NCBI GenBank assembly: GCA_014885115.2
Contig: WKLE02000853.1
Span: forward strand, 1-64,000
Length of the DNA stretch: 64,000 nucleotides
Direction of reading: 5' to 3'
Origin: Asterionellopsis glacialis
Lineage: Eukaryota > Bacillariophyta > Plagiogrammaphyceae > Rhaphoneidales > Asterionellopsidaceae
Shown here: positions 1 through 64,000 of the stretch, piece by piece
Position numbering within the stretch: the first letter of the stretch is position 1
Layout of the letters: every line of letters begins with the position of its first letter
Position numbers and translations under genes: made by a program
Notes under the pieces: generated by a model
Database searches by the model: none
Told to the model about the DNA's origin: nothing
What the model saw: the letters and a program-made list of their open reading frames with translations, nothing else

Positions 1-725
1 ACATTTGGTTTGTCATGATGACGTCAAATATGGATTTGGAACAAATCCGCAGGTGTCCCAGATTCCAGGTACCAACGGATTGGCGTCTTCACAAGACTCG
101 CCATGATGGCTATTCTGACAGTTTCAGAGAATGATTCCAGTGTATGGAAAAAAGTTGATTTTCGTCTATTAGTAACTTGGGTATTTTTAGGCAAAATTCT
201 GCATGAGGCCGATTTTTTTTTCGTAGTAGGTCAATTTTCCAAAAAACAGACGAAAATAATGAAAATTTACTTTGAAATGGATTATTTTCAAAACTGTCGC
301 TCTCGTGCAGGATTTTAGGCTATATTCGAACTACATTTTTTTCGTAGATGTGCCTACAAGTATTTGTGGTCAAAAATTTTAAAAATGGTGGAGGTTGAGA
401 GCTTGCTCCAAAAAAAAGGGAAAAATCGAAGCTAGCCATTCTCCCAGTAGTTCCGAATTTTGCCGTTCACTCTTCTGTGGAGTATATTTTTTTACGGATT
501 ATACGGCGTTAAACGCAAGAGAGTGTTCTCATTTCTGAGACATCAAAAAGATCTTTTTTGACATTCGATTTGTTCCTCCATACAAAAAACCTAAAACCAT
601 CATAACTTTTCTGTGCAAGAGCTGTTGTTCCGATCGTAACCGTTCATTCCTTCCTGGACATTATACCGATTTGTTGTTGCTCCTGTTCATGAGACTCTCT
701 CGCATTCAGAATTTAAAAAACAGCA
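1..725. other. Non-coding left flank upstream of the GH2 gene
   Basis: AT-rich sequence with homopolymer runs and ordinary CpG density. The only open frame of note (103-318, +) has low-complexity Phe/Lys-rich composition and no recognisable domain, so I do not call it a gene. The last ~200 bases should contain the promoter and 5' UTR of the glycoside hydrolase that starts at 726. An upstream exon of that gene cannot be excluded. Confidence 0.5.
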
Positions 726-3700
726 ATGGTTTTTGTTAGGGGAGGCAATCTTTCATCATGTTGTTTCATGCTCATGTTCATAGTATTTCAAGAAGAATTG
801 ACTTTTACTACCGCTCATCGAGACAGGTTAACTTTCGACTTTGGTTGGAAACATAGGACTGGACTTACTGAATGGTCGGAACCTGACGAACAACCACCAA
901 TTAATCCAGATCCTGGAGCGTACCCTAAGGAGGCATCCTTAGGATATGATACAACTGATTGGCGAGATATTTCACTTCCCCATGATGGACTGATTGCCAG
1001 CCAACCATCTGACAAGGCATGTCCTAATGGTTGTTCTGGAAAATCATTTATACCCCGACACGTCCTATGGTATCGTAAAACCTTTACCCTCCCAAAAGAG
1101 TGGGGCTCTTCGTCTTCTGTATGGTTAGATTTTGATGGATCGTTCCGAAATACTACTGTTTGGATTAATGGAGTTTTATCAGCAAACCATGTTTGTGGAT
1201 ATACACCATTCCGTTTAAGACTAGATAACATGCCAAATGTTAAATTTGGATCCCCCACTGAAATCACTGTTTTCGTCGATCCAGACAATGGCGATAGAGG
1301 TGGACGCGACCATGCATCAGGATGGTGGTAAGTTATTTCTTTATTCCACGTGTTTTCTATTCGAAAACTCTAGTTGTTCACTTTTGTAAGTTTGTGTCTG
1401 AATGAGTAGGTACGAGGGTGGAGGATTGTACAGACATGTTTGGCTCGTACGAAGTAGTTTAGTACATGTAGAACACGATTCTTTGTTTGCTTTTAGTAAT
1501 ATTACTTTTGCGAGAGATGGAACTCCCACAAAGGGAACTATTTACACCCGTGTGTCGGTTGCTAATAGAGTAACTAGCTCAGCGGGTAAAACTGTTTGTG
1601 TCAGATTTAATATCACAGCTCCTGACGGATCCCTTGTTGCATCATCCAATAAAGCAAAAAAAGTGGGTATTAAAGCAGATGGCATTGTACCCATTACTGA
1701 TAGCATGGAAGTGTTATCGCCTCAGTTGTGGAGCTCTACATCTCCAGTTTTGTACAAAGTAGCTACCTCTGTTTGTGATTGCAACGGTAACATATATGAT
1801 ACAATGTCAACTACTCACGGTTTTCGAGACTTGAGATACGATAGTAACGATGGGTTCTACCTCAATCAAAAACATTTCAAAGTAAGAGGATTTTGTGATC
1901 ACGACAATTTTGCTGTAGTAGGAATGGCAATCCCAGATAGGATAAATCTCTTTCGGGTAAGTAGATGGGGAAGGCGGGCTGAACTAGACTTTCATTTTCC
2001 TAGTTCATGACATTAAAATCGTCTTTTTGTTTTTCTTACTGAAATAGGCACAAGCCTCACGGGCTATTGGTGGAAATGGACGACGAATGTCTCATAACCC
2101 TCCTAATCCTGAATTACTTCAAATTTATGATCATCTTGGTATGATAGTTATGGATGAGAATCGGCTTTTTGGTGATAATCCCGATTACATCGAGAATATG
2201 GCCACTCTTGTAAAACGCGATCGGAATCATCCGGTAAGGTAAACTTGTTGATAGCTTGTTCATTTTTTTCAGTCGAATGCATATCATAACTCTGCTTCTT
2301 TTTAAAAACATGCACCAGTCTGTTGTTATCTGGTCTTTTTGCAATGAAAGAGAATGCTACCTTGATGATGAAAGGGGTGGACCTCAATTTCAAGCGATAG
2401 CCAAGAAATTGGATGGTACGCGACCAACTCTTGCAAACATGTTCACGTTCAATGATCTTCTATCAAACACAATTGATGTCCAAGGTTTCTCTCATCAGTC
2501 AAGGGATCAACTCGAGAAGTGTCACAATTCCTTACCCAAAAAACCTATTTACATGTCAGAATGTTGCTCCTGTAATACAATGCGTGACGAAGATATTGGA
2601 TGCGAGACGAGAAGTGACAACCCGCATAAGATTTGTACTCAACCTTCATTCAATGCGCGATGTCTTGAATCCAATGATGCAGTGAATGCCTCTGATGCTG
2701 TGGACTATGCCGTTGGGACAATGGTTTGGACTTTATTTGATTACTATGGAGAACCGCCAGTGGGTGGACCAGAAGTTTCAAGTACCTATGGTCAATTTGA
2801 TTTGTGCGGTTTCCCAAAGGCGGCAGCATTTTGGTTTAGAACACAATGGCTGCTCAATGTTCCTGATGGGCGTATAGATAAAACTTTTCCTACTCACGGG
2901 AAGTCTGAAGTACGTATCGTCGAGTCATGGGAATCGCCAGATTCATGGAAGGAAACTTATGGAAATACCACGAGATCGATTCATGCTTATTCCAACGCCC
3001 CCTTTATTGAACTACTTGTAAATGGCAAATCACAAGGCTCGAAGCCAGTGATTCCCATGGCGAAAGGCCCAGGTTCATACGCAGAATGGGCAAAAGTCCC
3101 ATGGGAGGCGGGCAAAATTACAGCCATGGCGCACAATGCACAGGGTGATCAACTCGCACGAGATGATCGGTATACAAGTGGGAAGGCTATGAAGCTTGTG
3201 ATGTCACTTGACTCTCCGTCCGAGTTAAGTGGAACTGGTAATGCACTTCTTCTTGATGGCCAAGATGCAGCTCTAATTCGTACATCTATTGTGGATTCAG
3301 CTGGAAGGGTTGTACACCTTGCTACCAACAATATTACTTTTACAGTCGTTAGTGGACCTGGTATTATCCAGGGCACGGCAAATGGCGATCCTCACTGCCA
3401 CGAGCCTAACAATGCACCTTGGCATTCCGCCTATCATGGGTTGGTTAGGGGAGTAATTCGCGTTAGTTCAACTGCCGGTCGCTCAGCCTATGAACGCAAA
3501 CTTTTAAGCCAAATTGACCACGATGGGCCCATGTGTCAGAGCGAAAGTCAAATTTTGGATGACAGTGACATTGTAGTGGAGTCTAGTTCTCCAGGATTTG
3601 AGTCAGTACGACTGTCCATCCCTACATCAACGGACTCCGCCACTGCATCTGTACTGGCAGTTGCGGAAGCCAGTGCTGGAAGTTCTATTGACTTCTTTGG

Positions 3701-3743
3701 CAGATCGATTAGCGGAATGGAAAAAATGACCGAGGAATATTGA
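726..3743 (+). CDS. Glycoside hydrolase family 2 (beta-galactosidase-like), four exons
   Basis: Inferred exons 726-1327, 1410-1956, 2048-2233 and 2319-3743 (donors GTAAGT, GTAAGT, GTAAGG) give about 919 residues. The order is typical of GH2: N-terminal sugar-binding jelly roll (PHDG, WYRKTF, WINGV), then the linker SGWWYEGGGLYRHVWL restored across intron 1, an Ig-like sandwich, a TIM barrel and C-terminal beta domains. The acid/base Glu is in IWSFCNERECY, directly after intron 3. The likely nucleophile Glu is in PIYMSECCSC. The C-terminal third (LLVNGKSQGSK and following) matches the bacterial-type GH2 architecture with accessory domains. A short hydrophobic N-terminus (CCFMLMFIVF) suggests a signal peptide or anchor, so the enzyme probably acts on glycans in the secretory pathway or outside the cell. 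The exact sugar specificity cannot be read. The first ATG is the best available start, but an upstream exon is possible. Confidence 0.86.
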
Positions 3744-3958
3744 ACATCTTTCAATGAGACATTTCATATTTTTTTGGTCAGGCTGTTTCTATGATGAAGC
3801 TGTTATTATTTGATTTATCCAACCGTAGCTATTAATCCGAGAATCCAAGAGCACCGCTTGAAAACGTAAACTTTAGGTTCTATTGGGCCTAAAAACGCCT
3901 TAAAACCAATTAAAACTTGCAATGAATGGTAATTTGCTATTGATTGGTAAACATCTAT

Positions 3959-4909
3959 TTATGCTAGTTGGCCAGAATCCGCAATGACGACTGGAACTCT
4001 CGTACGTCCAGATTCAGATCCAACCTGTTCAATTGCTGCTACTACATCCATCCCCGAGACTACCTTTCCAAATACAACATGTTTATTATCAAGCCAGGAA
4101 GTAGCTGCAGTACACAAGAAGAATTGGGAACCGCTATAAACGAATATTTCGGAGAAAGACAGAAGCGGAAGGAAAAGTATGTAAGTTTTTGTAATAGTGC
4201 AATCAGGCCACCATCATCACTATTTTTAAACAAAATCTTCAACTTTGCAGTGAAACGCACTTTGTGTTTGGTCCAGCATTCGCCATCGAAAGGATCCCCG
4301 GCCCAGTATGGGTCAACTGAAAGTTTTCATCACTGAATTTTTCGCCATAAATTGACTCTCCCCCAGTACCATTTCCACGCGTAAAATCACCTCCCTGCAA
4401 CGTCAGGTGTATTCATTTGATAAAATGTATTTCAGTTCAAAAGCAAGATACGGTATTAAATGTTAGAAAAATATCATACGATACAGCGACAAAAAAGATG
4501 CAATACTGCATTTTTTCAAATCAAAATATTGTGGAGATAAAGTGTTCGAGTGCACGCACGTACCTGACACATAAATCCTTCATAAGATGGAAAGAGTCGT
4601 CGATAACATTGTTTTCAAAATAAAAAATGAGTACGTGGTATCGAACGGCAGATAAAGCGATTGCAAATTTTCTTTTTCACCCTATCTTCTTGCATACTTG
4701 TACATACCTGGAATTACCCGATGAAATGCACTGCCCTTAAAATGGAGTAATTTGCCTGACCGTCCCATAAGCTTCTCTCCTGTACACAAACAACGAAAGT
4801 TTTCAGCCGTTTTAGGTACAACATCGGCTCTCAATTCCATTTCAATCCTACCCTTGGGAGATCCATTGATACTAATGTCGAAAAATACAACTGGATTTTC
4901 AACGCTCAT
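3959..4909 (-). CDS. Cyclophilin-type peptidyl-prolyl cis-trans isomerase, four exons with a microexon
   Basis: Minus-strand exons 4909-4708, 4577-4564, 4394-4261 and 4133-3959 give 174 residues, the usual length of a single-domain cytosolic cyclophilin. Joined, they read through the whole active site: FHRVIP, FMCQGGDF, the [14 protein letters not shown] region, and the Trp and His of [13 protein letters not shown]. The catalytic Arg, Phe, Met and Gln positions are all present. Exon 2 is only 14 nt and supplies Gly (in part), Phe, Met, Cys and Gln, so skipping it would remove active-site residues and shift the frame. There is no targeting peptide or extra domain, so a cytosolic or nuclear foldase is most likely. 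Donors are GTATGT, GTACGT and GTGCGT. The only oddity in the motif is Gly instead of the common Asn after VIP. Confidence 0.93.
4564..4577 (-). other. 14-nt microexon of the cyclophilin gene
   Basis: The 14 bases lie between an AG acceptor (4579-4578) and a GTACGT donor (4563 downward). Inserted between exon 1 (ending in CCA G) and exon 3 (starting GGA GGT GAT), they restore the conserved PGFMCQGGDF active-site stretch in frame. No other reading gives FMCQ. Confidence 0.88.
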
Positions 4910-5711
4910 TATTAGTTTTGTTTTGATTTTGTTTCCTAAGTTTGAAAGTACGAGTCTGTGGATCTTGATTTTGCAGCTCCTACTGGATCGTTCCCTTTAT
5001 TTCTCTTCAGAATATTCCGTCTTTGTGATCATGATAAATACAGCACCTAAAACCTGCGGGCTTTGAGCTTTGCGGCTTTTTTCGTTTTGTGCCTGTTTTC
5101 AAGTTGTAGTCTAACCTCATAACCTATTAAATGGCCTTGATCTCAACTGCTAAATAATTCCTCATTTTCATATTTGCGCTTATTTTAAAGTATGCATCCT
5201 CTTATTAAAGTTACAGCGATCAGGTACTGTAGAAAAAATGATTTAACATTCCTGCATGTGATGATTGTTGTGTTGTGGTTCTCTCATGGTGTATTGTTGA
5301 TTTGGCAGACCATTGAAGTGTTCATTTTGTCCTCGTTCTTCGTTTCGTTGTTACTTCGAAATAACAACAAAATTTTACACTAACAACAAAATTTTACACA
5401 ATGAAGCAAAATTGTGCAGTAAGCTATCAAAAAAGAAAGAGACCCATGGGATTGCTGTAGGTGCAAAGTTTCAATCATTTGGAAACACAAATAGGGTTAA
5501 AGCACAAGACAAATTCTGCTCCTCATTTTAATGTAGAGGTCTAGCACAACAGCAATTTCATATTGATGTAAAATAAGCACTCTTTAGATGTTTACGGGGG
5601 ATCTGAAAGTTTTAAACTGCTACTGTGATAAATAATCTTAAGAAAAGCAACACCTATTTCTGTGCAGGAAGACCCTATTTCACAATGCGACAATATAGCT
5701 TGCTTTCAAAA
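4910..5711. other. Intergenic region between cyclophilin and the Dicer-like gene
   Basis: About 800 bp. It should hold the cyclophilin promoter (next to 4910) and the 3' end of the Dicer-like transcript (next to 5711). A 17-bp direct repeat (aacaacaaaattttaca) occurs twice within about 40 bp near 5,363-5,399. The short plus-strand frames (for example 5192-5383 and 5313-5531) look like chance ORFs. I see no RNA gene. Confidence 0.5.
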
Positions 5712-8700
5712 TCAAGCCGTATCTTGACCTTTTTGGTACGACTCACAAATACTGGATATGTCTTCGTACTCCGATCTTAGCTCTTCCGGAGACAACAGAA
5801 ACAGTTCATCAAATATTGACCCAAGACAGGCACCCATAGCATCTACACCGATGGATAGTACCAAAGCACCTACAATTGCCTTATAAGAGAACGTCAAATC
5901 TGCAGTGAATTCTTCTGGTACCTTTGTTCTGTGACCCATAATTCTACCTCCAGCAAGCCCAGCGTATCTAGGAACTGCGTCTGCTACACCTATTCTTTTG
6001 CGAAACTCTTCTATGCCGTATATCCAGCCCCCGTTCTGTTTCCAGAGGTCACTCCCCTCACTATCTGCCAGCATCATTTTGTATCGAAATTGAACAATAG
6101 CATTTGCATCTTTATCATAGAGAACCTCATGAAGGCCGGCCTTACAGAATGCGTAACAAAGCACATCGTCATTTGATGCGCATGTACGGAGTAAGTGCAT
6201 GTCACCAGCTGTGGCAAGAGGAAACTTGTGAAATATCCGCTCGGTTACGTAGAGATACAAAGCGTGGTGTCCGACGTAGTAAAGCGTGTCTCGAAATATT
6301 GCGACACGATAGAGGCCTTCAAGCTCGTTCACCATCTCTTCCACATTCTCGGAACCATCTGATATTACCGAGGATTCATTCGGAACATGCGACATATCTG
6401 TTGATGGATCTTCATCTAGATCCAGGACTTCATCAAGATTGTCATCAAATAGTGCGCAAATCACCAACACCTTTGACAGCTGCGTTTCTAGTTTCTTTTT
6501 GAGTTCAGTAGGGCATCCCATATCATCGTCAAAGATGTTAATGAGGTTCTTCCAATTTTGTTCTAGTCTGGATATTATCTCTGATTCACAATAAAGGATC
6601 GTTCCAAGCTTGACAAACTCCTTCTGCCACGCCTTGTCCAACTCAAATGAATACCCTCCAGTTAGACAAGGATTCTTCCCTACAGATCTAAAATACGGCC
6701 AACCAAATTGGAGATCTTTGCCATCCACATCTGGCAATGGCAACCGAAGTTCCTCGAGAAGCCCAATTACCATGCACCCATCCGTGCGGTCATAATCACA
6801 CCGTCGTCCTTCAATGAAGGCAACAGCTAGGAGACTCTCCACTACGTCAGCTAGGGCTTTATCGCTTATTTCACAATGGCGATGATCTTCATATTCAAGC
6901 AGAGACATATCATATTTTTTATTTGTTGGACTACAATCATTCGGTGCTGGTTTGCGATGGGCACTCCTCCAAGCATTCCTTAACGTCTTTGATTCTATTA
7001 TGCGACTGATGCCAATTCGAAGTGCAGCATCCGCAAGCGTTTTATTTCTTACCGCATTACTACCTATATCTGTCAAATCGTTTTCGTCAAATTGTAATTT
7101 ACTATTTCTCGCCATTAAATTGATCGCGATGAAAAACCAAAGGACTGCGTCCCCCAGGAACTCCAACCGTTGGTAGGTACAAGGCTCGATTGTCGTTGCT
7201 TCGGTGACAAGGGAGGGCAGCGAGTGTTCAATGTATAAGTTGCCTTCTGTACGCATTTGCTTGGATTCCTGAGAACCAGAGCATTGAACTCCAGCATGTA
7301 CATGGTAAGCAAGCTGACGCAGTCGTTCAGAAAATTTGGTAACTTCAACTGCCCTTTCAATCGCAGACAAAAACTTATCGGAATGTTGGCACAAGTACAG
7401 GGCATCCCTGGGCATGGGTAGTACTTGTACAAGTTCCGGTGCAAGCAGTACCGGTTCTTTCTGACTTTTCACTCTTAAACAGAGGTCATGATGCGCATGT
7501 TTTTTGACCAACTGAGTTCTGAAAAGCGGCTCCCTGGGCTTTCGGAGAATAATGGCGTGTTTCTTATAGTAGTAGTCAAAGTAAGTAGTCTTTCTCGAAT
7601 CTAAACTGTCACAGAGAGACATAGCTGTTTCCAAGGATCCGGTCTTTTCATTCTGATCCAGCACATAAAGTATATTGCGTTCATCTACCCGCTGCTGAAA
7701 GAATCGATTTTCTAGGATTGATGTTGGTAATGGCCGACGCGGCGGAACAAATCGTTCGCAACAAAATGCAATCATAGCAAAAAGCACAAATGCGTCACCT
7801 ATGATAGTCTCCCACATTGCCTGATCAATGTTAACAAAATGTAAATTCTTGTATAGACTGCCAATAATCTGCATGTAGATATAAGGCCCATGGGTAGCAA
7901 GGGCACCAAATATAAAAGTCCATCCAATGGTATTCAAGTCAAGAGCACCAATGAATGGAAAAATCCAATTGGCATCTATAGGTGTCATCAAAGCTGTTGT
8001 TGTATCGGTAGCAATCTCTTGTAACATTGCCCAATTTATCTCGAGTTTGGAAGCTGAAGTTGACGAATGGCACAGTAAAGGCACCATTAGATAGGTCCTA
8101 TCGCGAGGACATGTTTCTTTCAGAACATCAAAGTCTTCCGGTATTTTTCTGTAATCTTTTCCATACAGATTCCATGAAAAGATTAATTGGTTGAACTTTT
8201 GAATCCACCATAAGGAACTAGACTTAGTGGGGTCTGCATGGACGATAGTTCGATTTTTAAGACTTACGGTTATCGTCTCAGATTTGCCGTCATTTGTAAG
8301 TGGAAGCTCAAATGTCGTTTGGAACGTGTCACCGCTTAACGACTCCCTCGAGGCAAAGTCTTCGGCAAAAATTATCCCTAGTTTTGTAACCGCTTCAGGG
8401 TGAATTCCCATTCTGCTAGGAACGAATGACTCACAATTCTCTGTTAGAAATGCAATCTCATAGAGATACACTTTTTTTTCAAATGATATTGGGGTATTTG
8501 CCCAAGTTGGGACCGGATAGACATATGTTGCTGCCTGTTTCAAGCAACGAGACAAATGCTCCAATACAATTTGATCATAACGAAATGTCTTATTGTCAAT
8601 ATCTCTATCATCTTCATGTTCGTCGTTGTCGTCGTCAATACTAAGACTAGTGCCCATGTTCCTATCGATATTCACTTTTTTCTCTTCCCGCTGTTCACGT

Positions 8701-10040
8701 TGTAATTTTTCACCAAGTAAAGCCACTGCACTTGCAACAGCATCTTGCTTCGACTGACATGGTAGTCCAACTACTGATAGACAAATTGGTGATGTGACAA
8801 TCAGTATACAAGAAAGTAATGTGGGTGCATCTCTAGACAAGGCATTAATTTGAATTTTTGCATTCCACGTAGATGACATGCGTTCTCGAAAGACAATACT
8901 AGTACGCGATGGATCCACTCCCAATTCATGTAATGCACGGTATAATTTTTTGACATGGCCAGGATAATGACGACGACCAGCTGTCATTTTGGCTAAAAAG
9001 TAAGCTTTTCCTTCTACACTTGTAAAGATTGAAATTAAATTTGACAAAACTGTGAATCGTTTCGCCACACGTTTGGATCCAAATATTATCGTGTGTTCTT
9101 CCTTGTTGCCAACTTTTTCATTTATCTGGAATTCACCACAAATTCGTTTCAAAAGATCTATAATCATTATTGTATCATCCTCGCCAACATTCAAAGGCAA
9201 CTTCTGTCGTATGGAAGAGAGATTAGTAAAATTGGACTGAAATTCTTGTTTTGTTAATGGGCATTGAAAGGTACATATCCATTGAGGTTGATGTGCCTCA
9301 TCTGGATTGACATCTTCTTCTTTATAATTTTGTTTTAAAGTATCAGGATGAATATTCATTTTTTGATAATATTCATTCATTTCCTTGACGGGATTAGTAC
9401 TTGATTGATAAATCCATTGAAGAAATTGCAAACACGTATATTCTTCATGGTCCTCGCTGTTATCACCGACGCTTTGTTGGTGACCATCACTAGGTTTTTG
9501 TTGAGATTGTTGATGTTGTTGTTTCATTGTTGTTGTTGTTGTTGCTGCTGTTATTGTTTGATTGAAAGTTTGAGATTGATCATCGTCTCCATTAGGCTGT
9601 AAAGGGAGTTGCAAAGGGTTTTTTGTTTCCGTATCGCTATTTCCTCGTATTGAAGTAGTAGAAGTGGTGGTGTCCATCACGTCACTTTCCATTGACAAAA
9701 ATGAATCTGGATCATCATGCCCTTCTGAATCTATTTCTTCACATAAAAAAGATTTATCATTTTCCTTGGATAAGAAAGAATCTAACGTTTCGTCATCTTT
9801 CATACGCAGGGATTCTAATGTTGTTTCATCTTCATTGCCATGACTGCTATTTTGACCCTCTTGTTCACCACAATTGTCTACATTTTCATCTGGATCTTCA
9901 TCTAGACGTCGTGAGTAAACAGCAGCATCATGACTGTTATTGTTGTTACCAACAACGCGACTACTTGTCTTTTGTTGTAAAGCTAGAGTTGTTGGTAAAT
10001 TTGTAAAACGAAACCCTCCACCACTACGAAAGCCGTTCAT
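5712..10040 (-). CDS. DCL: Dicer-like RNase III, helicase-less, second RNase III domain degenerate
   Basis: A single 1442-residue frame. Residues ~1-220 are acidic and Gln/Thr-rich, probably disordered. Residues ~355-450 resemble the Dicer dimerisation fold (ending SKQDAVASAVALLGEKL). A platform/PAZ-like region follows and ends in the Dicer-type connector PELVQVLPMPRDALYL near residue 890. RNase III domain 1 (~945-1080) has the full signature RLEFLGDAVL and the second motif KALADVVESLL, so it should be catalytic. RNase III domain 2 (~1245-1400) keeps the fold but reads YYVGHHALYL and YKAIVGAL, so the acidic metal ligands appear to be lost. No DExD/H helicase is present, in line with the reduced Dicers of protists. 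The likely role is processing double-stranded RNA into small RNAs. The start ATG at 10040 is followed by an open frame with no visible intron. Divergent from the Rad7-like gene. Confidence 0.85.
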   Translation of the reverse strand: MNGFRSGGGFRFTNLPTTLALQQKTSSRVVGNNNNSHDAAVYSRRLDEDPDENVDNCGEQEGQNSSHGNEDETTLESLRMKDDETLDSFLSKENDKSFLCEEIDSEGHDDPDSFLSMESDVMDTTTSTTSIRGNSDTETKNPLQLPLQPNGDDDQSQTFNQTITAATTTTTMKQQHQQSQQKPSDGHQQSVGDNSEDHEEYTCLQFLQWIYQSSTNPVKEMNEYYQKMNIHPDTLKQNYKEEDVNPDEAHQPQWICTFQCPLTKQEFQSNFTNLSSIRQKLPLNVGEDDTIMIIDLLKRICGEFQINEKVGNKEEHTIIFGSKRVAKRFTVLSNLISIFTSVEGKAYFLAKMTAGRRHYPGHVKKLYRALHELGVDPSRTSIVFRERMSSTWNAKIQINALSRDAPTLLSCILIVTSPICLSVVGLPCQSKQDAVASAVALLGEKLQREQREEKKVNIDRNMGTSLSIDDDNDEHEDDRDIDNKTFRYDQIVLEHLSRCLKQAATYVYPVPTWANTPISFEKKVYLYEIAFLTENCESFVPSRMGIHPEAVTKLGIIFAEDFASRESLSGDTFQTTFELPLTNDGKSETITVSLKNRTIVHADPTKSSSLWWIQKFNQLIFSWNLYGKDYRKIPEDFDVLKETCPRDRTYLMVPLLCHSSTSASKLEINWAMLQEIATDTTTALMTPIDANWIFPFIGALDLNTIGWTFIFGALATHGPYIYMQIIGSLYKNLHFVNIDQAMWETIIGDAFVLFAMIAFCCERFVPPRRPLPTSILENRFFQQRVDERNILYVLDQNEKTGSLETAMSLCDSLDSRKTTYFDYYYKKHAIILRKPREPLFRTQLVKKHAHHDLCLRVKSQKEPVLLAPELVQVLPMPRDALYLCQHSDKFLSAIERAVEVTKFSERLRQLAYHVHAGVQCSGSQESKQMRTEGNLYIEHSLPSLVTEATTIEPCTYQRLEFLGDAVLWFFIAINLMARNSKLQFDENDLTDIGSNAVRNKTLADAALRIGISRIIESKTLRNAWRSAHRKPAPNDCSPTNKKYDMSLLEYEDHRHCEISDKALADVVESLLAVAFIEGRRCDYDRTDGCMVIGLLEELRLPLPDVDGKDLQFGWPYFRSVGKNPCLTGGYSFELDKAWQKEFVKLGTILYCESEIISRLEQNWKNLINIFDDDMGCPTELKKKLETQLSKVLVICALFDDNLDEVLDLDEDPSTDMSHVPNESSVISDGSENVEEMVNELEGLYRVAIFRDTLYYVGHHALYLYVTERIFHKFPLATAGDMHLLRTCASNDDVLCYAFCKAGLHEVLYDKDANAIVQFRYKMMLADSEGSDLWKQNGGWIYGIEEFRKRIGVADAVPRYAGLAGGRIMGHRTKVPEEFTADLTFSYKAIVGALVLSIGVDAMGACLGSIFDELFLLSPEELRSEYEDISSICESYQKGQDTA

Positions 10041-10728
10041 AATATTACTTTCGAAATTATCAAAATAATTTAGATCCTTCTTTTTTTAAAAAAAGCTATT
10101 TTCATTGCAAGATTAATTATTACTCCAAGAGTGCAAAGAAAGTCAATAAAATTCAGATATTGTGGTGAAAGTGGGCAACACAAGGATGTTCTGTGGTCCT
10201 TTTTTTAAAAAATTCTGTTGACTCCTACGCACTCGTGCTTCTGCTTGTGGACGATTTCTGCCGTGAGAATGTTGAGGACAAGAGAGAAAGATAAAAATCT
10301 TTTTCATCGTGTCGCTGACATGTCAAAATGGGTGTCAAATTTTCCTCGCCTGCCGCGCCTTTTCTTTGGTACATTTTTTATCCGTCATCTTGAAAAGGTT
10401 TGTCTGTCGTACGGCAAGCTGTTTTCAGAGAGCCTACGTTTTCTAGTAGAGAGGGCTTTTTTTATGACTAAATTAGGGGTTAAACTTTTCTTGCCACCCC
10501 AACTTGGGTTTAGAAGATTTTTCTCTACATTTGCCAGCACAGCGGTTTCTCCCTCCGAGCTCTTGGAGAGCTTCCGCATTGTTCATTACTGATAGCAATC
10601 TCGATCATCCCAACCCTTCTTTCGTAGTACATCGTTATCAAAACCAAAACCTACACAGTGTTACACGAAACACACTTTAACACTGATTCAGATTTCTATT
10701 TACACAACTGTAGTGCAATCTATTAACC
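10041..10728. promoter_or_regulatory. Divergent intergenic region, Dicer-like / Rad7-like
   Basis: 688 bp separate the two outward-facing start codons, so both promoters must lie here. It contains T- and A-tracts (around 10,080 and 10,200). An internal frame at 10218-10592 starts at TTG and has no homology signal, so I do not call it. No TATA box stands out. Confidence 0.5.
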
Positions 10729-12687
10729 ATGGGCAGAGCCCGTCGTACCCGTTCCCAACGTAATGTTGACGAGATAAGTAATGAAAATGAGGATGATACT
10801 GCAGGAAGTGGCAACAACGCTAACCTCCCTAATGCAATGCGTCAACGGAATCGAGCCGTAGCTGAAAGAGAAGCCTCTCGTCTTGCTCGTCCCGAGCGGA
10901 GGTCAGCAACGTCGATAGGACATGCATCGCGATTGAAAAGTGCAGTATCCTCGACACCTTTTGGATATAATCCTGTAAAGGCTTCGACGGGGGATGATGG
11001 TGACGGCAACAATAATGGAACAGGAAGCAGTGAACAAGCAGAACAAGAAGAATGGTGCGGACCATTTAGTGTGGCACGACAAATGATTGCTAAACGTGAG
11101 GAGGCACGACGGAAACGAGAACAAGAACAACAAGAGGAAGAAATGCACCATCCCTTGGATGCAGTCATGGAAGAAGTTGAGATGGAAAAGAAACGCAAGG
11201 CTCATCCGTCTTTACAGTGGAGAGGCCAGGTGTCTACCACAATGGGGTCGGATCAACCATCATCGCAAGTATCATTCTATGCGAAATGGCGAAAGCGTGT
11301 TGAATCGCAAACTAAAACAATGGGAGTTCCATCATTGTTTCAAACTTGCGTAGATTTTGTTGTTTCGAATTTTGAATACGTGGAGGCATTGGGAGACGTT
11401 GATAGTACGATACGTCGTACTATTTGTGAAGAACTCGTTGCAAAACACAAGTTCAATGGAGCTGCCTTTGATGCTATTTCTGAAATAGGTATTGAAGCAT
11501 TAGAAGTGATTGACTGTATCGAGATTACGCAAGATCAGCTTGCAGAACATTTGGAGAAACTCATACCCGCTGGACTTCGATACTTATCCTTGCATAATGC
11601 CGGACGGTGCTTTGGACCAAAGGCAGTAAATGCAATCATATCAGCTGAGAATGCATCCTTGTTTGCCTTGTCTATCACTGGTGCTTACCTTCTGTACGAC
11701 GCAGATACGGCAAAGCTTGTTACCGAAATGATGTCCACACTCTCTTCGATTGAATTTAAGGCATGCCCTAATCTTGGTGTTGAATTTTGTAAGTCGCTCA
11801 ACACAAGTTTTTCTTCTACAATGGGAAAAGGTTGCTTGTTGGAATTGGCATTGGAAGATCTCTCATTAAGCAAAGAAAGCTTGATAAGTATTGCCACCGG
11901 CTCTGACGCTTTACGAAACTTGAAAAGCCTCAAACTACGACGGATTGGAGGAACGAGTGTAGATGACGAGGTTGTCGCGAAGCTTTTAGAGGCTGTGGGA
12001 GACAATATTGAAAGTATCGATTTGAGCTACAACTACCATCTCACGGACGAAACGTTGTCAGCCATCCGAAAGTGCAATGTGAATGGATCTCTCCGTTCGT
12101 TGGAACTTGCCGATTTGAAAAATCTTACTGCTGCTGGATTGGAAGCACTTTTCACATACGGCATTGCAGGTCTACCAAATCCTCCCCGACTGAGAAAGCT
12201 TAGCTTAGCTTCTTGCAATCATGATGCCGTTACGGATGAGGTACTTGATCTAGTAACAAAGGCATCAGCACTGAAGATAAATGCTCATGATGTAACAAAA
12301 ACAAAAACAGCACCAACAATAAATAATGATGCTTCGACAATGGGTCCATTCTCGGGAGGACGGTTCGATGGATCTCTTTCCTCCATGGGTGGGCTTGTGT
12401 ACTTGGATATCAGTGGGTCTTGTTGTACTGATACAAGTATGGAAAGTCTAGCAGCTACGTCAGCTTCGTCGATTAGAGAATTGAATGTGAGCTTCTGTTC
12501 AAGTATCACTGACAAAGGCTTAGGATACCTTGTCTCGAAAGCATCCAATCAATTTGGAAAGGTCCATACCTGGGGTTGTGCACAGCTTACGGATGAGTTT
12601 TTTGATGGTCATGGACGTGTGGGTGATACCAACTTTGAAATCATAGGAGCATGGATGAAAAGAGCTGGGGGTGTCTCTATGAGATAA
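10729..12687 (+). CDS. Rad7-like leucine-rich-repeat protein
   Basis: Intronless, 652 residues. It has a basic, low-complexity N-terminus (GRARRTRSQRN) and a GPFSVARQMIAKREEARRK segment that resembles the conserved N-terminal block of yeast Rad7. A helical region follows (PSLFQTCVDFVVSNFEYVE), then a run of Cys-type LRRs from about residue 270 to the C-terminus (LRYLSLHNAG, SLKLRRIGG, SIDLSYNYHLTDETL, LVYLDISGS, ELNVSFCSSITDKGL). Rad7 family proteins act in global-genome nucleotide excision repair and as part of cullin E3 ligases. By inference this one is nuclear. An F-box/AMN1-type LRR protein is the alternative, because those share the same repeats. The ATG at 10729 is preceded by an A-rich context. 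Confidence 0.72.
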   Translation: MGRARRTRSQRNVDEISNENEDDTAGSGNNANLPNAMRQRNRAVAEREASRLARPERRSATSIGHASRLKSAVSSTPFGYNPVKASTGDDGDGNNNGTGSSEQAEQEEWCGPFSVARQMIAKREEARRKREQEQQEEEMHHPLDAVMEEVEMEKKRKAHPSLQWRGQVSTTMGSDQPSSQVSFYAKWRKRVESQTKTMGVPSLFQTCVDFVVSNFEYVEALGDVDSTIRRTICEELVAKHKFNGAAFDAISEIGIEALEVIDCIEITQDQLAEHLEKLIPAGLRYLSLHNAGRCFGPKAVNAIISAENASLFALSITGAYLLYDADTAKLVTEMMSTLSSIEFKACPNLGVEFCKSLNTSFSSTMGKGCLLELALEDLSLSKESLISIATGSDALRNLKSLKLRRIGGTSVDDEVVAKLLEAVGDNIESIDLSYNYHLTDETLSAIRKCNVNGSLRSLELADLKNLTAAGLEALFTYGIAGLPNPPRLRKLSLASCNHDAVTDEVLDLVTKASALKINAHDVTKTKTAPTINNDASTMGPFSGGRFDGSLSSMGGLVYLDISGSCCTDTSMESLAATSASSIRELNVSFCSSITDKGLGYLVSKASNQFGKVHTWGCAQLTDEFFDGHGRVGDTNFEIIGAWMKRAGGVSMR

Positions 12688-13283
12688 TAGTAATGTTGTT
12701 GCACAGAGCATTGGACCAATTCTTGTGTGTTGAAGATCTTTGGATTAAGACTTTCGGGTTCTCTTTGTTATCGTGCATATTGTGCTCATATCTGAATGGT
12801 GAGGTGATTTGTAACTCTCTAGCTCAATGTTTCGGCCTCACCGCCAAATTTTTGCAATTATTCATTTGAACGATCATCCTCTTGTCTATGCGAGTTTTCA
12901 TCTTTTTCTACCACAGAATACTCCGACTATTTGATATTCTGGTCGTACGTCTGCTGTCAGCTCTTCGTTGTGATAATTGTGCGTAGGTATTAACAAAAAC
13001 TCAATGTTTGTTATAACTAGATGGTTTTCAAGAAAAGAAAGGATTGACACGGTGGAGAGAAGCGTGTAATAGATAGCAGTCCTCAGCTTCAATTGCAAGA
13101 ATTAAGAATCTGACCCACGTATTATTTTATGATGGGGTTGACAAAGGAGATCTCGAGATTTTTTCTGTCCAACCGTGCTTATTAGCCCTACGCGGTACTA
13201 TGTATTGCGATGACCAACGACAGCCGCCCAAAGTGGCGCTGGCGAAATAGTGTAAGGATATCTGATTTTACTTTTTATATTAT
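12688..13283. other. Convergent intergenic region
   Basis: About 600 bp between the 3' ends of the Rad7-like gene (+) and the Nudix-HAD gene (-). Nothing coding or repetitive is recognised. It should contain both poly(A) regions. Confidence 0.5.
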
Positions 13284-14726
13284 TTAGTCAACAAAGAGTT
13301 CAGGAAGAATTTTACGAATTTGATGTATACGATCAATTTCGTGTTCCGCGTGTTCTGTAGATATCGTTGTACCACAATCACGTCCAATCCGACCAACCAA
13401 GACACTCCTCCATCCCATGGTCCGGGCTGCTTCGATGTTTTTGATACTATCATCTAAGAAAATACAACTTTCTGGATTTTGTACTCCAGCAACCTTCATG
13501 GCAGCCTCAAAGGCTTGTTGTGAATGTTTGGTTTCCAGGTCACATGCCTTTACATCAATAATGCCATCAAATAAATCTTCAATACCCAATGCCGTCAAAC
13601 AACGTTCGGCATGATGATGTACAGATGCTGTAAATACATACTTAGGTATGGAAGGATCTAATTGTTGAATGATATCGCGCAGTTCATCATCTCTTGTTAA
13701 CATTTCAGCTACTGGTACATCATGAACATCACGTAAATATTCGTCAATCGCTTCATTGCAGTGGTCCATATGACCTTCTGCCAATAATCCACGTAGGGCT
13801 GTCCCATGCCGTTTGTATAGTTGATATGCTTCACCCTCCGGCAGTCCACGTTGGACGCACCATTCATCAATCTTGGCAGTAAGTTGATTTGCCACCTTCC
13901 AACCATCAAAGTATAAACAATCATCACAATCAAAGAATATTGCTTCAGGCTTGGGACGTAACCCATAGGCATTTAAATTACCACTACTGTATCCTTTGAG
14001 GAGTCGTCGCTTCACCTTTTGATCATGTTTATATTGTAAATACAATTGAAGTGCATGGCATGCATCAGGCATCCATGCATTTGGATCTTCTTGGACCATT
14101 GTTTCTACATCCTTCAAGGACATGCGTATGACCTTTTCCACTTCTGATTCTTGAATAACAATGTTATCAATGGAACCTCTATAGATGACTTCATATAAAT
14201 CACCCCAACATTTCACTTTCTCATCTTGATAGGAAAAGGTAAATAATCTTGTCATTGTATTTCTGTTCGAAGATACCACATCAATACCCATTTCTTCCAT
14301 GATTTCACGTTGTGCATTTTCTTGATAACTTTCCCCAAATCCAACCACACCTCCTGGGGTTGGATCTAACTTTCCTGGACAATAATCTTTCAGTTTTGAT
14401 CGTTTTTGAACTAAAAGATAAACATCATTTTTGTCCTTATCATTCTCATCAATATGCCGTACAATAATATACGTAGCGCGATGCCATAAATTATGCAATC
14501 TCATTTCAGATCGTAAACAACCATTAGGTAAGGGTACATTATGTTCATCCACTGCACATATTCGTTCCTTGGCATCTAGTGATGTTCCTTCCTTTAATGA
14601 TTTTTGAAGCTTTTGTTCTTGTAACATGGATGTACCAGTACCATTATCACTTTGTTCCTTTTGTTTGGAAAGAAGAATGCTTGTGTACACTACAGCAGTT
14701 ACACCAAAGAGAATGAAATCCTTCAT
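13284..14726 (-). CDS. Nudix hydrolase fused to a HAD-family (pyrimidine nucleotidase-like) phosphatase, membrane anchored
   Basis: One open frame of 480 residues. Residues ~5-20 are hydrophobic (ILFGVTAVVYTSILL) and act as a signal anchor or targeting segment. Residues ~65-230 form a Nudix domain of the isopentenyl-diphosphate isomerase/YfcD type, with the full Nudix box GFGESYQENAQREIMEEMG at ~125-143. Residues ~260-455 form a HAD hydrolase with motif I FFDCDDCLY (nucleophile Asp and +2 Asp), a Thr motif (VFTASV) and motif IV IFLDDSIKNIEAA. The HAD part resembles the Sdt1/pyrimidine 5'-nucleotidase branch. Both active sites look intact, which suggests sequential hydrolysis, a nucleoside diphosphate derivative to a monophosphate and then dephosphorylation. 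The substrate is not identified. It lies back to back with the SNF2 gene. Confidence 0.85.
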   Translation of the reverse strand: MKDFILFGVTAVVYTSILLSKQKEQSDNGTGTSMLQEQKLQKSLKEGTSLDAKERICAVDEHNVPLPNGCLRSEMRLHNLWHRATYIIVRHIDENDKDKNDVYLLVQKRSKLKDYCPGKLDPTPGGVVGFGESYQENAQREIMEEMGIDVVSSNRNTMTRLFTFSYQDEKVKCWGDLYEVIYRGSIDNIVIQESEVEKVIRMSLKDVETMVQEDPNAWMPDACHALQLYLQYKHDQKVKRRLLKGYSSGNLNAYGLRPKPEAIFFDCDDCLYFDGWKVANQLTAKIDEWCVQRGLPEGEAYQLYKRHGTALRGLLAEGHMDHCNEAIDEYLRDVHDVPVAEMLTRDDELRDIIQQLDPSIPKYVFTASVHHHAERCLTALGIEDLFDGIIDVKACDLETKHSQQAFEAAMKVAGVQNPESCIFLDDSIKNIEAARTMGWRSVLVGRIGRDCGTTISTEHAEHEIDRIHQIRKILPELFVD

Positions 14727-15279
14727 TTTTCAAATTTCTTCCAACGTAACACAGAGCGGACAAAAGAAATGGACAAGGTCAATAACAATGTCTTGCTAGA
14801 ATCTGGGGGGCGGCAGAGATCCTTTTGATAGTTTGCGGGTGTTGCATTGACAAGCAGTGAAAATAGCAACCGCTCGCGTTCTCGAAATCATGTCTCATCA
14901 AGTTGAATTCGTCAAAACCGTGTCATTGAAAATTTTCATGTGAACCACTAACCCTAATAAGTCTGTAATTCGTGTGACAAATGCATGGTATGTAATCAGT
15001 ATTCGACTCATTCGACTGAGTTACCTACTAAAAAACCGCCGTTTTGATTTTCCGTTTTTTTTTTGGTTTTTCTTGCCGCCGACAGCGATTACAGAAAAAT
15101 CTTTAGAACAGATACACGTACGACACCGCGGGTAATTATTAGTGCCCCGGAGCAACCGTAGTTGCAACCGTTCAATAATTACACAATAAGGATGCAACCA
15201 AGACATCACATCGAACAGACTTTTGAAAATAAAAACCTATAACACAAGAGAGTGATTTCACACTTCTCACTTTGCCACG
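14727..15279. promoter_or_regulatory. Divergent intergenic region, Nudix-HAD / ERCC6L-like
   Basis: 553 bp between the start codons of two diverging genes, so both promoters are expected here. It has a T9 run near 15,057 and several CG-containing stretches. I see no recognisable RNA gene and no defined element. Confidence 0.5.
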
Positions 15280-18200
15280 ATGACCTCCATAGCAAGGCGT
15301 CGCCGTATAGTGATTGATGATGAGGACGATGATGATTCAAGCTGCAGTAGCAACACTAGTAGCGGTAATGAAGATAGTAGTAGCGTTGAAGTTTTGAAGA
15401 ATCCATCATCAAAACTTAGTAGTAATAACAACAACAACAATGCTTCAAAAACATTTCACCGTAAAAATAATCAGATTATTTTGGATGATGATGATTCGTC
15501 TTCTAACGAAAATGACAAGGACGTTGACAATGAGAGAACTATTCTTCGTGAAGTAAACGTTTCCAAAAAGAAATCATCCACTGAAGTACACAACCAAACT
15601 AAAAATACAAAATCGCGTCAACATCGTCCAATTATCTTTGAAGATTCTTCTTCGAGCGATAGGGACAATGACGAGGTAGATCTTCTTGGAAGTGACAGCG
15701 ATGATGATGTTGATAACGAAGTAGACCTTATGGATAGTGACAGTGACAAAGAAAATGACGGTCTTGAAAAGAAAACTCCTGCACGGTCACAAGCTAATAA
15801 TAATTGTGACAATGGCGACAACTTACTAGAAAATATGATGAGTTCCTTACAAGTTTCTAGTCCTACTGCAAACAGTGACGATGGATCTAAGAATGGTCGT
15901 AGTTCAGCTTCATCATCTTCTTCTTCATGCTTCTATTCGCCATCATCGTCTCGGTATACAAGAGCTAGCATGAACCAAGATGAACAGCAAGAAGAATCCT
16001 ATAGTTCTTCAAGTGATTCTTCGCTATTAACGCCAACACAATCAAGTTCAAAATCTTCTACTTCGTCGAACTCGGAGGACTCAAAGTCCACTGGTATCAC
16101 TGGGTTTTATGATGATGAATATGATGACTGTGCTTGGAAATTCAGTAATAAGAAAAAAGATTACCATTTATCAAGAAAGAAATATTCTATAGAGGGTGTA
16201 ACGTGGCCTAAAGTATCGATTCCTTGTGACCTTTATGGGAAACTTTACACGCATCAAAAGGAAGGTGTACAATGGATGGCAAGTCTACATTCGAATGGCA
16301 TTGGAGGTATCTTGGGTGATGACATGGGACTTGGAAAAACATATCAAACCCTTACTTTTCTTGGTGGGTTAATGCGTTCACAAACCATTCGAAATGCTCT
16401 CATCATTGCACCTGTATCTGTCCTCCGATCATGGGAAAAGGAAGCAAACGAAATTATCAAACAACAATGCGTGCCAAGAGTAAATATAATTGTAGCTTCA
16501 AGTGATGTTCACAAAAGGCGACGTTATAATATGCTGTTGGATGCTCAAGAATGGTAAGTTTCAACATTTAGGAAACCTTTGTTTGGTCAAAAATATACAA
16601 CTGCATGTTGTTCGTTGTCGTAAAAAATGCATAACTTACACCATACATCAAATTGTGTTCCTAATATATTTCTCAACAGCTCATCAAGAAATCCTTATCT
16701 AGTCATTACTACATATGGGTTAGTACGATCTGCCCCATTAGATTTCGTTGCGATGGAGAAGCAAGATAATCGACCTTGTTGGGATTATGTTGTATGTGAC
16801 GAAGGCCACCTCATTAAAAATCCTTCTGCCCAAGTAAGCAAGAGTTGTCGTAGGATATGCAAAAACCAATCCACACGCCGTCTTTTGCTTACTGGTACAC
16901 CTATCCAAAATAATTTGAAAGAAATGTGGGCTCTTTTTGACTGGGCAACATCTGGTAGACTCCTTGGAAAGCTAAAGGTATTCGACAATCGTTTCGCTAT
17001 CCCCATTGAAGAGGGTCGGAACAAATTCGCTACGAATCGTAGCATGAATATTGCTGAGAAGTGTAATAATGAATTGCAAGCCTTAATTCGTCCTCATTTC
17101 CTCCAGCGTCTGAAAAAAACAACTTTTGGAGAAAAACTCCCTACCAAGCGAGAACTCGTAGTCTTTACGCATTTGTCTTCCAAGCAAAGAAAAATGTATG
17201 AAACCTACATTAAAGGTGAAAAGGTTGGTTCCGTTTTGAGAGGAGAGGTTGCTAGTCCTCTAGAATCCATCACATGGTTGAAAAAGCTTTGTGGTCATAC
17301 TTTGCTGGTTGAAAGACAGGGTCAAGATCTTGGATTGGCATCAATAGATGCTAAAAAGCTAATACGTAGGAGCGCAAAGCTTGAGGTGCTTGTAGCACTT
17401 ATCGATGAACTCAGGAAATCTCGTCATAGAACTTTAATCTTCTCACAGAGTACAAGGATGCTTGATATCATTGAACGGACGCTTGCCCACGTGAATACTT
17501 CAAGGATTGATGGATCCACCAAACAAAAAGACCGCCAAAGGTTTGTTGATGACTTTAACAACAACAGGAATGTCGACGCGATGCTACTTTCTACAAAAGC
17601 TGCTGGTCTTGGTTTGACATTGACTGGCGCAGATCGTGCAATTATTTGTAAGTTTTGGACATGACGCACGAGATAGTACCATACGCTTGCTCATTGGACT
17701 CACTTTCTGCTAAACTGTTTTTTTTTTTTTTTTCCTTCTTTCAGATGATCCAAGTTGGAATCCAGCAGAAGATTCGCAAGCTGTAGATCGATGCTATCGT
17801 ATCGGACAAATGAAAAATGTTACTGTTTATCGACTTATTGCAGCAGGGACTGTTGAGGAAAAGATGTACGAAAAACAAGTACACAAAGATGGGATTCGAA
17901 GAGCGGTAATGACAACTTCCGGCACTGCGACAGAACGATTTTTTGACAAGAAGGAATTAAAAAAATTATTCCAGCTTGCTCCAGCAGGGGAATGCGAAAT
18001 ATTGGAGAAGATAAGAAAGGATGGACATGTTGAAGATGATGGTGTTTCCAACAAAAGATCGTTTGTTCAGTCACATGGCGGAGTTGTCGGTATGGCTTCA
18101 CATGATGATATATACTCACGATCTGTCATTGAAATTAAAGGTGATCAAGGCCACCAAACTCCTTTTAGCACACCAGCAAAGAATCTAGGCCGCGCCCAGT

Positions 18201-18619
18201 TGGTTCTGTCGAAGCAACAGTTGAATTTTGATGATGACGACGACGATGATGTTATCGAAGTATCCAAGCCTCGTCGAAAAGAAGATAAAAAAGAAACATC
18301 CACAAAAAAGTTGTCTGGTTCTGATAAGAAGACTGTGCGTCTAGTAGAAACACCTTGCAGTACTGATGGTAAGAAATCGGAGACAGTCTTTGAGGTGGCA
18401 GATTCACCAATTGCTTGTAGTGACGGTGAGGCACCGCAATCAGTATTTGATAAGGCAACTGAACTAGAAGACCAAGGTGACCGGTGTAGTGCCATGAATC
18501 TCTTCCTTGACCTCTTGGAGACAAACCAATTGACTGGTAGTGACAAGTTAAAACTTCACAAACGTATTGCAGCACTGGCGCGAAAGCTTGAAAGCATTGA
18601 TAAGGTAGCTTGGTTCTAA
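15280..18619 (+). CDS. ERCC6L: SNF2-family DNA translocase, ERCC6L/PICH-like, three exons
   Basis: Exons 15280-16553, 16680-17647 and 17745-18619 (donors GTAAGT) give about 1038 residues. Residues 1-285 are a Ser/Asp-rich disordered region. The two RecA lobes follow: motif I DDMGLGKT (~345), motif II DEGHLIKN (~464), motif III LTGTPIQNNLKEMW, then the C-lobe with STKAAGLGLTLTGADRAII and QAVDRCYRIGQ (~758, completed across intron 2). The stretch LFDWATSGRLLGKLKVF followed by an insert matches the ERCC6L (PICH) branch better than CSB/Rad26, though both share DEGH. PICH binds stretched DNA and ultrafine anaphase bridges; Rad26/CSB acts in transcription-coupled repair. The C-terminus is acidic, ending in a short TPR-like helical pair (AVFDKATELEDQGDR and following). 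It should act in the nucleus. Confidence 0.87.
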
Positions 18620-19231
18620 TACTGTGGGACTGAAAACTGAATTAATATAGTAAATGAAGAGCACTGAAACCAAACTGGAAGAATTCACTTTCTCAATGTT
18701 CAAGAGTTTGAAGGAAGTTGACATTAGTGTGACCTGTATTTCCTCCACCAGTGCCGTTACATTCTCTTTATCTGTAGAACAGGACTTTGCCTCGTTACGT
18801 ATTCAAAATTCCGAAACAGGTGAGAACGAAGTACCTGTACGGTGATTACTTCTCTCTACTAGAGAGTGATAAACAGACATGATGAATACCTAAATGTCAA
18901 CTCTGCTTCCGGTATGAGAAAAAAGAAAGGTGTATCATCACGTTTTTCTGTCCTTCTGCATTATGCGCGTACCGGTACCTGGTACTCTAGAGCACTTGTT
19001 TTTTCATCTTGTGAACGAGAAAAAAATTAAGAGTGTAATAAAAGGAGTTCCGTTAAGAAGCCGTTAACAAACATACGATTTCCTTCGTAGGAATTATTGA
19101 AGTTCAACAGGTTGCAGATGGCAGACACACAATTCTCAATTCTGCAAAAATGCGGATTAGAACACTTTTTTTTACCTTGTGTTGTTCGATCATTTCGTTG
19201 ACATTACAGTTGATTATTGTCCCCAAACGCA
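18620..19231. other. Intergenic region with a short GGTACC-type palindrome cluster
   Basis: About 610 bp after the SNF2 gene. Around 18,969-18,988 it carries overlapping palindromic GTACC/GGTAC motifs (taccggtacctggtac), the same family as near 26.2 kb and 30.4-31.2 kb. The small frame 18654-18845 has no support as a gene. The rest should contain the upstream region of the gene starting at 19232. Confidence 0.45.
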
Positions 19232-19765
19232 ATGACTATAATGATGGGACCAAACAACCGATTCAATTTCATTCGCTGTTACTACGTAGCACTGACAATA
19301 TTCTTTTCAATGATGTTACATAACGTAGAAGCTAAGAATATACCTCTTGCTTCTGGTGACAGTATTACAAGTACTTCACGCGTTGCGTTTTGTCAACAAC
19401 AAAAACGAAGAAGCGACATTAACAACCATTTCAAGTCCTCGTTTCCCTGTTCGTCATCTTGTTATGTGAGCAGATTTGATGAAAATTTTGATACTCATGA
19501 GTTTGGTGAAGATTTCAACAGTGAAGAAACGTCCACGATGGCAACAACAACTCTACAGAAACTACTGGAATTAGAACGCACACCACAACATCCTAAAAAT
19601 ACAAAGCCTCTACCTCTGATGCCATCACCTTTGACACTTCTTTCTCAAGTAATTTTTTCTATCGTATCATTACTTGTTGGCGGGTATTGGCTTTTGCTTT
19701 TATCAGCAATAGTAACGACGTTTGCCTCCTATGGTATTGATGGTATTTTCTTAAGGGTACGATAA
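19232..19765 (+). CDS. Hypothetical small secretory or membrane protein
   Basis: The open frame extends upstream to a TTG at 19217, but the first ATG is 19232, giving 177 residues. A hydrophobic segment near the N-terminus (YYVALTIFFSMMLHNVEA) looks like a signal peptide or anchor. The middle is polar, with a short acidic patch. One long hydrophobic stretch near the C-terminus (VIFSIVSLLVGGYWLLLLSAIV) is a clear transmembrane helix, possibly a helical hairpin. No known domain is recognised. An N-terminal segment plus a C-terminal membrane hairpin would fit a small plastid or ER membrane protein, but there is no clear AF-type plastid motif. Confidence 0.6.
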   Translation: MTIMMGPNNRFNFIRCYYVALTIFFSMMLHNVEAKNIPLASGDSITSTSRVAFCQQQKRRSDINNHFKSSFPCSSSCYVSRFDENFDTHEFGEDFNSEETSTMATTTLQKLLELERTPQHPKNTKPLPLMPSPLTLLSQVIFSIVSLLVGGYWLLLLSAIVTTFASYGIDGIFLRVR

Positions 19766-20003
19766 GGCGAAATCTAGTTTTGGATACTGACTGTAACTAG
19801 TGTTGTGAAGATGGAAAGCCAAAATACTGTGAACTGTACTGATTGAACCACGGACACGCGGTTGATATTGAGTGTTGTTGTTCTACCGGAATACTGTAGT
19901 GACAGAATTTATTTGTAAGATATAGAGTAAATTACATATTTTAAAGCGTTTGTTGTAAAGTATTCTAATGAACTATATTATATGCATGTAAGATTTATTT
20001 CTA

Positions 20004-21860
20004 TTATTTTCCAAAGATATTAAAGACATCTTCCACGGCTGTCGAAAATGAAACGATCAACAAAAATACCACAGTGGCTGCCGTAATGCCCTCTTGGAAT
20101 TTTTGATTGACTTTTCTACCGGTAATAGCTTCTGCTATCACAAAGACTAACTGCCCACCATCCAAGGCTGGTAGGGGTACAGAATTAATCACAGCCAAAT
20201 TGATACTGACAGCCGCCACGAATGCAATGAGAGCACCTGAATCATTGGTTTTCACAACTTCGCTACCTGTATTGATCAAACCAATAGGACCTGTCATTTG
20301 ACTCGTTACACCTCCCTTGATACCAATCTGAATAAATAAATTGAAGAGTGAACGGACTGTTTCACTTGTTAAGTCACCTACAGCTTGACTTGCCAAAGAA
20401 GCTGCTTCACCCAAGTTTTTCGCGTGGACAACTTCAGTACGAACATAATTAGGTCCTAACATGACCCCAATACTTTGGGGTCCTTCTCGACCCGTATTTG
20501 GATCCAAGGACCGTTTGGGTTGAATGGTAAGTGTTTCTGTTTTGCCTGACGCAGTTGTGGTAGTCGATGGATGGCGAACTAATAATTCCACAGACTCCCC
20601 TGTGGGTGTTGAACGGATGGTGGAAACCAAATTTGAAATAGACCGTTGTGCCGATGAAACACCATCTGGGTCAGTAGTTGACAGCGGCAATCCTATATTT
20701 ATATACACGTATGATTCATTCAGCATGAAAGAACAAAAAAAGAGTAGAATGCGTGAGGGAGAAGATAACAAAATGAATCAGGTTAGCATCTGTATTACTT
20801 TGTCTTTTCAAAACGGAGAGTGATACGAAACAAGTAAAAGCCTGTACGTACCATTGACACCCAAGATAACATCGCCTGGATTCAATAGACCTGCAGATGC
20901 TGCAGCAGGACTATTAATAGATCGGATGATAGCCCCTTGGTCGAAGACTGGTTTTTGCAATCCATCACCAACTGTAATTTCTCCAAAGTAACATGCAAAG
21001 GCTAACAAGATATTAAAAATAATGCCACCCAAAAGTACAACTGCCTTTTGAATCCATGGACGATTTTGTAACAAGTCTGGATCATCGTAATATTCAATTT
21101 CAACATCTTCCTGTTTTGTGATAACAGCAGATGTCATGTCGTCAGATTTTTTCTTGTTGGAGAATGTCTTTTGCAACCATGATTGATTTTGTTCTTGTTC
21201 TTCTTGAAGTTTTCTCAACCGTTCTTCTTCTTGATTTTCTTTAGAACGTGATATAGCGCCGAATGTTAATACATCCAATGTTTTAGTTGCCAATGTCATG
21301 TTAATATTGGCTTGCAACTTTTCTTTCCGTTCCATTTCAGCCACAAAGGCTGCTTCTTCCATGATTCTGGCTTGAGTCATATTGTAATTTTCAGGAAATC
21401 GCACATACCCTCCAAGAGGCACAGCTCGTAAATTAAATTCATTTTGTTTCGTCGTAAAACCAAAGAGTTTGGGTCCAATCCCTACTGAAAACTCTTCAAC
21501 TGTGATATTCAAACTGCGCGCAGCCAAGTAATGTCCGCCTTCATGTATCAATATAACACTAGCTAAAACTGCAACAGATGCCAATGGTGATGCGATGTTC
21601 GATACCAAAGATGCTACCGGAGCCATGTTCAAAGCAGATGAAGTAGGCGCTGCTGAGGTTATTTTCCCTACGGTCGTTGTTGTGTCTTGAATGATAATGC
21701 TTTTGCCAATGTTAGGTACAAAAGTCCTCCCAATATTCTTGGTTGCTGTTGATCCCCCAGGAGAGGGTTGTACGAAAGCATTCGACAACGCTAAAGTTTG
21801 CATCAACAAAATGCAACATAATTGTTTCGTTGTGCAACTTTTTTTTGACTTTGACATCAT
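20004..21860 (-). CDS. RseP-like site-2 metalloprotease, plastid-targeted, two exons
   Basis: Exons 21860-20852 and 20692-20004 (donor GTACGT) give 565 residues. The N-terminus is a signal peptide ending in SNAFVQP, a diatom-type plastid presequence motif. The zinc site HEGGH lies at ~103-107 inside the first membrane helix. A PDZ-like region (LLNPGDVILGVNG) spans the intron. The third zinc-ligand motif LPALDGGQ is at ~510, followed by a last membrane helix. A charged, coiled insert (ENQEEERLRKLQEEQEQNQ) sits between the HExxH helix and the second helix. Family members cut within membrane segments to release regulators or clear signal peptides. Here it probably sits in the thylakoid or inner plastid membrane. 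It is cyanobacterial in style, consistent with a plastid origin. Confidence 0.88.
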
Positions 21861-22402
21861 TATTTCTTCGCCACAGTCAAGTCCTTGCTTATGAGTTTAT
21901 AATACCAAAATCTTTGTTTCGAGTGAGACGAGATAACTTCGAGTGGAGTCTTTGTCTTCTGCTTTGGCAACAAACAAGTAAATTTATTACTTGTCGTTCA
22001 TGTGCTATGCTGTACTGCCAAGGATGAGAAAAGAAAAAGTCAACGTGGTTATTTTTTGGTGTGTCAATAATGTTCTCAGAAAAATGACTCACGACCTGAT
22101 TGACTCACACCACCTATCTGCCGATAGTCTTTTCAACCGAGTGTCCCATCCAATCAAACCTCTCGAAAGAGGACAACATGCGCAGTAGGAAAGTGCGCGA
22201 AGGCGATGGTTCAGTGTTTTGTAATGCGCGTGCCTAATATGCCTATTGTCCCCATCCTTAATCCGAAATTCCCTACTTTGGAGAGCTTTACCTTTTCTAG
22301 TCTAAAGTCTAGAAACTATATTCTAGGCAATGACAAAAGATGGCATTGATGTTGTTCCCTATGGTTTAATAACTTGGAACAGAGTTGCACTATAACACAC
22401 AC
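21861..22402. other. Intergenic region, RseP-like promoter side
   Basis: About 540 bp with normal CpG content (for example several CpG between 22,120 and 22,220). It holds the promoter of the RseP-like gene next to 21,861 and ends where homology to the 28.47-kb region begins. No gene is recognised. Confidence 0.5.
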
Positions 22403-22790
22403 AAAAATTCATTCAGTTAGTGTGATCAATTCTTTTTTTTAACAGTACTTTTTAGTCCAAAATCAACCTTCTCAATCAAATTTGATAGAATATAAATCAA
22501 TGTACCCACAAAAAAATGCTTCTATGACCTAAACATTTTTGACTCTGTTGTTGACAATGATGCTGTTCTCCTGCATCAATCCCCTCCCTCACTGCAATTC
22601 CCTCTTACTCACTGTTGCCGTTTTGCCACCTCCACGATCTCCTCCTCCCCATCCTCCTGCATTTTTATGGGGATCAATTGTGTACCTGTTTCTTATGTAA
22701 TAGCTTTGGATCTATGAAGCAGAGTCATATGCACAACAAGAATGTTCACAATTGTAACAAGAGCTGCTCTAGGATGAACACTGTCACACT
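22403..22790 (-). pseudogene. Truncated, decayed copy of the Cys-rich membrane protein gene at 29.2 kb
   Basis: The segment aligns by eye with 28,472-29,690. It starts with the shared stretch cagttagtgtgatcaattc (22,416 and 28,484) and continues through the gene's 3' flank, its Gly-rich C-terminal codons and a short piece of its Cys-rich part (catatgcacaaca). Two blocks present at the intact locus are missing: about 28.52-29.11 kb (3' flank) and about 29.37-29.63 kb (coding). No frame survives. Three CpG sites of the intact locus (in ttttcgactc, gtcgctgac and accgcaat) read TpG here. This is a non-functional duplicate forming the left edge of the CpG-poor segment. Confidence 0.8.
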
Positions 22791-23045
22791 TGCTCAAGTT
22801 TTGAAAGTCTATTTATTAGGGACTATTAATCATAATTTATACCTTTGGAAAGAATATTAAAAAATTTATGGTTGAAAAAAGCAAAGGACAAGATAGAAAC
22901 GTACCCTGTAACATTATTACTGCAAACTCTGTATGTAACTCATATATAATTTAGTACTATGAAAATTTCATTTTTGACGCATTTTTTATGTCAAGTACTA
23001 TTATCACTGCATTTTTGCAGGGATTTGAATAGTGGTAGTGTGTGG

Positions 23046-23314
23046 TAATATTACATGATACACTACATTCAATCACTTTGACTGTACATTTTTCATTTTT
23101 GACTGTACCATAAAATAATCCCAAAAATGGTGGGGAAAATATCCAGGTGACATTCCGGGATGTTATGTTGCTTAGTAGTGCATGGTATTACTTGGTATGA
23201 GGTAGTCTAGATGCATGGTTGTATTACATGCTATATGCTTAACCCTGGTATAAATCCTACAGGGAACATGTTGTAATATTATATGGCACACTACATTCAA
23301 ACACTTTGACTGTA
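23046..23314. repeat. Imperfect 41-bp direct repeat pair
   Basis: Two 41-bp copies, 23,046-23,086 and 23,274-23,314, share the core cactacattcaa and actttgactgta and differ at about four positions. They are 228 bp apart inside the CpG-poor segment. They may be remnants of a short repetitive element. No larger structure is seen. Confidence 0.7.
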
Positions 23315-23937
23315 ATTTTTTTTTAAATGGCTATACATTTTTACTGTACATTTTGAATGTGCAGATGCTACCGTAGTTCATATTAAAGCCCCCCCTCCTC
23401 TTATTAATACATTTTCTACTGTATTATTATTTGTAGGCAGCAGATTGGTGTGCCATTGCTCCTGCTGACTATCAGCTAGTTACATAAACTGTATGTACTT
23501 TCCAGTAGAGACAACTATGTTCTACCAGTTACCATGTAGGACCTACTCCCATGCCACAATTGATTGAACTGGACCCTGCACAACATATCACAGCAACCAG
23601 CTAATACTGATCAGCACACCTGCCTGTCAAACCAGAACAACCTTTAAACCCAAGCTCACCCTCCTTCTGTCTTTATTGTCCTTGTCATGCCTTGCTGTAA
23701 GACATTGTCACTGTCTCCATTTGTTTTTGTTCATTGCTGATTCTCTGTTTCTTTTGTTGGGATGATCTGATGGATTGTTCTTGTTGTATTTGTCTTTTTG
23801 CTAGTTCTACATGGATGTGGGTTACACAATTGACTATGGTAGACTGTATGACTGTGATTACTTTCTAGTAGTTTGGTTTTTAAAACAATCTCATAAACTT
23901 TCCTACCTTATCTCTTTTTTTACTAATAAGATCAGGA

Positions 23938-24066
23938 TCTGCTAAACCTCCTATATGATACCCTGGCTGCTATTTTCATCCTCCTCAACCTAATTCTCCT
24001 GCTGTGGGTGCTACTGGTGCTACTGGTGCTGCTGGTGGTCCTGAACCTCCTGCTGATGATGATTAA
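23938..24066 (+). pseudogene. C-terminal fragment of an unknown protein with a Pro/Gly/Ala-rich tail
   Basis: The frame reads SAKPPI, a stop, YPGCYFHPPQPNSPAVG and then a Gly-Ala-Thr repeat, ending PEPPADDD and TAA at 24,064-24,066. The repeat is a run of ggtgctact-type units at 24,006-24,033. Directly upstream is a possible splice acceptor (atcag at 23,931-23,935) and Cys-rich hydrophobic coding-like sequence with stops. The composition is that of a small membrane protein with a proline-rich tail. The parent family is not recognised. The internal stop and loss of frame upstream mark it as dead. Confidence 0.4.
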
Positions 24067-24252
24067 TTTTCCATCTTGACTTGAAGCCAAATACTTTTAC
24101 CATTCTTATTTAATATGATCCAAAAGGATGGTAAAAGTCATTGTTGCCAGGTAGGACAGAGGAATATAACTCCATTGTAGAAAGGAAGGCTTCCAGTTCA
24201 AACTTTTAATTAGCAAGACTGATAGAACAAACCCTGTCCCATTGATGATGAA

Positions 24253-25266
24253 GTGAATACTTGGGTGCATCCTGATTTTGTAACAGGATTTACCTGGTAC
24301 TTTTGGCATTATTATGATGATGTAAAAAATACAACAACTCCAGCACAGTTTGACACTTTAATAAAAACTGTTTTTAACCTTCCTCAGAGTCATCCTCATA
24401 GATGGTACACAAGCAAAAAAAATCCAACACCTCCAACAATCCATCTTTACCAAAGGCTATCTTGTACACCCAAAGAAAGTTATTATGCACTTGATGAATA
24501 TAAAAGCAGCTGTGCAGCATCTATGGAGAAAGTAGCAAAGTCTAATTTTGGTAGACAATCACCACCTATCCTTAAAAAGACTGCTATCATGATGAAATCT
24601 TCCAAACCAAGTCAACAAAAGTCTTCTCTTTCCATGTTTGCAGATGTAGTCTCCACCAAATCACCAATAACCCATTTACAAATTCATATTACTTCAAACA
24701 AACAAAAAAATCTCTTCTTCCAGAGCAACCCACAATTCAGGATGTACCTGGAGATGGTCATTGTTTAAGAAGATCTATATTGGTTTCTCTTAGGATGGAT
24801 TCAACAATTCACCTTCCATTCTTCTTTGTTTAACTATATCCTACTAAAAATTGGACCAAGTGGAGTAATGAAAGGGAATACAAATATTTATCCTGGTTCA
24901 ACTTCTGATGCTCACATGAATCAAAAATACATCTCATGTGCAAAGAAGTGGTTAAGACAACAAGTTAAGTTTGATATTGAGGGCTGTAAAGAACAACACT
25001 TAGGTTTTGTACATACTTTGATAGCTGTTTTAATAACATAAAGGAGAAGAATTGCTATTTTAGTAGACAATCCAAGAGAAAGGGAACATTGCAAAGTTAA
25101 AATATATGATCATGATTGAAGATTCTTTTCCCCAGATATTGTACCAGTTGATTCTCACTAATTTTCACAAGAAGATATTAATTTATGTTGGTAGAGGGGT
25201 AGCCATTATCAAGCTATTGTAGCCAAAATACCCAATTCATGGAAATCAATCTGGGATGACTGGAAT
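24253..25266 (+). pseudogene. Decayed OTU-like cysteine protease gene
   Basis: A 171-codon frame (24,253-24,768) with a polar, Lys/Ser-rich sequence runs into a frameshift. Shifted by one base, 24,741 onward reads DVPGDGHCLRRSI, the Asp-Gly-x-Cys catalytic motif of OTU proteases. About 150 codons later, in the frame of 24,826-25,041, the sequence reads GSHYQAIV, the place of the catalytic His. Between them lies ILVDNPREREHCKVKIYDHD, typical of the OTU beta core. At least one frameshift and four stop codons interrupt it. OTU enzymes remove ubiquitin or similar modifiers, and such domains are also carried by mobile elements of many protists. The whole stretch lacks any CpG. Confidence 0.65.
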
Positions 25267-25306
25267 GTAATTATTTGCTATTTATTGAAAGCAGCCACAG
25301 AACAGC

Positions 25307-26040
25307 TTGAACAATATTTCAAAGTTTGAATTTTTGCCTAAGTTGGAATCAGAAAGTTGCAATCAGATTGAAAAGATATGGAAACAAATGGATGTAAATG
25401 TTAAAAATGAACTCAACAATAATGGCAGCATTCTGTTAGAGCATCTCATACATCCAATTCTGTGTCATATCATGACCCATGAAATACTTTTTGACCAAGG
25501 GTACCACCATAATTCACTAATCAACAATACAGTCAATAATCAGGAACAAACCTATTATGCAGAAATGATCAAGAGTCCTATTGGTTTTACATGGGGAAAT
25601 GATGGTACATGTTATTTTACAACCACCTCAGCAACTGTTGGAAAACTATACTGTCACATATTTAATGATGCATTAACTGATTCAGAGTGTCAACCTTATG
25701 CTCTTTCCACTGAAGTACTCATTCCAGCTAATAAATGGAAACAAAATATACACAGAGACATGACTTAAGATGATGGTGATAGATTTTCTCAGCAGGGTTA
25801 CATACCATTCTTCCTGATCATTCCTTTTATGAACAGAGTAAGATTAGACTTATTTGGGATGGGAGAAATTTCCCATGGAGGCATGTTATAATAGACCAGA
25901 AGAAGATATTGTCTCTGTCTTATGTGTGGATTGGAAAGTATGACATAGAACATCAAAACCAATAATGTGTCCTTATGGTGAAATAAAAGGACATACAATG
26001 AATGATTTAAGGCTACACTTTTTACATGCTTCTGAAGGAT
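25307..26040 (+). pseudogene. Unidentified coding remnant downstream of the OTU-like pseudogene
   Basis: A 153-codon frame (25,307-25,768) has protein-like composition (KFEFLPKLESESCNQIEKIW, PIGFTWGNDGTCYFTTT). It is followed, in other frames, by further protein-like stretches such as FPMEACYNRPEEDIVSVLC and MCPYGEIKGHTMNDLRLHF, each ended by stops. I do not recognise the family. Because the OTU-like sequence directly precedes it in the same orientation, both may be parts of one ancestral polyprotein or gene. Confidence 0.4.
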
Positions 26041-26189
26041 GAAAATATTGAAACTTCCATATTGAAAGTTGCTGATGAAACATTTTTGGATATGCCCTAA
26101 GAATAATCAGTCATTTACTAGATTTTAAAATATTAAAAACTTCAATGCAAACCACTATTAATTTCTATTCTTTGGGTGTTGCAGTGAGT

Positions 26190-26410
26190 TTGCCTGAAAC
26201 AACAAAAAATAGTACTGTACCTTGCACCTGATACCTAGGTACTGTACCAGGTGTTTCTCTGAAGGGTGCTACTGTAGCAGGTACGCAGAGTGACAACCCA
26301 TTGTACATAAATAAATAGGTCCTAATTTTAACAAGACTAAAAATTTCAGATACAATGTACCTGGTAATGGTACTGTACATGTGCCTGGTACTGTGATTGA
26401 GTACCAGACA
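26190..26410. repeat. GTACC/GGTAC palindrome cluster inside the CpG-poor segment
   Basis: Dense short palindromic motifs such as actgtacc, aggtactgtaccagg, cctggtaatggtactgtac and gagtacc. They resemble the cluster at 30.4-31.2 kb, where the equivalents often contain CpG (taccggta, acggtac). Here they read with tg or ca instead, in line with CpG decay of one motif family. Confidence 0.5.
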
Positions 26411-27489
26411 CAGGGTTTCATGTATCACACTGAGTTTAACATTTTTTACTAGAAAATAAGTAGAAAGTGTCCCACCCCAAATCAAGATGGTCATGTGATA
26501 AATTTAATATGCATATAATGAATATAAAACAATATATATAAACAACCCAGTTCTCAGACGAAGAACTCAAGAAAAAAAAGTCTTCTACCACTATAAAGCT
26601 ATGCACACCAAATGATAGAGGGCCCTCAAGGGGGAGCACTGACATGCTGGGCCAATTATACAGATGAGATTTTTTTCTCAAATTTTTTCCTCCTGATATA
26701 AACATCAAACACATGTTTGTGACTTTTGTATGGAACTTGGTTCAATCCTCCAAAATCATTGTATTATTTTAAATAATGTATTTTTTGTCATAATCCTCCA
26801 AAGACAATATAAATTATTCACACCAATGTAAAGTTTATATTCCAAATAGTATAACTACTATGTCAAGAAAATACTATTTAGAATTTGACTCCAAAAACAG
26901 ATGTAAGTCACATTCATAATGGACCAAATGCTGGAAAATGGTCAAACTTTATGTATTGGGGTGTAAGGCATGTGCAATAATAATAATGACATACACCAAC
27001 AATATAATGGAAGGATGTCTTGTTGCTAGTTTTTGCATTTATGAAGACTAGACAGTCTAGACATGTGTGTATTTACATGAACACAAAAGTTGAAAATCCC
27101 AAAATTGAATCTGCATAGACCACTATTAGAACAATCAGAACAATCACATATTGATGACAACAACAGCCCTTCTATGCATGTTTTACTTTTCTTAATTCTC
27201 ACAAAGAAAAGGTTTGTCAGGATGTGTTCTTACCTGACAAATACAGTGAACAAGAAAAACAAAACTACTAACCAAGTCATGCATTTATAAGAAAATGAAA
27301 ATTTACAGAGCAACCAATTAAATGAAAAAATAAGACTGCTCTAGCCCCCAAAGGCAGGTTCTATCACAGATTCACAGCCTGCAATACTGAACCTGCTTGT
27401 TGACCCCATAGTGTGACCTACTGACTGCAGACACATAAACATATAGTGAAATTGAGTTATGCTCATTAAAGAGGCCATATGTCCAGTCT

Positions 27490-28083
27490 GGATGACCAGC
27501 TGCTGTTGCAAATGTAATTACTTTTGCACAAAGTGATGACATTGCAACCCTCTACCATGTCAATGAAGTGACACTTCAACCAATCAGTTCCACTCATATC
27601 AATGGCCAAGCTTCCTACCATGTTGTAACCCCAGCTGGAGTTATTGTCATTTCAGGAGATAGCTCAAATGATGAAGTGACCCAGAACTCCACCCATACTC
27701 AAGAAGTGATAACATTGAGAAGCTTGCTCAAAATGCTGACATCTTGGTCCATTTGGCTATGCACCCTATCATGCATGATAGTGGTTTCCCTGCAAAGGTA
27801 ATCTTTGAAGCACTGCTCCTGACATTTCCAATATGATGTAAAAGGCTGGAGTCAAGAATTTGGTTCTCACTCACATGTTTTCTCCTATTGGTGCTGATGC
27901 TCCTTTTATTTTCCCAGTTCCTGGTGGTCCACTTGATGAACAAGATTGGATTGATGCTGTGAAAGAAGGTGACTTTGATGGAGATGTCTATATTGGGAAG
28001 GACTTAATGACTATTCAGATTTCAGAAAAGCCTACAACAAGTGGTTATAGTGCTAATCAAACCAGAGAATTCAATAGATTATG
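27490..28083 (+). pseudogene. Decayed metallo-beta-lactamase-fold hydrolase gene
   Basis: Read through frame changes near 27,712 and ~27,820, the sequence gives VITFAQSDDIATLYHVNEV, then YHVVTPAGVIVISGDSSND, then IEKLAQNADILVHLAMHP, then GVKNLVLTHMFSPIGADAP and DFDGDVYIGKDLMTIQI. These match the order of a ribonuclease Z/arylsulfatase-type MBL protein: the strand pair before the SGD metal-ligand motif, ADILVH, LVLTH with a metal-binding His, and the final strand. The first HxHxDH motif is not seen, so the 5' part is missing or further decayed. At least two frameshifts and one in-frame stop (near 27,838) are present. The end at TGA 28,082 looks original. No CpG occurs in it. Confidence 0.6.
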
Positions 28084-28103
28084 AGAAAGTTATCTAGATT
28101 CCC

Positions 28104-29232
28104 GAATTCATTCACACATGCAACTTTTATCGGTTGTCGTCCATTGTCGTGCTGACACGTTTTTTTCCTCATATGTCCATCATCTCTGGACTCTCATCTT
28201 TGTCCATACTTAAGATAGAGTATGGGTTATTACTATTTACCTTTTGTGTATTTTCCATCTTCAACAAAAACCAAATCTTGTGGAAGACGACAACGATGAC
28301 GATATCTTGACTGTAGATAATAAAATAATAATGTTGATGAGGATGATGTTCCCAAGAATCCAATTGTGACACCCAAGATATTATGAGAATGTATTTCTTG
28401 TGTACGTTGATATTAACCAGTTGTACCACCAGATATATCCCCCTATATTGTCTAAGCGTATGTGTAATAAACAAAAATCATTCAGTTAGTGTGATCAATT
28501 CTTTTTCTAAAAGAGTACTTTTGATTACTTTAGTCTGATCCAAATTTAGATGGTTTGTAACCAGAGTCATAAACGAGTGTGGGTGGAGAATAGAATTTGT
28601 TTTTTGGGTAAGAGGAATTATGAATCCATGAATCCGAGTATCATGAATATCACATTTTGATGGGAACCTTGTCGATGCTAAAGGTGTGATCGGCTGGCTT
28701 CCAACGGTCACAAACGGTTGCTGACGTCTGTTCGCGGTATTAGGATGCCCGTGGTTTGTACCAGGGGCGATTAACATCACATACTAGGTACGATGTCCAA
28801 TAATACTAATTGCATACAATTTTTCTTACTACGTTTAGTTCGCCATTTTCGACCCTGCGCGTAGTGGTGTCGTATAGAAAAGAGATTACCAATCGATCTT
28901 TGAAGATGCTGCAACATCACATCGTACACGTAATCATCAAAAAATAAAGTCCTCATTTTCGTTGAAGCGCAGGATACCGAGAATAAGCAAGTGTCTTTAC
29001 ATATTATTATATACAAAATACATGCACTGATACAGTAGTAGACTAATTCCACCTGCTTCAAATTTCAAATCACATCGGATTTCATTACTTTCACAGATAC
29101 AGTACAGTACATCAAAATCAACCTTCTCAATCATATTTTGATAGAATATAAATCATTGTGTGCAGAAAAAAAATGTTTATTTGACCTAAACATTTTCGAC
29201 TCTGTCGCTGACAATGACACTCTTCTCCTGCA
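28104..29232. other. Intergenic region right of the CpG-poor segment
   Basis: CpG density returns to normal at 28,103 (five CpG within the next 60 bases). From 28,472 the sequence is the parent of the broken copy at 22.4 kb. Frames 28169-28474, 28478-28780 and 28777-29061 (-) have no recognisable features. The part next to 29,232 is the 3' flank of the Cys-rich gene. Confidence 0.5.
28472..28515. repeat. Start of the duplicated block shared with 22,403-22,790
   Basis: The 3' flank of the Cys-rich gene begins here to match the left edge of the CpG-poor segment (cattcagttagtgtgatcaa in both), in the same orientation and about 6.07 kb apart. It marks a tandem duplication whose left copy decayed. 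Confidence 0.7.
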
Positions 29233-29907
29233 TTAATCACCCCCCCCACCGCAATCCCCCCCCACACTACCACCGCAATCTCCTCCTCCTCCCCATCCTC
29301 CTGCATTGTTATGGGGATCAATTGTACCTGTTTCTTGTGTGATAGTTTTGGATCCATCTGGATTTGTAACCTCCTTGGTTACAATAACACTTCCATCAGG
29401 GTTCTGTGTTGTAAATTCTTTTTGCACCGCAGTGTCTCCTGTAGTAATAGGAAGCACAGCCGAATTTGCCATTACCGGTTCATCAAGTTCAGGTTTCTTA
29501 CAGCAACATATCTTACCATAAAGCGGACAACAGGAGCAACATGCACAACATGCAAATACGCATCCTACAATTGCAGCAATAACTGCAATAATAAAGATAA
29601 TACCTCCCACGGAAAAGCCTTCACAGCATGAAGATGAATCATATGCACAACACGAATGTTCACAATATAAACAATTATCGTTGAAGGACGAGATGCAGTA
29701 CTTATCCCACAGAGAGGACTCTGACTGGAAAAAACCACAGGAGCCATCCCATACATGGCCATAGGAACATCTTCCACAACTTGCTAAATCTCGTTCATCT
29801 CCATTATCTTCATTGTCGGTTTTCAACCAATGTAAAGCATCATCTGCCAGGCTCGATTTGCTCAAGATTGACAGTGCAGCTAGGAGAGTTTTAAATACCT
29901 TATTCAT
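29233..29907 (-). CDS. Cys-rich single-pass membrane protein of unknown function
   Basis: 224 residues, no intron. Residues 1-21 are a signal peptide (FKTLLAALSILSKSSLA). Residues ~42-95 are an extracellular or lumenal Cys-rich module with about 12 Cys (CGRCSYGHVW, CLYCEHSCC, SSCCEG). Residues ~98-118 are a transmembrane helix (GGIIFIIAVIAAIVGCVFACC). A juxtamembrane Cys cluster (CCACCSCCPLYGKICCC), likely palmitoylated, follows. The cytoplasmic tail has PDGSVIVTKEVTNPDGSKTI and a Gly-rich end with GGGGDCGG repeats. The plan resembles shisa-type or similar small Cys-rich receptors, but no family can be assigned. A damaged paralogous copy lies at 22.4-22.8 kb. Confidence 0.75.
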   Translation of the reverse strand: MNKVFKTLLAALSILSKSSLADDALHWLKTDNEDNGDERDLASCGRCSYGHVWDGSCGFFQSESSLWDKYCISSFNDNCLYCEHSCCAYDSSSCCEGFSVGGIIFIIAVIAAIVGCVFACCACCSCCPLYGKICCCKKPELDEPVMANSAVLPITTGDTAVQKEFTTQNPDGSVIVTKEVTNPDGSKTITQETGTIDPHNNAGGWGGGGDCGGSVGGDCGGGGD

Positions 29908-30257
29908 GTTCGGAAGTCGTTAATTTGATTTGAATGTATTTTTTGTTTCACTAGTAAACTAGTTTTCAAGATGGATGTGTTCTTCAATGAGAACCGTATG
30001 TCATAGAATATTATGAGTAGATGATCTACAAAAATTTATGTCACCTTGTTGAAATTCTAAAATTCGGCAGCTCCGAAAAGGGACTCAAAATATGCGGTTT
30101 TGATGACAATCACGATTTGGAACTAGGTTTGGTATCCGTCAGGTAGCGGAATGTGACGATGATTTCTGCAAACGCGAACCCTGAAGAAACCAATAGTAAT
30201 GCTTCAACGCCGGAGAGAGTCAAATGAGAACCCCCACAATTTTGGTCACTTCCCTTA

Positions 30258-30318
30258 AACAAAACCGGAATGAGCATCACACCGTTTCCTTAGTCCAACA
30301 AAACCGGAATGAGCATCA
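30258..30318. repeat. 22-bp direct repeat (two copies)
   Basis: aacaaaaccggaatgagcat plus ca occurs at 30,258-30,279 and again at 30,297-30,318 without a mismatch. The copies are separated by 17 bp. Both retain CpG. Confidence 0.85.
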
Positions 30319-30424
30319 ATACTATTTTTTTATGCAGAAGAAACCAAAGAAATAGTGGAACAAAAATACATCTTTTTTGGGGGGGAGAATCCTCCTGCAG
30401 ATGTCCTGATTGCGTGTGATGTCA

Positions 30425-31155
30425 CAGCGGCACCGGTACGGGGTAGCAAAGGTACGGTACGCCAGTAGTGACCCTTTTTTCACTACTCTTCTCGACCACA
30501 TTGGTCTACCTTACGTTAGCACAGTACCAGGTAATAGGCCTACAGACAGACAGTATGGTAGTCATGATGGGTTCTTTCATGCGTTCGCGGTGGTGACAAG
30601 CTCCAAAGCCTCAGCACGCAAGCATTCTCTACGACTACTTACTAAGTAGGTCCTCCACCAGGGAGGTCCTACCAGGTAGTCCTCTAGGATCCAAAGTACC
30701 GGAAGGCCTACCGGTAGAAACCCAGTCGCCGGTCGAGTTCCCTCCCACCCAGTGATCACTGACGATGGGGCAAATTCAAGGAAATGAAGGTGTACCTGGT
30801 ATGTACCCGTACCAACCAACGCTGGTACCACCTGTACGAGTACCTGGTACAGGTATTAGACGAGCCTGCTCACCGCCACCCGTCTACTTAAAAGCAGAGT
30901 GACTCTGCTCATATGTAACCAAAAATGCGTTGAGGTCTTACCAGTCTCGTACAGGACATAGAGTTATTATTGTTTTCAACGAAAGAACAACAAGCTAACT
31001 GTCTCTAGAGAGCCAGCCAGAGAGGTCCTTGCTCGAAGTAGTCCCTCATCGATCCTATCGAGGCGCTCTGGTGGTTTCTGTCCGTCATCGTTTAAGGACT
31101 AGTCCTAAAGGACCTACCGCTAGTAGTTCTCTACAAGTACACGGTACAGGGTTGG
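30425..31155. repeat. Cluster of short palindromic GGTACC/ACCGGT motifs
   Basis: Repeated motifs of the type caccggtacg, aggtacggtacg, agtaccaggta, taccggtag, ctggtaccacc and gtacctggtacagg, mixed with aggtcct/aggacct inverted pairs (30,650-30,700; 31,095-31,120). They could form many small hairpins. Similar but shorter clusters are near 18.97 kb and 26.2 kb. Confidence 0.6.
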
Positions 31156-31400
31156 TCTATCATGGGTATTCACTCGATGGGAGGTAGGATCAGCTCTATA
31201 GAGAGGATACTCCAATCAAGTGTCCTACTTTCTGTGAGCTGGTGAGAGAAATGTAACGGGGTAAAGGACCTAACTTGACTGTCAAGTAACCATCTCCAAC
31301 CTCCAGAAATAATATTTGTTTGTGTGGCATTGAAACCTAGCAATAGGGTGGCGACAAGAAGTCTATTTCCTTGATTGAAGACCAACCAATAAATTTGAAA

Positions 31401-33610
31401 ATGGACCTCCCAGAAGTGGCCATTCGTTGGTTGACAAAAAATGCAAGTTCGAATGTTGAATTGGCCGCTTTTTCCAATGTGAATCGACGTTGGAGAAAAG
31501 TTGTTGCAGAGGAGATTGTCCAACAAATATTAGACGTGGAGACTAATAGTGACGGTTCAGAAGATGGTAGATCTACCAGCGCTATATCAAATTCATCTTC
31601 TAGCCCTGATTCGGATTACTCTCCCATGTCGAGACTTCTCTTACCGTCTATGGCACGGTCCCTAAAACATAGATCACTGGATTTAACAGAATATTCTTCT
31701 CACGAGGTTGATACATTTTGCTTAGCTTGGTTCCATCCTATGGGTATTCAAATCCGTTCAGTACCCTTGGGTGAGCCTACTAGTTCCGAAGATGAGCTTA
31801 CTCCAGAAGGTGAAAGTACAGAAGGGTTCGCACCAAGTGGTGGAAACTCCCTTTATGATGAAGGAAGTGACGACGATGGTAAAGCAAAAAAGAAATGGAA
31901 TCCACGTAGCAGAAGTAGCGAAAAAGCGGCAGTTAGTGACAGCAGACGTCAAACATGTAGTCATGAATGGAGAGGATACCGTTATCCTATGGAAGTTTTA
32001 GTACCATTTGGATATGCTAATGATTTTGTAAATGTACGTCCCTCCAGAAGTATTTTCCAGAAAACTCAAAGCAGAACCAAATTAAATATTTTGTACTGAC
32101 ACACCTACTGCGTCTTGTTTCTCAATAATATCTTATTTAAATTATATAGCATGTCCTAGATTCTGTTGCCGACAAAAAGATAAAAAATGAGGATACTACT
32201 ACTAACGAAGTAGCAGGTGTCAATGGCAGTGATTATTGCACCTCATTTGCTGTACGAGGTGCTGCTCGTGCTCGTCCAGATGGCTATTGTCTGTGTTGGG
32301 ATAGTGATGTACCGATACCAACTGAAATACAGCAGATCACAGGTCCAATCGGGAATGTTACCGAGACAGTCCGAGCAAGAGGAGGAATTGAACGGGAAGA
32401 TGCTCGACGTCAAGAGCATCGACGAGCGCGGATAGTACGGAATAAGCGTAGACGTGAATTACAACAATTGGCTCTTCCACGGATGGTGCTAAGTACAAAG
32501 AACAAGAGACCTGATTTTGCGGTGCCTTCACCAACATCGGCAATAGGGACAACGCCAGGCAAACGACAAAGATGTTTGCAGTTCTTAAATGCACCTGGTA
32601 GTCATGCAGTAAGACTAATGACACCACAGTTCGATTGTGGTCCAGTGGAGGGCCCGATAACTGTCTTTTGTATTGGAATTGCCACTGAAGATGGGTGTTT
32701 CTTTTCAGGACTGAAGCGTCGCTTTGAAATGGGACACATGCACCCGGTTAATCCCCGTGACGCCTTGATTGACATGAGTCCCGCATGTCTAGTCGTAGAC
32801 CCACCTAACGACGAAAGCAATTCTACGGTACCATCAGCAAGGTTGGAAACTTATTCAAATCCGAACAGTATAGACTCTGACGACAGCAGTTGTTACTCAG
32901 ACTTACAAAAATCCGGCCATGATAACAGTGGATGTTGCGATTGTATCTTTCAAAGCACCGGTATGAGACCACATATGGCCAATTATATAGATGACGATGA
33001 CGTGGAAGAACCACTTGAAGAGAATATTTATCGAGGTCAGTCGGGACCTGGCTTGTGGCACTGTTATGTGGCTGTTTTTGACGGCGAAAATAGCTTGCTA
33101 CGAATCGACGGTACACAAGAAAGTCTTCAACGAGGCAGTCCGTATGACGGTAGTGACACCTCAAATCACGGTGGAGTCGCACAACCTGCTTCTGGTTGTG
33201 TTTTGGATGGCATCACAATTGGATCGGACCACGCCTTTGATATGTCCTTGTGCTACGGAGACGGAGTGGACGGAGAGGGCGAAGGAGCAATTTCAGAATT
33301 GGCTTTCTTTAAAGGTCGGCTACCGACCACAGACATCGAATCCATGGAGAGAAATTTAATGAAAAAACATGGCATTCCTTCTAACACCAATTCTTTAATT
33401 CCTCCCGTGCAAGAAGATGAATGGAAACGGCAAGCACATGCTCTAATTGTACAACCGCCACCGTGGAAGCTTACAGGTGAACCAGTGCCACTTCGTGTTG
33501 CCGCAAAGCATAAAAGTGTTGCGTGGCATAGAGCGAACAGCGTCACTGGTAAAAACGTTCGTGTTGCAAGAATTGGAAGTAAGCTTAGTACGGGCTCCAG
33601 TGATTGGTGA
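31401..33610 (+). CDS. F-box-like protein with a C-terminal LamG/concanavalin-like region, two exons
   Basis: Exons 31401-32033 and 32150-33610 (donor GTACGT, acceptor TATAG) give 697 residues. The open frame begins at a TTG (31371), but the first ATG is 31401. Residues 1-45 look like an F-box (DLPEVAIRWL, ELAAFSNVNRRWRKVVAEEI). The middle is Ser/acidic and later Arg-rich (RRQEHRRARIVRNKRRREL). In the C-terminal half, LWHCYVAVFDGENSLLRIDG, LDGITIGSDH and GAISELAFFKGRLPTTDIES resemble a LamG/concanavalin A-like jelly roll, where strands end in a laminin-G style final motif. If correct, it would be a substrate adaptor of an SCF ubiquitin ligase. The function is inferred from domain order only. 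Confidence 0.68.
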
Positions 33611-34167
33611 ACCGTCGTGCTTGAATATACTGTTTCTGAATATAACGGCGGCTGCCAGCCAAGGCAGCAATGGCGGCATCCGTAACTGTCATAAAGCGGG
33701 CCATCTCTCTCAGGATACAACGAACTGATATACTGCAACTGTGACTCGAATTGGAGTGTATTTTTCTGTTTGGAGAAGGAAGATATCGCATATTCGAAAC
33801 CCAAAACAATTTGCAGCTCTCTTATAGATTTAGCGAATTCAAAATCCAAAAGATGAAAATTCTTATTCTCGCTAACGATTGAAGGTAAATTGCTACANNN
33901 NNNNNNNNNNNNNNNNNNNNNNNNNNNNNNNNNATGACTAAATGCCTATCAGAAAATCGATAATACTACCTAATACTACCCTATGTCTCCTGCATTGATT
34001 GAAACCTGGTAATTGGTGCTCATTCGCATGCTAAGTTTCACATCATACGCTTCGAGGAACCTAAGTAAAGCTATGATTTTGTAATGCAAATAAATTGAAC
34101 AATGAATCTTCATACTTCATCAAACTCGTAATTTTTTATTTTTTAGTTATGTAGTTTGGTTAATATT
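33611..34167. other. Convergent intergenic region containing an assembly gap
   Basis: About 560 bp between the ends of the F-box-like gene (+) and UGGT (-). It includes 36 N at 33,898-33,933. No gene is recognised. The gap may hide more sequence than its nominal length. Confidence 0.6.
33898..33933. other. Assembly gap (36 N)
   Basis: A run of unresolved bases that interrupts the intergenic region. No coding frame crosses it. Confidence 0.99.
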
Positions 34168-37100
34168 CTATTGACCGAGTGACTCTTGGAACTCTAAGTT
34201 GTATTTTTCTACTTCAGCGTCCAGTTCCTCCCAGCTTTCAGCGAAAAGTTCTCCACTGATAACACGTTTCGCCATCGATAATTTCGCTTCTTTGTGCAAA
34301 GGGTTGTTGCAGAGATCAATTGTTTTCGCAAGTGCCTTGGTCTCGTCCGAGCACCATGACTCACACCATAGCCATTCTTGCGGAAGGGAGAAAATTGGAA
34401 CTTGGTGTTGTGCATAATTTGGCAAATCTTGGTCAAGATTAGCAAGACTGTTTGGGTCAGCGGAAAGTTGTTGGTAAGTTGATCGGAGCTTATCGCCAAC
34501 CAAGTCCCTTCGGAACTTTTCCAAGTCAACAACATAGAGTGCCGAGATATGGTAAGGTTTGCCGCGTAAATGACTTTCCCAGAAACCAGTTCGCCAGAAA
34601 GCGTATCCAAGCGTGGATTCTCGAGAGCTGCACATTGGAGTGTAACCATACGGTGCTCCCTGCAAATCCATATCCCAAAGTTCCTTCAAGTCACCACGAA
34701 TAACTTGATCTGCGTCAACGTAGATGATTTTTTTTACATCAAGAGGGAAAAGGACATCTAAGAAAAGAATCTTGTAGCCCCAAATAATTCTTTGTTTCTC
34801 ACTTTGGCCACGCAACCACTCTGGCCATTTGTATGTGACAAACTCCACTTCACATCCAATTTTTTCCGCCATCGCCATAGCCGAAGCTTTGAAAGAAGGC
34901 GACAGAAAATTTTCAAACAGCCAGAACTTCACCTTGGATGATGTTCTCTTTGTCACACTGAGCATCATGATCTTTAGAAATCTCTCATAAAGATGCCCAG
35001 TAGCCAATGAAAAGACGTGGATTACATCGCCTTGGCTACCTTCAACTTGCCCTTGCTCGTCGTAGAACAGGCTTGCTTTTTCCAACCCAGGTCTGCGCTT
35101 AACCAAAAGTAATTCGCCGCGGTTGACAAAATCTTTCATCACCAGAGTTTTTGAATCCCTTTTAGCCCCATTGGGGTCAAGCTTGAATTTGCCGTACTGA
35201 ATTGAACCGTCCACAATGTCGAAAATTTCTGCTCCTCTAGAATCCTTGGAAATTTCAAGTTTCCAAACACCTGGGTTAGCTCTTAACTGCCAATATCCAA
35301 CAGTTTTCATGACTAAGGTATCAGAGTAGTGAGTGCTCTTACTGCTAATTGCCAGATTTCTTGATGAAGAAGTGGCCTTAGTTGATCCATCTGCACTGAT
35401 CTCAATCTCTCCCATCTCCGGAGTTCCAGATTTGTTCGCCAAATCATTTGCTTTTGATAGAGTAAGCTGCAAACCATTTGGCGGAGACCCTGATGTCGAG
35501 TCGTAACACTGCCCGAAAAATGAAAGGCCAGTTAAGCCGTATTCTACGCGAGTTAGGTGTTGCTTTTCGCCACCCTCGCTTTCACCAGTGTGCGCCTCGT
35601 CACTACACCCGGTGTTTACATCACAACGCAAATTATCCGTATCTTGCACCGTCTCTGTTTGAACCACAATCCATGGTTCAGGCACATCCAATCGCAGTGT
35701 TAGCAAGTGGTTTGCAGGGAGATTGGAAAAGTCTGCTTGTGGAGGGTTCAAGTTTGGAATTGCGTTTGGTTCGGCGACAAAGCGATAGTAAGATGTAATA
35801 GGGATATCATCGTCTCCTTCAAGTAGGATGCGTGGGATCACGATAAGGCTAAGAGGGAGTTTTAGCTGATCCCGGAATGCACGAAGTAATGGGGCAGCTC
35901 TTTGAGTTGCTTCGGTGAGAGGATCGACAATTGCGCACACTTTCACCTTCAACTCTTCTGTCTCTTCATTGTTCCACTCGAAGCGTAGAGGATTTTCCAT
36001 CTGCATATCTTGTTCTAGATTAGCAACTTCGCCACAAGTATCTTGTCTTTGGCTCGACCCGTCTTGTTCCAACAAGAAGGAAGACGCTTTGCCCATCGCG
36101 TCGTGATACATCTCGTCCACCGTAAGGTGAGGCTTCAAAAGTTTATGTATAGCTTTGTTCTTCGCCATATCCATATCGAGCAATAATTCGATATCGTCTT
36201 TTGTAATTACTGGGGTATCCAAGAAATACGCACGACCATTTGCGACCACGAAGTTTTTAGAAGGGAAAGAATTTTCCAAGTACGATAATCTAGTTTCTGA
36301 GGCATCATGGGTTGATAGCAACACCTTCTTGAGGTCCTCGTCGATTCCAGGTACACTTTCAACTATTTCTGAGATACTTTTACCTTCCTTACTAAGTTGT
36401 AGCAACGATAACAGTGTGGTCGCACTGAAGTGTGCTGCGTGTCTCAAAATCTTATAAACTGCCGTTGCGGCCGAAGCTTTCGTACTGGGAAGGATTCTAT
36501 ACGCAATCGAAATAGAAACTGGGCTTTGTTCCTCTCCAACTGACGACGGAAATTCATTCATCATGGTTATAAAGCTAGAAGCCAGTTCCATGCCACTCTC
36601 CGTGTCAAGTTCCAAGGCGGCTTCTATGAGAAAGACCGCCTGCGAATCTTCTTTCGATACTGACGATTGTGTTTCTGGGACTATCAAAGATTTGCTGTCC
36701 AAGTCATGGGACAGACGGATGTATTTCTTCTGATTTGATCCTGTCAACAATGGGTGTACTCGTTTGAAGACTCCTCCTCCTGATAGTAATTTAGCATATA
36801 CAGACTTTGGACTCCTATCAGTAATTTCCTGCTTGGCAATCATTTGGAATAGGTGATTGCGTTCTTCCATAAATACTCGGCCCGATTTATCATGTGATGA
36901 GTCTTCTGCCTCAGAAGGTAGAGGTCGACCATTAACAAAGCTCATACCCGGTTGTAATGCCTTTTTAACAGCGAATCGAACAGCTTGCCCGTAAGATGGA
37001 GAATCATTGTCATCAGCACTCGAAAGAATATCAATACCACTTGGAATACTATGAGGAGCATCTATGGATGTCATTGTATTCGAATGCATGGTAAGTAAGG

Positions 37101-39198
37101 AATCCATCGTACATTTACCATTCGATTCCATGTACTCTTCGATGAAATTCAACAAGTTAGAGCCATAATGCAGAGGCCACATTTCATCACTATGCTTGGA
37201 AGAGATATAGCTTAGCAACTTGTAAACTGCTTGAGTGGATGCTTTCATTTCTTGAAGTTCTGTTTGAGCCGGTTTGCCGCTTGTTGTGAAAATGGGCGAC
37301 ACCGGACAAGGAGCAGGATCATCATCAGTGATACCATTTTCTACAACCCACTTGGTACAAGTTGCAATATCTTCCTCGCTCACAAATAGTAATCCGATAC
37401 GGATAGGATACATTTGATTCGTTAACTGTAAGCCCAGGGTTATTCCAGAATTCGATGGATCTGTTACGGGGTCGACAACACCGAGGATTGTAAAAAGGTT
37501 ACGACGTACAGCTGGTGGTTGTCCAAACTGCAGTCCAAACATCATTTGTTGGAGTTCTCGTGGCCATTGAGAATATTGCATATCCTTTTCAACATCATTC
37601 AAGTAGATAACAGCATTTTTCCATCCTCGTCCAACATCAATACGGAATACGTTAGATGCACCATCTTCTTCCATGCCATCCATACCCCCAAAATTATCAT
37701 TGCTCTCGGATGATTTAAATGCATCTTCACCCATGGTCCAAAGATCCTGTACTCTTTGCATAGTCTTGAAATTCATGGAAGGACTTAAGTAAGTTTGCAT
37801 ATCTTGAAGTTCGCGTTGCTCCTTTCTCAATAAGTTCAGCATTTCAAATACATTAAAACTTGGTCGGTCTACTGACACACTTTGACCATTAATCATAACA
37901 GTAGCATGCTGCTTGGAACCACGAAAAAGTCCCATGTCTGTCAATGTTTGAGCTGCGTTTGCAATATCATCAGGTACCTGTACATGGACAAGAGTAGAAG
38001 CAATACTAGGTAAATTTTGTGATACATCTTGAAGTGTCACTAACGAATCCTTCTCCGAAGAAGACGCAGTCTTGGCTACAACTGCTGCAGCTTGAAGTGA
38101 TATTTCACGTCGTTGCCATGTGGGTGGTATAGTTTGAGAATGAAGTTGTTGTGCACCATGCCGTTTCCATAATTTTTCTTGAGTATCTACTGCTTCTTTT
38201 GGTGTTAAACCCTCTGCAATGACAGACATATTCACACCCGCAAAGGAAGAAGATACCATGACGTCCTCTATAGAGGATGGGTCTAGCAATTCTTTGACAG
38301 ATTCTGAACCACGTGGTGCATCATCAAATGCACGATATTCTACATTACGGATATCAAGACGAACACCATACCCTTGTAAAATAGTTGGTGCACCACCCTT
38401 CTCTTCAAAGTCAACAGCACCCATATGTCTCACAACGAATTGTACATTTTCCTTTACTAATTTGGAATAAAAAGTGACAAATGATTCGGACCCAATGTTG
38501 GCATATAGCACAATAAGTGGCTTTCCTTCTTGTAATTCACCATCGCTACTACTGCTACCGGTAGGTCGTGGTGTTTCACCAGGCAACAATGTATCACTTG
38601 GAACCACAGGAGAATCTTCCACCACACTATGGGAAAGATAGTCATCAATCTCTTTTGGATCAACTACAATATCACCTCCAGGATACACAACTGCAAAGGC
38701 ATCCGTTTTTTCGACCTGCTGTGTTAGTCCAAGTTGACGTGCCAATCCACGATGTAATTCACATTGTGGACTATAGGCTCGTAAGGATAAGGCATAATCC
38801 AAAAAAGATTTATCACTCTTGTGCTCTGTTGCTTCCAAAACAAGTTTTGTTGCCTTGACAACATCAATCATATCATCTGAGACAGCTGACGATGACAACT
38901 TGGTAATATCATCTTGTTGAAGAACATCATTGACAAGTACATCTAAAAATGACCAACTTTGTTTTTCTTGTTGATGAAATGCCCATGCTTCACAGAAAAC
39001 ATTATGAACTGTAAATGGCCATGAATGTGCAACAACAGATGATTCCAGTTCTCTATTGACAATAGGCGATACTAAGGAAGGGTCCTCATTATTAGCAGCC
39101 TCAATGGAATTGACGAAAGCTAGCAACCAAATACAACAGGATAGCACCCCTTTGTCAAACCGACGACGACTACCACCAAGAAAGCTCAACATTTGCAT
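34168..39198 (-). CDS. UGGT: UDP-glucose:glycoprotein glucosyltransferase (ER folding sensor)
   Basis: One uninterrupted frame of 1676 residues, the normal length for the family. Residues ~1-34 form a signal peptide (CIWLLAFVNSIEA). The long N-terminal part (~35-1380) carries the thioredoxin-like and beta-sandwich folding-sensor domains (for example KNAVIYLNDVEKDMQYSQWP and KNFVVANGRAYFLDTP). The catalytic GT24 domain starts near residue 1390 (IHVFSLATGHLYERFLKIMM) and includes KIIYVDADQVIRGDLKELW (DxD at ~1497), YGYTPMC and LPNYAQH. The enzyme adds glucose back to unfolded N-glycoproteins so that calreticulin/calnexin rebind them. No HDEL-type signal is visible at the C-terminus (FQESLGQ). 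Divergent from the VAT1-like gene. Confidence 0.96.
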   Translation of the reverse strand: MQMLSFLGGSRRRFDKGVLSCCIWLLAFVNSIEAANNEDPSLVSPIVNRELESSVVAHSWPFTVHNVFCEAWAFHQQEKQSWSFLDVLVNDVLQQDDITKLSSSAVSDDMIDVVKATKLVLEATEHKSDKSFLDYALSLRAYSPQCELHRGLARQLGLTQQVEKTDAFAVVYPGGDIVVDPKEIDDYLSHSVVEDSPVVPSDTLLPGETPRPTGSSSSDGELQEGKPLIVLYANIGSESFVTFYSKLVKENVQFVVRHMGAVDFEEKGGAPTILQGYGVRLDIRNVEYRAFDDAPRGSESVKELLDPSSIEDVMVSSSFAGVNMSVIAEGLTPKEAVDTQEKLWKRHGAQQLHSQTIPPTWQRREISLQAAAVVAKTASSSEKDSLVTLQDVSQNLPSIASTLVHVQVPDDIANAAQTLTDMGLFRGSKQHATVMINGQSVSVDRPSFNVFEMLNLLRKEQRELQDMQTYLSPSMNFKTMQRVQDLWTMGEDAFKSSESNDNFGGMDGMEEDGASNVFRIDVGRGWKNAVIYLNDVEKDMQYSQWPRELQQMMFGLQFGQPPAVRRNLFTILGVVDPVTDPSNSGITLGLQLTNQMYPIRIGLLFVSEEDIATCTKWVVENGITDDDPAPCPVSPIFTTSGKPAQTELQEMKASTQAVYKLLSYISSKHSDEMWPLHYGSNLLNFIEEYMESNGKCTMDSLLTMHSNTMTSIDAPHSIPSGIDILSSADDNDSPSYGQAVRFAVKKALQPGMSFVNGRPLPSEAEDSSHDKSGRVFMEERNHLFQMIAKQEITDRSPKSVYAKLLSGGGVFKRVHPLLTGSNQKKYIRLSHDLDSKSLIVPETQSSVSKEDSQAVFLIEAALELDTESGMELASSFITMMNEFPSSVGEEQSPVSISIAYRILPSTKASAATAVYKILRHAAHFSATTLLSLLQLSKEGKSISEIVESVPGIDEDLKKVLLSTHDASETRLSYLENSFPSKNFVVANGRAYFLDTPVITKDDIELLLDMDMAKNKAIHKLLKPHLTVDEMYHDAMGKASSFLLEQDGSSQRQDTCGEVANLEQDMQMENPLRFEWNNEETEELKVKVCAIVDPLTEATQRAAPLLRAFRDQLKLPLSLIVIPRILLEGDDDIPITSYYRFVAEPNAIPNLNPPQADFSNLPANHLLTLRLDVPEPWIVVQTETVQDTDNLRCDVNTGCSDEAHTGESEGGEKQHLTRVEYGLTGLSFFGQCYDSTSGSPPNGLQLTLSKANDLANKSGTPEMGEIEISADGSTKATSSSRNLAISSKSTHYSDTLVMKTVGYWQLRANPGVWKLEISKDSRGAEIFDIVDGSIQYGKFKLDPNGAKRDSKTLVMKDFVNRGELLLVKRRPGLEKASLFYDEQGQVEGSQGDVIHVFSLATGHLYERFLKIMMLSVTKRTSSKVKFWLFENFLSPSFKASAMAMAEKIGCEVEFVTYKWPEWLRGQSEKQRIIWGYKILFLDVLFPLDVKKIIYVDADQVIRGDLKELWDMDLQGAPYGYTPMCSSRESTLGYAFWRTGFWESHLRGKPYHISALYVVDLEKFRRDLVGDKLRSTYQQLSADPNSLANLDQDLPNYAQHQVPIFSLPQEWLWCESWCSDETKALAKTIDLCNNPLHKEAKLSMAKRVISGELFAESWEELDAEVEKYNLEFQESLGQ

Positions 39199-39969
39199 CC
39201 TCAGAAATGTGTCTTCCCCACGAACTCTAGCTTAGATTCCCCAATGTAACGAGACGCGAATACTGCTGCGGCAAATCAAATGTATTTTGTTGATACAGTC
39301 TAGGTGCTATCTTCAGCAAGAGGTCACAACTTGTTGCTTAGGACTAGGTCCGATAGAGGTAGCAGATGGCATCCACCTTGTGACTTGTGGTGGCAGTTGT
39401 GCTTGCGAGAGGTGCGATTTTGCGATTTCGATCGATAGATAAAAATCTTATCTTGTGAAATGTGAATCTCGTTCCAACGCTTCCCATAGTGATACAAAAT
39501 CTAAGAACTGATGAATTGATGGGAAGTTCGAATGCACGGGTCTTCGCGAACGCGCGCATTGGCTCTGGGGGTGAGGTTGGGATTCCACGTGCGAACCGCT
39601 CAATGAACACTTTAGTTATACTTAAATTTTAAAAGGTAAAATTAAGAATATTTTCAAAGATATTTAAATGTTAATAATCAATTAACAATAATTATTTTTT
39701 GATCTCAATAAAGCATGAGAACTTTCGATGAATATATTTTTAAAAATTTATGTATACCCTAAATTATTGAACGTACGTATGTATTGAAACATCAGTAGAC
39801 AAGACTGAGAAGTGAGAATATTTTTTCTAAAATAATTCAACAACAACGAGACCAACAGAAACTTGCAACACGCCAACGCCTAAGATCCAACAAACTAGAA
39901 GTTAGCAAAGGTGATTCGCTGCACAAAACCTTTTTTTCAGTCGTGAGGTATTGATAGTCACATTACATC
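39199..39969. promoter_or_regulatory. Divergent intergenic region, UGGT / VAT1-like
   Basis: 771 bp between two diverging start codons. The stretch 39,615-39,760 is very AT-rich (many TTAAATTT-like runs). The frame 39344-39610 (-) has no domain signal and is not called. No RNA gene is seen. Confidence 0.5.
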
Positions 39970-41334
39970 ATGTCAAATGCTTTTGTAGGAGAGAAACAAA
40001 AGAAATGGACGATATTGGGACAAGATCCTGATGTTTTGTTGGCCATGTGGGCCAATGTCGTATCTTGGTGTGTTTCAACGTTTTTCCCATCGTTCTTGCC
40101 AAAATTATTACCTAAATGTGATCAAGAAGAAACAACCGTAGTCAAAGGAAGCAATACTACTACTGTGGGCGGACCTACACGTTGTATATCTATTGGTCGT
40201 CCAGGGGGGATGGAACAATTACGTTTAGTATCCTTAAAACCTGGTATTGTCACCATGGGATATAACATTGCCAAGGGAACAGCCTACACTCCCAAACCAA
40301 TTCTGACAGAACAGGACATACCTCAAGATTGTGTCATTCTTCGTAATGAAGCCTTTTCCGTCAATTATGCCGACTGTACCATTCGATGGGGATTATATGA
40401 AAGTGCCAAACAATTTGTTGGATACCCCATTGTACCTGGATTTGATATTGCAGGGACGATTGAAAAAGTTCCAGAACAAGATCCCACCAATGACAACAAG
40501 AAAAAGCATAATTGGAAAGTAGGTGATCGTGTCTTTGGTTGTACATTGTTTGGTGCGTACAGTTCGCGTGTTTTAGTTCCTAGTATACAATTACGAAAGA
40601 TACCTCAAGATTGGACTATAGCGCAAGCTGCAGCCTTACCAGCGGTATCCTTGACAGCCTTGTATGCCCTTAGTCTTGCCGGACATTTCCCACAACAAGG
40701 AAAATATAGCAATAAGGCTATATTAATCCATTCAGCTGCAGGTGGCGTGGGTAGTATGGCAGTTCAAATGGCCAAACTCTTGGGATTATCACCCGTAGTG
40801 GGTGTAGTAGGGCGTACTGCCAAGGTGGAGGAAGCCAGGTCATTAGGGTGCGATGTTGTCATTGATAAAAGTCAACAAAATTTGTGGGAGGAAGCACGGG
40901 CTGCATCACCTCAGGGATACACATGCATATTAGATGCCAATGGTGTGTCGACACTCCAAGATTCCTATGATCATTTGGCACCTACAGGACGTTTAATCAT
41001 TTTTGGATTTCACAGTAACCTACCCTTGGGACGTGCCATGTTATCACCGTTGGAATGGATCCGCATGGCACAAAAACAATCCAAAATGCCTCAATTTGAT
41101 CCAATGGATTTGACCGTCAGTAACAAATCCGTACTGGGATTTAATTTAAGTTTCTTTGCCGATGAAACAGAAATAGTATCAGATATGTTTGATCAAATAG
41201 TAGAATGGGCTGAAACCAAACAAATCCGTTGTCCCAAGGTTGTGGAAATGCCCATGAACGAAATTGCCAATGCCCATGATTTAATTCAAAGTGGAAAGAG
41301 CGTTGGAAAGATTGTCATGAATACTTCAGGGTAA
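39970..41334 (+). CDS. Zinc-independent medium-chain reductase, VAT1/quinone oxidoreductase-like
   Basis: Intronless, 454 residues, longer than the ~390 of typical VAT1 because of a ~90-residue N-terminal extension with a hydrophobic helix (VLLAMWANVVSWCVSTFF). The GroES-like domain includes VNYADCTIRWGLYESAKQ and VPGFDIAGTIEKV. The nucleotide-binding domain has the AAGGVGSMAVQMAKLLG glycine motif (NADPH binding). The Cys/His zinc ligands of classical alcohol dehydrogenases are absent, as in the quinone oxidoreductase branch. It should reduce quinones or activated alkenes. The extension may tether it to a membrane. Confidence 0.88.
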   Translation: MSNAFVGEKQKKWTILGQDPDVLLAMWANVVSWCVSTFFPSFLPKLLPKCDQEETTVVKGSNTTTVGGPTRCISIGRPGGMEQLRLVSLKPGIVTMGYNIAKGTAYTPKPILTEQDIPQDCVILRNEAFSVNYADCTIRWGLYESAKQFVGYPIVPGFDIAGTIEKVPEQDPTNDNKKKHNWKVGDRVFGCTLFGAYSSRVLVPSIQLRKIPQDWTIAQAAALPAVSLTALYALSLAGHFPQQGKYSNKAILIHSAAGGVGSMAVQMAKLLGLSPVVGVVGRTAKVEEARSLGCDVVIDKSQQNLWEEARAASPQGYTCILDANGVSTLQDSYDHLAPTGRLIIFGFHSNLPLGRAMLSPLEWIRMAQKQSKMPQFDPMDLTVSNKSVLGFNLSFFADETEIVSDMFDQIVEWAETKQIRCPKVVEMPMNEIANAHDLIQSGKSVGKIVMNTSG

Positions 41335-41552
41335 CTAAAAACCATGAAACGAATAACATAATTTACAGACCATGGCCACTTCTAATGTATATTTTGCACA
41401 AAGTGATTTAGATTACTATTTCGTGGTCATTGTTATAATGTTATTTTTTGTACGAAAAAAAACTAAGTCAAGAAAGTCAATTTGCTTCTTCAAATTTCGT
41501 TTTTCCCACCCTTCCCCCAACCTCTTTTCATATTCATCCTTTTGTTTTCTAT

Positions 41553-42876
41553 TTATCCAAACAAATCATTAATAAATCGTTTGTAAATTGCCATGAACTT
41601 GGCCACAAAGGCTTCTAAATGAAAAATATCTTTCGATCCAGTCGCGATGCGATGTTCATAAAATGCTGCCCATTCGATCACTTCTTGTTTCAATGCATCA
41701 TCTAGATTTTTCATCAATTCCTTGGCCAATGTTTTGATAATGACATCGGCCGGGATACAATTAATCAATAATTCATACAACTTTTCACGTGTCGCCATGA
41801 GACGTTGTGGTGATTGTTCACGTGTAATATCTACAGCTACTTGTGATATATACAATTCCCAATCAGTCTTTTGTACTTGTTGATCCTTGGACAAACTCCC
41901 ACCGGATCCGGAATCACGATGCTGGACATGACAAGCCTCCAACATTAAAATAGCACGACGTAAGTTACGTCCTGATTCACGTGCAATCTTAATGGCCAAT
42001 TCCTCCGGGACTGTGATTTTTTCACTGGAACCTACAGTTTGAAGGACTGTGCAAATCTATAATATAGTATAGAAATATATAAAATAGTACGCAGGAGTAG
42101 ACACAATGAATGAATAGGTGGAATGGATAGGAGAAAAAAAAATGCAACACAAGTAGTGTTAGTAAGTAAGTACATCGTATCCCAAAGTCACAATAATTGT
42201 ATACTCCAAAACCTAACAAAAAACGTACCTCATCATGAGATGGTGCGGGCACACGAATACCCAAACATCGACTTCGTACAGGTTCAATCACTTTACTTTG
42301 ATTGTTACAACATAAAATTAAACGACATGTACTTGCATACTTTTCCATGGTACGACGCAGGGCTGCTTGTGCTTGGCGACTTAATCGATCTACTTCCGAC
42401 AAGACCACAATTTTGTATTCTGGTTTGGTTTTGGTAGATGTTGTGGGGGTTGTTTCTCCTGTCGTAGCAGCCGTAGCATCTGCGCTTGCACTACCAAATC
42501 CTGTCGAGGCTGTTAAACTTTTCGTGGCTGCCATTTCTTTAATGACATCCTGTACGACATATCGATCGTGCAATCCAGCATCGCCAGGTGACATTTCAAT
42601 ATGATAATTGGAAGAAATCATGTTAATCTCGACAATACGTTTGGTGGGTGTTTGAAAGGTACGTTTATCTAATCGTAACCGTTCCGCGCCAGGACCGTAC
42701 AGTTCACGTAACAGGGCCATGATTCTTGTTTTTTTACCAGCACCACTGGGACCATAAAAAAATAAATGGGGCATCCCCTCCGGTTTGGCACACAGCGCCT
42801 TTAACCGTTGTGTCGTGGCATCATCGTACGATAATTGTTCCAATTTGGATGGACGATGTTTATCTACCCAAAGCAT
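41553..42876 (-). CDS. RFC3: Replication factor C subunit 3 (clamp loader), two exons
   Basis: Exons 42876-42229 and 42056-41553 (donor GTACGT) give 383 residues. MLWVDKHRPSKLEQL is the invariant start of this subunit. Walker A is GPSGAGKKT, the sensor/Walker B region is VVLSEVDRLSRQAQAALRRTME, and the RFC signature SRC motif is RSRCLGIRVPAP. The C-terminal domain (NLRRAILMLEAC, LYELLINCIPADVI, HLEAFVAKFMAIYK) matches human RFC3/yeast Rfc5. SEVD in place of DEAD-type Walker B is normal for this subunit. A Ser/Ala/Thr-rich insert of about 25 residues before the Walker B strand is unusual. It loads PCNA at primer ends during replication. It lies head to head with DNMT5. Confidence 0.95.
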
Positions 42877-43595
42877 AATTATTGGTTATTGATTTTTTAG
42901 TATTGTTGAGTGTTTGTGACGAAGCTATCCGTTCTTAATGAAAGTTGTTGACTACGAAATGTCCAATGTGAGTGAAAGATATGGAATCTATCGATGGATC
43001 AAAGTGTGATAGAGAATACAAGTATGGATGGCCGGTTGGAAACTTGTCTTTGAGATGACTCTCTTTAGCTTGCAATGCTATATAAATGACAAGGTCGATG
43101 AGACGGGATGATGAAATCTATTTGTCGTCGTCAATGTTGGGTGTAGGAAACCAGCCCTACAATTTTAAATGTCGAATTCCCAGCCAAAAAATGCCCAACA
43201 AAAATTGGGGTGCCCAAAAAATGGCGCGCCTCTTTCTGAACACTAAATTGCGCCATTTTTTATAAACTAAAAATATCGCATCATGATCTCGTTACGTAGG
43301 ATTTGTACGGAGTTGAACGGAAGCAAAGTCAACATGTTCAAAATTTTGAAAAAGTGACCGTGTATGAAACAAAAGAAACTGTTGTGTGAAAGACTCCAAT
43401 AGCAATCAAACAAAACCTTATTGACAACTTTCATTGTTCCCACCAAAGAGAGTTAAGAGAGGGGAAGGAGCTGTAGTGCTCAAGCGTAGACACCTTTTGG
43501 ACATCTCCCCCTTCTGTCTCCTTTTTAGACAAGAGTGTTGTCGTCTCTCTAGAGATAGAAAAAAAAAAGAGATAAACTAACTACTGATTTCCAAA
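42877..43595. promoter_or_regulatory. Shared upstream region of RFC3 and DNMT5
   Basis: 719 bp between divergent starts. It contains a 12-bp perfect inverted repeat (43,217-43,228 and 43,251-43,262) whose arms read aaaaaatggcgc and gcgccatttttt. The GGCGC cores resemble E2F-type sites, which control replication genes in plants and animals. A palindromic ggcgcgcc overlaps the left arm. The region near 43,540-43,570 is pyrimidine- and then A-rich and is probably the DNMT5 5' UTR. Confidence 0.55.
43217..43262. promoter_or_regulatory. 12-bp inverted repeat with GGCGC cores
   Basis: Left arm 43,217-43,228, right arm 43,251-43,262, 22-bp spacer. The arms are perfectly complementary. The position is midway between the RFC3 and DNMT5 starts. 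E2F-like recognition is inferred from the GGCGC core next to an A/T run and is not proven. Confidence 0.5.
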
Positions 43596-46500
43596 ATGAC
43601 AACAACTGCATCTTCGAGAGCTAAAAATGGTGCCGATGGTGCTGGGCAACAAAAGAATTTACATAGTTTTTTCTCTGCCAAACCCAAATCATCACAACCA
43701 TCCTCCTCCGGCAAAACAACCAAAATTACAAACAAGTGTAAGTCTAGCAGTAGCACTCCTTCGACGATTACTAAAAAGTCTTCTACAACAAAGACAAAGG
43801 TAACTTCGACGATTACCAAAAAGTCTTCTACAACAAAGACAAAGGTAACAACAAAAACTGTTACTCCCAAGGCATCGAAAAGTAAAAAAGGTACGCAAAA
43901 GAAGGATCCTACTCCTCCTGTTGTAAGTGCAAGTAGTCCATCTACAGTTGGAACAGCACAAATGAGCAGTGATGAAGAATCGTCATCATTTACAACAAGT
44001 GAATCATCATCATTATCATCACCCAAGCAAGTGATTGTCGAGGATACGAAAAAGACAAAAGTTGTCGAAACCAATAGCAAGAATAACAAAAAGCAAAAAG
44101 TTAACAAGAAGACTGTTCCGAAGGTTTTGACCTCCAAAACTGTGACTGGTAGAACTAAAAAACGAAGACAAGTTATTGAAGAATCATCAGATGACGATGA
44201 CGATTCGGATGAAGAATTTCAGTTGGATGAATCAGACGAAGAAGAGGAAGTACTTGAAGAAGATGAAGAGGAAGAAGAGGAAGAACCACTAGCCAAGAAG
44301 AAAAGAAACGGGAAAACAGTGAAGAATGTTAAAACACATTTGACAAAGTCGAAGAACAACAATAAAAAGAAAGAAACTGTTGCTGCTACCAAGGACAAGA
44401 ACAAATCAATAGTGCCGAAACAAGAACCACCAAAAAAAGTAGCCAGGCTCTCCATGACAACCAAGAAAGAATCTACGCCAACTCCCACATTAACAACCAA
44501 TAAACAAAAGAAGCCAGTTGCTACGGGATGGGGATTTCTCAATGGTTCCTTTAAAAACTCTTCCACCAAGAAAAAAGCATCTACTGCAAAGCCATCCACA
44601 GATGGGAAAAAATCAACAGGGCACAAGGCCTATACAGCAGGGGACGATCTGCCCATTATTTCTCACCCTCAAGAGGTACGAATATATCTGCGGCAGGACA
44701 AGGAAAAGTTCGAATGATTTCTTTGTTTTAGTCTTATCTGTTGCTCATTCACCTTTTCTTGTTTTCTTCATTGTGTCATACAGATGTTTGATGATATGAT
44801 TACCAATCAACTCTGTCGTAATGGCAACGACACTCATATTTTAAAACCATTGTTGAAAAAATTACATAATCGTCCTTTGAAAATTGCTACCATGTGTAGT
44901 GGCACTGAATCACCTGTTTTGGCTCTTGATATGATTGCCAAGGCTATGGAAGATTTCTATCATACACATATGAAAAAGAAGGACAGTGATAATGATGATA
45001 GTGATAACAACGACAATGACGACAATGAGGATGATGATAACATGGGCATGTTGGACATACAACATGTATTTAGTTGTGAAATTGAACCGTTCAAACAGGG
45101 GTATATTGAACGTAACTTCTCACCACCTATTTTATTTCGCGATATTCGTGAATTGGGGAAACGTCAAGCACATACAGCCTATGGTGCCTTGGTTGATGTA
45201 CCTAATACACCTGGTTGTGTAGATATGTTGGTAGCTGGAACATCCTGTGTTGATTATTCGAATTTGAATAATGAAAAGGTATGTGTCCACTTTGTTTTGC
45301 AAATATGAAGAATTCTACTCTTCGTCTCTCCTGCATGAAATGTGTCCTCACTCATCACCACACACAACTGCATTCTTTCTTTTATTTTTCTTCTACGATT
45401 ATATCATTCCATTAGAAAACAATCGAACAAAAGGGTGAGAGTGGACAAACATTCCGTGGAATGATGGATTGGATTAAAAAAGCACAACCTCCTATTGTTA
45501 TTCTTGAAAATGTTGTAGGTGCTCCATGGCCTAAAAAGGTGCAAATGTTTGAAGATATTGGATATGAAGCTATCTTTTCGTTGGTCGATACGAAAAAGTA
45601 TTACATCCCCCATACACGTCAACGTGGGTACTTGGTTGCCGTGAAACGTCGTGACGATGGAGGAAAGTTTGGATCACGAAAGATTGCCATGTGGAAGGAG
45701 TATGTCGATAAACGTCTCCAACGACCTGCGTCTGCTGCACTTGATGCCTTTATGTTACCAAATGATGATCCTCGTGTATTACGAGGAAGACTACGATTAT
45801 CATCCGGTAAGAATGATTCGTCTGAAAATCGCGTCGACTGGGGAAAGTGTGAATCACGTCACTTGTTTGCTCGAGCCAGTGAAGAATTAGGCGACAAACG
45901 TCCATTGACTGGATGGTCTGACTCTGGTAATACATCTATGCCTGGATTTGCATGGAATGAATGGGTCAATGCACAAGTTCATAGAATCCACGATTTGTTG
46001 GATATCAACACGATACGTCTTGGAAAGAAGGGAATCGACGCAACACACAAAACCATGGTATGGAATTTAAGTCAGAATGTTGATCGTGACACAATGGGCA
46101 AGCTTGGTTTATGCAGTTGCCTTACTCCAACGTACGTACTTTTGTTGTTCGTATATTTATATTCTGATATACACACATACCACCCGAGTGAGACTTACTA
46201 ACATTTGTTTGCGTTATTTTCTTCGCAGAGGGGTCCCATATGTGACAAATCGTGGAGGTCCTTTAGTTGGAGAAGAATTATTGCTTCTTCAAGGTATCCC
46301 TGCTGATGACCTTTTGTTGACAAAGGAAACAGAAGATCAGCTGAAAGATCTTGCTGGGAATGCCATGTCAACAACTGTTGTGGGAGCTTCCATACTAAGT
46401 GCACTTGTTTTGTTTAATGATGCATTGGGCACTGTTGCCGAGCCCAAAGATGTCGACATTGTTCCAAGTCTTGTTCCAAGGCCACTCGCTCCAGCCTCCA

Positions 46501-49500
46501 AGGAAATCGAAATATCTCGTGATTTTGGCAAATACAAGAGTACTTCACTCGATCTTGGTCCGGTTAAGGGTAACACAATTTCCGAAGACGATTTCTTTCA
46601 CCAGGCAGACTCGTCTGCTAGAAAATGTACTAGTGAAGGTGGTGATAAGTGTCTACCAAAGGCCGACCTGCTCATCTGCAAGGATTGTAAGCGTACAACA
46701 AGTAAAGCCTTGGCAACTCCCCCTCGGAAGTTTGAAGAGCACGCGTTCGAGCTACACCCGGGTACGGAGACAAAGCGTACTGATCCAGTTTCATTCCGAA
46801 ATTTGCTTTTACGAGACCTCTTACCAATGCGCATCGAGCTCAACGGCTTTGCTCGGACTGATTCTTCTTCACCCCCAAGTGATGTCGATGATAAACTGTG
46901 GTCTGGCTGGCACAAGGCTCTTATTAATACAACTGAAGCTGAATTCCGGTTTGCTCATTTGACACGATCTACGAACTGGATTGCTACATACTATAGCTCG
47001 AACGAATCGAAACTTGAGTTCCACATTTCTACTACCGGTGCAACATGGCTACTTTTTTCTAAGCCAGTATCAGAACGTGGACGACTACGTGATGCTCTGG
47101 AACGGCCTCTTGCCCGAATGGATGTGATGAAGGGTCAGGGATCCACATTTTCTATTTTAAAGGGAATCTGGGAATTATGCTATCCTGTCTCGTCCAAGGT
47201 TGAATTGCTCATTCAAGGTGAAAGCGACAACATTGTCGATAGTTGGGCTTCCAATCTTGGATTGAAGGGTGGCTTCGAAAATGAGGTGCAATTTGAAAAA
47301 ATGAAAATAAGTGTGAGTACCCCTGGTTTTGACGAAGTGGCATCATCTATTGATGGTGTATACCAATTTTTACCCAGGTGCGGAGGTGCATGTGGTTCCC
47401 TTCATAAGCGTGCAGAAAAGATCAATGGCGAAGATGTTGAAGACGAGGATACATGTTTCTTCTTTTTGGAGAGTGGTCGTTGCACATCAGGAGAAGAGGA
47501 TTCTTTCATCTTCTCTCCGACTTGTCATCGCACAAACTACGGCGAGTACCGAGATTTGAAACTCAAAGTCGACCACTCGTTCCGTCCAGCCTTTGACAAA
47601 ACTTTGTTGAAGGAGAAGCAATCGATGACAGTGAGCGCATTACTTCCAGGTCGTTGGGAAGTTGTAGAACAAGCTGAAATCAAAATTCGCGAATACGATG
47701 CATCATCTGAATTGGCCGCTAAAGTGTCTTCTCCATGCACAAAATTGACTGTGCCTATGTCACAAGATGGGTGGAAATCGTGTGCCGAGGTCCTTTCTTG
47801 CAATATTCCCATGGACGCAAACGACAAGTTGGTCCGTCAATGTCGCCGTTATACCTTACAAGCGTCAGCTGCGGCGACTGAAGTTAACTTGCAAAAATCC
47901 AGTGACATTTTCAAGGTTCTTGCCTTCGCAACATCACGGCTTTCGATCCCGAAAGCTGCATCTCAGGATTGGTTATCTCTCTCGAGTGAGGAAAGCCAGA
48001 GGCTACACAGTGATCCTTGTCGGAAATGTTCTCCGGAAGCTCCTGGTATCAAGTGGACTCTAGTAACTAAGGGTGGAAAGTTGCAGTACGTTCCGATGGA
48101 GGACGGCAAAAAAGCTTCAGTCTACGAACAATCCGTCAAAAATCGCCCACATCCCTGGAAAGTCCACTTGCAGGTGTTGAAGAATAATGGCGATGTAACC
48201 GATCGGGCAATGCTCCAGCTCCAGATTGGATGCAATGCCTTCAGTCTAGTTCATCGAGCACTCGGTCTCTTGCCTGACTCTCTTGCAAGAAAGACCTTAC
48301 TTCAATTACCAACCAAGTCAAGCCATGAGTGTAACTATGAATGGAGAGTTGTGCCTTATGCCGAAAAACAAGCCGACGGAGACAAGTTCCCCAAACTATA
48401 TCTAACTTCGAACAAAAAAGACAAAGGTGCACAGCAGCCGCCAAACTTTAAGAAATACAAACTTCGTCCAGAACAACTTCGTTCGCTTACATGGATGCTT
48501 GCTCAAGAGTCAACCACAACACCTTTTTATGAAGAAGAAGTGGTAAGTAACCTATCATTTGGCTAATCATTTGTTACATATTGTCTTTTGCGAGTTTTTT
48601 TTCAAATGATAGAATCTAAACTTTGGTATCTTTTATTTGCTTTCACAGACGGAGTCTATCCTTCCAAGTTTAAATTGGCTAGCTGAAGGCCGTGTAAAAC
48701 GACCTGTTTTGGTTCGCGGAGGTATAGTCGCAGATGAAGTTGGATATGGTAAAACTGCCATCACTTTGGGTTTAATTGATGCGGCTGAAGAACCTAAGGT
48801 TCCTCCGAAAGAGCTTTTGGAAGGCTTTATGCACACAAAAGCTACTCTTGTAATCGTTCCAGCACATCTAATGTCCCAATGGCCAAAAGAAATTGAAAAA
48901 TTCTTAGGCACACAAATTCGAAAAGTCGTTGTCAAGGATATGAGCAGTTTCAACAATTTGACAGTCGCAGATGTACAAAACGCTGATATTGTGATTGTTA
49001 ATTTCACGGTGTTGTCAAGTGACAAGTACTTTGCAAGACTTGCACGTCTTGCTGGTGTCAATGTCAATAGTGTACCTAAAGGAGGGAAAACAGGTGGCCG
49101 TCACTTTGATACTGTTTATAAAGAATGCCTAACGGGACTTGGCAAGCGTGTTTCTAGCATGGAGGAAGAAGGTATTAGCGACGTTTTTGATGGCATTGAA
49201 GATGATGCGTATATGCATGCTAATACAGAGCTTGAAGAAAAGGCCACTGCTATGCGTTTAGACGGTAAAAAGGCTGTGTACAAATCAGTCTCGGAAGACC
49301 AAAGCAAAGTTGAAGCCGTGTCAGCAAATACAAATGGGTCAAAAAAGATCAATGCCAAAAACAGTTCAGGATCAGGTCTTCGAAAGGACGGCGTGAACGA
49401 CAAGCTTGATAAAAAGGATCGTGATCCTTGGGGACTTGGTGGTTCTACTGTCAAGAAGGACCTGGGTAAGATGAAATGCCCTCCTTTGGAAATGTTTTTC

Positions 49501-51366
49501 TGGAATAGATTAGTTGTTGATGAGTTCCATTATCTTGCCGACAAGAAAGACAGAGGTCGAGTTCTCACATTGGCATGTGGGCTTCACTCTTCCTTCAGAT
49601 GGTGCCTATCTGGTACGCCACCGCACCAAAATTTTGATGATGTACAAAGCCTCGCAAATCTACTTGGCATCCATCTTGGAGTGAAAGAACTTCTTCCTGG
49701 TACGAAATTAACAAAACGAGGTGGGCCACGTGGCGAACAAAGTGGTTTGGAACGACTCAGCGAATACCTTGAAATGCGCACCATGGCATGGCATGAGCGA
49801 CGTCATTCACAAGTTGCACAAGCATTTTTGAATCGTTTCGTGAGGCAGAACATTGCTGAAATTGATGAGATCAAATGTGAAGAGCGCTTCGTGTCAGTGG
49901 AGTTACCTCCTGCGGAGAAAGCTCTTTACATGGAGCTCGAGACTTACTTGAAAAGTCTTGAAATGAACAACAAGAAAGCATTGAAGAGCAAGAAAAGTTC
50001 CACGGGTGACCGAGAGATGCGAATGCAAAAAGTTTTAGAAGAGTCAGATTCAGCCTCTGAAGCACTGCTCAAGCGTGCAGCCCACTTCGATCTCCGAAAA
50101 AATGGAGAGAACCAAACAGCTCTTCAAACCTGTGACTTTATCATTGATCTTCGAAAGACACAATTGAAAGATTGCGAGGACGCTCTAACTGAATTGGTTT
50201 GTAGATCCATTCGCCAAAGGAACAGAATCCTCAAGATGCAACCTGCATGGAAGGGAACTGTCCAGACTGAAAAAGGAGAAGTACAAGATCGTCTCGAACT
50301 ATTCCTTACTGATGTCGCCAAGAAGCAAAGTGTTCCAGGAGGTGCCGACGCGGAAGTTCACGAGAGAATTCTCTCTGTCGTCGAAGCTGCTAAGCAAGAA
50401 GTTAAAAAGCAACCTGATAAGTACGACGAAAAATTTGCTCAAGCTAATGGTGACGTTGAAGAAGTCGACGACAACAAAGCAGGACAGAAAAGAAAGCGTG
50501 CCAAGAAAGCTGATGATAAACGCCCGGAAACTGAAATTCTATATGACATGAAATTTGCACTACGAGAGCATATGCATACAGTCCGATCAAGTCTCAAGGA
50601 ATTTTGTGGTCGAATTCGTAGTTTGCGTTATTTCCAATGGGTACGTGATTTCCAAGTTCAGGATACCACAGTGAAATGCAGTGGAGGTGCACCGTCGTGT
50701 CGCTGTAATGCTAAGGGTGTCCCAAAGGAGCACGCCGCAGTTCTTTCTTCCTGTGGACATGTCGGTTGCGTGGATTGCTTGAAATTCCACGCTGATAAGG
50801 AAAGGTGCATCGATCCAAGTTGCAGTGCGCAAGTTAAGCATGCTCACATCGTACCAGCAGTTGCTCTTGGTCAAGACAGTGAATCCAAATCAGAAACCTA
50901 CGGAGCCAAGTTGACTGAAATTGTCACTCAGGTGAAGAAGCTTGTTTCGGATGACGATCGAGTAATTGTGTTTGTTCAATTTCAAGACTTGAAGGACAAG
51001 GTAGCCGAAGCCCTATCTAAATACGGAGTAAAGACTTTGCAAGTCAAAGGAACTGTACAACAGCAAGTTAAAGCTTTGGATGTGTTACAAAAAGAACAGC
51101 CGGACAAGCATGACCCCAGAGTCTTACTCCTTACCATGGACGATGAATCATCTGCTGGTGTCAACCTCACAACGTGCAACCATGCAGTGTTTGTTCATCC
51201 CCTTCTTGCGGATACACAGCAGCAATATGATGCATATGAAACACAAGCAATCGGCCGTATCAGACGTTATGGTCAAACAAAAACAGTTCATATCTGGCGT
51301 TATCTTGCCAAAGATACTGTTGACTACGAGATATTTAATGAACGACGTGAGACGGGAAAAAGATAA
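43596..51366 (+). CDS. DNMT5: DNMT5-type cytosine-5 DNA methyltransferase with RING and SNF2 ATPase, five exons
   Basis: Exons 43596-44675, 44784-45278, 45416-46131, 46229-48542 and 48649-51366 give about 2440 residues. Residues 19-26 (QKNLHSFF) form a canonical PIP box. Residues ~30-340 are a Lys/Ser/Thr-rich disordered tail with acidic blocks. The methyltransferase domain (~375-870) has motif I ATMCSGTESPVLALD, motif IV AGTSCVDYSN (catalytic Cys ~515), motif VI PIVILENVVGAPW, motif VIII IPHTRQRGYLVAV and motif X LAGNAMSTTVV. The C-terminal SNF2 ATPase has DEVGYGKTAITLG, VVDEFHYL, SGTPPHQNFDD and AIGRIRRYGQTKTVHIW, split by a RING finger (SSCGHVGCVDCL, CIDPSC). This architecture defines the ATP-dependent CpG maintenance methylase family. 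No chromodomain is visible, unlike fungal Dnmt5. Confidence 0.94.
43761..43849 (+). repeat. 45-bp tandem duplication inside DNMT5 exon 1
   Basis: Two near-identical 45-bp units (43,761-43,805 and 43,806 onward) encode STITKKSSTTKTKVT twice. They sit in the basic disordered tail just after the PIP box. They differ by one synonymous base near the middle, so the duplication is recent. Confidence 0.85.
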
Positions 51367-51533
51367 TGTCTATTGATTATATCAAAATGGATCTTATTGC
51401 TATATGGTTTCTTCTTTATATTTAAGACCTAATAATGTAAAATTTTCTAGTTTCTCTGTTTTTCTAGATATAGATAGTATTGTTGTTCCAGTCGAAACTC
51501 CTACCAATCAAACAGTCATTCATATAATATACA

Positions 51534-52775
51534 TCATAGATTCCTACTTTCATCAACAAGAGTTTTTCGTCGAGCCAATACAACTGGATTTCCACTGCCT
51601 CCACCAATTGTGAAGCGTCGTTCAATGGATACTGGTCGTTTCGGAGAGCCATCCATTGGTTCATCGTCACCGGCCCATTTGTGTATTTCTTCTTCCCCGT
51701 CATCATCTACCACTGCTGGTACATCCTTGGAGAATGTTTGTCTACTCGCATCCGTAAAGGGACCATAATCTGCATCATCTGTGCGTTCAAGAACTGCCAT
51801 CACTCTACTACGCGCTCCACGATGTCCCAATTCGGCAGCTGTCACAAGCCAATCCAATGCTTCGGCACGATCTCGGACACACCCTACACCATCCAAAAGA
51901 CAATCACCCAGCATATATGCTGCAGGTGCATGTCCCGTATTGGCAGCTTGACGGAAATAATGGAACGCTTTAGTTTCATCTTCAGCGACACCTTCCCCTG
52001 TATACAGTGCCACCGCCAATTCATACATGGATGGTACATGCTTGTACAGCTCGACACATCGACGCCACCAAAACACAGCCATGACTGGGTTGGCATCCAC
52101 ACCCGGGACACGACCATCATTTACCACAATGGCATAATAACACATCCCATTCGCATGTCCACGTTCTGCCAAGTCCTTAATGGACTTGAACCCCTTTTGT
52201 TGGAGTATGTCATTATCGGTACGTTGAATATAATATGCCGCTATACGGAATTGTAAGTTCTCACAATAGGTCTCATCACGTCTATAATTCGGACTCCGAT
52301 TGCAATACATGAAATCGGTTTCCAAGGTGGATACTTGATTCTCCGAGGGTATGTTTTGAGGCCAACCTGTACTGGTCGGTACCTTGGTAGTTTGATAATC
52401 CCAACGATACTTGTAATCCTCTAATTGGGAACGATGGAATTCTAAACACTGCTTAAAGGCTTCGGGTTCTGAATATCCTGGAGGAACATATTGCAAGTCA
52501 CTTTGTTGTCCTACTTCTTCACAAGCTGTTTTTGTTGTCGGCGATCCTGGCAACATCTGGATCGTTTTCCCATTCAACAAATTGGAAGTCATAGCGGATA
52601 TCAATTTTACTGAACTTTTCCCGTTGGCATTATTGTTGGTTTCATCATCATGACCAGACGCTACATAAAGAGCTGCTGCTGTGGAGGTACCAGCACTTGC
52701 CATGAGTGCCATGGCAGCCCGCGAAGTGCTACTTTGACGGAGTAGCCGTGAAATGACGTTACGACTGTGGTTCAT
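51534..52775 (-). CDS. Sel1-repeat protein, probably mitochondrial
   Basis: The open frame extends to a GTG at 52811, but the first ATG is 52775, giving 413 residues. The N-terminus (NHSRNVISRLLRQSSTSRAA) is Arg/Ser-rich without acids, followed by a hydrophobic Ala-rich stretch, as in a mitochondrial presequence or inner-membrane anchor. Sel1/TPR-like repeats lie around residues 200-330 (AVFWWRRCVELYKHVPSMYE, ALYTGEGVAEDETKAFHYFR, CLLDGVGCVRDRAEALDWL). The central YCNRSPNYRRDETYC and the C-terminal basic tail are not recognised. Sel1 repeats mediate protein contacts. The partner is unknown. Divergent from the coiled-coil gene. Confidence 0.75.
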   Translation of the reverse strand: MNHSRNVISRLLRQSSTSRAAMALMASAGTSTAAALYVASGHDDETNNNANGKSSVKLISAMTSNLLNGKTIQMLPGSPTTKTACEEVGQQSDLQYVPPGYSEPEAFKQCLEFHRSQLEDYKYRWDYQTTKVPTSTGWPQNIPSENQVSTLETDFMYCNRSPNYRRDETYCENLQFRIAAYYIQRTDNDILQQKGFKSIKDLAERGHANGMCYYAIVVNDGRVPGVDANPVMAVFWWRRCVELYKHVPSMYELAVALYTGEGVAEDETKAFHYFRQAANTGHAPAAYMLGDCLLDGVGCVRDRAEALDWLVTAAELGHRGARSRVMAVLERTDDADYGPFTDASRQTFSKDVPAVVDDDGEEEIHKWAGDDEPMDGSPKRPVSIERRFTIGGGSGNPVVLARRKTLVDESRNL

Positions 52776-53300
52776 TGTCCTTCTGTCGATAGTTTGTCTA
52801 CAGCAATACACAAAAGTTCTCGCGAGAATCTGTCAACACAAGGATTTGTTGAGAGTAATGTTGTTGCAGATGGACACAGACGAAAAACTTTTGTTTGATG
52901 TGTTGTTGAATGCAAGTGCGAGCGGATGGTGGACAGAAGATGATGCTTTCTACTTTTCAAAATAACTCAACCCCACGAAACGGGTTAACCGAATGCGATG
53001 GCTCGGCTCGCTACATTCACACATGAAAAAATGAAAAGGAAAGATTTTCGAATTCAAGAAGAAAACTTATGACATCAGCTTGACAGTACCAATATGCCGT
53101 ACAATGTACAGTATCTACTATAATTTTACACGTTTTTTTTACTCTAGCCAAGAATAGATTTTGAATCGGAAGCTCTCCTCCCCCCCAGCATCTGTCCACA
53201 ATCAACAAGCAAAACCTCTCTCTCCTTCACGTTCAGACACACCAGACCTTGTGAAGTTATTGTTGGTAATCATTACAGTTTCACCCACACCGTTCTAATC
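52776..53300. promoter_or_regulatory. Divergent intergenic region, Sel1 protein / plastid coiled-coil protein
   Basis: 525 bp between diverging starts, so both promoters are expected. A T8 run lies near 53,134 and a C-rich run (ccccccc) near 53,180. The frame 52753-52965 (+) overlaps the Sel1 gene start and is not called. Confidence 0.5.
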
Positions 53301-55612
53301 ATGAAGTTGTCATTGACAGCGGGTGTTCTCGCTGTTATTTTGAGTCCTCAATGGTCAGCAGAAGCATTTGTAACGCCGCCATCCAAAGGCAATGACTGTG
53401 TTATCCCTCACAAATTGCAAACGTCTCGTGAGCTTTCCTTTCCTCCAATTGTTGTGAATTCGAACGATTTACAAAAGTGCAAAAGCACTGCGAGTACTAC
53501 TGCTCTTCAAATGGGACTTGGATCCTTCATTAAGAAAAAGGTGATGCGTCGAGGTGATGATGATGACAACAAAAATAAGAAAAACAAAAAGAGTGTCTTG
53601 GGAAAGCGTGAAGCGATTGGAAAGGGAAAATCGTCTGCATCCTCCTCCACAAAGAGTTCCATGCCAGAAGTCAATCCCTTGCCTACACCACTTCCATCGC
53701 CCACTCCCGCGAAAACTACTGCTACACCCAAGAAGAAATCAGTGACTGATAAAAGAGCAGCTGTCAAGGCCAGTACACCACTCAGAAAGTCAACGTCATC
53801 GTCATCGTCGGTTGCTTCCTCAAAAACAGTTCCAAAGGATTCCTTTGATAAGTATAGAGTTCAGGGTACGGAAACCGCACAAGATAGAATCAATCGCGTC
53901 AAGTCTGGCAAAATGACAGACCAGGAAAAACAAGCCTTTCTTCGTACAGCCTTATCCACCACAAAGACCACTTCCTCAAGAGCACCCCTTCGACAAGAAA
54001 TTCCACAGGGTGATCTTAGCGAAGATTCTACCAAGAAAAAAGGCAATGCATCACCCTTCCCCACCGATTCTCTGTTGCGAAATTTTGCCAGAGGCAAGGG
54101 CAAGGAGGAAATGGGTGTAGGCTCACATGCTGCACCTCCCATCGAAATGGACTCCGACCGAAAGAAACGTGAATACTTTGAAATGGTTACTAACCCGAAT
54201 CGATTTAAAGCTTTGGCACCCAATGTTGTTGGCGGTGGTGATGGTACGTCGTCCGCCCGGACAGCCAGTGATTTGGACGATGAAATTGATCAACTTCAAA
54301 AGGAAATAGAAGAAGCCAAGACCATGTCAGGTGGGAATGTATCCGTTTCGTCGTCGGACGATAGCTTGGGGTCACGACTTGAGGCTGGTGCATACGCTGC
54401 CGAACAACGAACACGAGAGTTACGTGAAAAGGAAGAAGCATTGCGCCGTAAGCAAGAAGAGCGATTATTAGAATTACAACGAGAACGTAGTGAACAAATG
54501 GCACAGCGTGAGGCGGAAGCCTTGGCCAAGAAACGCGAACAAGAAGAACTGTCACAGAGGGCAGAAGCCGAAAAGCGTACCGCCGAACAGCAGCGACTCA
54601 AAGAGTTACAACAGAAACAAGATGAATATTGGGCAAGTAAATTAAAATCTCAAAAGGAACAACAACTCCACGAACTATCCGAAGAGGAAGAACAAGAGGA
54701 AGCTCGTAGGGAAGCTGAAGCTGAAATGTACCGACAAGAACAAGAACAGCTTGAACAAGAAGCAGAAGCTGAACGAATCCGAATTAGAGAAGAAGAAAGG
54801 CAGCGCGAAGACCCCCATGAAGGTGAAATTCTAAAGGAGGTGAGTTGAACGAAACTAAGGAACATTTTCTTTGTACTTTGTCTTTGAAAACAAAAAGTAA
54901 CTCAATTTTTACTATACTAATTCCTACCCATTTGGAAATAATAAAGGCCGAAGAAGAAAGATTGCGTATCCAAAATCAAAACTTCAATACCATTGCTCAA
55001 AGTGCATCGAAAATTTCCGGTCGTCCAACACTTGATAGTTTAAATGATGTACGCAGTGACGCATCACTCTCTGGTTTTTTGAATAAGTCAAGGAATCAAG
55101 AACCTGCCACTCCTAAGGATGCCATGATGGAACAGTTAAGGTCTATGAATTCACCATTGCCAAGTCCATCTCCCGCACCACGAGTAGAACCATCAACGCC
55201 CTCAGTTTTCCAACAAAATATCGCCTCTCCCCCCCCACCGGCACCAAGGCCACTCGGTGTTGTTCCCCAACAGGCCAGACCTGCTGGTGGTACTGGACCG
55301 TCTATTAGAGACATGTTGTCGAAATCCAATAATTATGATGACGACGAGCCAGCACCAGCTCCTCCTGTACGCCAACAAGCTCCATTTGAACCGCAAAAGA
55401 AGAGAGTTGTCCGGCAACAGGTACCCTTGGATAGCTTGGATGAAGATGAAGAATTTGAAGCATTCGCCAGGAATGGCCCCAACAAGGGCATGTCAATTGC
55501 AGATGCAATGAAAGCATCCAAGGCTGACGATGGTGATCCTGATGAACGAGGTGCTCAAGAAAAGAGAGCCAAGATGTGGGGTATTGATATGTCGAAGTTC
55601 TCTGATGAGTAA
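53301..55612 (+). CDS. Plastid-targeted coiled-coil protein of unknown function, two exons
   Basis: Exons 53301-54839 and 54947-55612 (donor GTGAGT) give 734 residues. The N-terminus is a signal peptide with the plastid motif AEAFVTPP at ~21-28. A basic, Ser/Lys-rich region follows (~70-190). Residues ~320-540 form a long Glu/Arg/Gln-rich coiled coil (REKEEALRRKQEERLLELQR). The C-terminal part has a Pro-rich stretch (SPPPPAPRPLGVVPQQ) and a conserved-looking end (KRAKMWGIDMSKF). The intron falls inside the coiled coil and the frame is preserved. The role could be structural, within plastid or periplastid space. No family is recognised. Confidence 0.75.
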
Positions 55613-56369
55613 ATAATAGCACATCCACTAGCAAGTAGGTACCATATCTTTCGGCTGAGAACAATCCACACTTTATGCAAAAGTTACACATTGCATATAT
55701 TGATGCACGACTTATATTCCCTGTAGAATGAATGATTTACGGTCCGTCATGGCGAGGTGTTGTCGCCAAACACATTTAAAATATAGAAAACTTCCTTGAC
55801 GTTCCAAACTCTCTTTTGAAACAATGTATCGGGAAATTGAAAGAAATATTTCCTCATTTTTATTTTCTCGTAAGAAAGTTCTTGTATTTTGGAATAGCAT
55901 CTCTATCTTTGTGTTGACAGTTGTATAAGAAGTTCGAGAGTTGATTTGGAATTCTATCTCTCTACTCTAGAGAGAGTGTCTTCACCCTCCAAAAAAAATG
56001 TAGTCTAGTTTTTATGTTTTTTGGAGACTGAGATCGAAGAAGACGGTCCTTCTGTCGCTCGTAACATATATCGTCTGAGCATCTGTCCGTTTCAGTCCTC
56101 CTGACCGCACACAGAGAGACACCATGAACGCATGCATTTCTCTACAAGTATTTCATCACACCACGCGTGCGTGTTTCACTTCTTGTATTTTAATTTGTGT
56201 GTGTCCCTATCCCCGTTGTTTTTGAGCGAGCGAATCTTGAATCCATCACCACCGAATGCTTTGCCAGAGAGGCATTAATAAGGGCATCAAAAAGTACAGC
56301 CGTATTCCCGAAGTCGAAAGACTTGTCTTTCATCTTTTGAACTCATCAATTGAAAAGTAAGATTCTAAA
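55613..56369. other. Intergenic region upstream of EPSP synthase
   Basis: About 760 bp between two plus-strand genes. It contains a ctctctactctagagagag palindrome near 55,957-55,975. The frame 55712-55900 (-) is unsupported. The EPSP synthase promoter must lie here. Confidence 0.5.
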
Positions 56370-58002
56370 ATGAGGATTCTTTCGGCAACTATTGCTGCCC
56401 TACTTATTGCGGCCAGACTTCCATCCGCATCTCCTTTTACATTTCTGCCCAATGCTCCATCTCACCAAACGACAACAACAGCAAAATTCGTTGGAAAGCC
56501 TACCATCTCTGAGGTTATCCGTACAAGAAGTGTATCACTGTCTGCTTCAGAAGTTGATACAGAAACAAATACTTTGACGTTGAGCCCAATCAAAAGTCTT
56601 GATGGCACCGTAACTCTTCCTGGATCCAAGTCCCTTAGTAACCGTTGTCTCTTGTTGGCTGCCTTGAGTGAAGGGAATACTCGTGTTGAAAATTTGCTTG
56701 AAAGTGATGATATCCGTTACATGCTCGAGGCCTTGGACACCATGAAGGTACCCGTTGAGAAACATGACCCAACATGCGTTACTGTGACTGGTCAATCTGG
56801 CCCCATTAATTCGCCTCTTGGTGATGATGAAGTTTGTGAATTGTTTCTTGGAAATGCTGGTACAGCTATGCGTCCCCTTGCAGCTGCCCTTTGTATGGGA
56901 AAAGGAAAATTTGTTCTTGATGGTGTCCCCAGAATGAGAGAACGTCCCATTGCTGATTTGATTGATGGATTACAACAGCTTGGTGCCGATGTTACCTGTG
57001 TCGAAGAAACCGGATGCCCCCCGGTCACCATCAACGCAAATGGTCTCAAAGGAGGAGAGGTAAGCAGCACATACCATAAGTATCATGCGTCTCATATGCA
57101 CTATGTCATTTTTCCAAAATGAAAATGGACTTCTTGGCAAATCTCATTTATTCTTTTGTTGCAACTGTAAAAAGGCTTCTATCAGTGGTAAAATGTCCTC
57201 GCAATTCTTGTCATCACTTCTCATGGCGTCCCCTGTCGTAGACGGGGATGTTACCATCTCTATTAAGGACGAGTTAATTTCTGCTCCTTACGTAGCCTTA
57301 ACCATTGGATTGATGAAGAAGTTTGGAGTAAATGTTCAAATTGATGGCGACATGTCTGGGACTCCTTCTTTTCACATCCCAGCTAGTGAGAAATATACCA
57401 GCCCCGACTCTATTCTCGTAGAAGGTGATGCTAGTTCTGCAAGTTACTTCATCGCAGGCGCAGCCATTACGGGAGGTACAGTGACTGTTCGAGGATGTGG
57501 TTCTGAAAGTGTTCAGGGAGATGTTGCATTTGCAAATGTAATGGAGCAGATGGGAGCTACTGTAACTTGGGCTGCGGACAGCATCACTGTTACTCGTGAT
57601 CCTTCTACTAAGCTTAAGGGTGTCGATGTCGATTGTGACAAAATTCCTGATGCTGCCATGACTCTTTCTGTCGCCGCACTCTTTGCAGAGGGGCCTACAA
57701 CCATTAGAAATGTCTATTCTTGGAGATTAAAGGAGACGGAGCGCATGAAGGCTATCGTTGCAGAATGCACGAAACTTGGAGCCACTGTGGAAGAGTTCCG
57801 TGACTACTGTATCATTCACCCCCCGAAGGACAATAAGATTAACGACAATGTGTTGATCGAAACATATGATGACCATAGAATGGCGATGACCTTTAGCTTG
57901 GCAGCATGCGGCGGAGTGAATGTTATCATTAATGACCCAGGTTGCACAGCAAAAACATTCCCCACCTACTTTGAAATGCTTGACGGAATTACAACACACT
58001 AA
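56370..58002 (+). CDS. EPSPS: EPSP synthase (3-phosphoshikimate 1-carboxyvinyltransferase), plastid-targeted, two exons
   Basis: Exons 56370-57059 and 57175-58002 (donor GTAAGC) give 505 residues. The N-terminal ~70 residues are a signal/transit peptide ([20 protein letters not shown] with an SPF plastid motif). The mature enzyme starts near [20 protein letters not shown]. Substrate-binding motifs are intact: [59 protein letters not shown] and [13 protein letters not shown]. The unchanged GNAGTAMRP motif puts it in class I, which is the glyphosate-sensitive type. The enzyme forms EPSP from shikimate-3-phosphate and PEP for aromatic amino acids. It stands alone and is not part of an AROM fusion. 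Confidence 0.96.
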
Positions 58003-59226
58003 ACTGGGAAATAGATGTATACGTTGATATTTCTAATCATATGTTTTAACTATTTGTAGTACTCCTTTGTTGTTTTCTGATAATTGAAGGAGTGTTACAA
58101 TTATTGTAAGATCAAGTGATTGAAGGTATACTGGCTGCTGTTGTCACTTGTGCATGTGTTTTGTCATGTTTTCACTACTTGCAGTTGTAGAACAACCACG
58201 GACAATCAACTTTCCATTGATTTAGTAGATTCTTTTTGTTACAATAATGTTCCATTCCTTTTCAGTGTTTGTTTATGTTATTGATTGATAGCTGTTGCTC
58301 CATCGCGGTCATGTTGTACTAGCTTGTGGTCTTGTTGCTAGCATGTGTGTTTTCCCGGGTTGTTGTCTGTCATCAAAAGTCATTAGAATGTGTGTTTTCT
58401 CGTATTGTTCTCAGTGGGTGCAAAAAGGGATTGAAGAACAGAAATGGAATCTCGAAAAATTGAACTGACAGATCCGGTTCAATTGAACACAGTTCAACTC
58501 CTTCAACTCCTTGTTCAATTGAACTGGAACGTTCGGTTCAATTTTTGACTCATTCCAACAGTCGAAAAAATTTAGTCATATGAATCATATTCCGATTGAA
58601 CCAAAAATTGAACTGAACCAAAAGTTCTATCTACCGGGCCCAATCCAATACCGGACAAAATGGGAAAGAGGTAGAATTTTTTCCGGCTGTGGCATACAGT
58701 AAGGTCCGGTCGCCTCTAGCGCATCCTGACTGTTTCGATGTTCCCTTGGTTGTAAAGTACGTTATGTAAAGGTCTAGTAGGAAACCAAGGGAATATTTAA
58801 ATGAAAAAGGTAAGGGTAAACACGTACCCCAGTCCCCCCAGCAGTCCCCCTGTCACAGACGGCAGAAAGGTTTCCGTCCCCCCACACGCCGCACAACCCT
58901 TGCACAGCAACCACAGGCCACACACAACAAGAAAGGACTCCATCCGTGTATGCAGAAAATCATCGGCATCTCCAGCCTTTGTGCGGTCTGTGCTTCAACA
59001 TCTGCATCATCCTTTTTTTTTTCTCGAGATGTGTGATATGGAAGTGACAGGGAATTAGAATGCTGCTCTGACCCGAGAAGAAGGGCAATCACTTGTTAAT
59101 GTAACTTCATTTTGATAATCTTGCTACACAAAAAATCTCCATCCCTTATAAATATTGGCAGTCATTGTGTTTGAAATTCCAGACTGAACGACATTAAACA
59201 AAATTAAGTGTCGTATATTTGAAAAA
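58003..59226. other. Intergenic region with a GTTCAATTGAAC palindrome cluster
   Basis: About 1.2 kb. At 58,455-58,625 it holds repeated TTCAA/TTGAA motifs, including two perfect 12-bp palindromes and a longer inverted pair. A C-rich block (cccccagcagtcccc type) lies near 58,825-58,885. The frames 58801-59058 (+) and 58853-59092 (-) show no domain. The promoter of the RNase II/R gene should be just before 59,227 (tataaatattgg at ~59,147 is a possible TATA-like element). Confidence 0.5.
58477..58621. repeat. GTTCAATTGAAC palindromes and inverted repeat
   Basis: The perfect palindrome gttcaattgaac occurs at 58,477-58,488 and 58,513-58,524. Further on, ggttcaattttt (58,534) pairs with aaaaattgaactgaacc (from ~58,605), giving a possible hairpin with a ~60-base loop. 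Several half-sites (ttcaac, ttgaac) lie between. Confidence 0.75.
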
Positions 59227-61894
59227 ATGATGTTCCGCACGACAAATGTGGCGTTTTTAGTGGGTATCTTGAATAGGCTTGCCTTTTATTCCATTTGTAT
59301 ACAACAGTCCAATTGCTTTTCCTTTACAAATTTACAAACTCAATCATTCCTACAATTAGATACTCCATTATGCGTCACTGGACGTTCTTCATTCAGTGAT
59401 GTGGGCCTGTATATGGGACGACCGAAAACAAAAGCTGCCATGACGAAAAGTTGGTATCCTCGAAAGGTTGAAGTAGATCCTGATGACATATTTGCGGACG
59501 TTGCAGATACAACGGAAGAATTGGAAGAAAAGTCGATCCAATTGATGACAGCTCTGATTGAGAAAGGCCTGGACCAAACCTTGGAATCGACTGAAGACAA
59601 GAGAGCTTTCAGACTTGCCCAAGGTCGTTTTTTGGACTTGACTTGTACAAAGGAGGGTGAAACGCTCTTGGAAAATTTATTTGATGATGTTATTGCCGAA
59701 AGTGAGCCTGATGAGGTCATACGAGGTGCAGTAATTGCATTACAATCACTAATGGTCATGGGAACTCAAGTGGGTGTCAAAGGATCCCAAAAACAACTTC
59801 AGAATATGGTGGCACATCTCTGGCGCCGAGATGATAATTTATACTTTGAAGATGATTGTGAACGGGATGTTCTAGTTTGGGATTTTGACAGCATCCGAAG
59901 ACTAAAACATCGCGTCGATATTACGGCAGGGACGCAATTACTTGCAGAACTTAAGAAAAAGCGGTCATCGCAAGGGGCATTTGATTTGTTAGTCGAACTG
60001 GGAGCCTGGGAGCCACACGAAGATCTACCGTTGTTGAGAAGTGGCTTCCCGATACATTTTACAAAAGATGAAGAAGATGCTGCAGAAGAAGCGATATCTA
60101 CAGCTTTGGACCCTGATGAATTACTTGGTTTGCGACAGGATCTACGTGACCAGAAAATTTACACCATTGATAGTGCCGACACTTCTGAAATCGATGACGG
60201 TTTATCAGTCGAAATTCTAAAAAACGATGATGGCAGCACTCGACACCGTTTTTGGATTCATATCGCAGATGTCGATCGATGGGCACCGCCTACTTCTAAG
60301 ATTGCTGAAACAGCCAAGAGGCGATCCACGACAAATTACTTACCGAACCGAGTCATCCCAATGTTTCCACACATAATAGCCGAAGAGGCATCGCTGACTA
60401 CCAATAGGGATGTGTGCGCATTATCGCTTGGTGTGGAATTATTAGATGACGGTTCGATTGACACTTCTAGTATCGTGGTTATGCCTTCGAAAGTCTCTGT
60501 GTCTTATCGGTTAACATATGAGGACGTGGATGAAATGCTTGAAGAGGGGGTAGGATATAGCGAAGAGTGGCAACTAGGAGCTCTTCTTGATGCAGCTAAA
60601 AAAAGGCGACAACATAGAATAGAAAATGGGTCAACTGAAGGCTTTGTCCCGAATCAAATACCGCAGGCGACTGTGAGTGTTACCTCCAATCCAGACGCAA
60701 TTGATGGCTTTGATATCGATATCAGAATTGAAGCATCACAAAATGCAGGAATAAATCAAACAGAAGGCGCAACTGACGGGTCAAATATGTCATCAGAAAC
60801 TAGCAATGTCCCTCCTTTATCTCCTGCATACATGATGGTCACCGAGATGATGATTATGGCGGGAGAAGCTCTTCCTAAATGGAAACTCCACATGGATAAG
60901 AATGGTGATTCAGTAAATGGAGACAGGCCATTTTTGGACAACTCTTTGGTTCTCCCCTTTAGAGGACAACCACACCCTGGTAAGATATTTGTTGTTGACT
61001 TGCTTCAATGTTCTCCTTAGAAAAGTATCTCTCCATTTCTTTCAAATTATCTGACATGTCCTTTGCCTTTGTCGTTGTGGATTATTTTCGAAAGATTTCA
61101 AATCTCGTGGTCGAGAAGTTCGAATATTGAATGATTTACGAGAAGGAATGCAAGGTGGTGGGTTTTGTCACGCTTGGTACGCACGACGTTTTTTCAAACC
61201 TGTCACCGTATCAGACATGGATAAGCCCCATTACGGCTTAGGTCTAGATTGTTATGTGCAATGGTCAAGCCCAATCCGTCGACTAGGTGATTTACAGGTA
61301 CGCACTCGCAATAGCATTTCTCGATTAACAGAGAATGTACTAGGCCCTGCTTTCTAACATTGCTATTGCTCTATTGCTTTGTCAAATCAGGTTCACTCTG
61401 CTGTGAAGCGTTACCTCCGTCGACAGCGACTGAATGAAATGATGGAAAATGGGTTGACTATCCCGTCAGAATTGTGCGAGAATGCTCTTGGTTGTGCTGT
61501 TCCTATTCCAGTAGAAGATTCAAAGGACGAAAATGGAAAGTACTCTGAATACTTGTGTCTTGATAGTGTTATAGGAGACAATATCAACTTCAAGGATGGG
61601 ATTGGTCTTGTGAAGGCATCGAGGAATTTACAACGTCTTTCACAACAGTATTGGGTATTTGAACATCTTGACCGTACCTTGAAGAATAATCCTGAACAAG
61701 CGGTATTTGATGCACTTGTTCTTGGTTGTACTGACCCGGACAGGCTTCAATATGCTGTGTACATACAAGAACTAGGTTTGGAGCATCGATACCTCTCAGA
61801 GATTGGACAGTTACTTCCAGGAATGTCACTAAAGTTGAGGGTTGCAAGTGTGACTCCCCGTATGGGACTGCTAAAACTGGCAATAGGTGGCTAG
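59227..61894 (+). CDS. RNase II/R-family exoribonuclease, probably plastid, three exons
   Basis: Exons 59227-60979, 61095-61297 and 61391-61894 (donors GTAAGA, GTACGC) give 819 residues. The N-terminus (VAFLVGILNRLAFYSICIQQ then NCFSFTNL) looks like a signal peptide with a plastid-type Phe motif. The RNB domain runs from ~315: DSADTSEIDDGLSVE carries the Asp cluster that binds the catalytic metals, followed by FWIHIADVDRW, YLPNRVIPMFPHIIAEE, SLTTNRDVCALSLGVEL and YMMVTEMMIMAGEAL. Exons 2-3 add the final RNB block (LDCYVQWSSPIRRLGDLQVH) and an S1-like C-terminus (LPGMSLKLRVASVTPRMGL). The enzyme degrades RNA 3' to 5' and should act in plastid (or mitochondrial) RNA turnover. There is no clear N-terminal cold-shock domain. 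Confidence 0.88.
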
Positions 61895-62394
61895 AATTTT
61901 TTTAAATAGAAGATTGGTTTGCAACGCAACTTTTTGTTTTTTCCTCTCAAAGAGACATTACAGTGCTCGAATCAGTAGGTAATAGGGCGCTACGACCGGT
62001 ACGGGTATGCCTGTTCGTACAAATATACTTAAAGTCAATTATTTGCAACGAAGGTACAAGTCTATATTCTACACTGAAAAACTTCTCATTTTATACCTGT
62101 AGAAGTGTTTCACATCCGTGTTTATTGCCATTCTATGTAAAGATTTAAAATTAGATGATTGTCAGTTGAGGTTATTGAAATTATGGAATTGATTTTTGAA
62201 AATGAATCTTGGACGTACCTACAATCCTTTTATTATGCACAACAATCCACTATAAATGAAAACTACACTGTACTATTCTAAACTAGCTTGTGGTTGGTTG
62301 TCGTGAGCTTTTCAGGATTTTTAAATGCTGAACTTGTAAAATCTGTACAAGATACCGCAAATCACTCATTTTTTCACTTCACAGATTCGTACAC
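61895..62394. other. Intergenic region right of the RNase gene
   Basis: About 500 bp with no recognised element. It holds the 3' end of the RNase II/R transcript. The short frame 61963-62148 is not supported. Confidence 0.5.
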
Positions 62395-62829
62395 CTATAA
62401 TTCTTCCTCAACCTGAAACAAAGTAAAAGAATACAGTCTATCTGTTGTATTGAGACTTAAATCAATGTTATCTTGTTGATTCTTCAATGTTAAGAGGGGA
62501 GGAAACCAAATATATGAAACGTGTCCATCTGTAAACCCGTTTGTTATTGCATCAACAAGACCTAGGAGAGTACATGGCTGCTGCACTTGGTGGTGAAGGG
62601 ATGACACAGGAACACCTGCTTGCTTGTTCGGATTAGAATTTGACAAATCAGACAATGCATTAACACCTGTCGTCTTCAATTTTGTCAGCGTTCGAGAACA
62701 TGATAAAGTAAGCATTTTACTACTGTAGACCAACGCCGGTAGCAAATATCCAGGTAATGAAAAATGTACCTGTAAGCTCTTCATCAGAAAAGTGTTGTAA
62801 CATATCACATCAAAGAACCATCGTGACAT
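62395..62829 (-). CDS. Doubtful hypothetical ORF (possible 3' exon)
   Basis: 144 codons from ATG 62829 to TAA at 62395. The C-terminal ~110 residues have ordinary protein composition (VHFSLPGYLLPALVYSSK, QQPCTLLGLVDAITNGFTDG). A possible acceptor (cttacag before gtacatttttcatta near 62,771) suggests that this could be the last exon of a larger minus-strand gene. No family is recognised, and no upstream exon can be fixed in the 238 bp before the WD40 stop. Confidence 0.3.
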   Translation of the reverse strand: MSRWFFDVICYNTFLMKSLQVHFSLPGYLLPALVYSSKMLTLSCSRTLTKLKTTGVNALSDLSNSNPNKQAGVPVSSLHHQVQQPCTLLGLVDAITNGFTDGHVSYIWFPPLLTLKNQQDNIDLSLNTTDRLYSFTLFQVEEEL

Positions 62830-63067
62830 GGCACATAATGTATAGTTCTATCCGATTATGTCTATGAAGTTTATATTGAGTTACCCCTGGTTACTTTCTC
62901 TACTACAGTAGAGAGAAACATACCGATTGTAGTAGCTACAATCCATTAGTGCTTTTCGAAAATGCCTATCTATCAGAAGAAAACAAATACCTGCCCGTTC
63001 ATTACAATATGGCGACGGGGGAGTGTTACCAACCATCTAGTTTGTAAAATTATGTTTTTTGGCGTTG

Positions 63068-64000
63068 TTATCCTCCTCGCCACAGATATAGATCACCATC
63101 ATCCGAACCACAAACAACAGCTGATCCACAATCATTCAGTGCTAAACAAGTCAAGGATGATCGAGTTCCATGACGATCCACTAATTTGGATGGAATAGAA
63201 CCACATAAGTAAGGATTTTTGTCGTCATTGTCGTCATTGTCTTCCGCTACCATTTCACCTCGACTACTTCGTTTTCGATTGTGACTCTTCTTTTTTGATT
63301 TAAGCTGCTGTTGTTCCCTTTCTTCCTTTTTCCACTTTGTTTGGGACCAGTCATAAAGTTTGATGACATCTTCTCTGTCCATACTGTCATCACCATTGAA
63401 TGATTTTATAGAAGTAAAGGATGCTACAAAGTCATGAGCGGGTGTTATAGATACACTATATGGGGTTGATGAATGTTGAACTGATGTACGGATTTGTTGT
63501 GGAAGAACTTCCATCCTACTTGGATCAAGTAAGGAATGTACGAGTTCCAGGTCAGGTGTAAGAGAGGAAAGTAGAACTGTATCTACACCTTCATTAGGGG
63601 AACCACAAAGACTAAGGAGAATAGGGTGGCTCGCACCTGATTGATGATAGTGTAGTGGTCCGGGTAATGAAGTGAAATCATATAGTCTGGATGTCGGTTT
63701 ATCCAAGGCATAAACATGATCATACGGAAACTGTGGAAGTACTGGTTGTCGTCGTTCTACTTTTCCTTCTTCTGTTGAAATGGGCATTTCAGCTGTAGCT
63801 CTAGTAGGCATTCGTATATCCCATAATTTGACTGTACTTCGACCTCCTAAATCACTAGAATATTCATGAGCTGTAGCAAGGTAATGGTCTGATACAAAAC
63901 ATATTGAGGTTATGTTTTCGTTTTGTAGAAATCCATTATCCTTAGACGTCATATCAATACAAACAACATTCTTGGCATTCTTCTTCTTGTCCTCATTTTT
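63068..64000 (-). CDS. WD40-repeat protein, 5' end beyond the window
   Basis: Minus-strand frame from the window edge to TAA at 63068. An ATG at 63952 exists, but the frame stays open for 16 more codons to the edge (KNEDKKKNAKNVVCID), so the gene continues outside. WD40 blades are visible: ITSICFVSDHYLATA with STVKLWDIRM, then a YDHVYAL blade, a SVSITPAHDFVASF blade with VIKLYDWS, and a final SLTCLALNDCGSAVVCGSDDGDLYLW. A Lys/acidic insert (QLKSKKKSHNRKRSSRGE) sits in the last-but-one blade. The Lys-rich loop before a blade ending in VKLWDIR is reminiscent of CDT2/DTL, the PCNA-dependent CRL4 adaptor, but that is a weak match. At least 310 residues are in the window. Confidence 0.75.
   Translation of the reverse strand, partial: KNEDKKKNAKNVVCIDMTSKDNGFLQNENITSICFVSDHYLATAHEYSSDLGGRSTVKLWDIRMPTRATAEMPISTEEGKVERRQPVLPQFPYDHVYALDKPTSRLYDFTSLPGPLHYHQSGASHPILLSLCGSPNEGVDTVLLSSLTPDLELVHSLLDPSRMEVLPQQIRTSVQHSSTPYSVSITPAHDFVASFTSIKSFNGDDSMDREDVIKLYDWSQTKWKKEEREQQQLKSKKKSHNRKRSSRGEMVAEDNDDNDDKNPYLCGSIPSKLVDRHGTRSSLTCLALNDCGSAVVCGSDDGDLYLWRGG

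Follow-up and report, generated by a model that had tools for sequence, protein, structure and literature searches.

Features of the locus

The window analysed here, a stretch of 64,000 nucleotides from contig WKLE02000853.1 of the diatom Asterionellopsis glacialis, contains a block of 5,174 bases at positions 22,930-28,103 that is nearly devoid of the dinucleotide CpG and is referred to as the desert. The following features were assigned to the desert, its margins and the neighbouring DNA:

22,265-23,372, no strand assigned: graded left shoulder of 1.1 kb with five CpG and one more at 23,372, delimited by CpG positions
22,401-22,760, + strand: decayed partial copy that corresponds to the 3' part of the gene at 29,236-29,907 and to the DNA downstream of it, recognised by similarity
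23,373-26,283, no strand assigned: first CpG-free core of 2.9 kb, delimited by CpG count
24,073-26,134, + strand: dispersed repeat with broken reading frames and copies in the same genome; 0 CpG, about 60 expected by composition
26,313-26,979, no strand assigned: short dispersed repeats that also match nine other contigs of the genome; 1 CpG where about 17 are expected
26,560-28,102, no strand assigned: second CpG-free core of 1.5 kb, delimited by CpG count
27,396-28,039, + strand: segment with no other copy found in the genome; 0 CpG, about 28 expected
28,040-28,234, no strand assigned: repeat straddling the right edge, with a copy in another desert (L031)
28,471-29,907, - strand: CpG-bearing parent of the decayed copy, comprising the gene (ORF 29,236-29,907) and downstream DNA, recognised by the ORF and the match to the decayed copy
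44,784-51,366, + strand: DNMT5-type methyltransferase gene of four ORF blocks that comprise a methyltransferase and an SNF2 helicase part, recognised by sequence match

The DNMT5-type gene is located about 17 kb from the desert. Its four ORF blocks match residues 308-420, 437-661, 660-1408 and 1406-1927 of chain 7r76_A in collinear order, and the methyltransferase and SNF2 parts thus belong to one protein. Chain 7r76_A, deposited as Rad8, is taken here to be the DNMT5 of Cryptococcus. Judged by sequence, the genome is predicted to encode a CpG methyltransferase, the specificity for CpG being suggested by membership in the DNMT5 family. Two matches to the uracil-DNA-glycosylase family were also observed in the genome, which say nothing on a weakness of T:G repair. 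No tRNA gene was detected in the window, nor did any Rfam family match it at gathering scores.

Extent and dinucleotide composition of the desert

At a G+C content of 35.6%, the desert contains five CpG, whereas about 164 are expected (observed/expected ratio, O/E, 0.03), and 2,000 base shuffles of the same sequence gave a mean of 164 and a minimum of 129 CpG. The CpG O/E of the whole window is 0.77, and segments as long as the desert that were placed at 192 other positions of the window contained 151-227 CpG each, which is at odds with the possibility, considered in an earlier note on this DNA, that CpG is as frequent here as in other DNA. The CpG-free runs that the note had placed at 23,374-26,283 and 26,561-28,102, with two sites between them, were recovered with coordinates agreeing within 2 bases, since the gaps extend between the CpG at 23,372 and 26,284 and between those at 26,559 and 28,103, with just the CpG at 26,284 and 26,559 separating them. 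The description of both edges as sharp held for the right edge, where CpG follow at 28,103, 28,131, 28,138, 28,148 and 28,158, but not for the left edge, which fades over 1.1 kb. On this side, CpG remain dense as far as 22,264 and then occur at 22,619, 22,635, 22,900, 22,978, 23,156 and 23,372; accordingly, the depletion begins about 660 bases to the left of position 22,930.

The O/E ratios of the related dinucleotides in the desert are 0.88 for GpC, 1.32 for CpA and 1.55 for TpG. Compared with the ratios in the rest of the window, the desert lacks 130 CpG and has a surplus of 86 TpG and 42 CpA; the depletion is therefore specific to CpG and is matched by a gain of 128 TpG and CpA. An explanation by AT-rich base composition or by selection could draw on the higher A+T content of the desert, but GpC is near normal, the O/E ratio already corrects for composition, and non-desert blocks of similar G+C content have a normal CpG O/E, with 1.04 at 19,001-20,000 (36.1% GC) and 0.98 at 28,001-29,000 (37.2% GC). 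Low G+C content was therefore rejected as the cause, in line with the earlier argument from the common GpC, and the probability left to this explanation is close to negligible.

Classic RIP mainly targets CpA within duplicated sequences. It was rejected as well, since TpA/ApT is 0.79 in the desert and 0.70 outside, and (CpA+TpG)/(ApC+GpT) is 1.42 versus 1.24, i.e. raised and not lowered. These indices and the surplus of CpA bear out the view of the note that the locus does not reflect classic RIP.

Repeats and gene remnants within the depleted region

The repeat at 24,073-26,134 has matches of 64-89% identity on contigs C144, C754, C1101, C1407 and C1149 of the same genome. The differences between its copies showed no consistent excess at third codon positions, with counts by position of 22, 23 and 19, and in further stretches of 16, 18 and 24 (of 91 each) against the copy at L021 and of 16, 16 and 7 in another comparison; the drift of this repeat thus looks neutral. 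A CpG-free element under coding selection was rejected, since an excess at third positions that was not consistent between copies provided no good sign of it. No family of Pfam or NCBIfam matched the repeat with a credible score, and a piece of it that presumably carries an OTU-peptidase-like motif gave no PDB match.

About 2.1 kb of the desert are without another copy that was found and are CpG-depleted too, although their partners may have been lost, may have diverged, or may be absent from the assembly or overlooked by the search. This DNA includes the region 22,930-24,072, which holds three CpG versus about 40 expected, and the segment 27,396-28,039, which carries frameshifted open pieces at 27,496-27,798, 27,675-27,833 and 27,842-28,081. 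We take these pieces to resemble the C-terminal half of a metallo-beta-lactamase-fold hydrolase; they yielded no family, PDB or protein-database match at a credible score, one of the searches being limited to proteins of similar short length. Matches to the family PF12706 above the cut-off were observed on four other contigs. The block is composed of repeats or dead DNA, with dispersed repeats, broken frames and no consistent codon-position bias.

The decayed gene copy at 22,401-22,760 matches 28,471-28,522 (91%), 29,113-29,357 (79%) and 29,628-29,674 (85%). In the longest match, the four CpG on the side of the gene that are aligned with letters of the decayed copy, and which are the only informative sites, correspond to three TG and one CT in the decayed copy, which also has two CpG of its own with nothing opposite. 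With regard to the repeat at 28,040-28,234, the copy in the desert at L031 has TG or CA at all five CpG with letters opposite.

These data bear on a CpG-avoiding source, such as a virus or a foreign element that never had CpG, which had been offered in the earlier note as the second explanation. Two copies of the 24.1-26.1 kb repeat that are 79% identical are both CpG-poor and may have spread or duplicated in an already CpG-poor state. Nevertheless, foreign DNA is disfavoured because the depleted region holds a partial copy of a neighbouring gene that decayed likewise, because unrelated repeats are affected alike, including one with a reverse transcriptase fragment (L034), and because the repeat at 28,040-28,234 has CpG outside the desert that are lost in another desert. 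Moreover, two pieces of the 24.1-26.1 kb repeat had no relatives among viral contigs, the search being able to detect close relatives alone. The block did not prove to be foreign as a whole with related copies that are CpG-less too, and an origin of this kind is considered highly improbable.

Fate of CpG in related copies

Five alignments of desert copies with homologues outside deserts revealed that a single CpG out of 56 was kept, while 41 were changed strand-symmetrically to TG (21) or CA (20); 46 of the 56 sites stem from the single element pair L039/L034. In the same alignments, GpC was kept at 53 of 100 sites and other dinucleotides were kept at 53-68%.

When desert copies were compared with each other (58 alignments with 17,582 columns, many of them overlapping), TG was found opposite CA 97 times, versus 17 cases of AC opposite GT as a control. 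The respective numbers for copies outside deserts were 63 and 13 (22 alignments with 8,607 columns), a frequency per column that at least equals that of the desert pairs, and thus the CpG of repeats outside deserts change too. An alignment of nine copies of the 26.43-26.66 kb repeat contained six columns that mix TG and CA versus one control column. The comparison of 24,234-25,152 with the copy at L020 (79% identical) showed TG opposite CA once in 982 columns, about a dozen cases being estimated for fully independent losses. This result indicates that the loss of CpG preceded that duplication, and decay after insertion therefore does not account for every copy.

Recurrence of deserts in the genome

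A sample of 276 kb of the genome, in which 15 of 31 sequences had been picked for similarity to the desert and deserts were defined by low O/E, contained 84 kb of deserts with a CpG O/E of 0.05, compared with 0.74 elsewhere. In ten blindly picked contigs, deserts accounted for 21% of the readable bases. Loci of intermediate O/E were identified as well (L036, L038, L039 and L041). CpG-directed, strand-symmetric decay is recurring at repeat loci.

The 139 CpG that survive in the 84 kb of deserts display no clear flanking preference (chi-square P 0.39 for the 5' base), and a deaminase with a sequence preference was rejected on this basis. If equilibrium is assumed, the transition at CpG is about 48 times the reverse transition, which is a high excess. 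Both this excess and the almost total loss would accord with an active process similar to RIP, in which duplicated sequence is the target of a methyltransferase or deaminase and the CpG of repeats are mutated in a burst. However, a flanking-base preference is not clear, loci of intermediate O/E are present, the DNA in which no other copy was detected is depleted too (diverged, unassembled or missed partners being possible), and CpA, which classic RIP would remove, is in excess. Such a burst is accordingly regarded as improbable.

Interpretation and comparison with known systems

The desert is best explained by CpG methylation of silenced repeat blocks and subsequent deamination of 5-methylcytosine, reaching adjacent DNA without detected copies, and we assign a probability of about 85% to this reading. 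Weighing against it are the loss of CpG before the duplication of the pair 24,234-25,152 and L020, the change of CpG in repeats outside deserts, the small number of informative sites in the decayed gene copy together with its two own CpG, and the high transition excess at CpG. The proposal of a long-silenced, CpG-methylated locus in the earlier note is thereby supported by the symmetric decay of CG to TG or CA relative to homologous copies, with GpC and CpA not being lost, by the recurrence at many repeat loci and by the DNMT5-type gene in the genome. We infer that these sites are, or once were, methylated, that the deamination is spontaneous and that silencing is the driver.

According to this methylation model, the desert would represent old diatom heterochromatin consisting of dead repeats and trapped host DNA, in which CpG sites would be kept methylated, probably by the maintenance activity of DNMT5 after silencing of the repeats. 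Methylated CpG turns into TpG, or into CpA when read on the opposite strand, at a far higher rate than other mutations rebuild it, so that hardly any CpG would remain after long silencing. The affected unit would be the chromatin block, and adjacent DNA without detected copies would therefore decay too, with unmethylated flanking DNA retaining its CpG.

The bulk DNA of vertebrates is methylated and CpG-poor, with an O/E of about 0.2, as a result of the decay of 5-methylcytosine to TG and CA. A similar depletion of CpG, global in vertebrates, is observed here in blocks with an O/E of 0.03-0.05. RIP in filamentous ascomycetes shares the C-to-T mutation of repeats (indices as in passages of PMC8063080), but in the desert it is CpG that disappears, CpA is in excess, and the affected region takes in DNA for which no further copy was detected. 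The transposons of the rust fungus Austropuccinia psidii are, according to the same passages, CpG-depleted without a classic RIP signature, which was ascribed to the deamination of 5-methylcytosine, methylation itself being hypothesised there. The likeness comprises the loss of CpG in repeats, the lack of a classic RIP signature and the presence of methylation machinery, whereas the A. psidii genome consists of more than 90% repeats (PMC8063080, in part) and the diatom genome has 40 Mb with sharply separated CpG-normal and CpG-free blocks.

Among diatoms, methylation in Cyclotella cryptica is mainly at CpG and covers repeats in blocks that reach 30 kb, next to gene-rich blocks free of methylation (PMC5124317, in part). 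Methylation was measured in that species, and the stem 'deaminat' is absent from the accessible text of PMC5124317; the present data provide a mutational footprint alone. In Phaeodactylum tricornutum, CG methylation is directed at transposable elements and depends on a DNMT5 with an SNF2 part, which has its likeness in the gene described here (passages of PMC9998398 and PMC12344493), and knock-out of DNMT5a leads to loss of CG methylation (PMC9998398, in part). The decay of CpG is not a subject of these passages, and the word 'deamination' is absent from the main text of PMC9998398. Among the papers listed, which were judged by titles and the beginnings of abstracts, no report on CpG decay in diatom repeats was recognised, although this does not prove that none exists. 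Rust fungi and vertebrates are known examples of the process, and its near-completeness in a diatom is modest news.

A wider proposition, which is speculative and unlikely, is that a CpG-directed genome defence of this diatom drives silenced blocks to a near-total loss of CpG, either because CpG is hypermutable when methylated (some 50-fold or higher) or because an active process is aimed at CpG, that CpG-free blocks can still be duplicated, and that the CpG map is a heritable fossil record of silencing boundaries. In that case, a CpG-free block without sites for CpG methylation would be silenced by other means or left unguarded.

The near-total loss raises the question of how silencing persists where CpG methylation has no sites. 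The deserts constitute a natural measure of the mutability of methylated CpG in a lineage with a DNMT5-type enzyme. The CG map of the genome may record which regions were silenced, and domains of a diatom genome that have long been silent would be located, along with their boundaries, from the CpG O/E by itself and with no need for methylation data.

CpG depletion in the desert

The genome examined comprises 40.3 Mb in 1,503 contigs, and the observed/expected ratio (O/E) of CpG in the entire window of 64,000 bases was 0.77. The desert at 22,930-28,103 (35.6% GC) contains five CpG, corresponding to an O/E of 0.03, whereas 2,000 shuffles of its bases yielded a mean of 164 and a minimum of 129. 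The earlier note had proposed a comparison of CpG O/E with other DNA and a search for an excess of TpG and CpA. At 192 placements elsewhere in the window, frames of equal length contained 151-227 CpG, and the excess is present: measured against the O/E ratios of the remaining window, the desert is shifted by -130 for CpG, +86 for TpG and +42 for CpA. By the same reference other dinucleotides are shifted as well, including TpA (+59), TpC (-63), ApA (-63) and CpC (+41). The ratio (CpA+TpG)/(ApC+GpT) is 1.42 in the desert versus 1.24 outside, and TpA/ApT is 0.79 versus 0.70. The CpG map also bore out the positions of the two CpG-free gaps that had been read by eye. Of the two edges described as sharp, the right one is indeed abrupt, with five CpG within 28,103-28,158, whereas the left one is graded from 22,264 to 23,372.

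Composition of the desert and its flanks

Four stretches of the desert have matches in the same genome, with 64-100% identity, the 100% match being only 28 bases long.

Desert stretches with matches in the same genome
24,073-26,134
26,313-26,979
27,114-27,395
28,040-28,103

For the remaining approximately 2.1 kb, the search of the genome, in which the best candidates alone were scored, detected no match. CpG is equally scarce in this part, with three CpG versus 39.5 expected by composition at 22,930-24,072 and none versus 27.6 at 27,396-28,039. The longest stop-free run within the desert covers 180 codons. At about 24,743-24,780 (+), within the dead repeat at 24,073-26,134, the translation VPGDGHCLRRSI resembles an OTU peptidase motif.

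The desert is flanked by a partial duplication of a gene end (22,401-22,760 on the left, 28,471-29,674 on the right). The left copy, decayed and incomplete, covers the terminal part of the gene (29,236-29,907) and DNA past it; two internal segments, about 590 and 270 bases long, are missing from it.

Decay of CpG in homologous copies

Desert copies were compared with outside copies in five alignments, including that of the gene copy in the window, which was added by hand as 78% of it is desert, below the cut of 80%. The 56 CpG of the outside copies, 46 of them supplied by a single element pair (sampled loci L039/L034), correspond in the desert to TG in 21 cases, CA in 20, CG in one and other dinucleotides in 14. 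GpC was retained at 53 of 100 sites and the remaining dinucleotides at 53-68%.

When one ancestral CpG decays independently in two copies, TG in one copy is expected to align with CA in the other (TG|CA). The 58 desert-desert alignments, the counts of which are non-independent because the alignments overlap, contained 97 TG|CA versus 17 of the mirror control AC|GT. For the repeat at 26,434-26,660, nine copies showed six mixed TG/CA columns versus one control column. The 22 outside-outside alignments, with fewer columns, contained 63 versus 13. CpG change in repeats therefore extends beyond the deserts, and it is its completion that distinguishes them. No clear bias was detected in the bases flanking surviving CpG. 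If deserts are at equilibrium, CpG transitions across all sampled deserts would be about 48 times as frequent as the reverse transition, a model-based value that is a lower bound if decay still continues.

The fate of CpG seems to follow place more than sequence, since the repeat at 28,040-28,234, spanning the right edge, keeps five aligned CpG outside the desert that are TG or CA in the desert copy of locus L031. This view of place-linked decay is complicated by the stretch at 24,234-25,152 and its copy in locus L020, which share 79% identity, have their differences spread almost evenly over the codon positions (22, 23 and 19) and contain a single TG|CA in 982 columns; the alignments with farther copies (L021, L024) contain one to three such sites each. 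CpG was lost before the copies at 24,234-25,152 and in L020 diverged. Their ancestor may have been CpG-poor while still active, but the simplest reading is that already decayed DNA was duplicated.

A DNMT5-type methyltransferase gene and other genes of the window

The DNA_methylase family yielded eight matches across six contigs of the genome, one of them within the window. It belongs to four ORF blocks that are collinear with chain 7r76_A and include the aligned stretches ATMCSGTESP and GTSCVDYSN.

ORF blocks of the DNMT5-type methyltransferase gene, with matches to 7r76_A
44,784-45,308 (+), block 1, E 7e-41
45,461-46,201 (+), block 2, methyltransferase domain, E 2e-59
46,077-48,566 (+), block 3, E 2e-85
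48,637-51,366 (+), block 4, SNF2/helicase domains, E 5e-147

The chain was deposited under the name 'DNA repair protein Rad8', and we take it to be DNMT5 of Cryptococcus. The spacing of about 17 kb between this gene and the desert is taken as coincidence.

The window also contains an ORF of 1442 amino acids at 5712-10040 (-) with two RNase III stretches, possibly a Dicer-like protein, and an SNF2/helicase gene in two ORF blocks at 15280-17664 (+). The protein encoded at 39,970-41,334 matches an MMETSP transcript product with full identity from end to end. Among the 120 matches listed for it, the legible species names are those of diatoms, such as Thalassiosira, Cyclotella, Seminavis and Mayamaea.

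CpG deserts elsewhere in the genome

Fifteen loci (L020-L034) were taken for their match to the desert, contig C125, which also matches, being left out; 14 of them contain a desert of at least 1 kb, L030 being the sole exception. In the 114 of 118.6 kb examined of the window's own contig (G000:C368), a second desert of about 9.6 kb extends from approximately 101.4 to 111.0 kb (position 7351 of L018 to 6950 of L019).

Deserts were defined by a sliding-frame CpG O/E below 0.2 in a sample of 31 sequences with 275,816 readable bases, which comprised the window, a further 50 kb of the same contig, the 15 loci and ten blind stretches. The deserts cover 83.8 kb and contain 139 CpG (O/E 0.05 versus 0.74 outside). 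The blind stretches were ten segments of 5 kb, one of them all N, from contigs picked unseen, and 8,800 of their 41,577 readable bases (21%) are desert. The O/E values of 210 frames of 500 bases from the window and these stretches form a main mode at 0.6-1.0 and a lesser one at 0-0.1, with a thinner middle. Many such frames of the loci L036, L038, L039 and L041 have intermediate values (about 0.1-0.6), and these loci are possibly younger decayed repeats. Repeat matches cover 27% of the desert bases in the sample versus 8% of the others, a comparison biased by the choice of loci. The desert of L034 contains a reverse transcriptase fragment (E 8e-16), and a Pfam search of 17 other pieces (sampled deserts and L039) yielded no family above the cut-off.

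Relation to known systems

Repeats of Cyclotella cryptica are described as carrying CpG methylation in blocks of up to 30 kb (PMC5124317). For Phaeodactylum, loss of CG methylation is reported in DNMT5a mutants (PMC9998398), and one account limits methylation to transposable elements (PMC12344493). CpG-depleted repeats of a rust fungus have been attributed to 5mC deamination (PMC8063080), and a study of diatom mutation rates names methylated C as more mutable (PMC6604790). Because of these precedents, the most plausible view of the desert is that it records a process already known, putatively 5mC deamination, which is unusually complete in this diatom.
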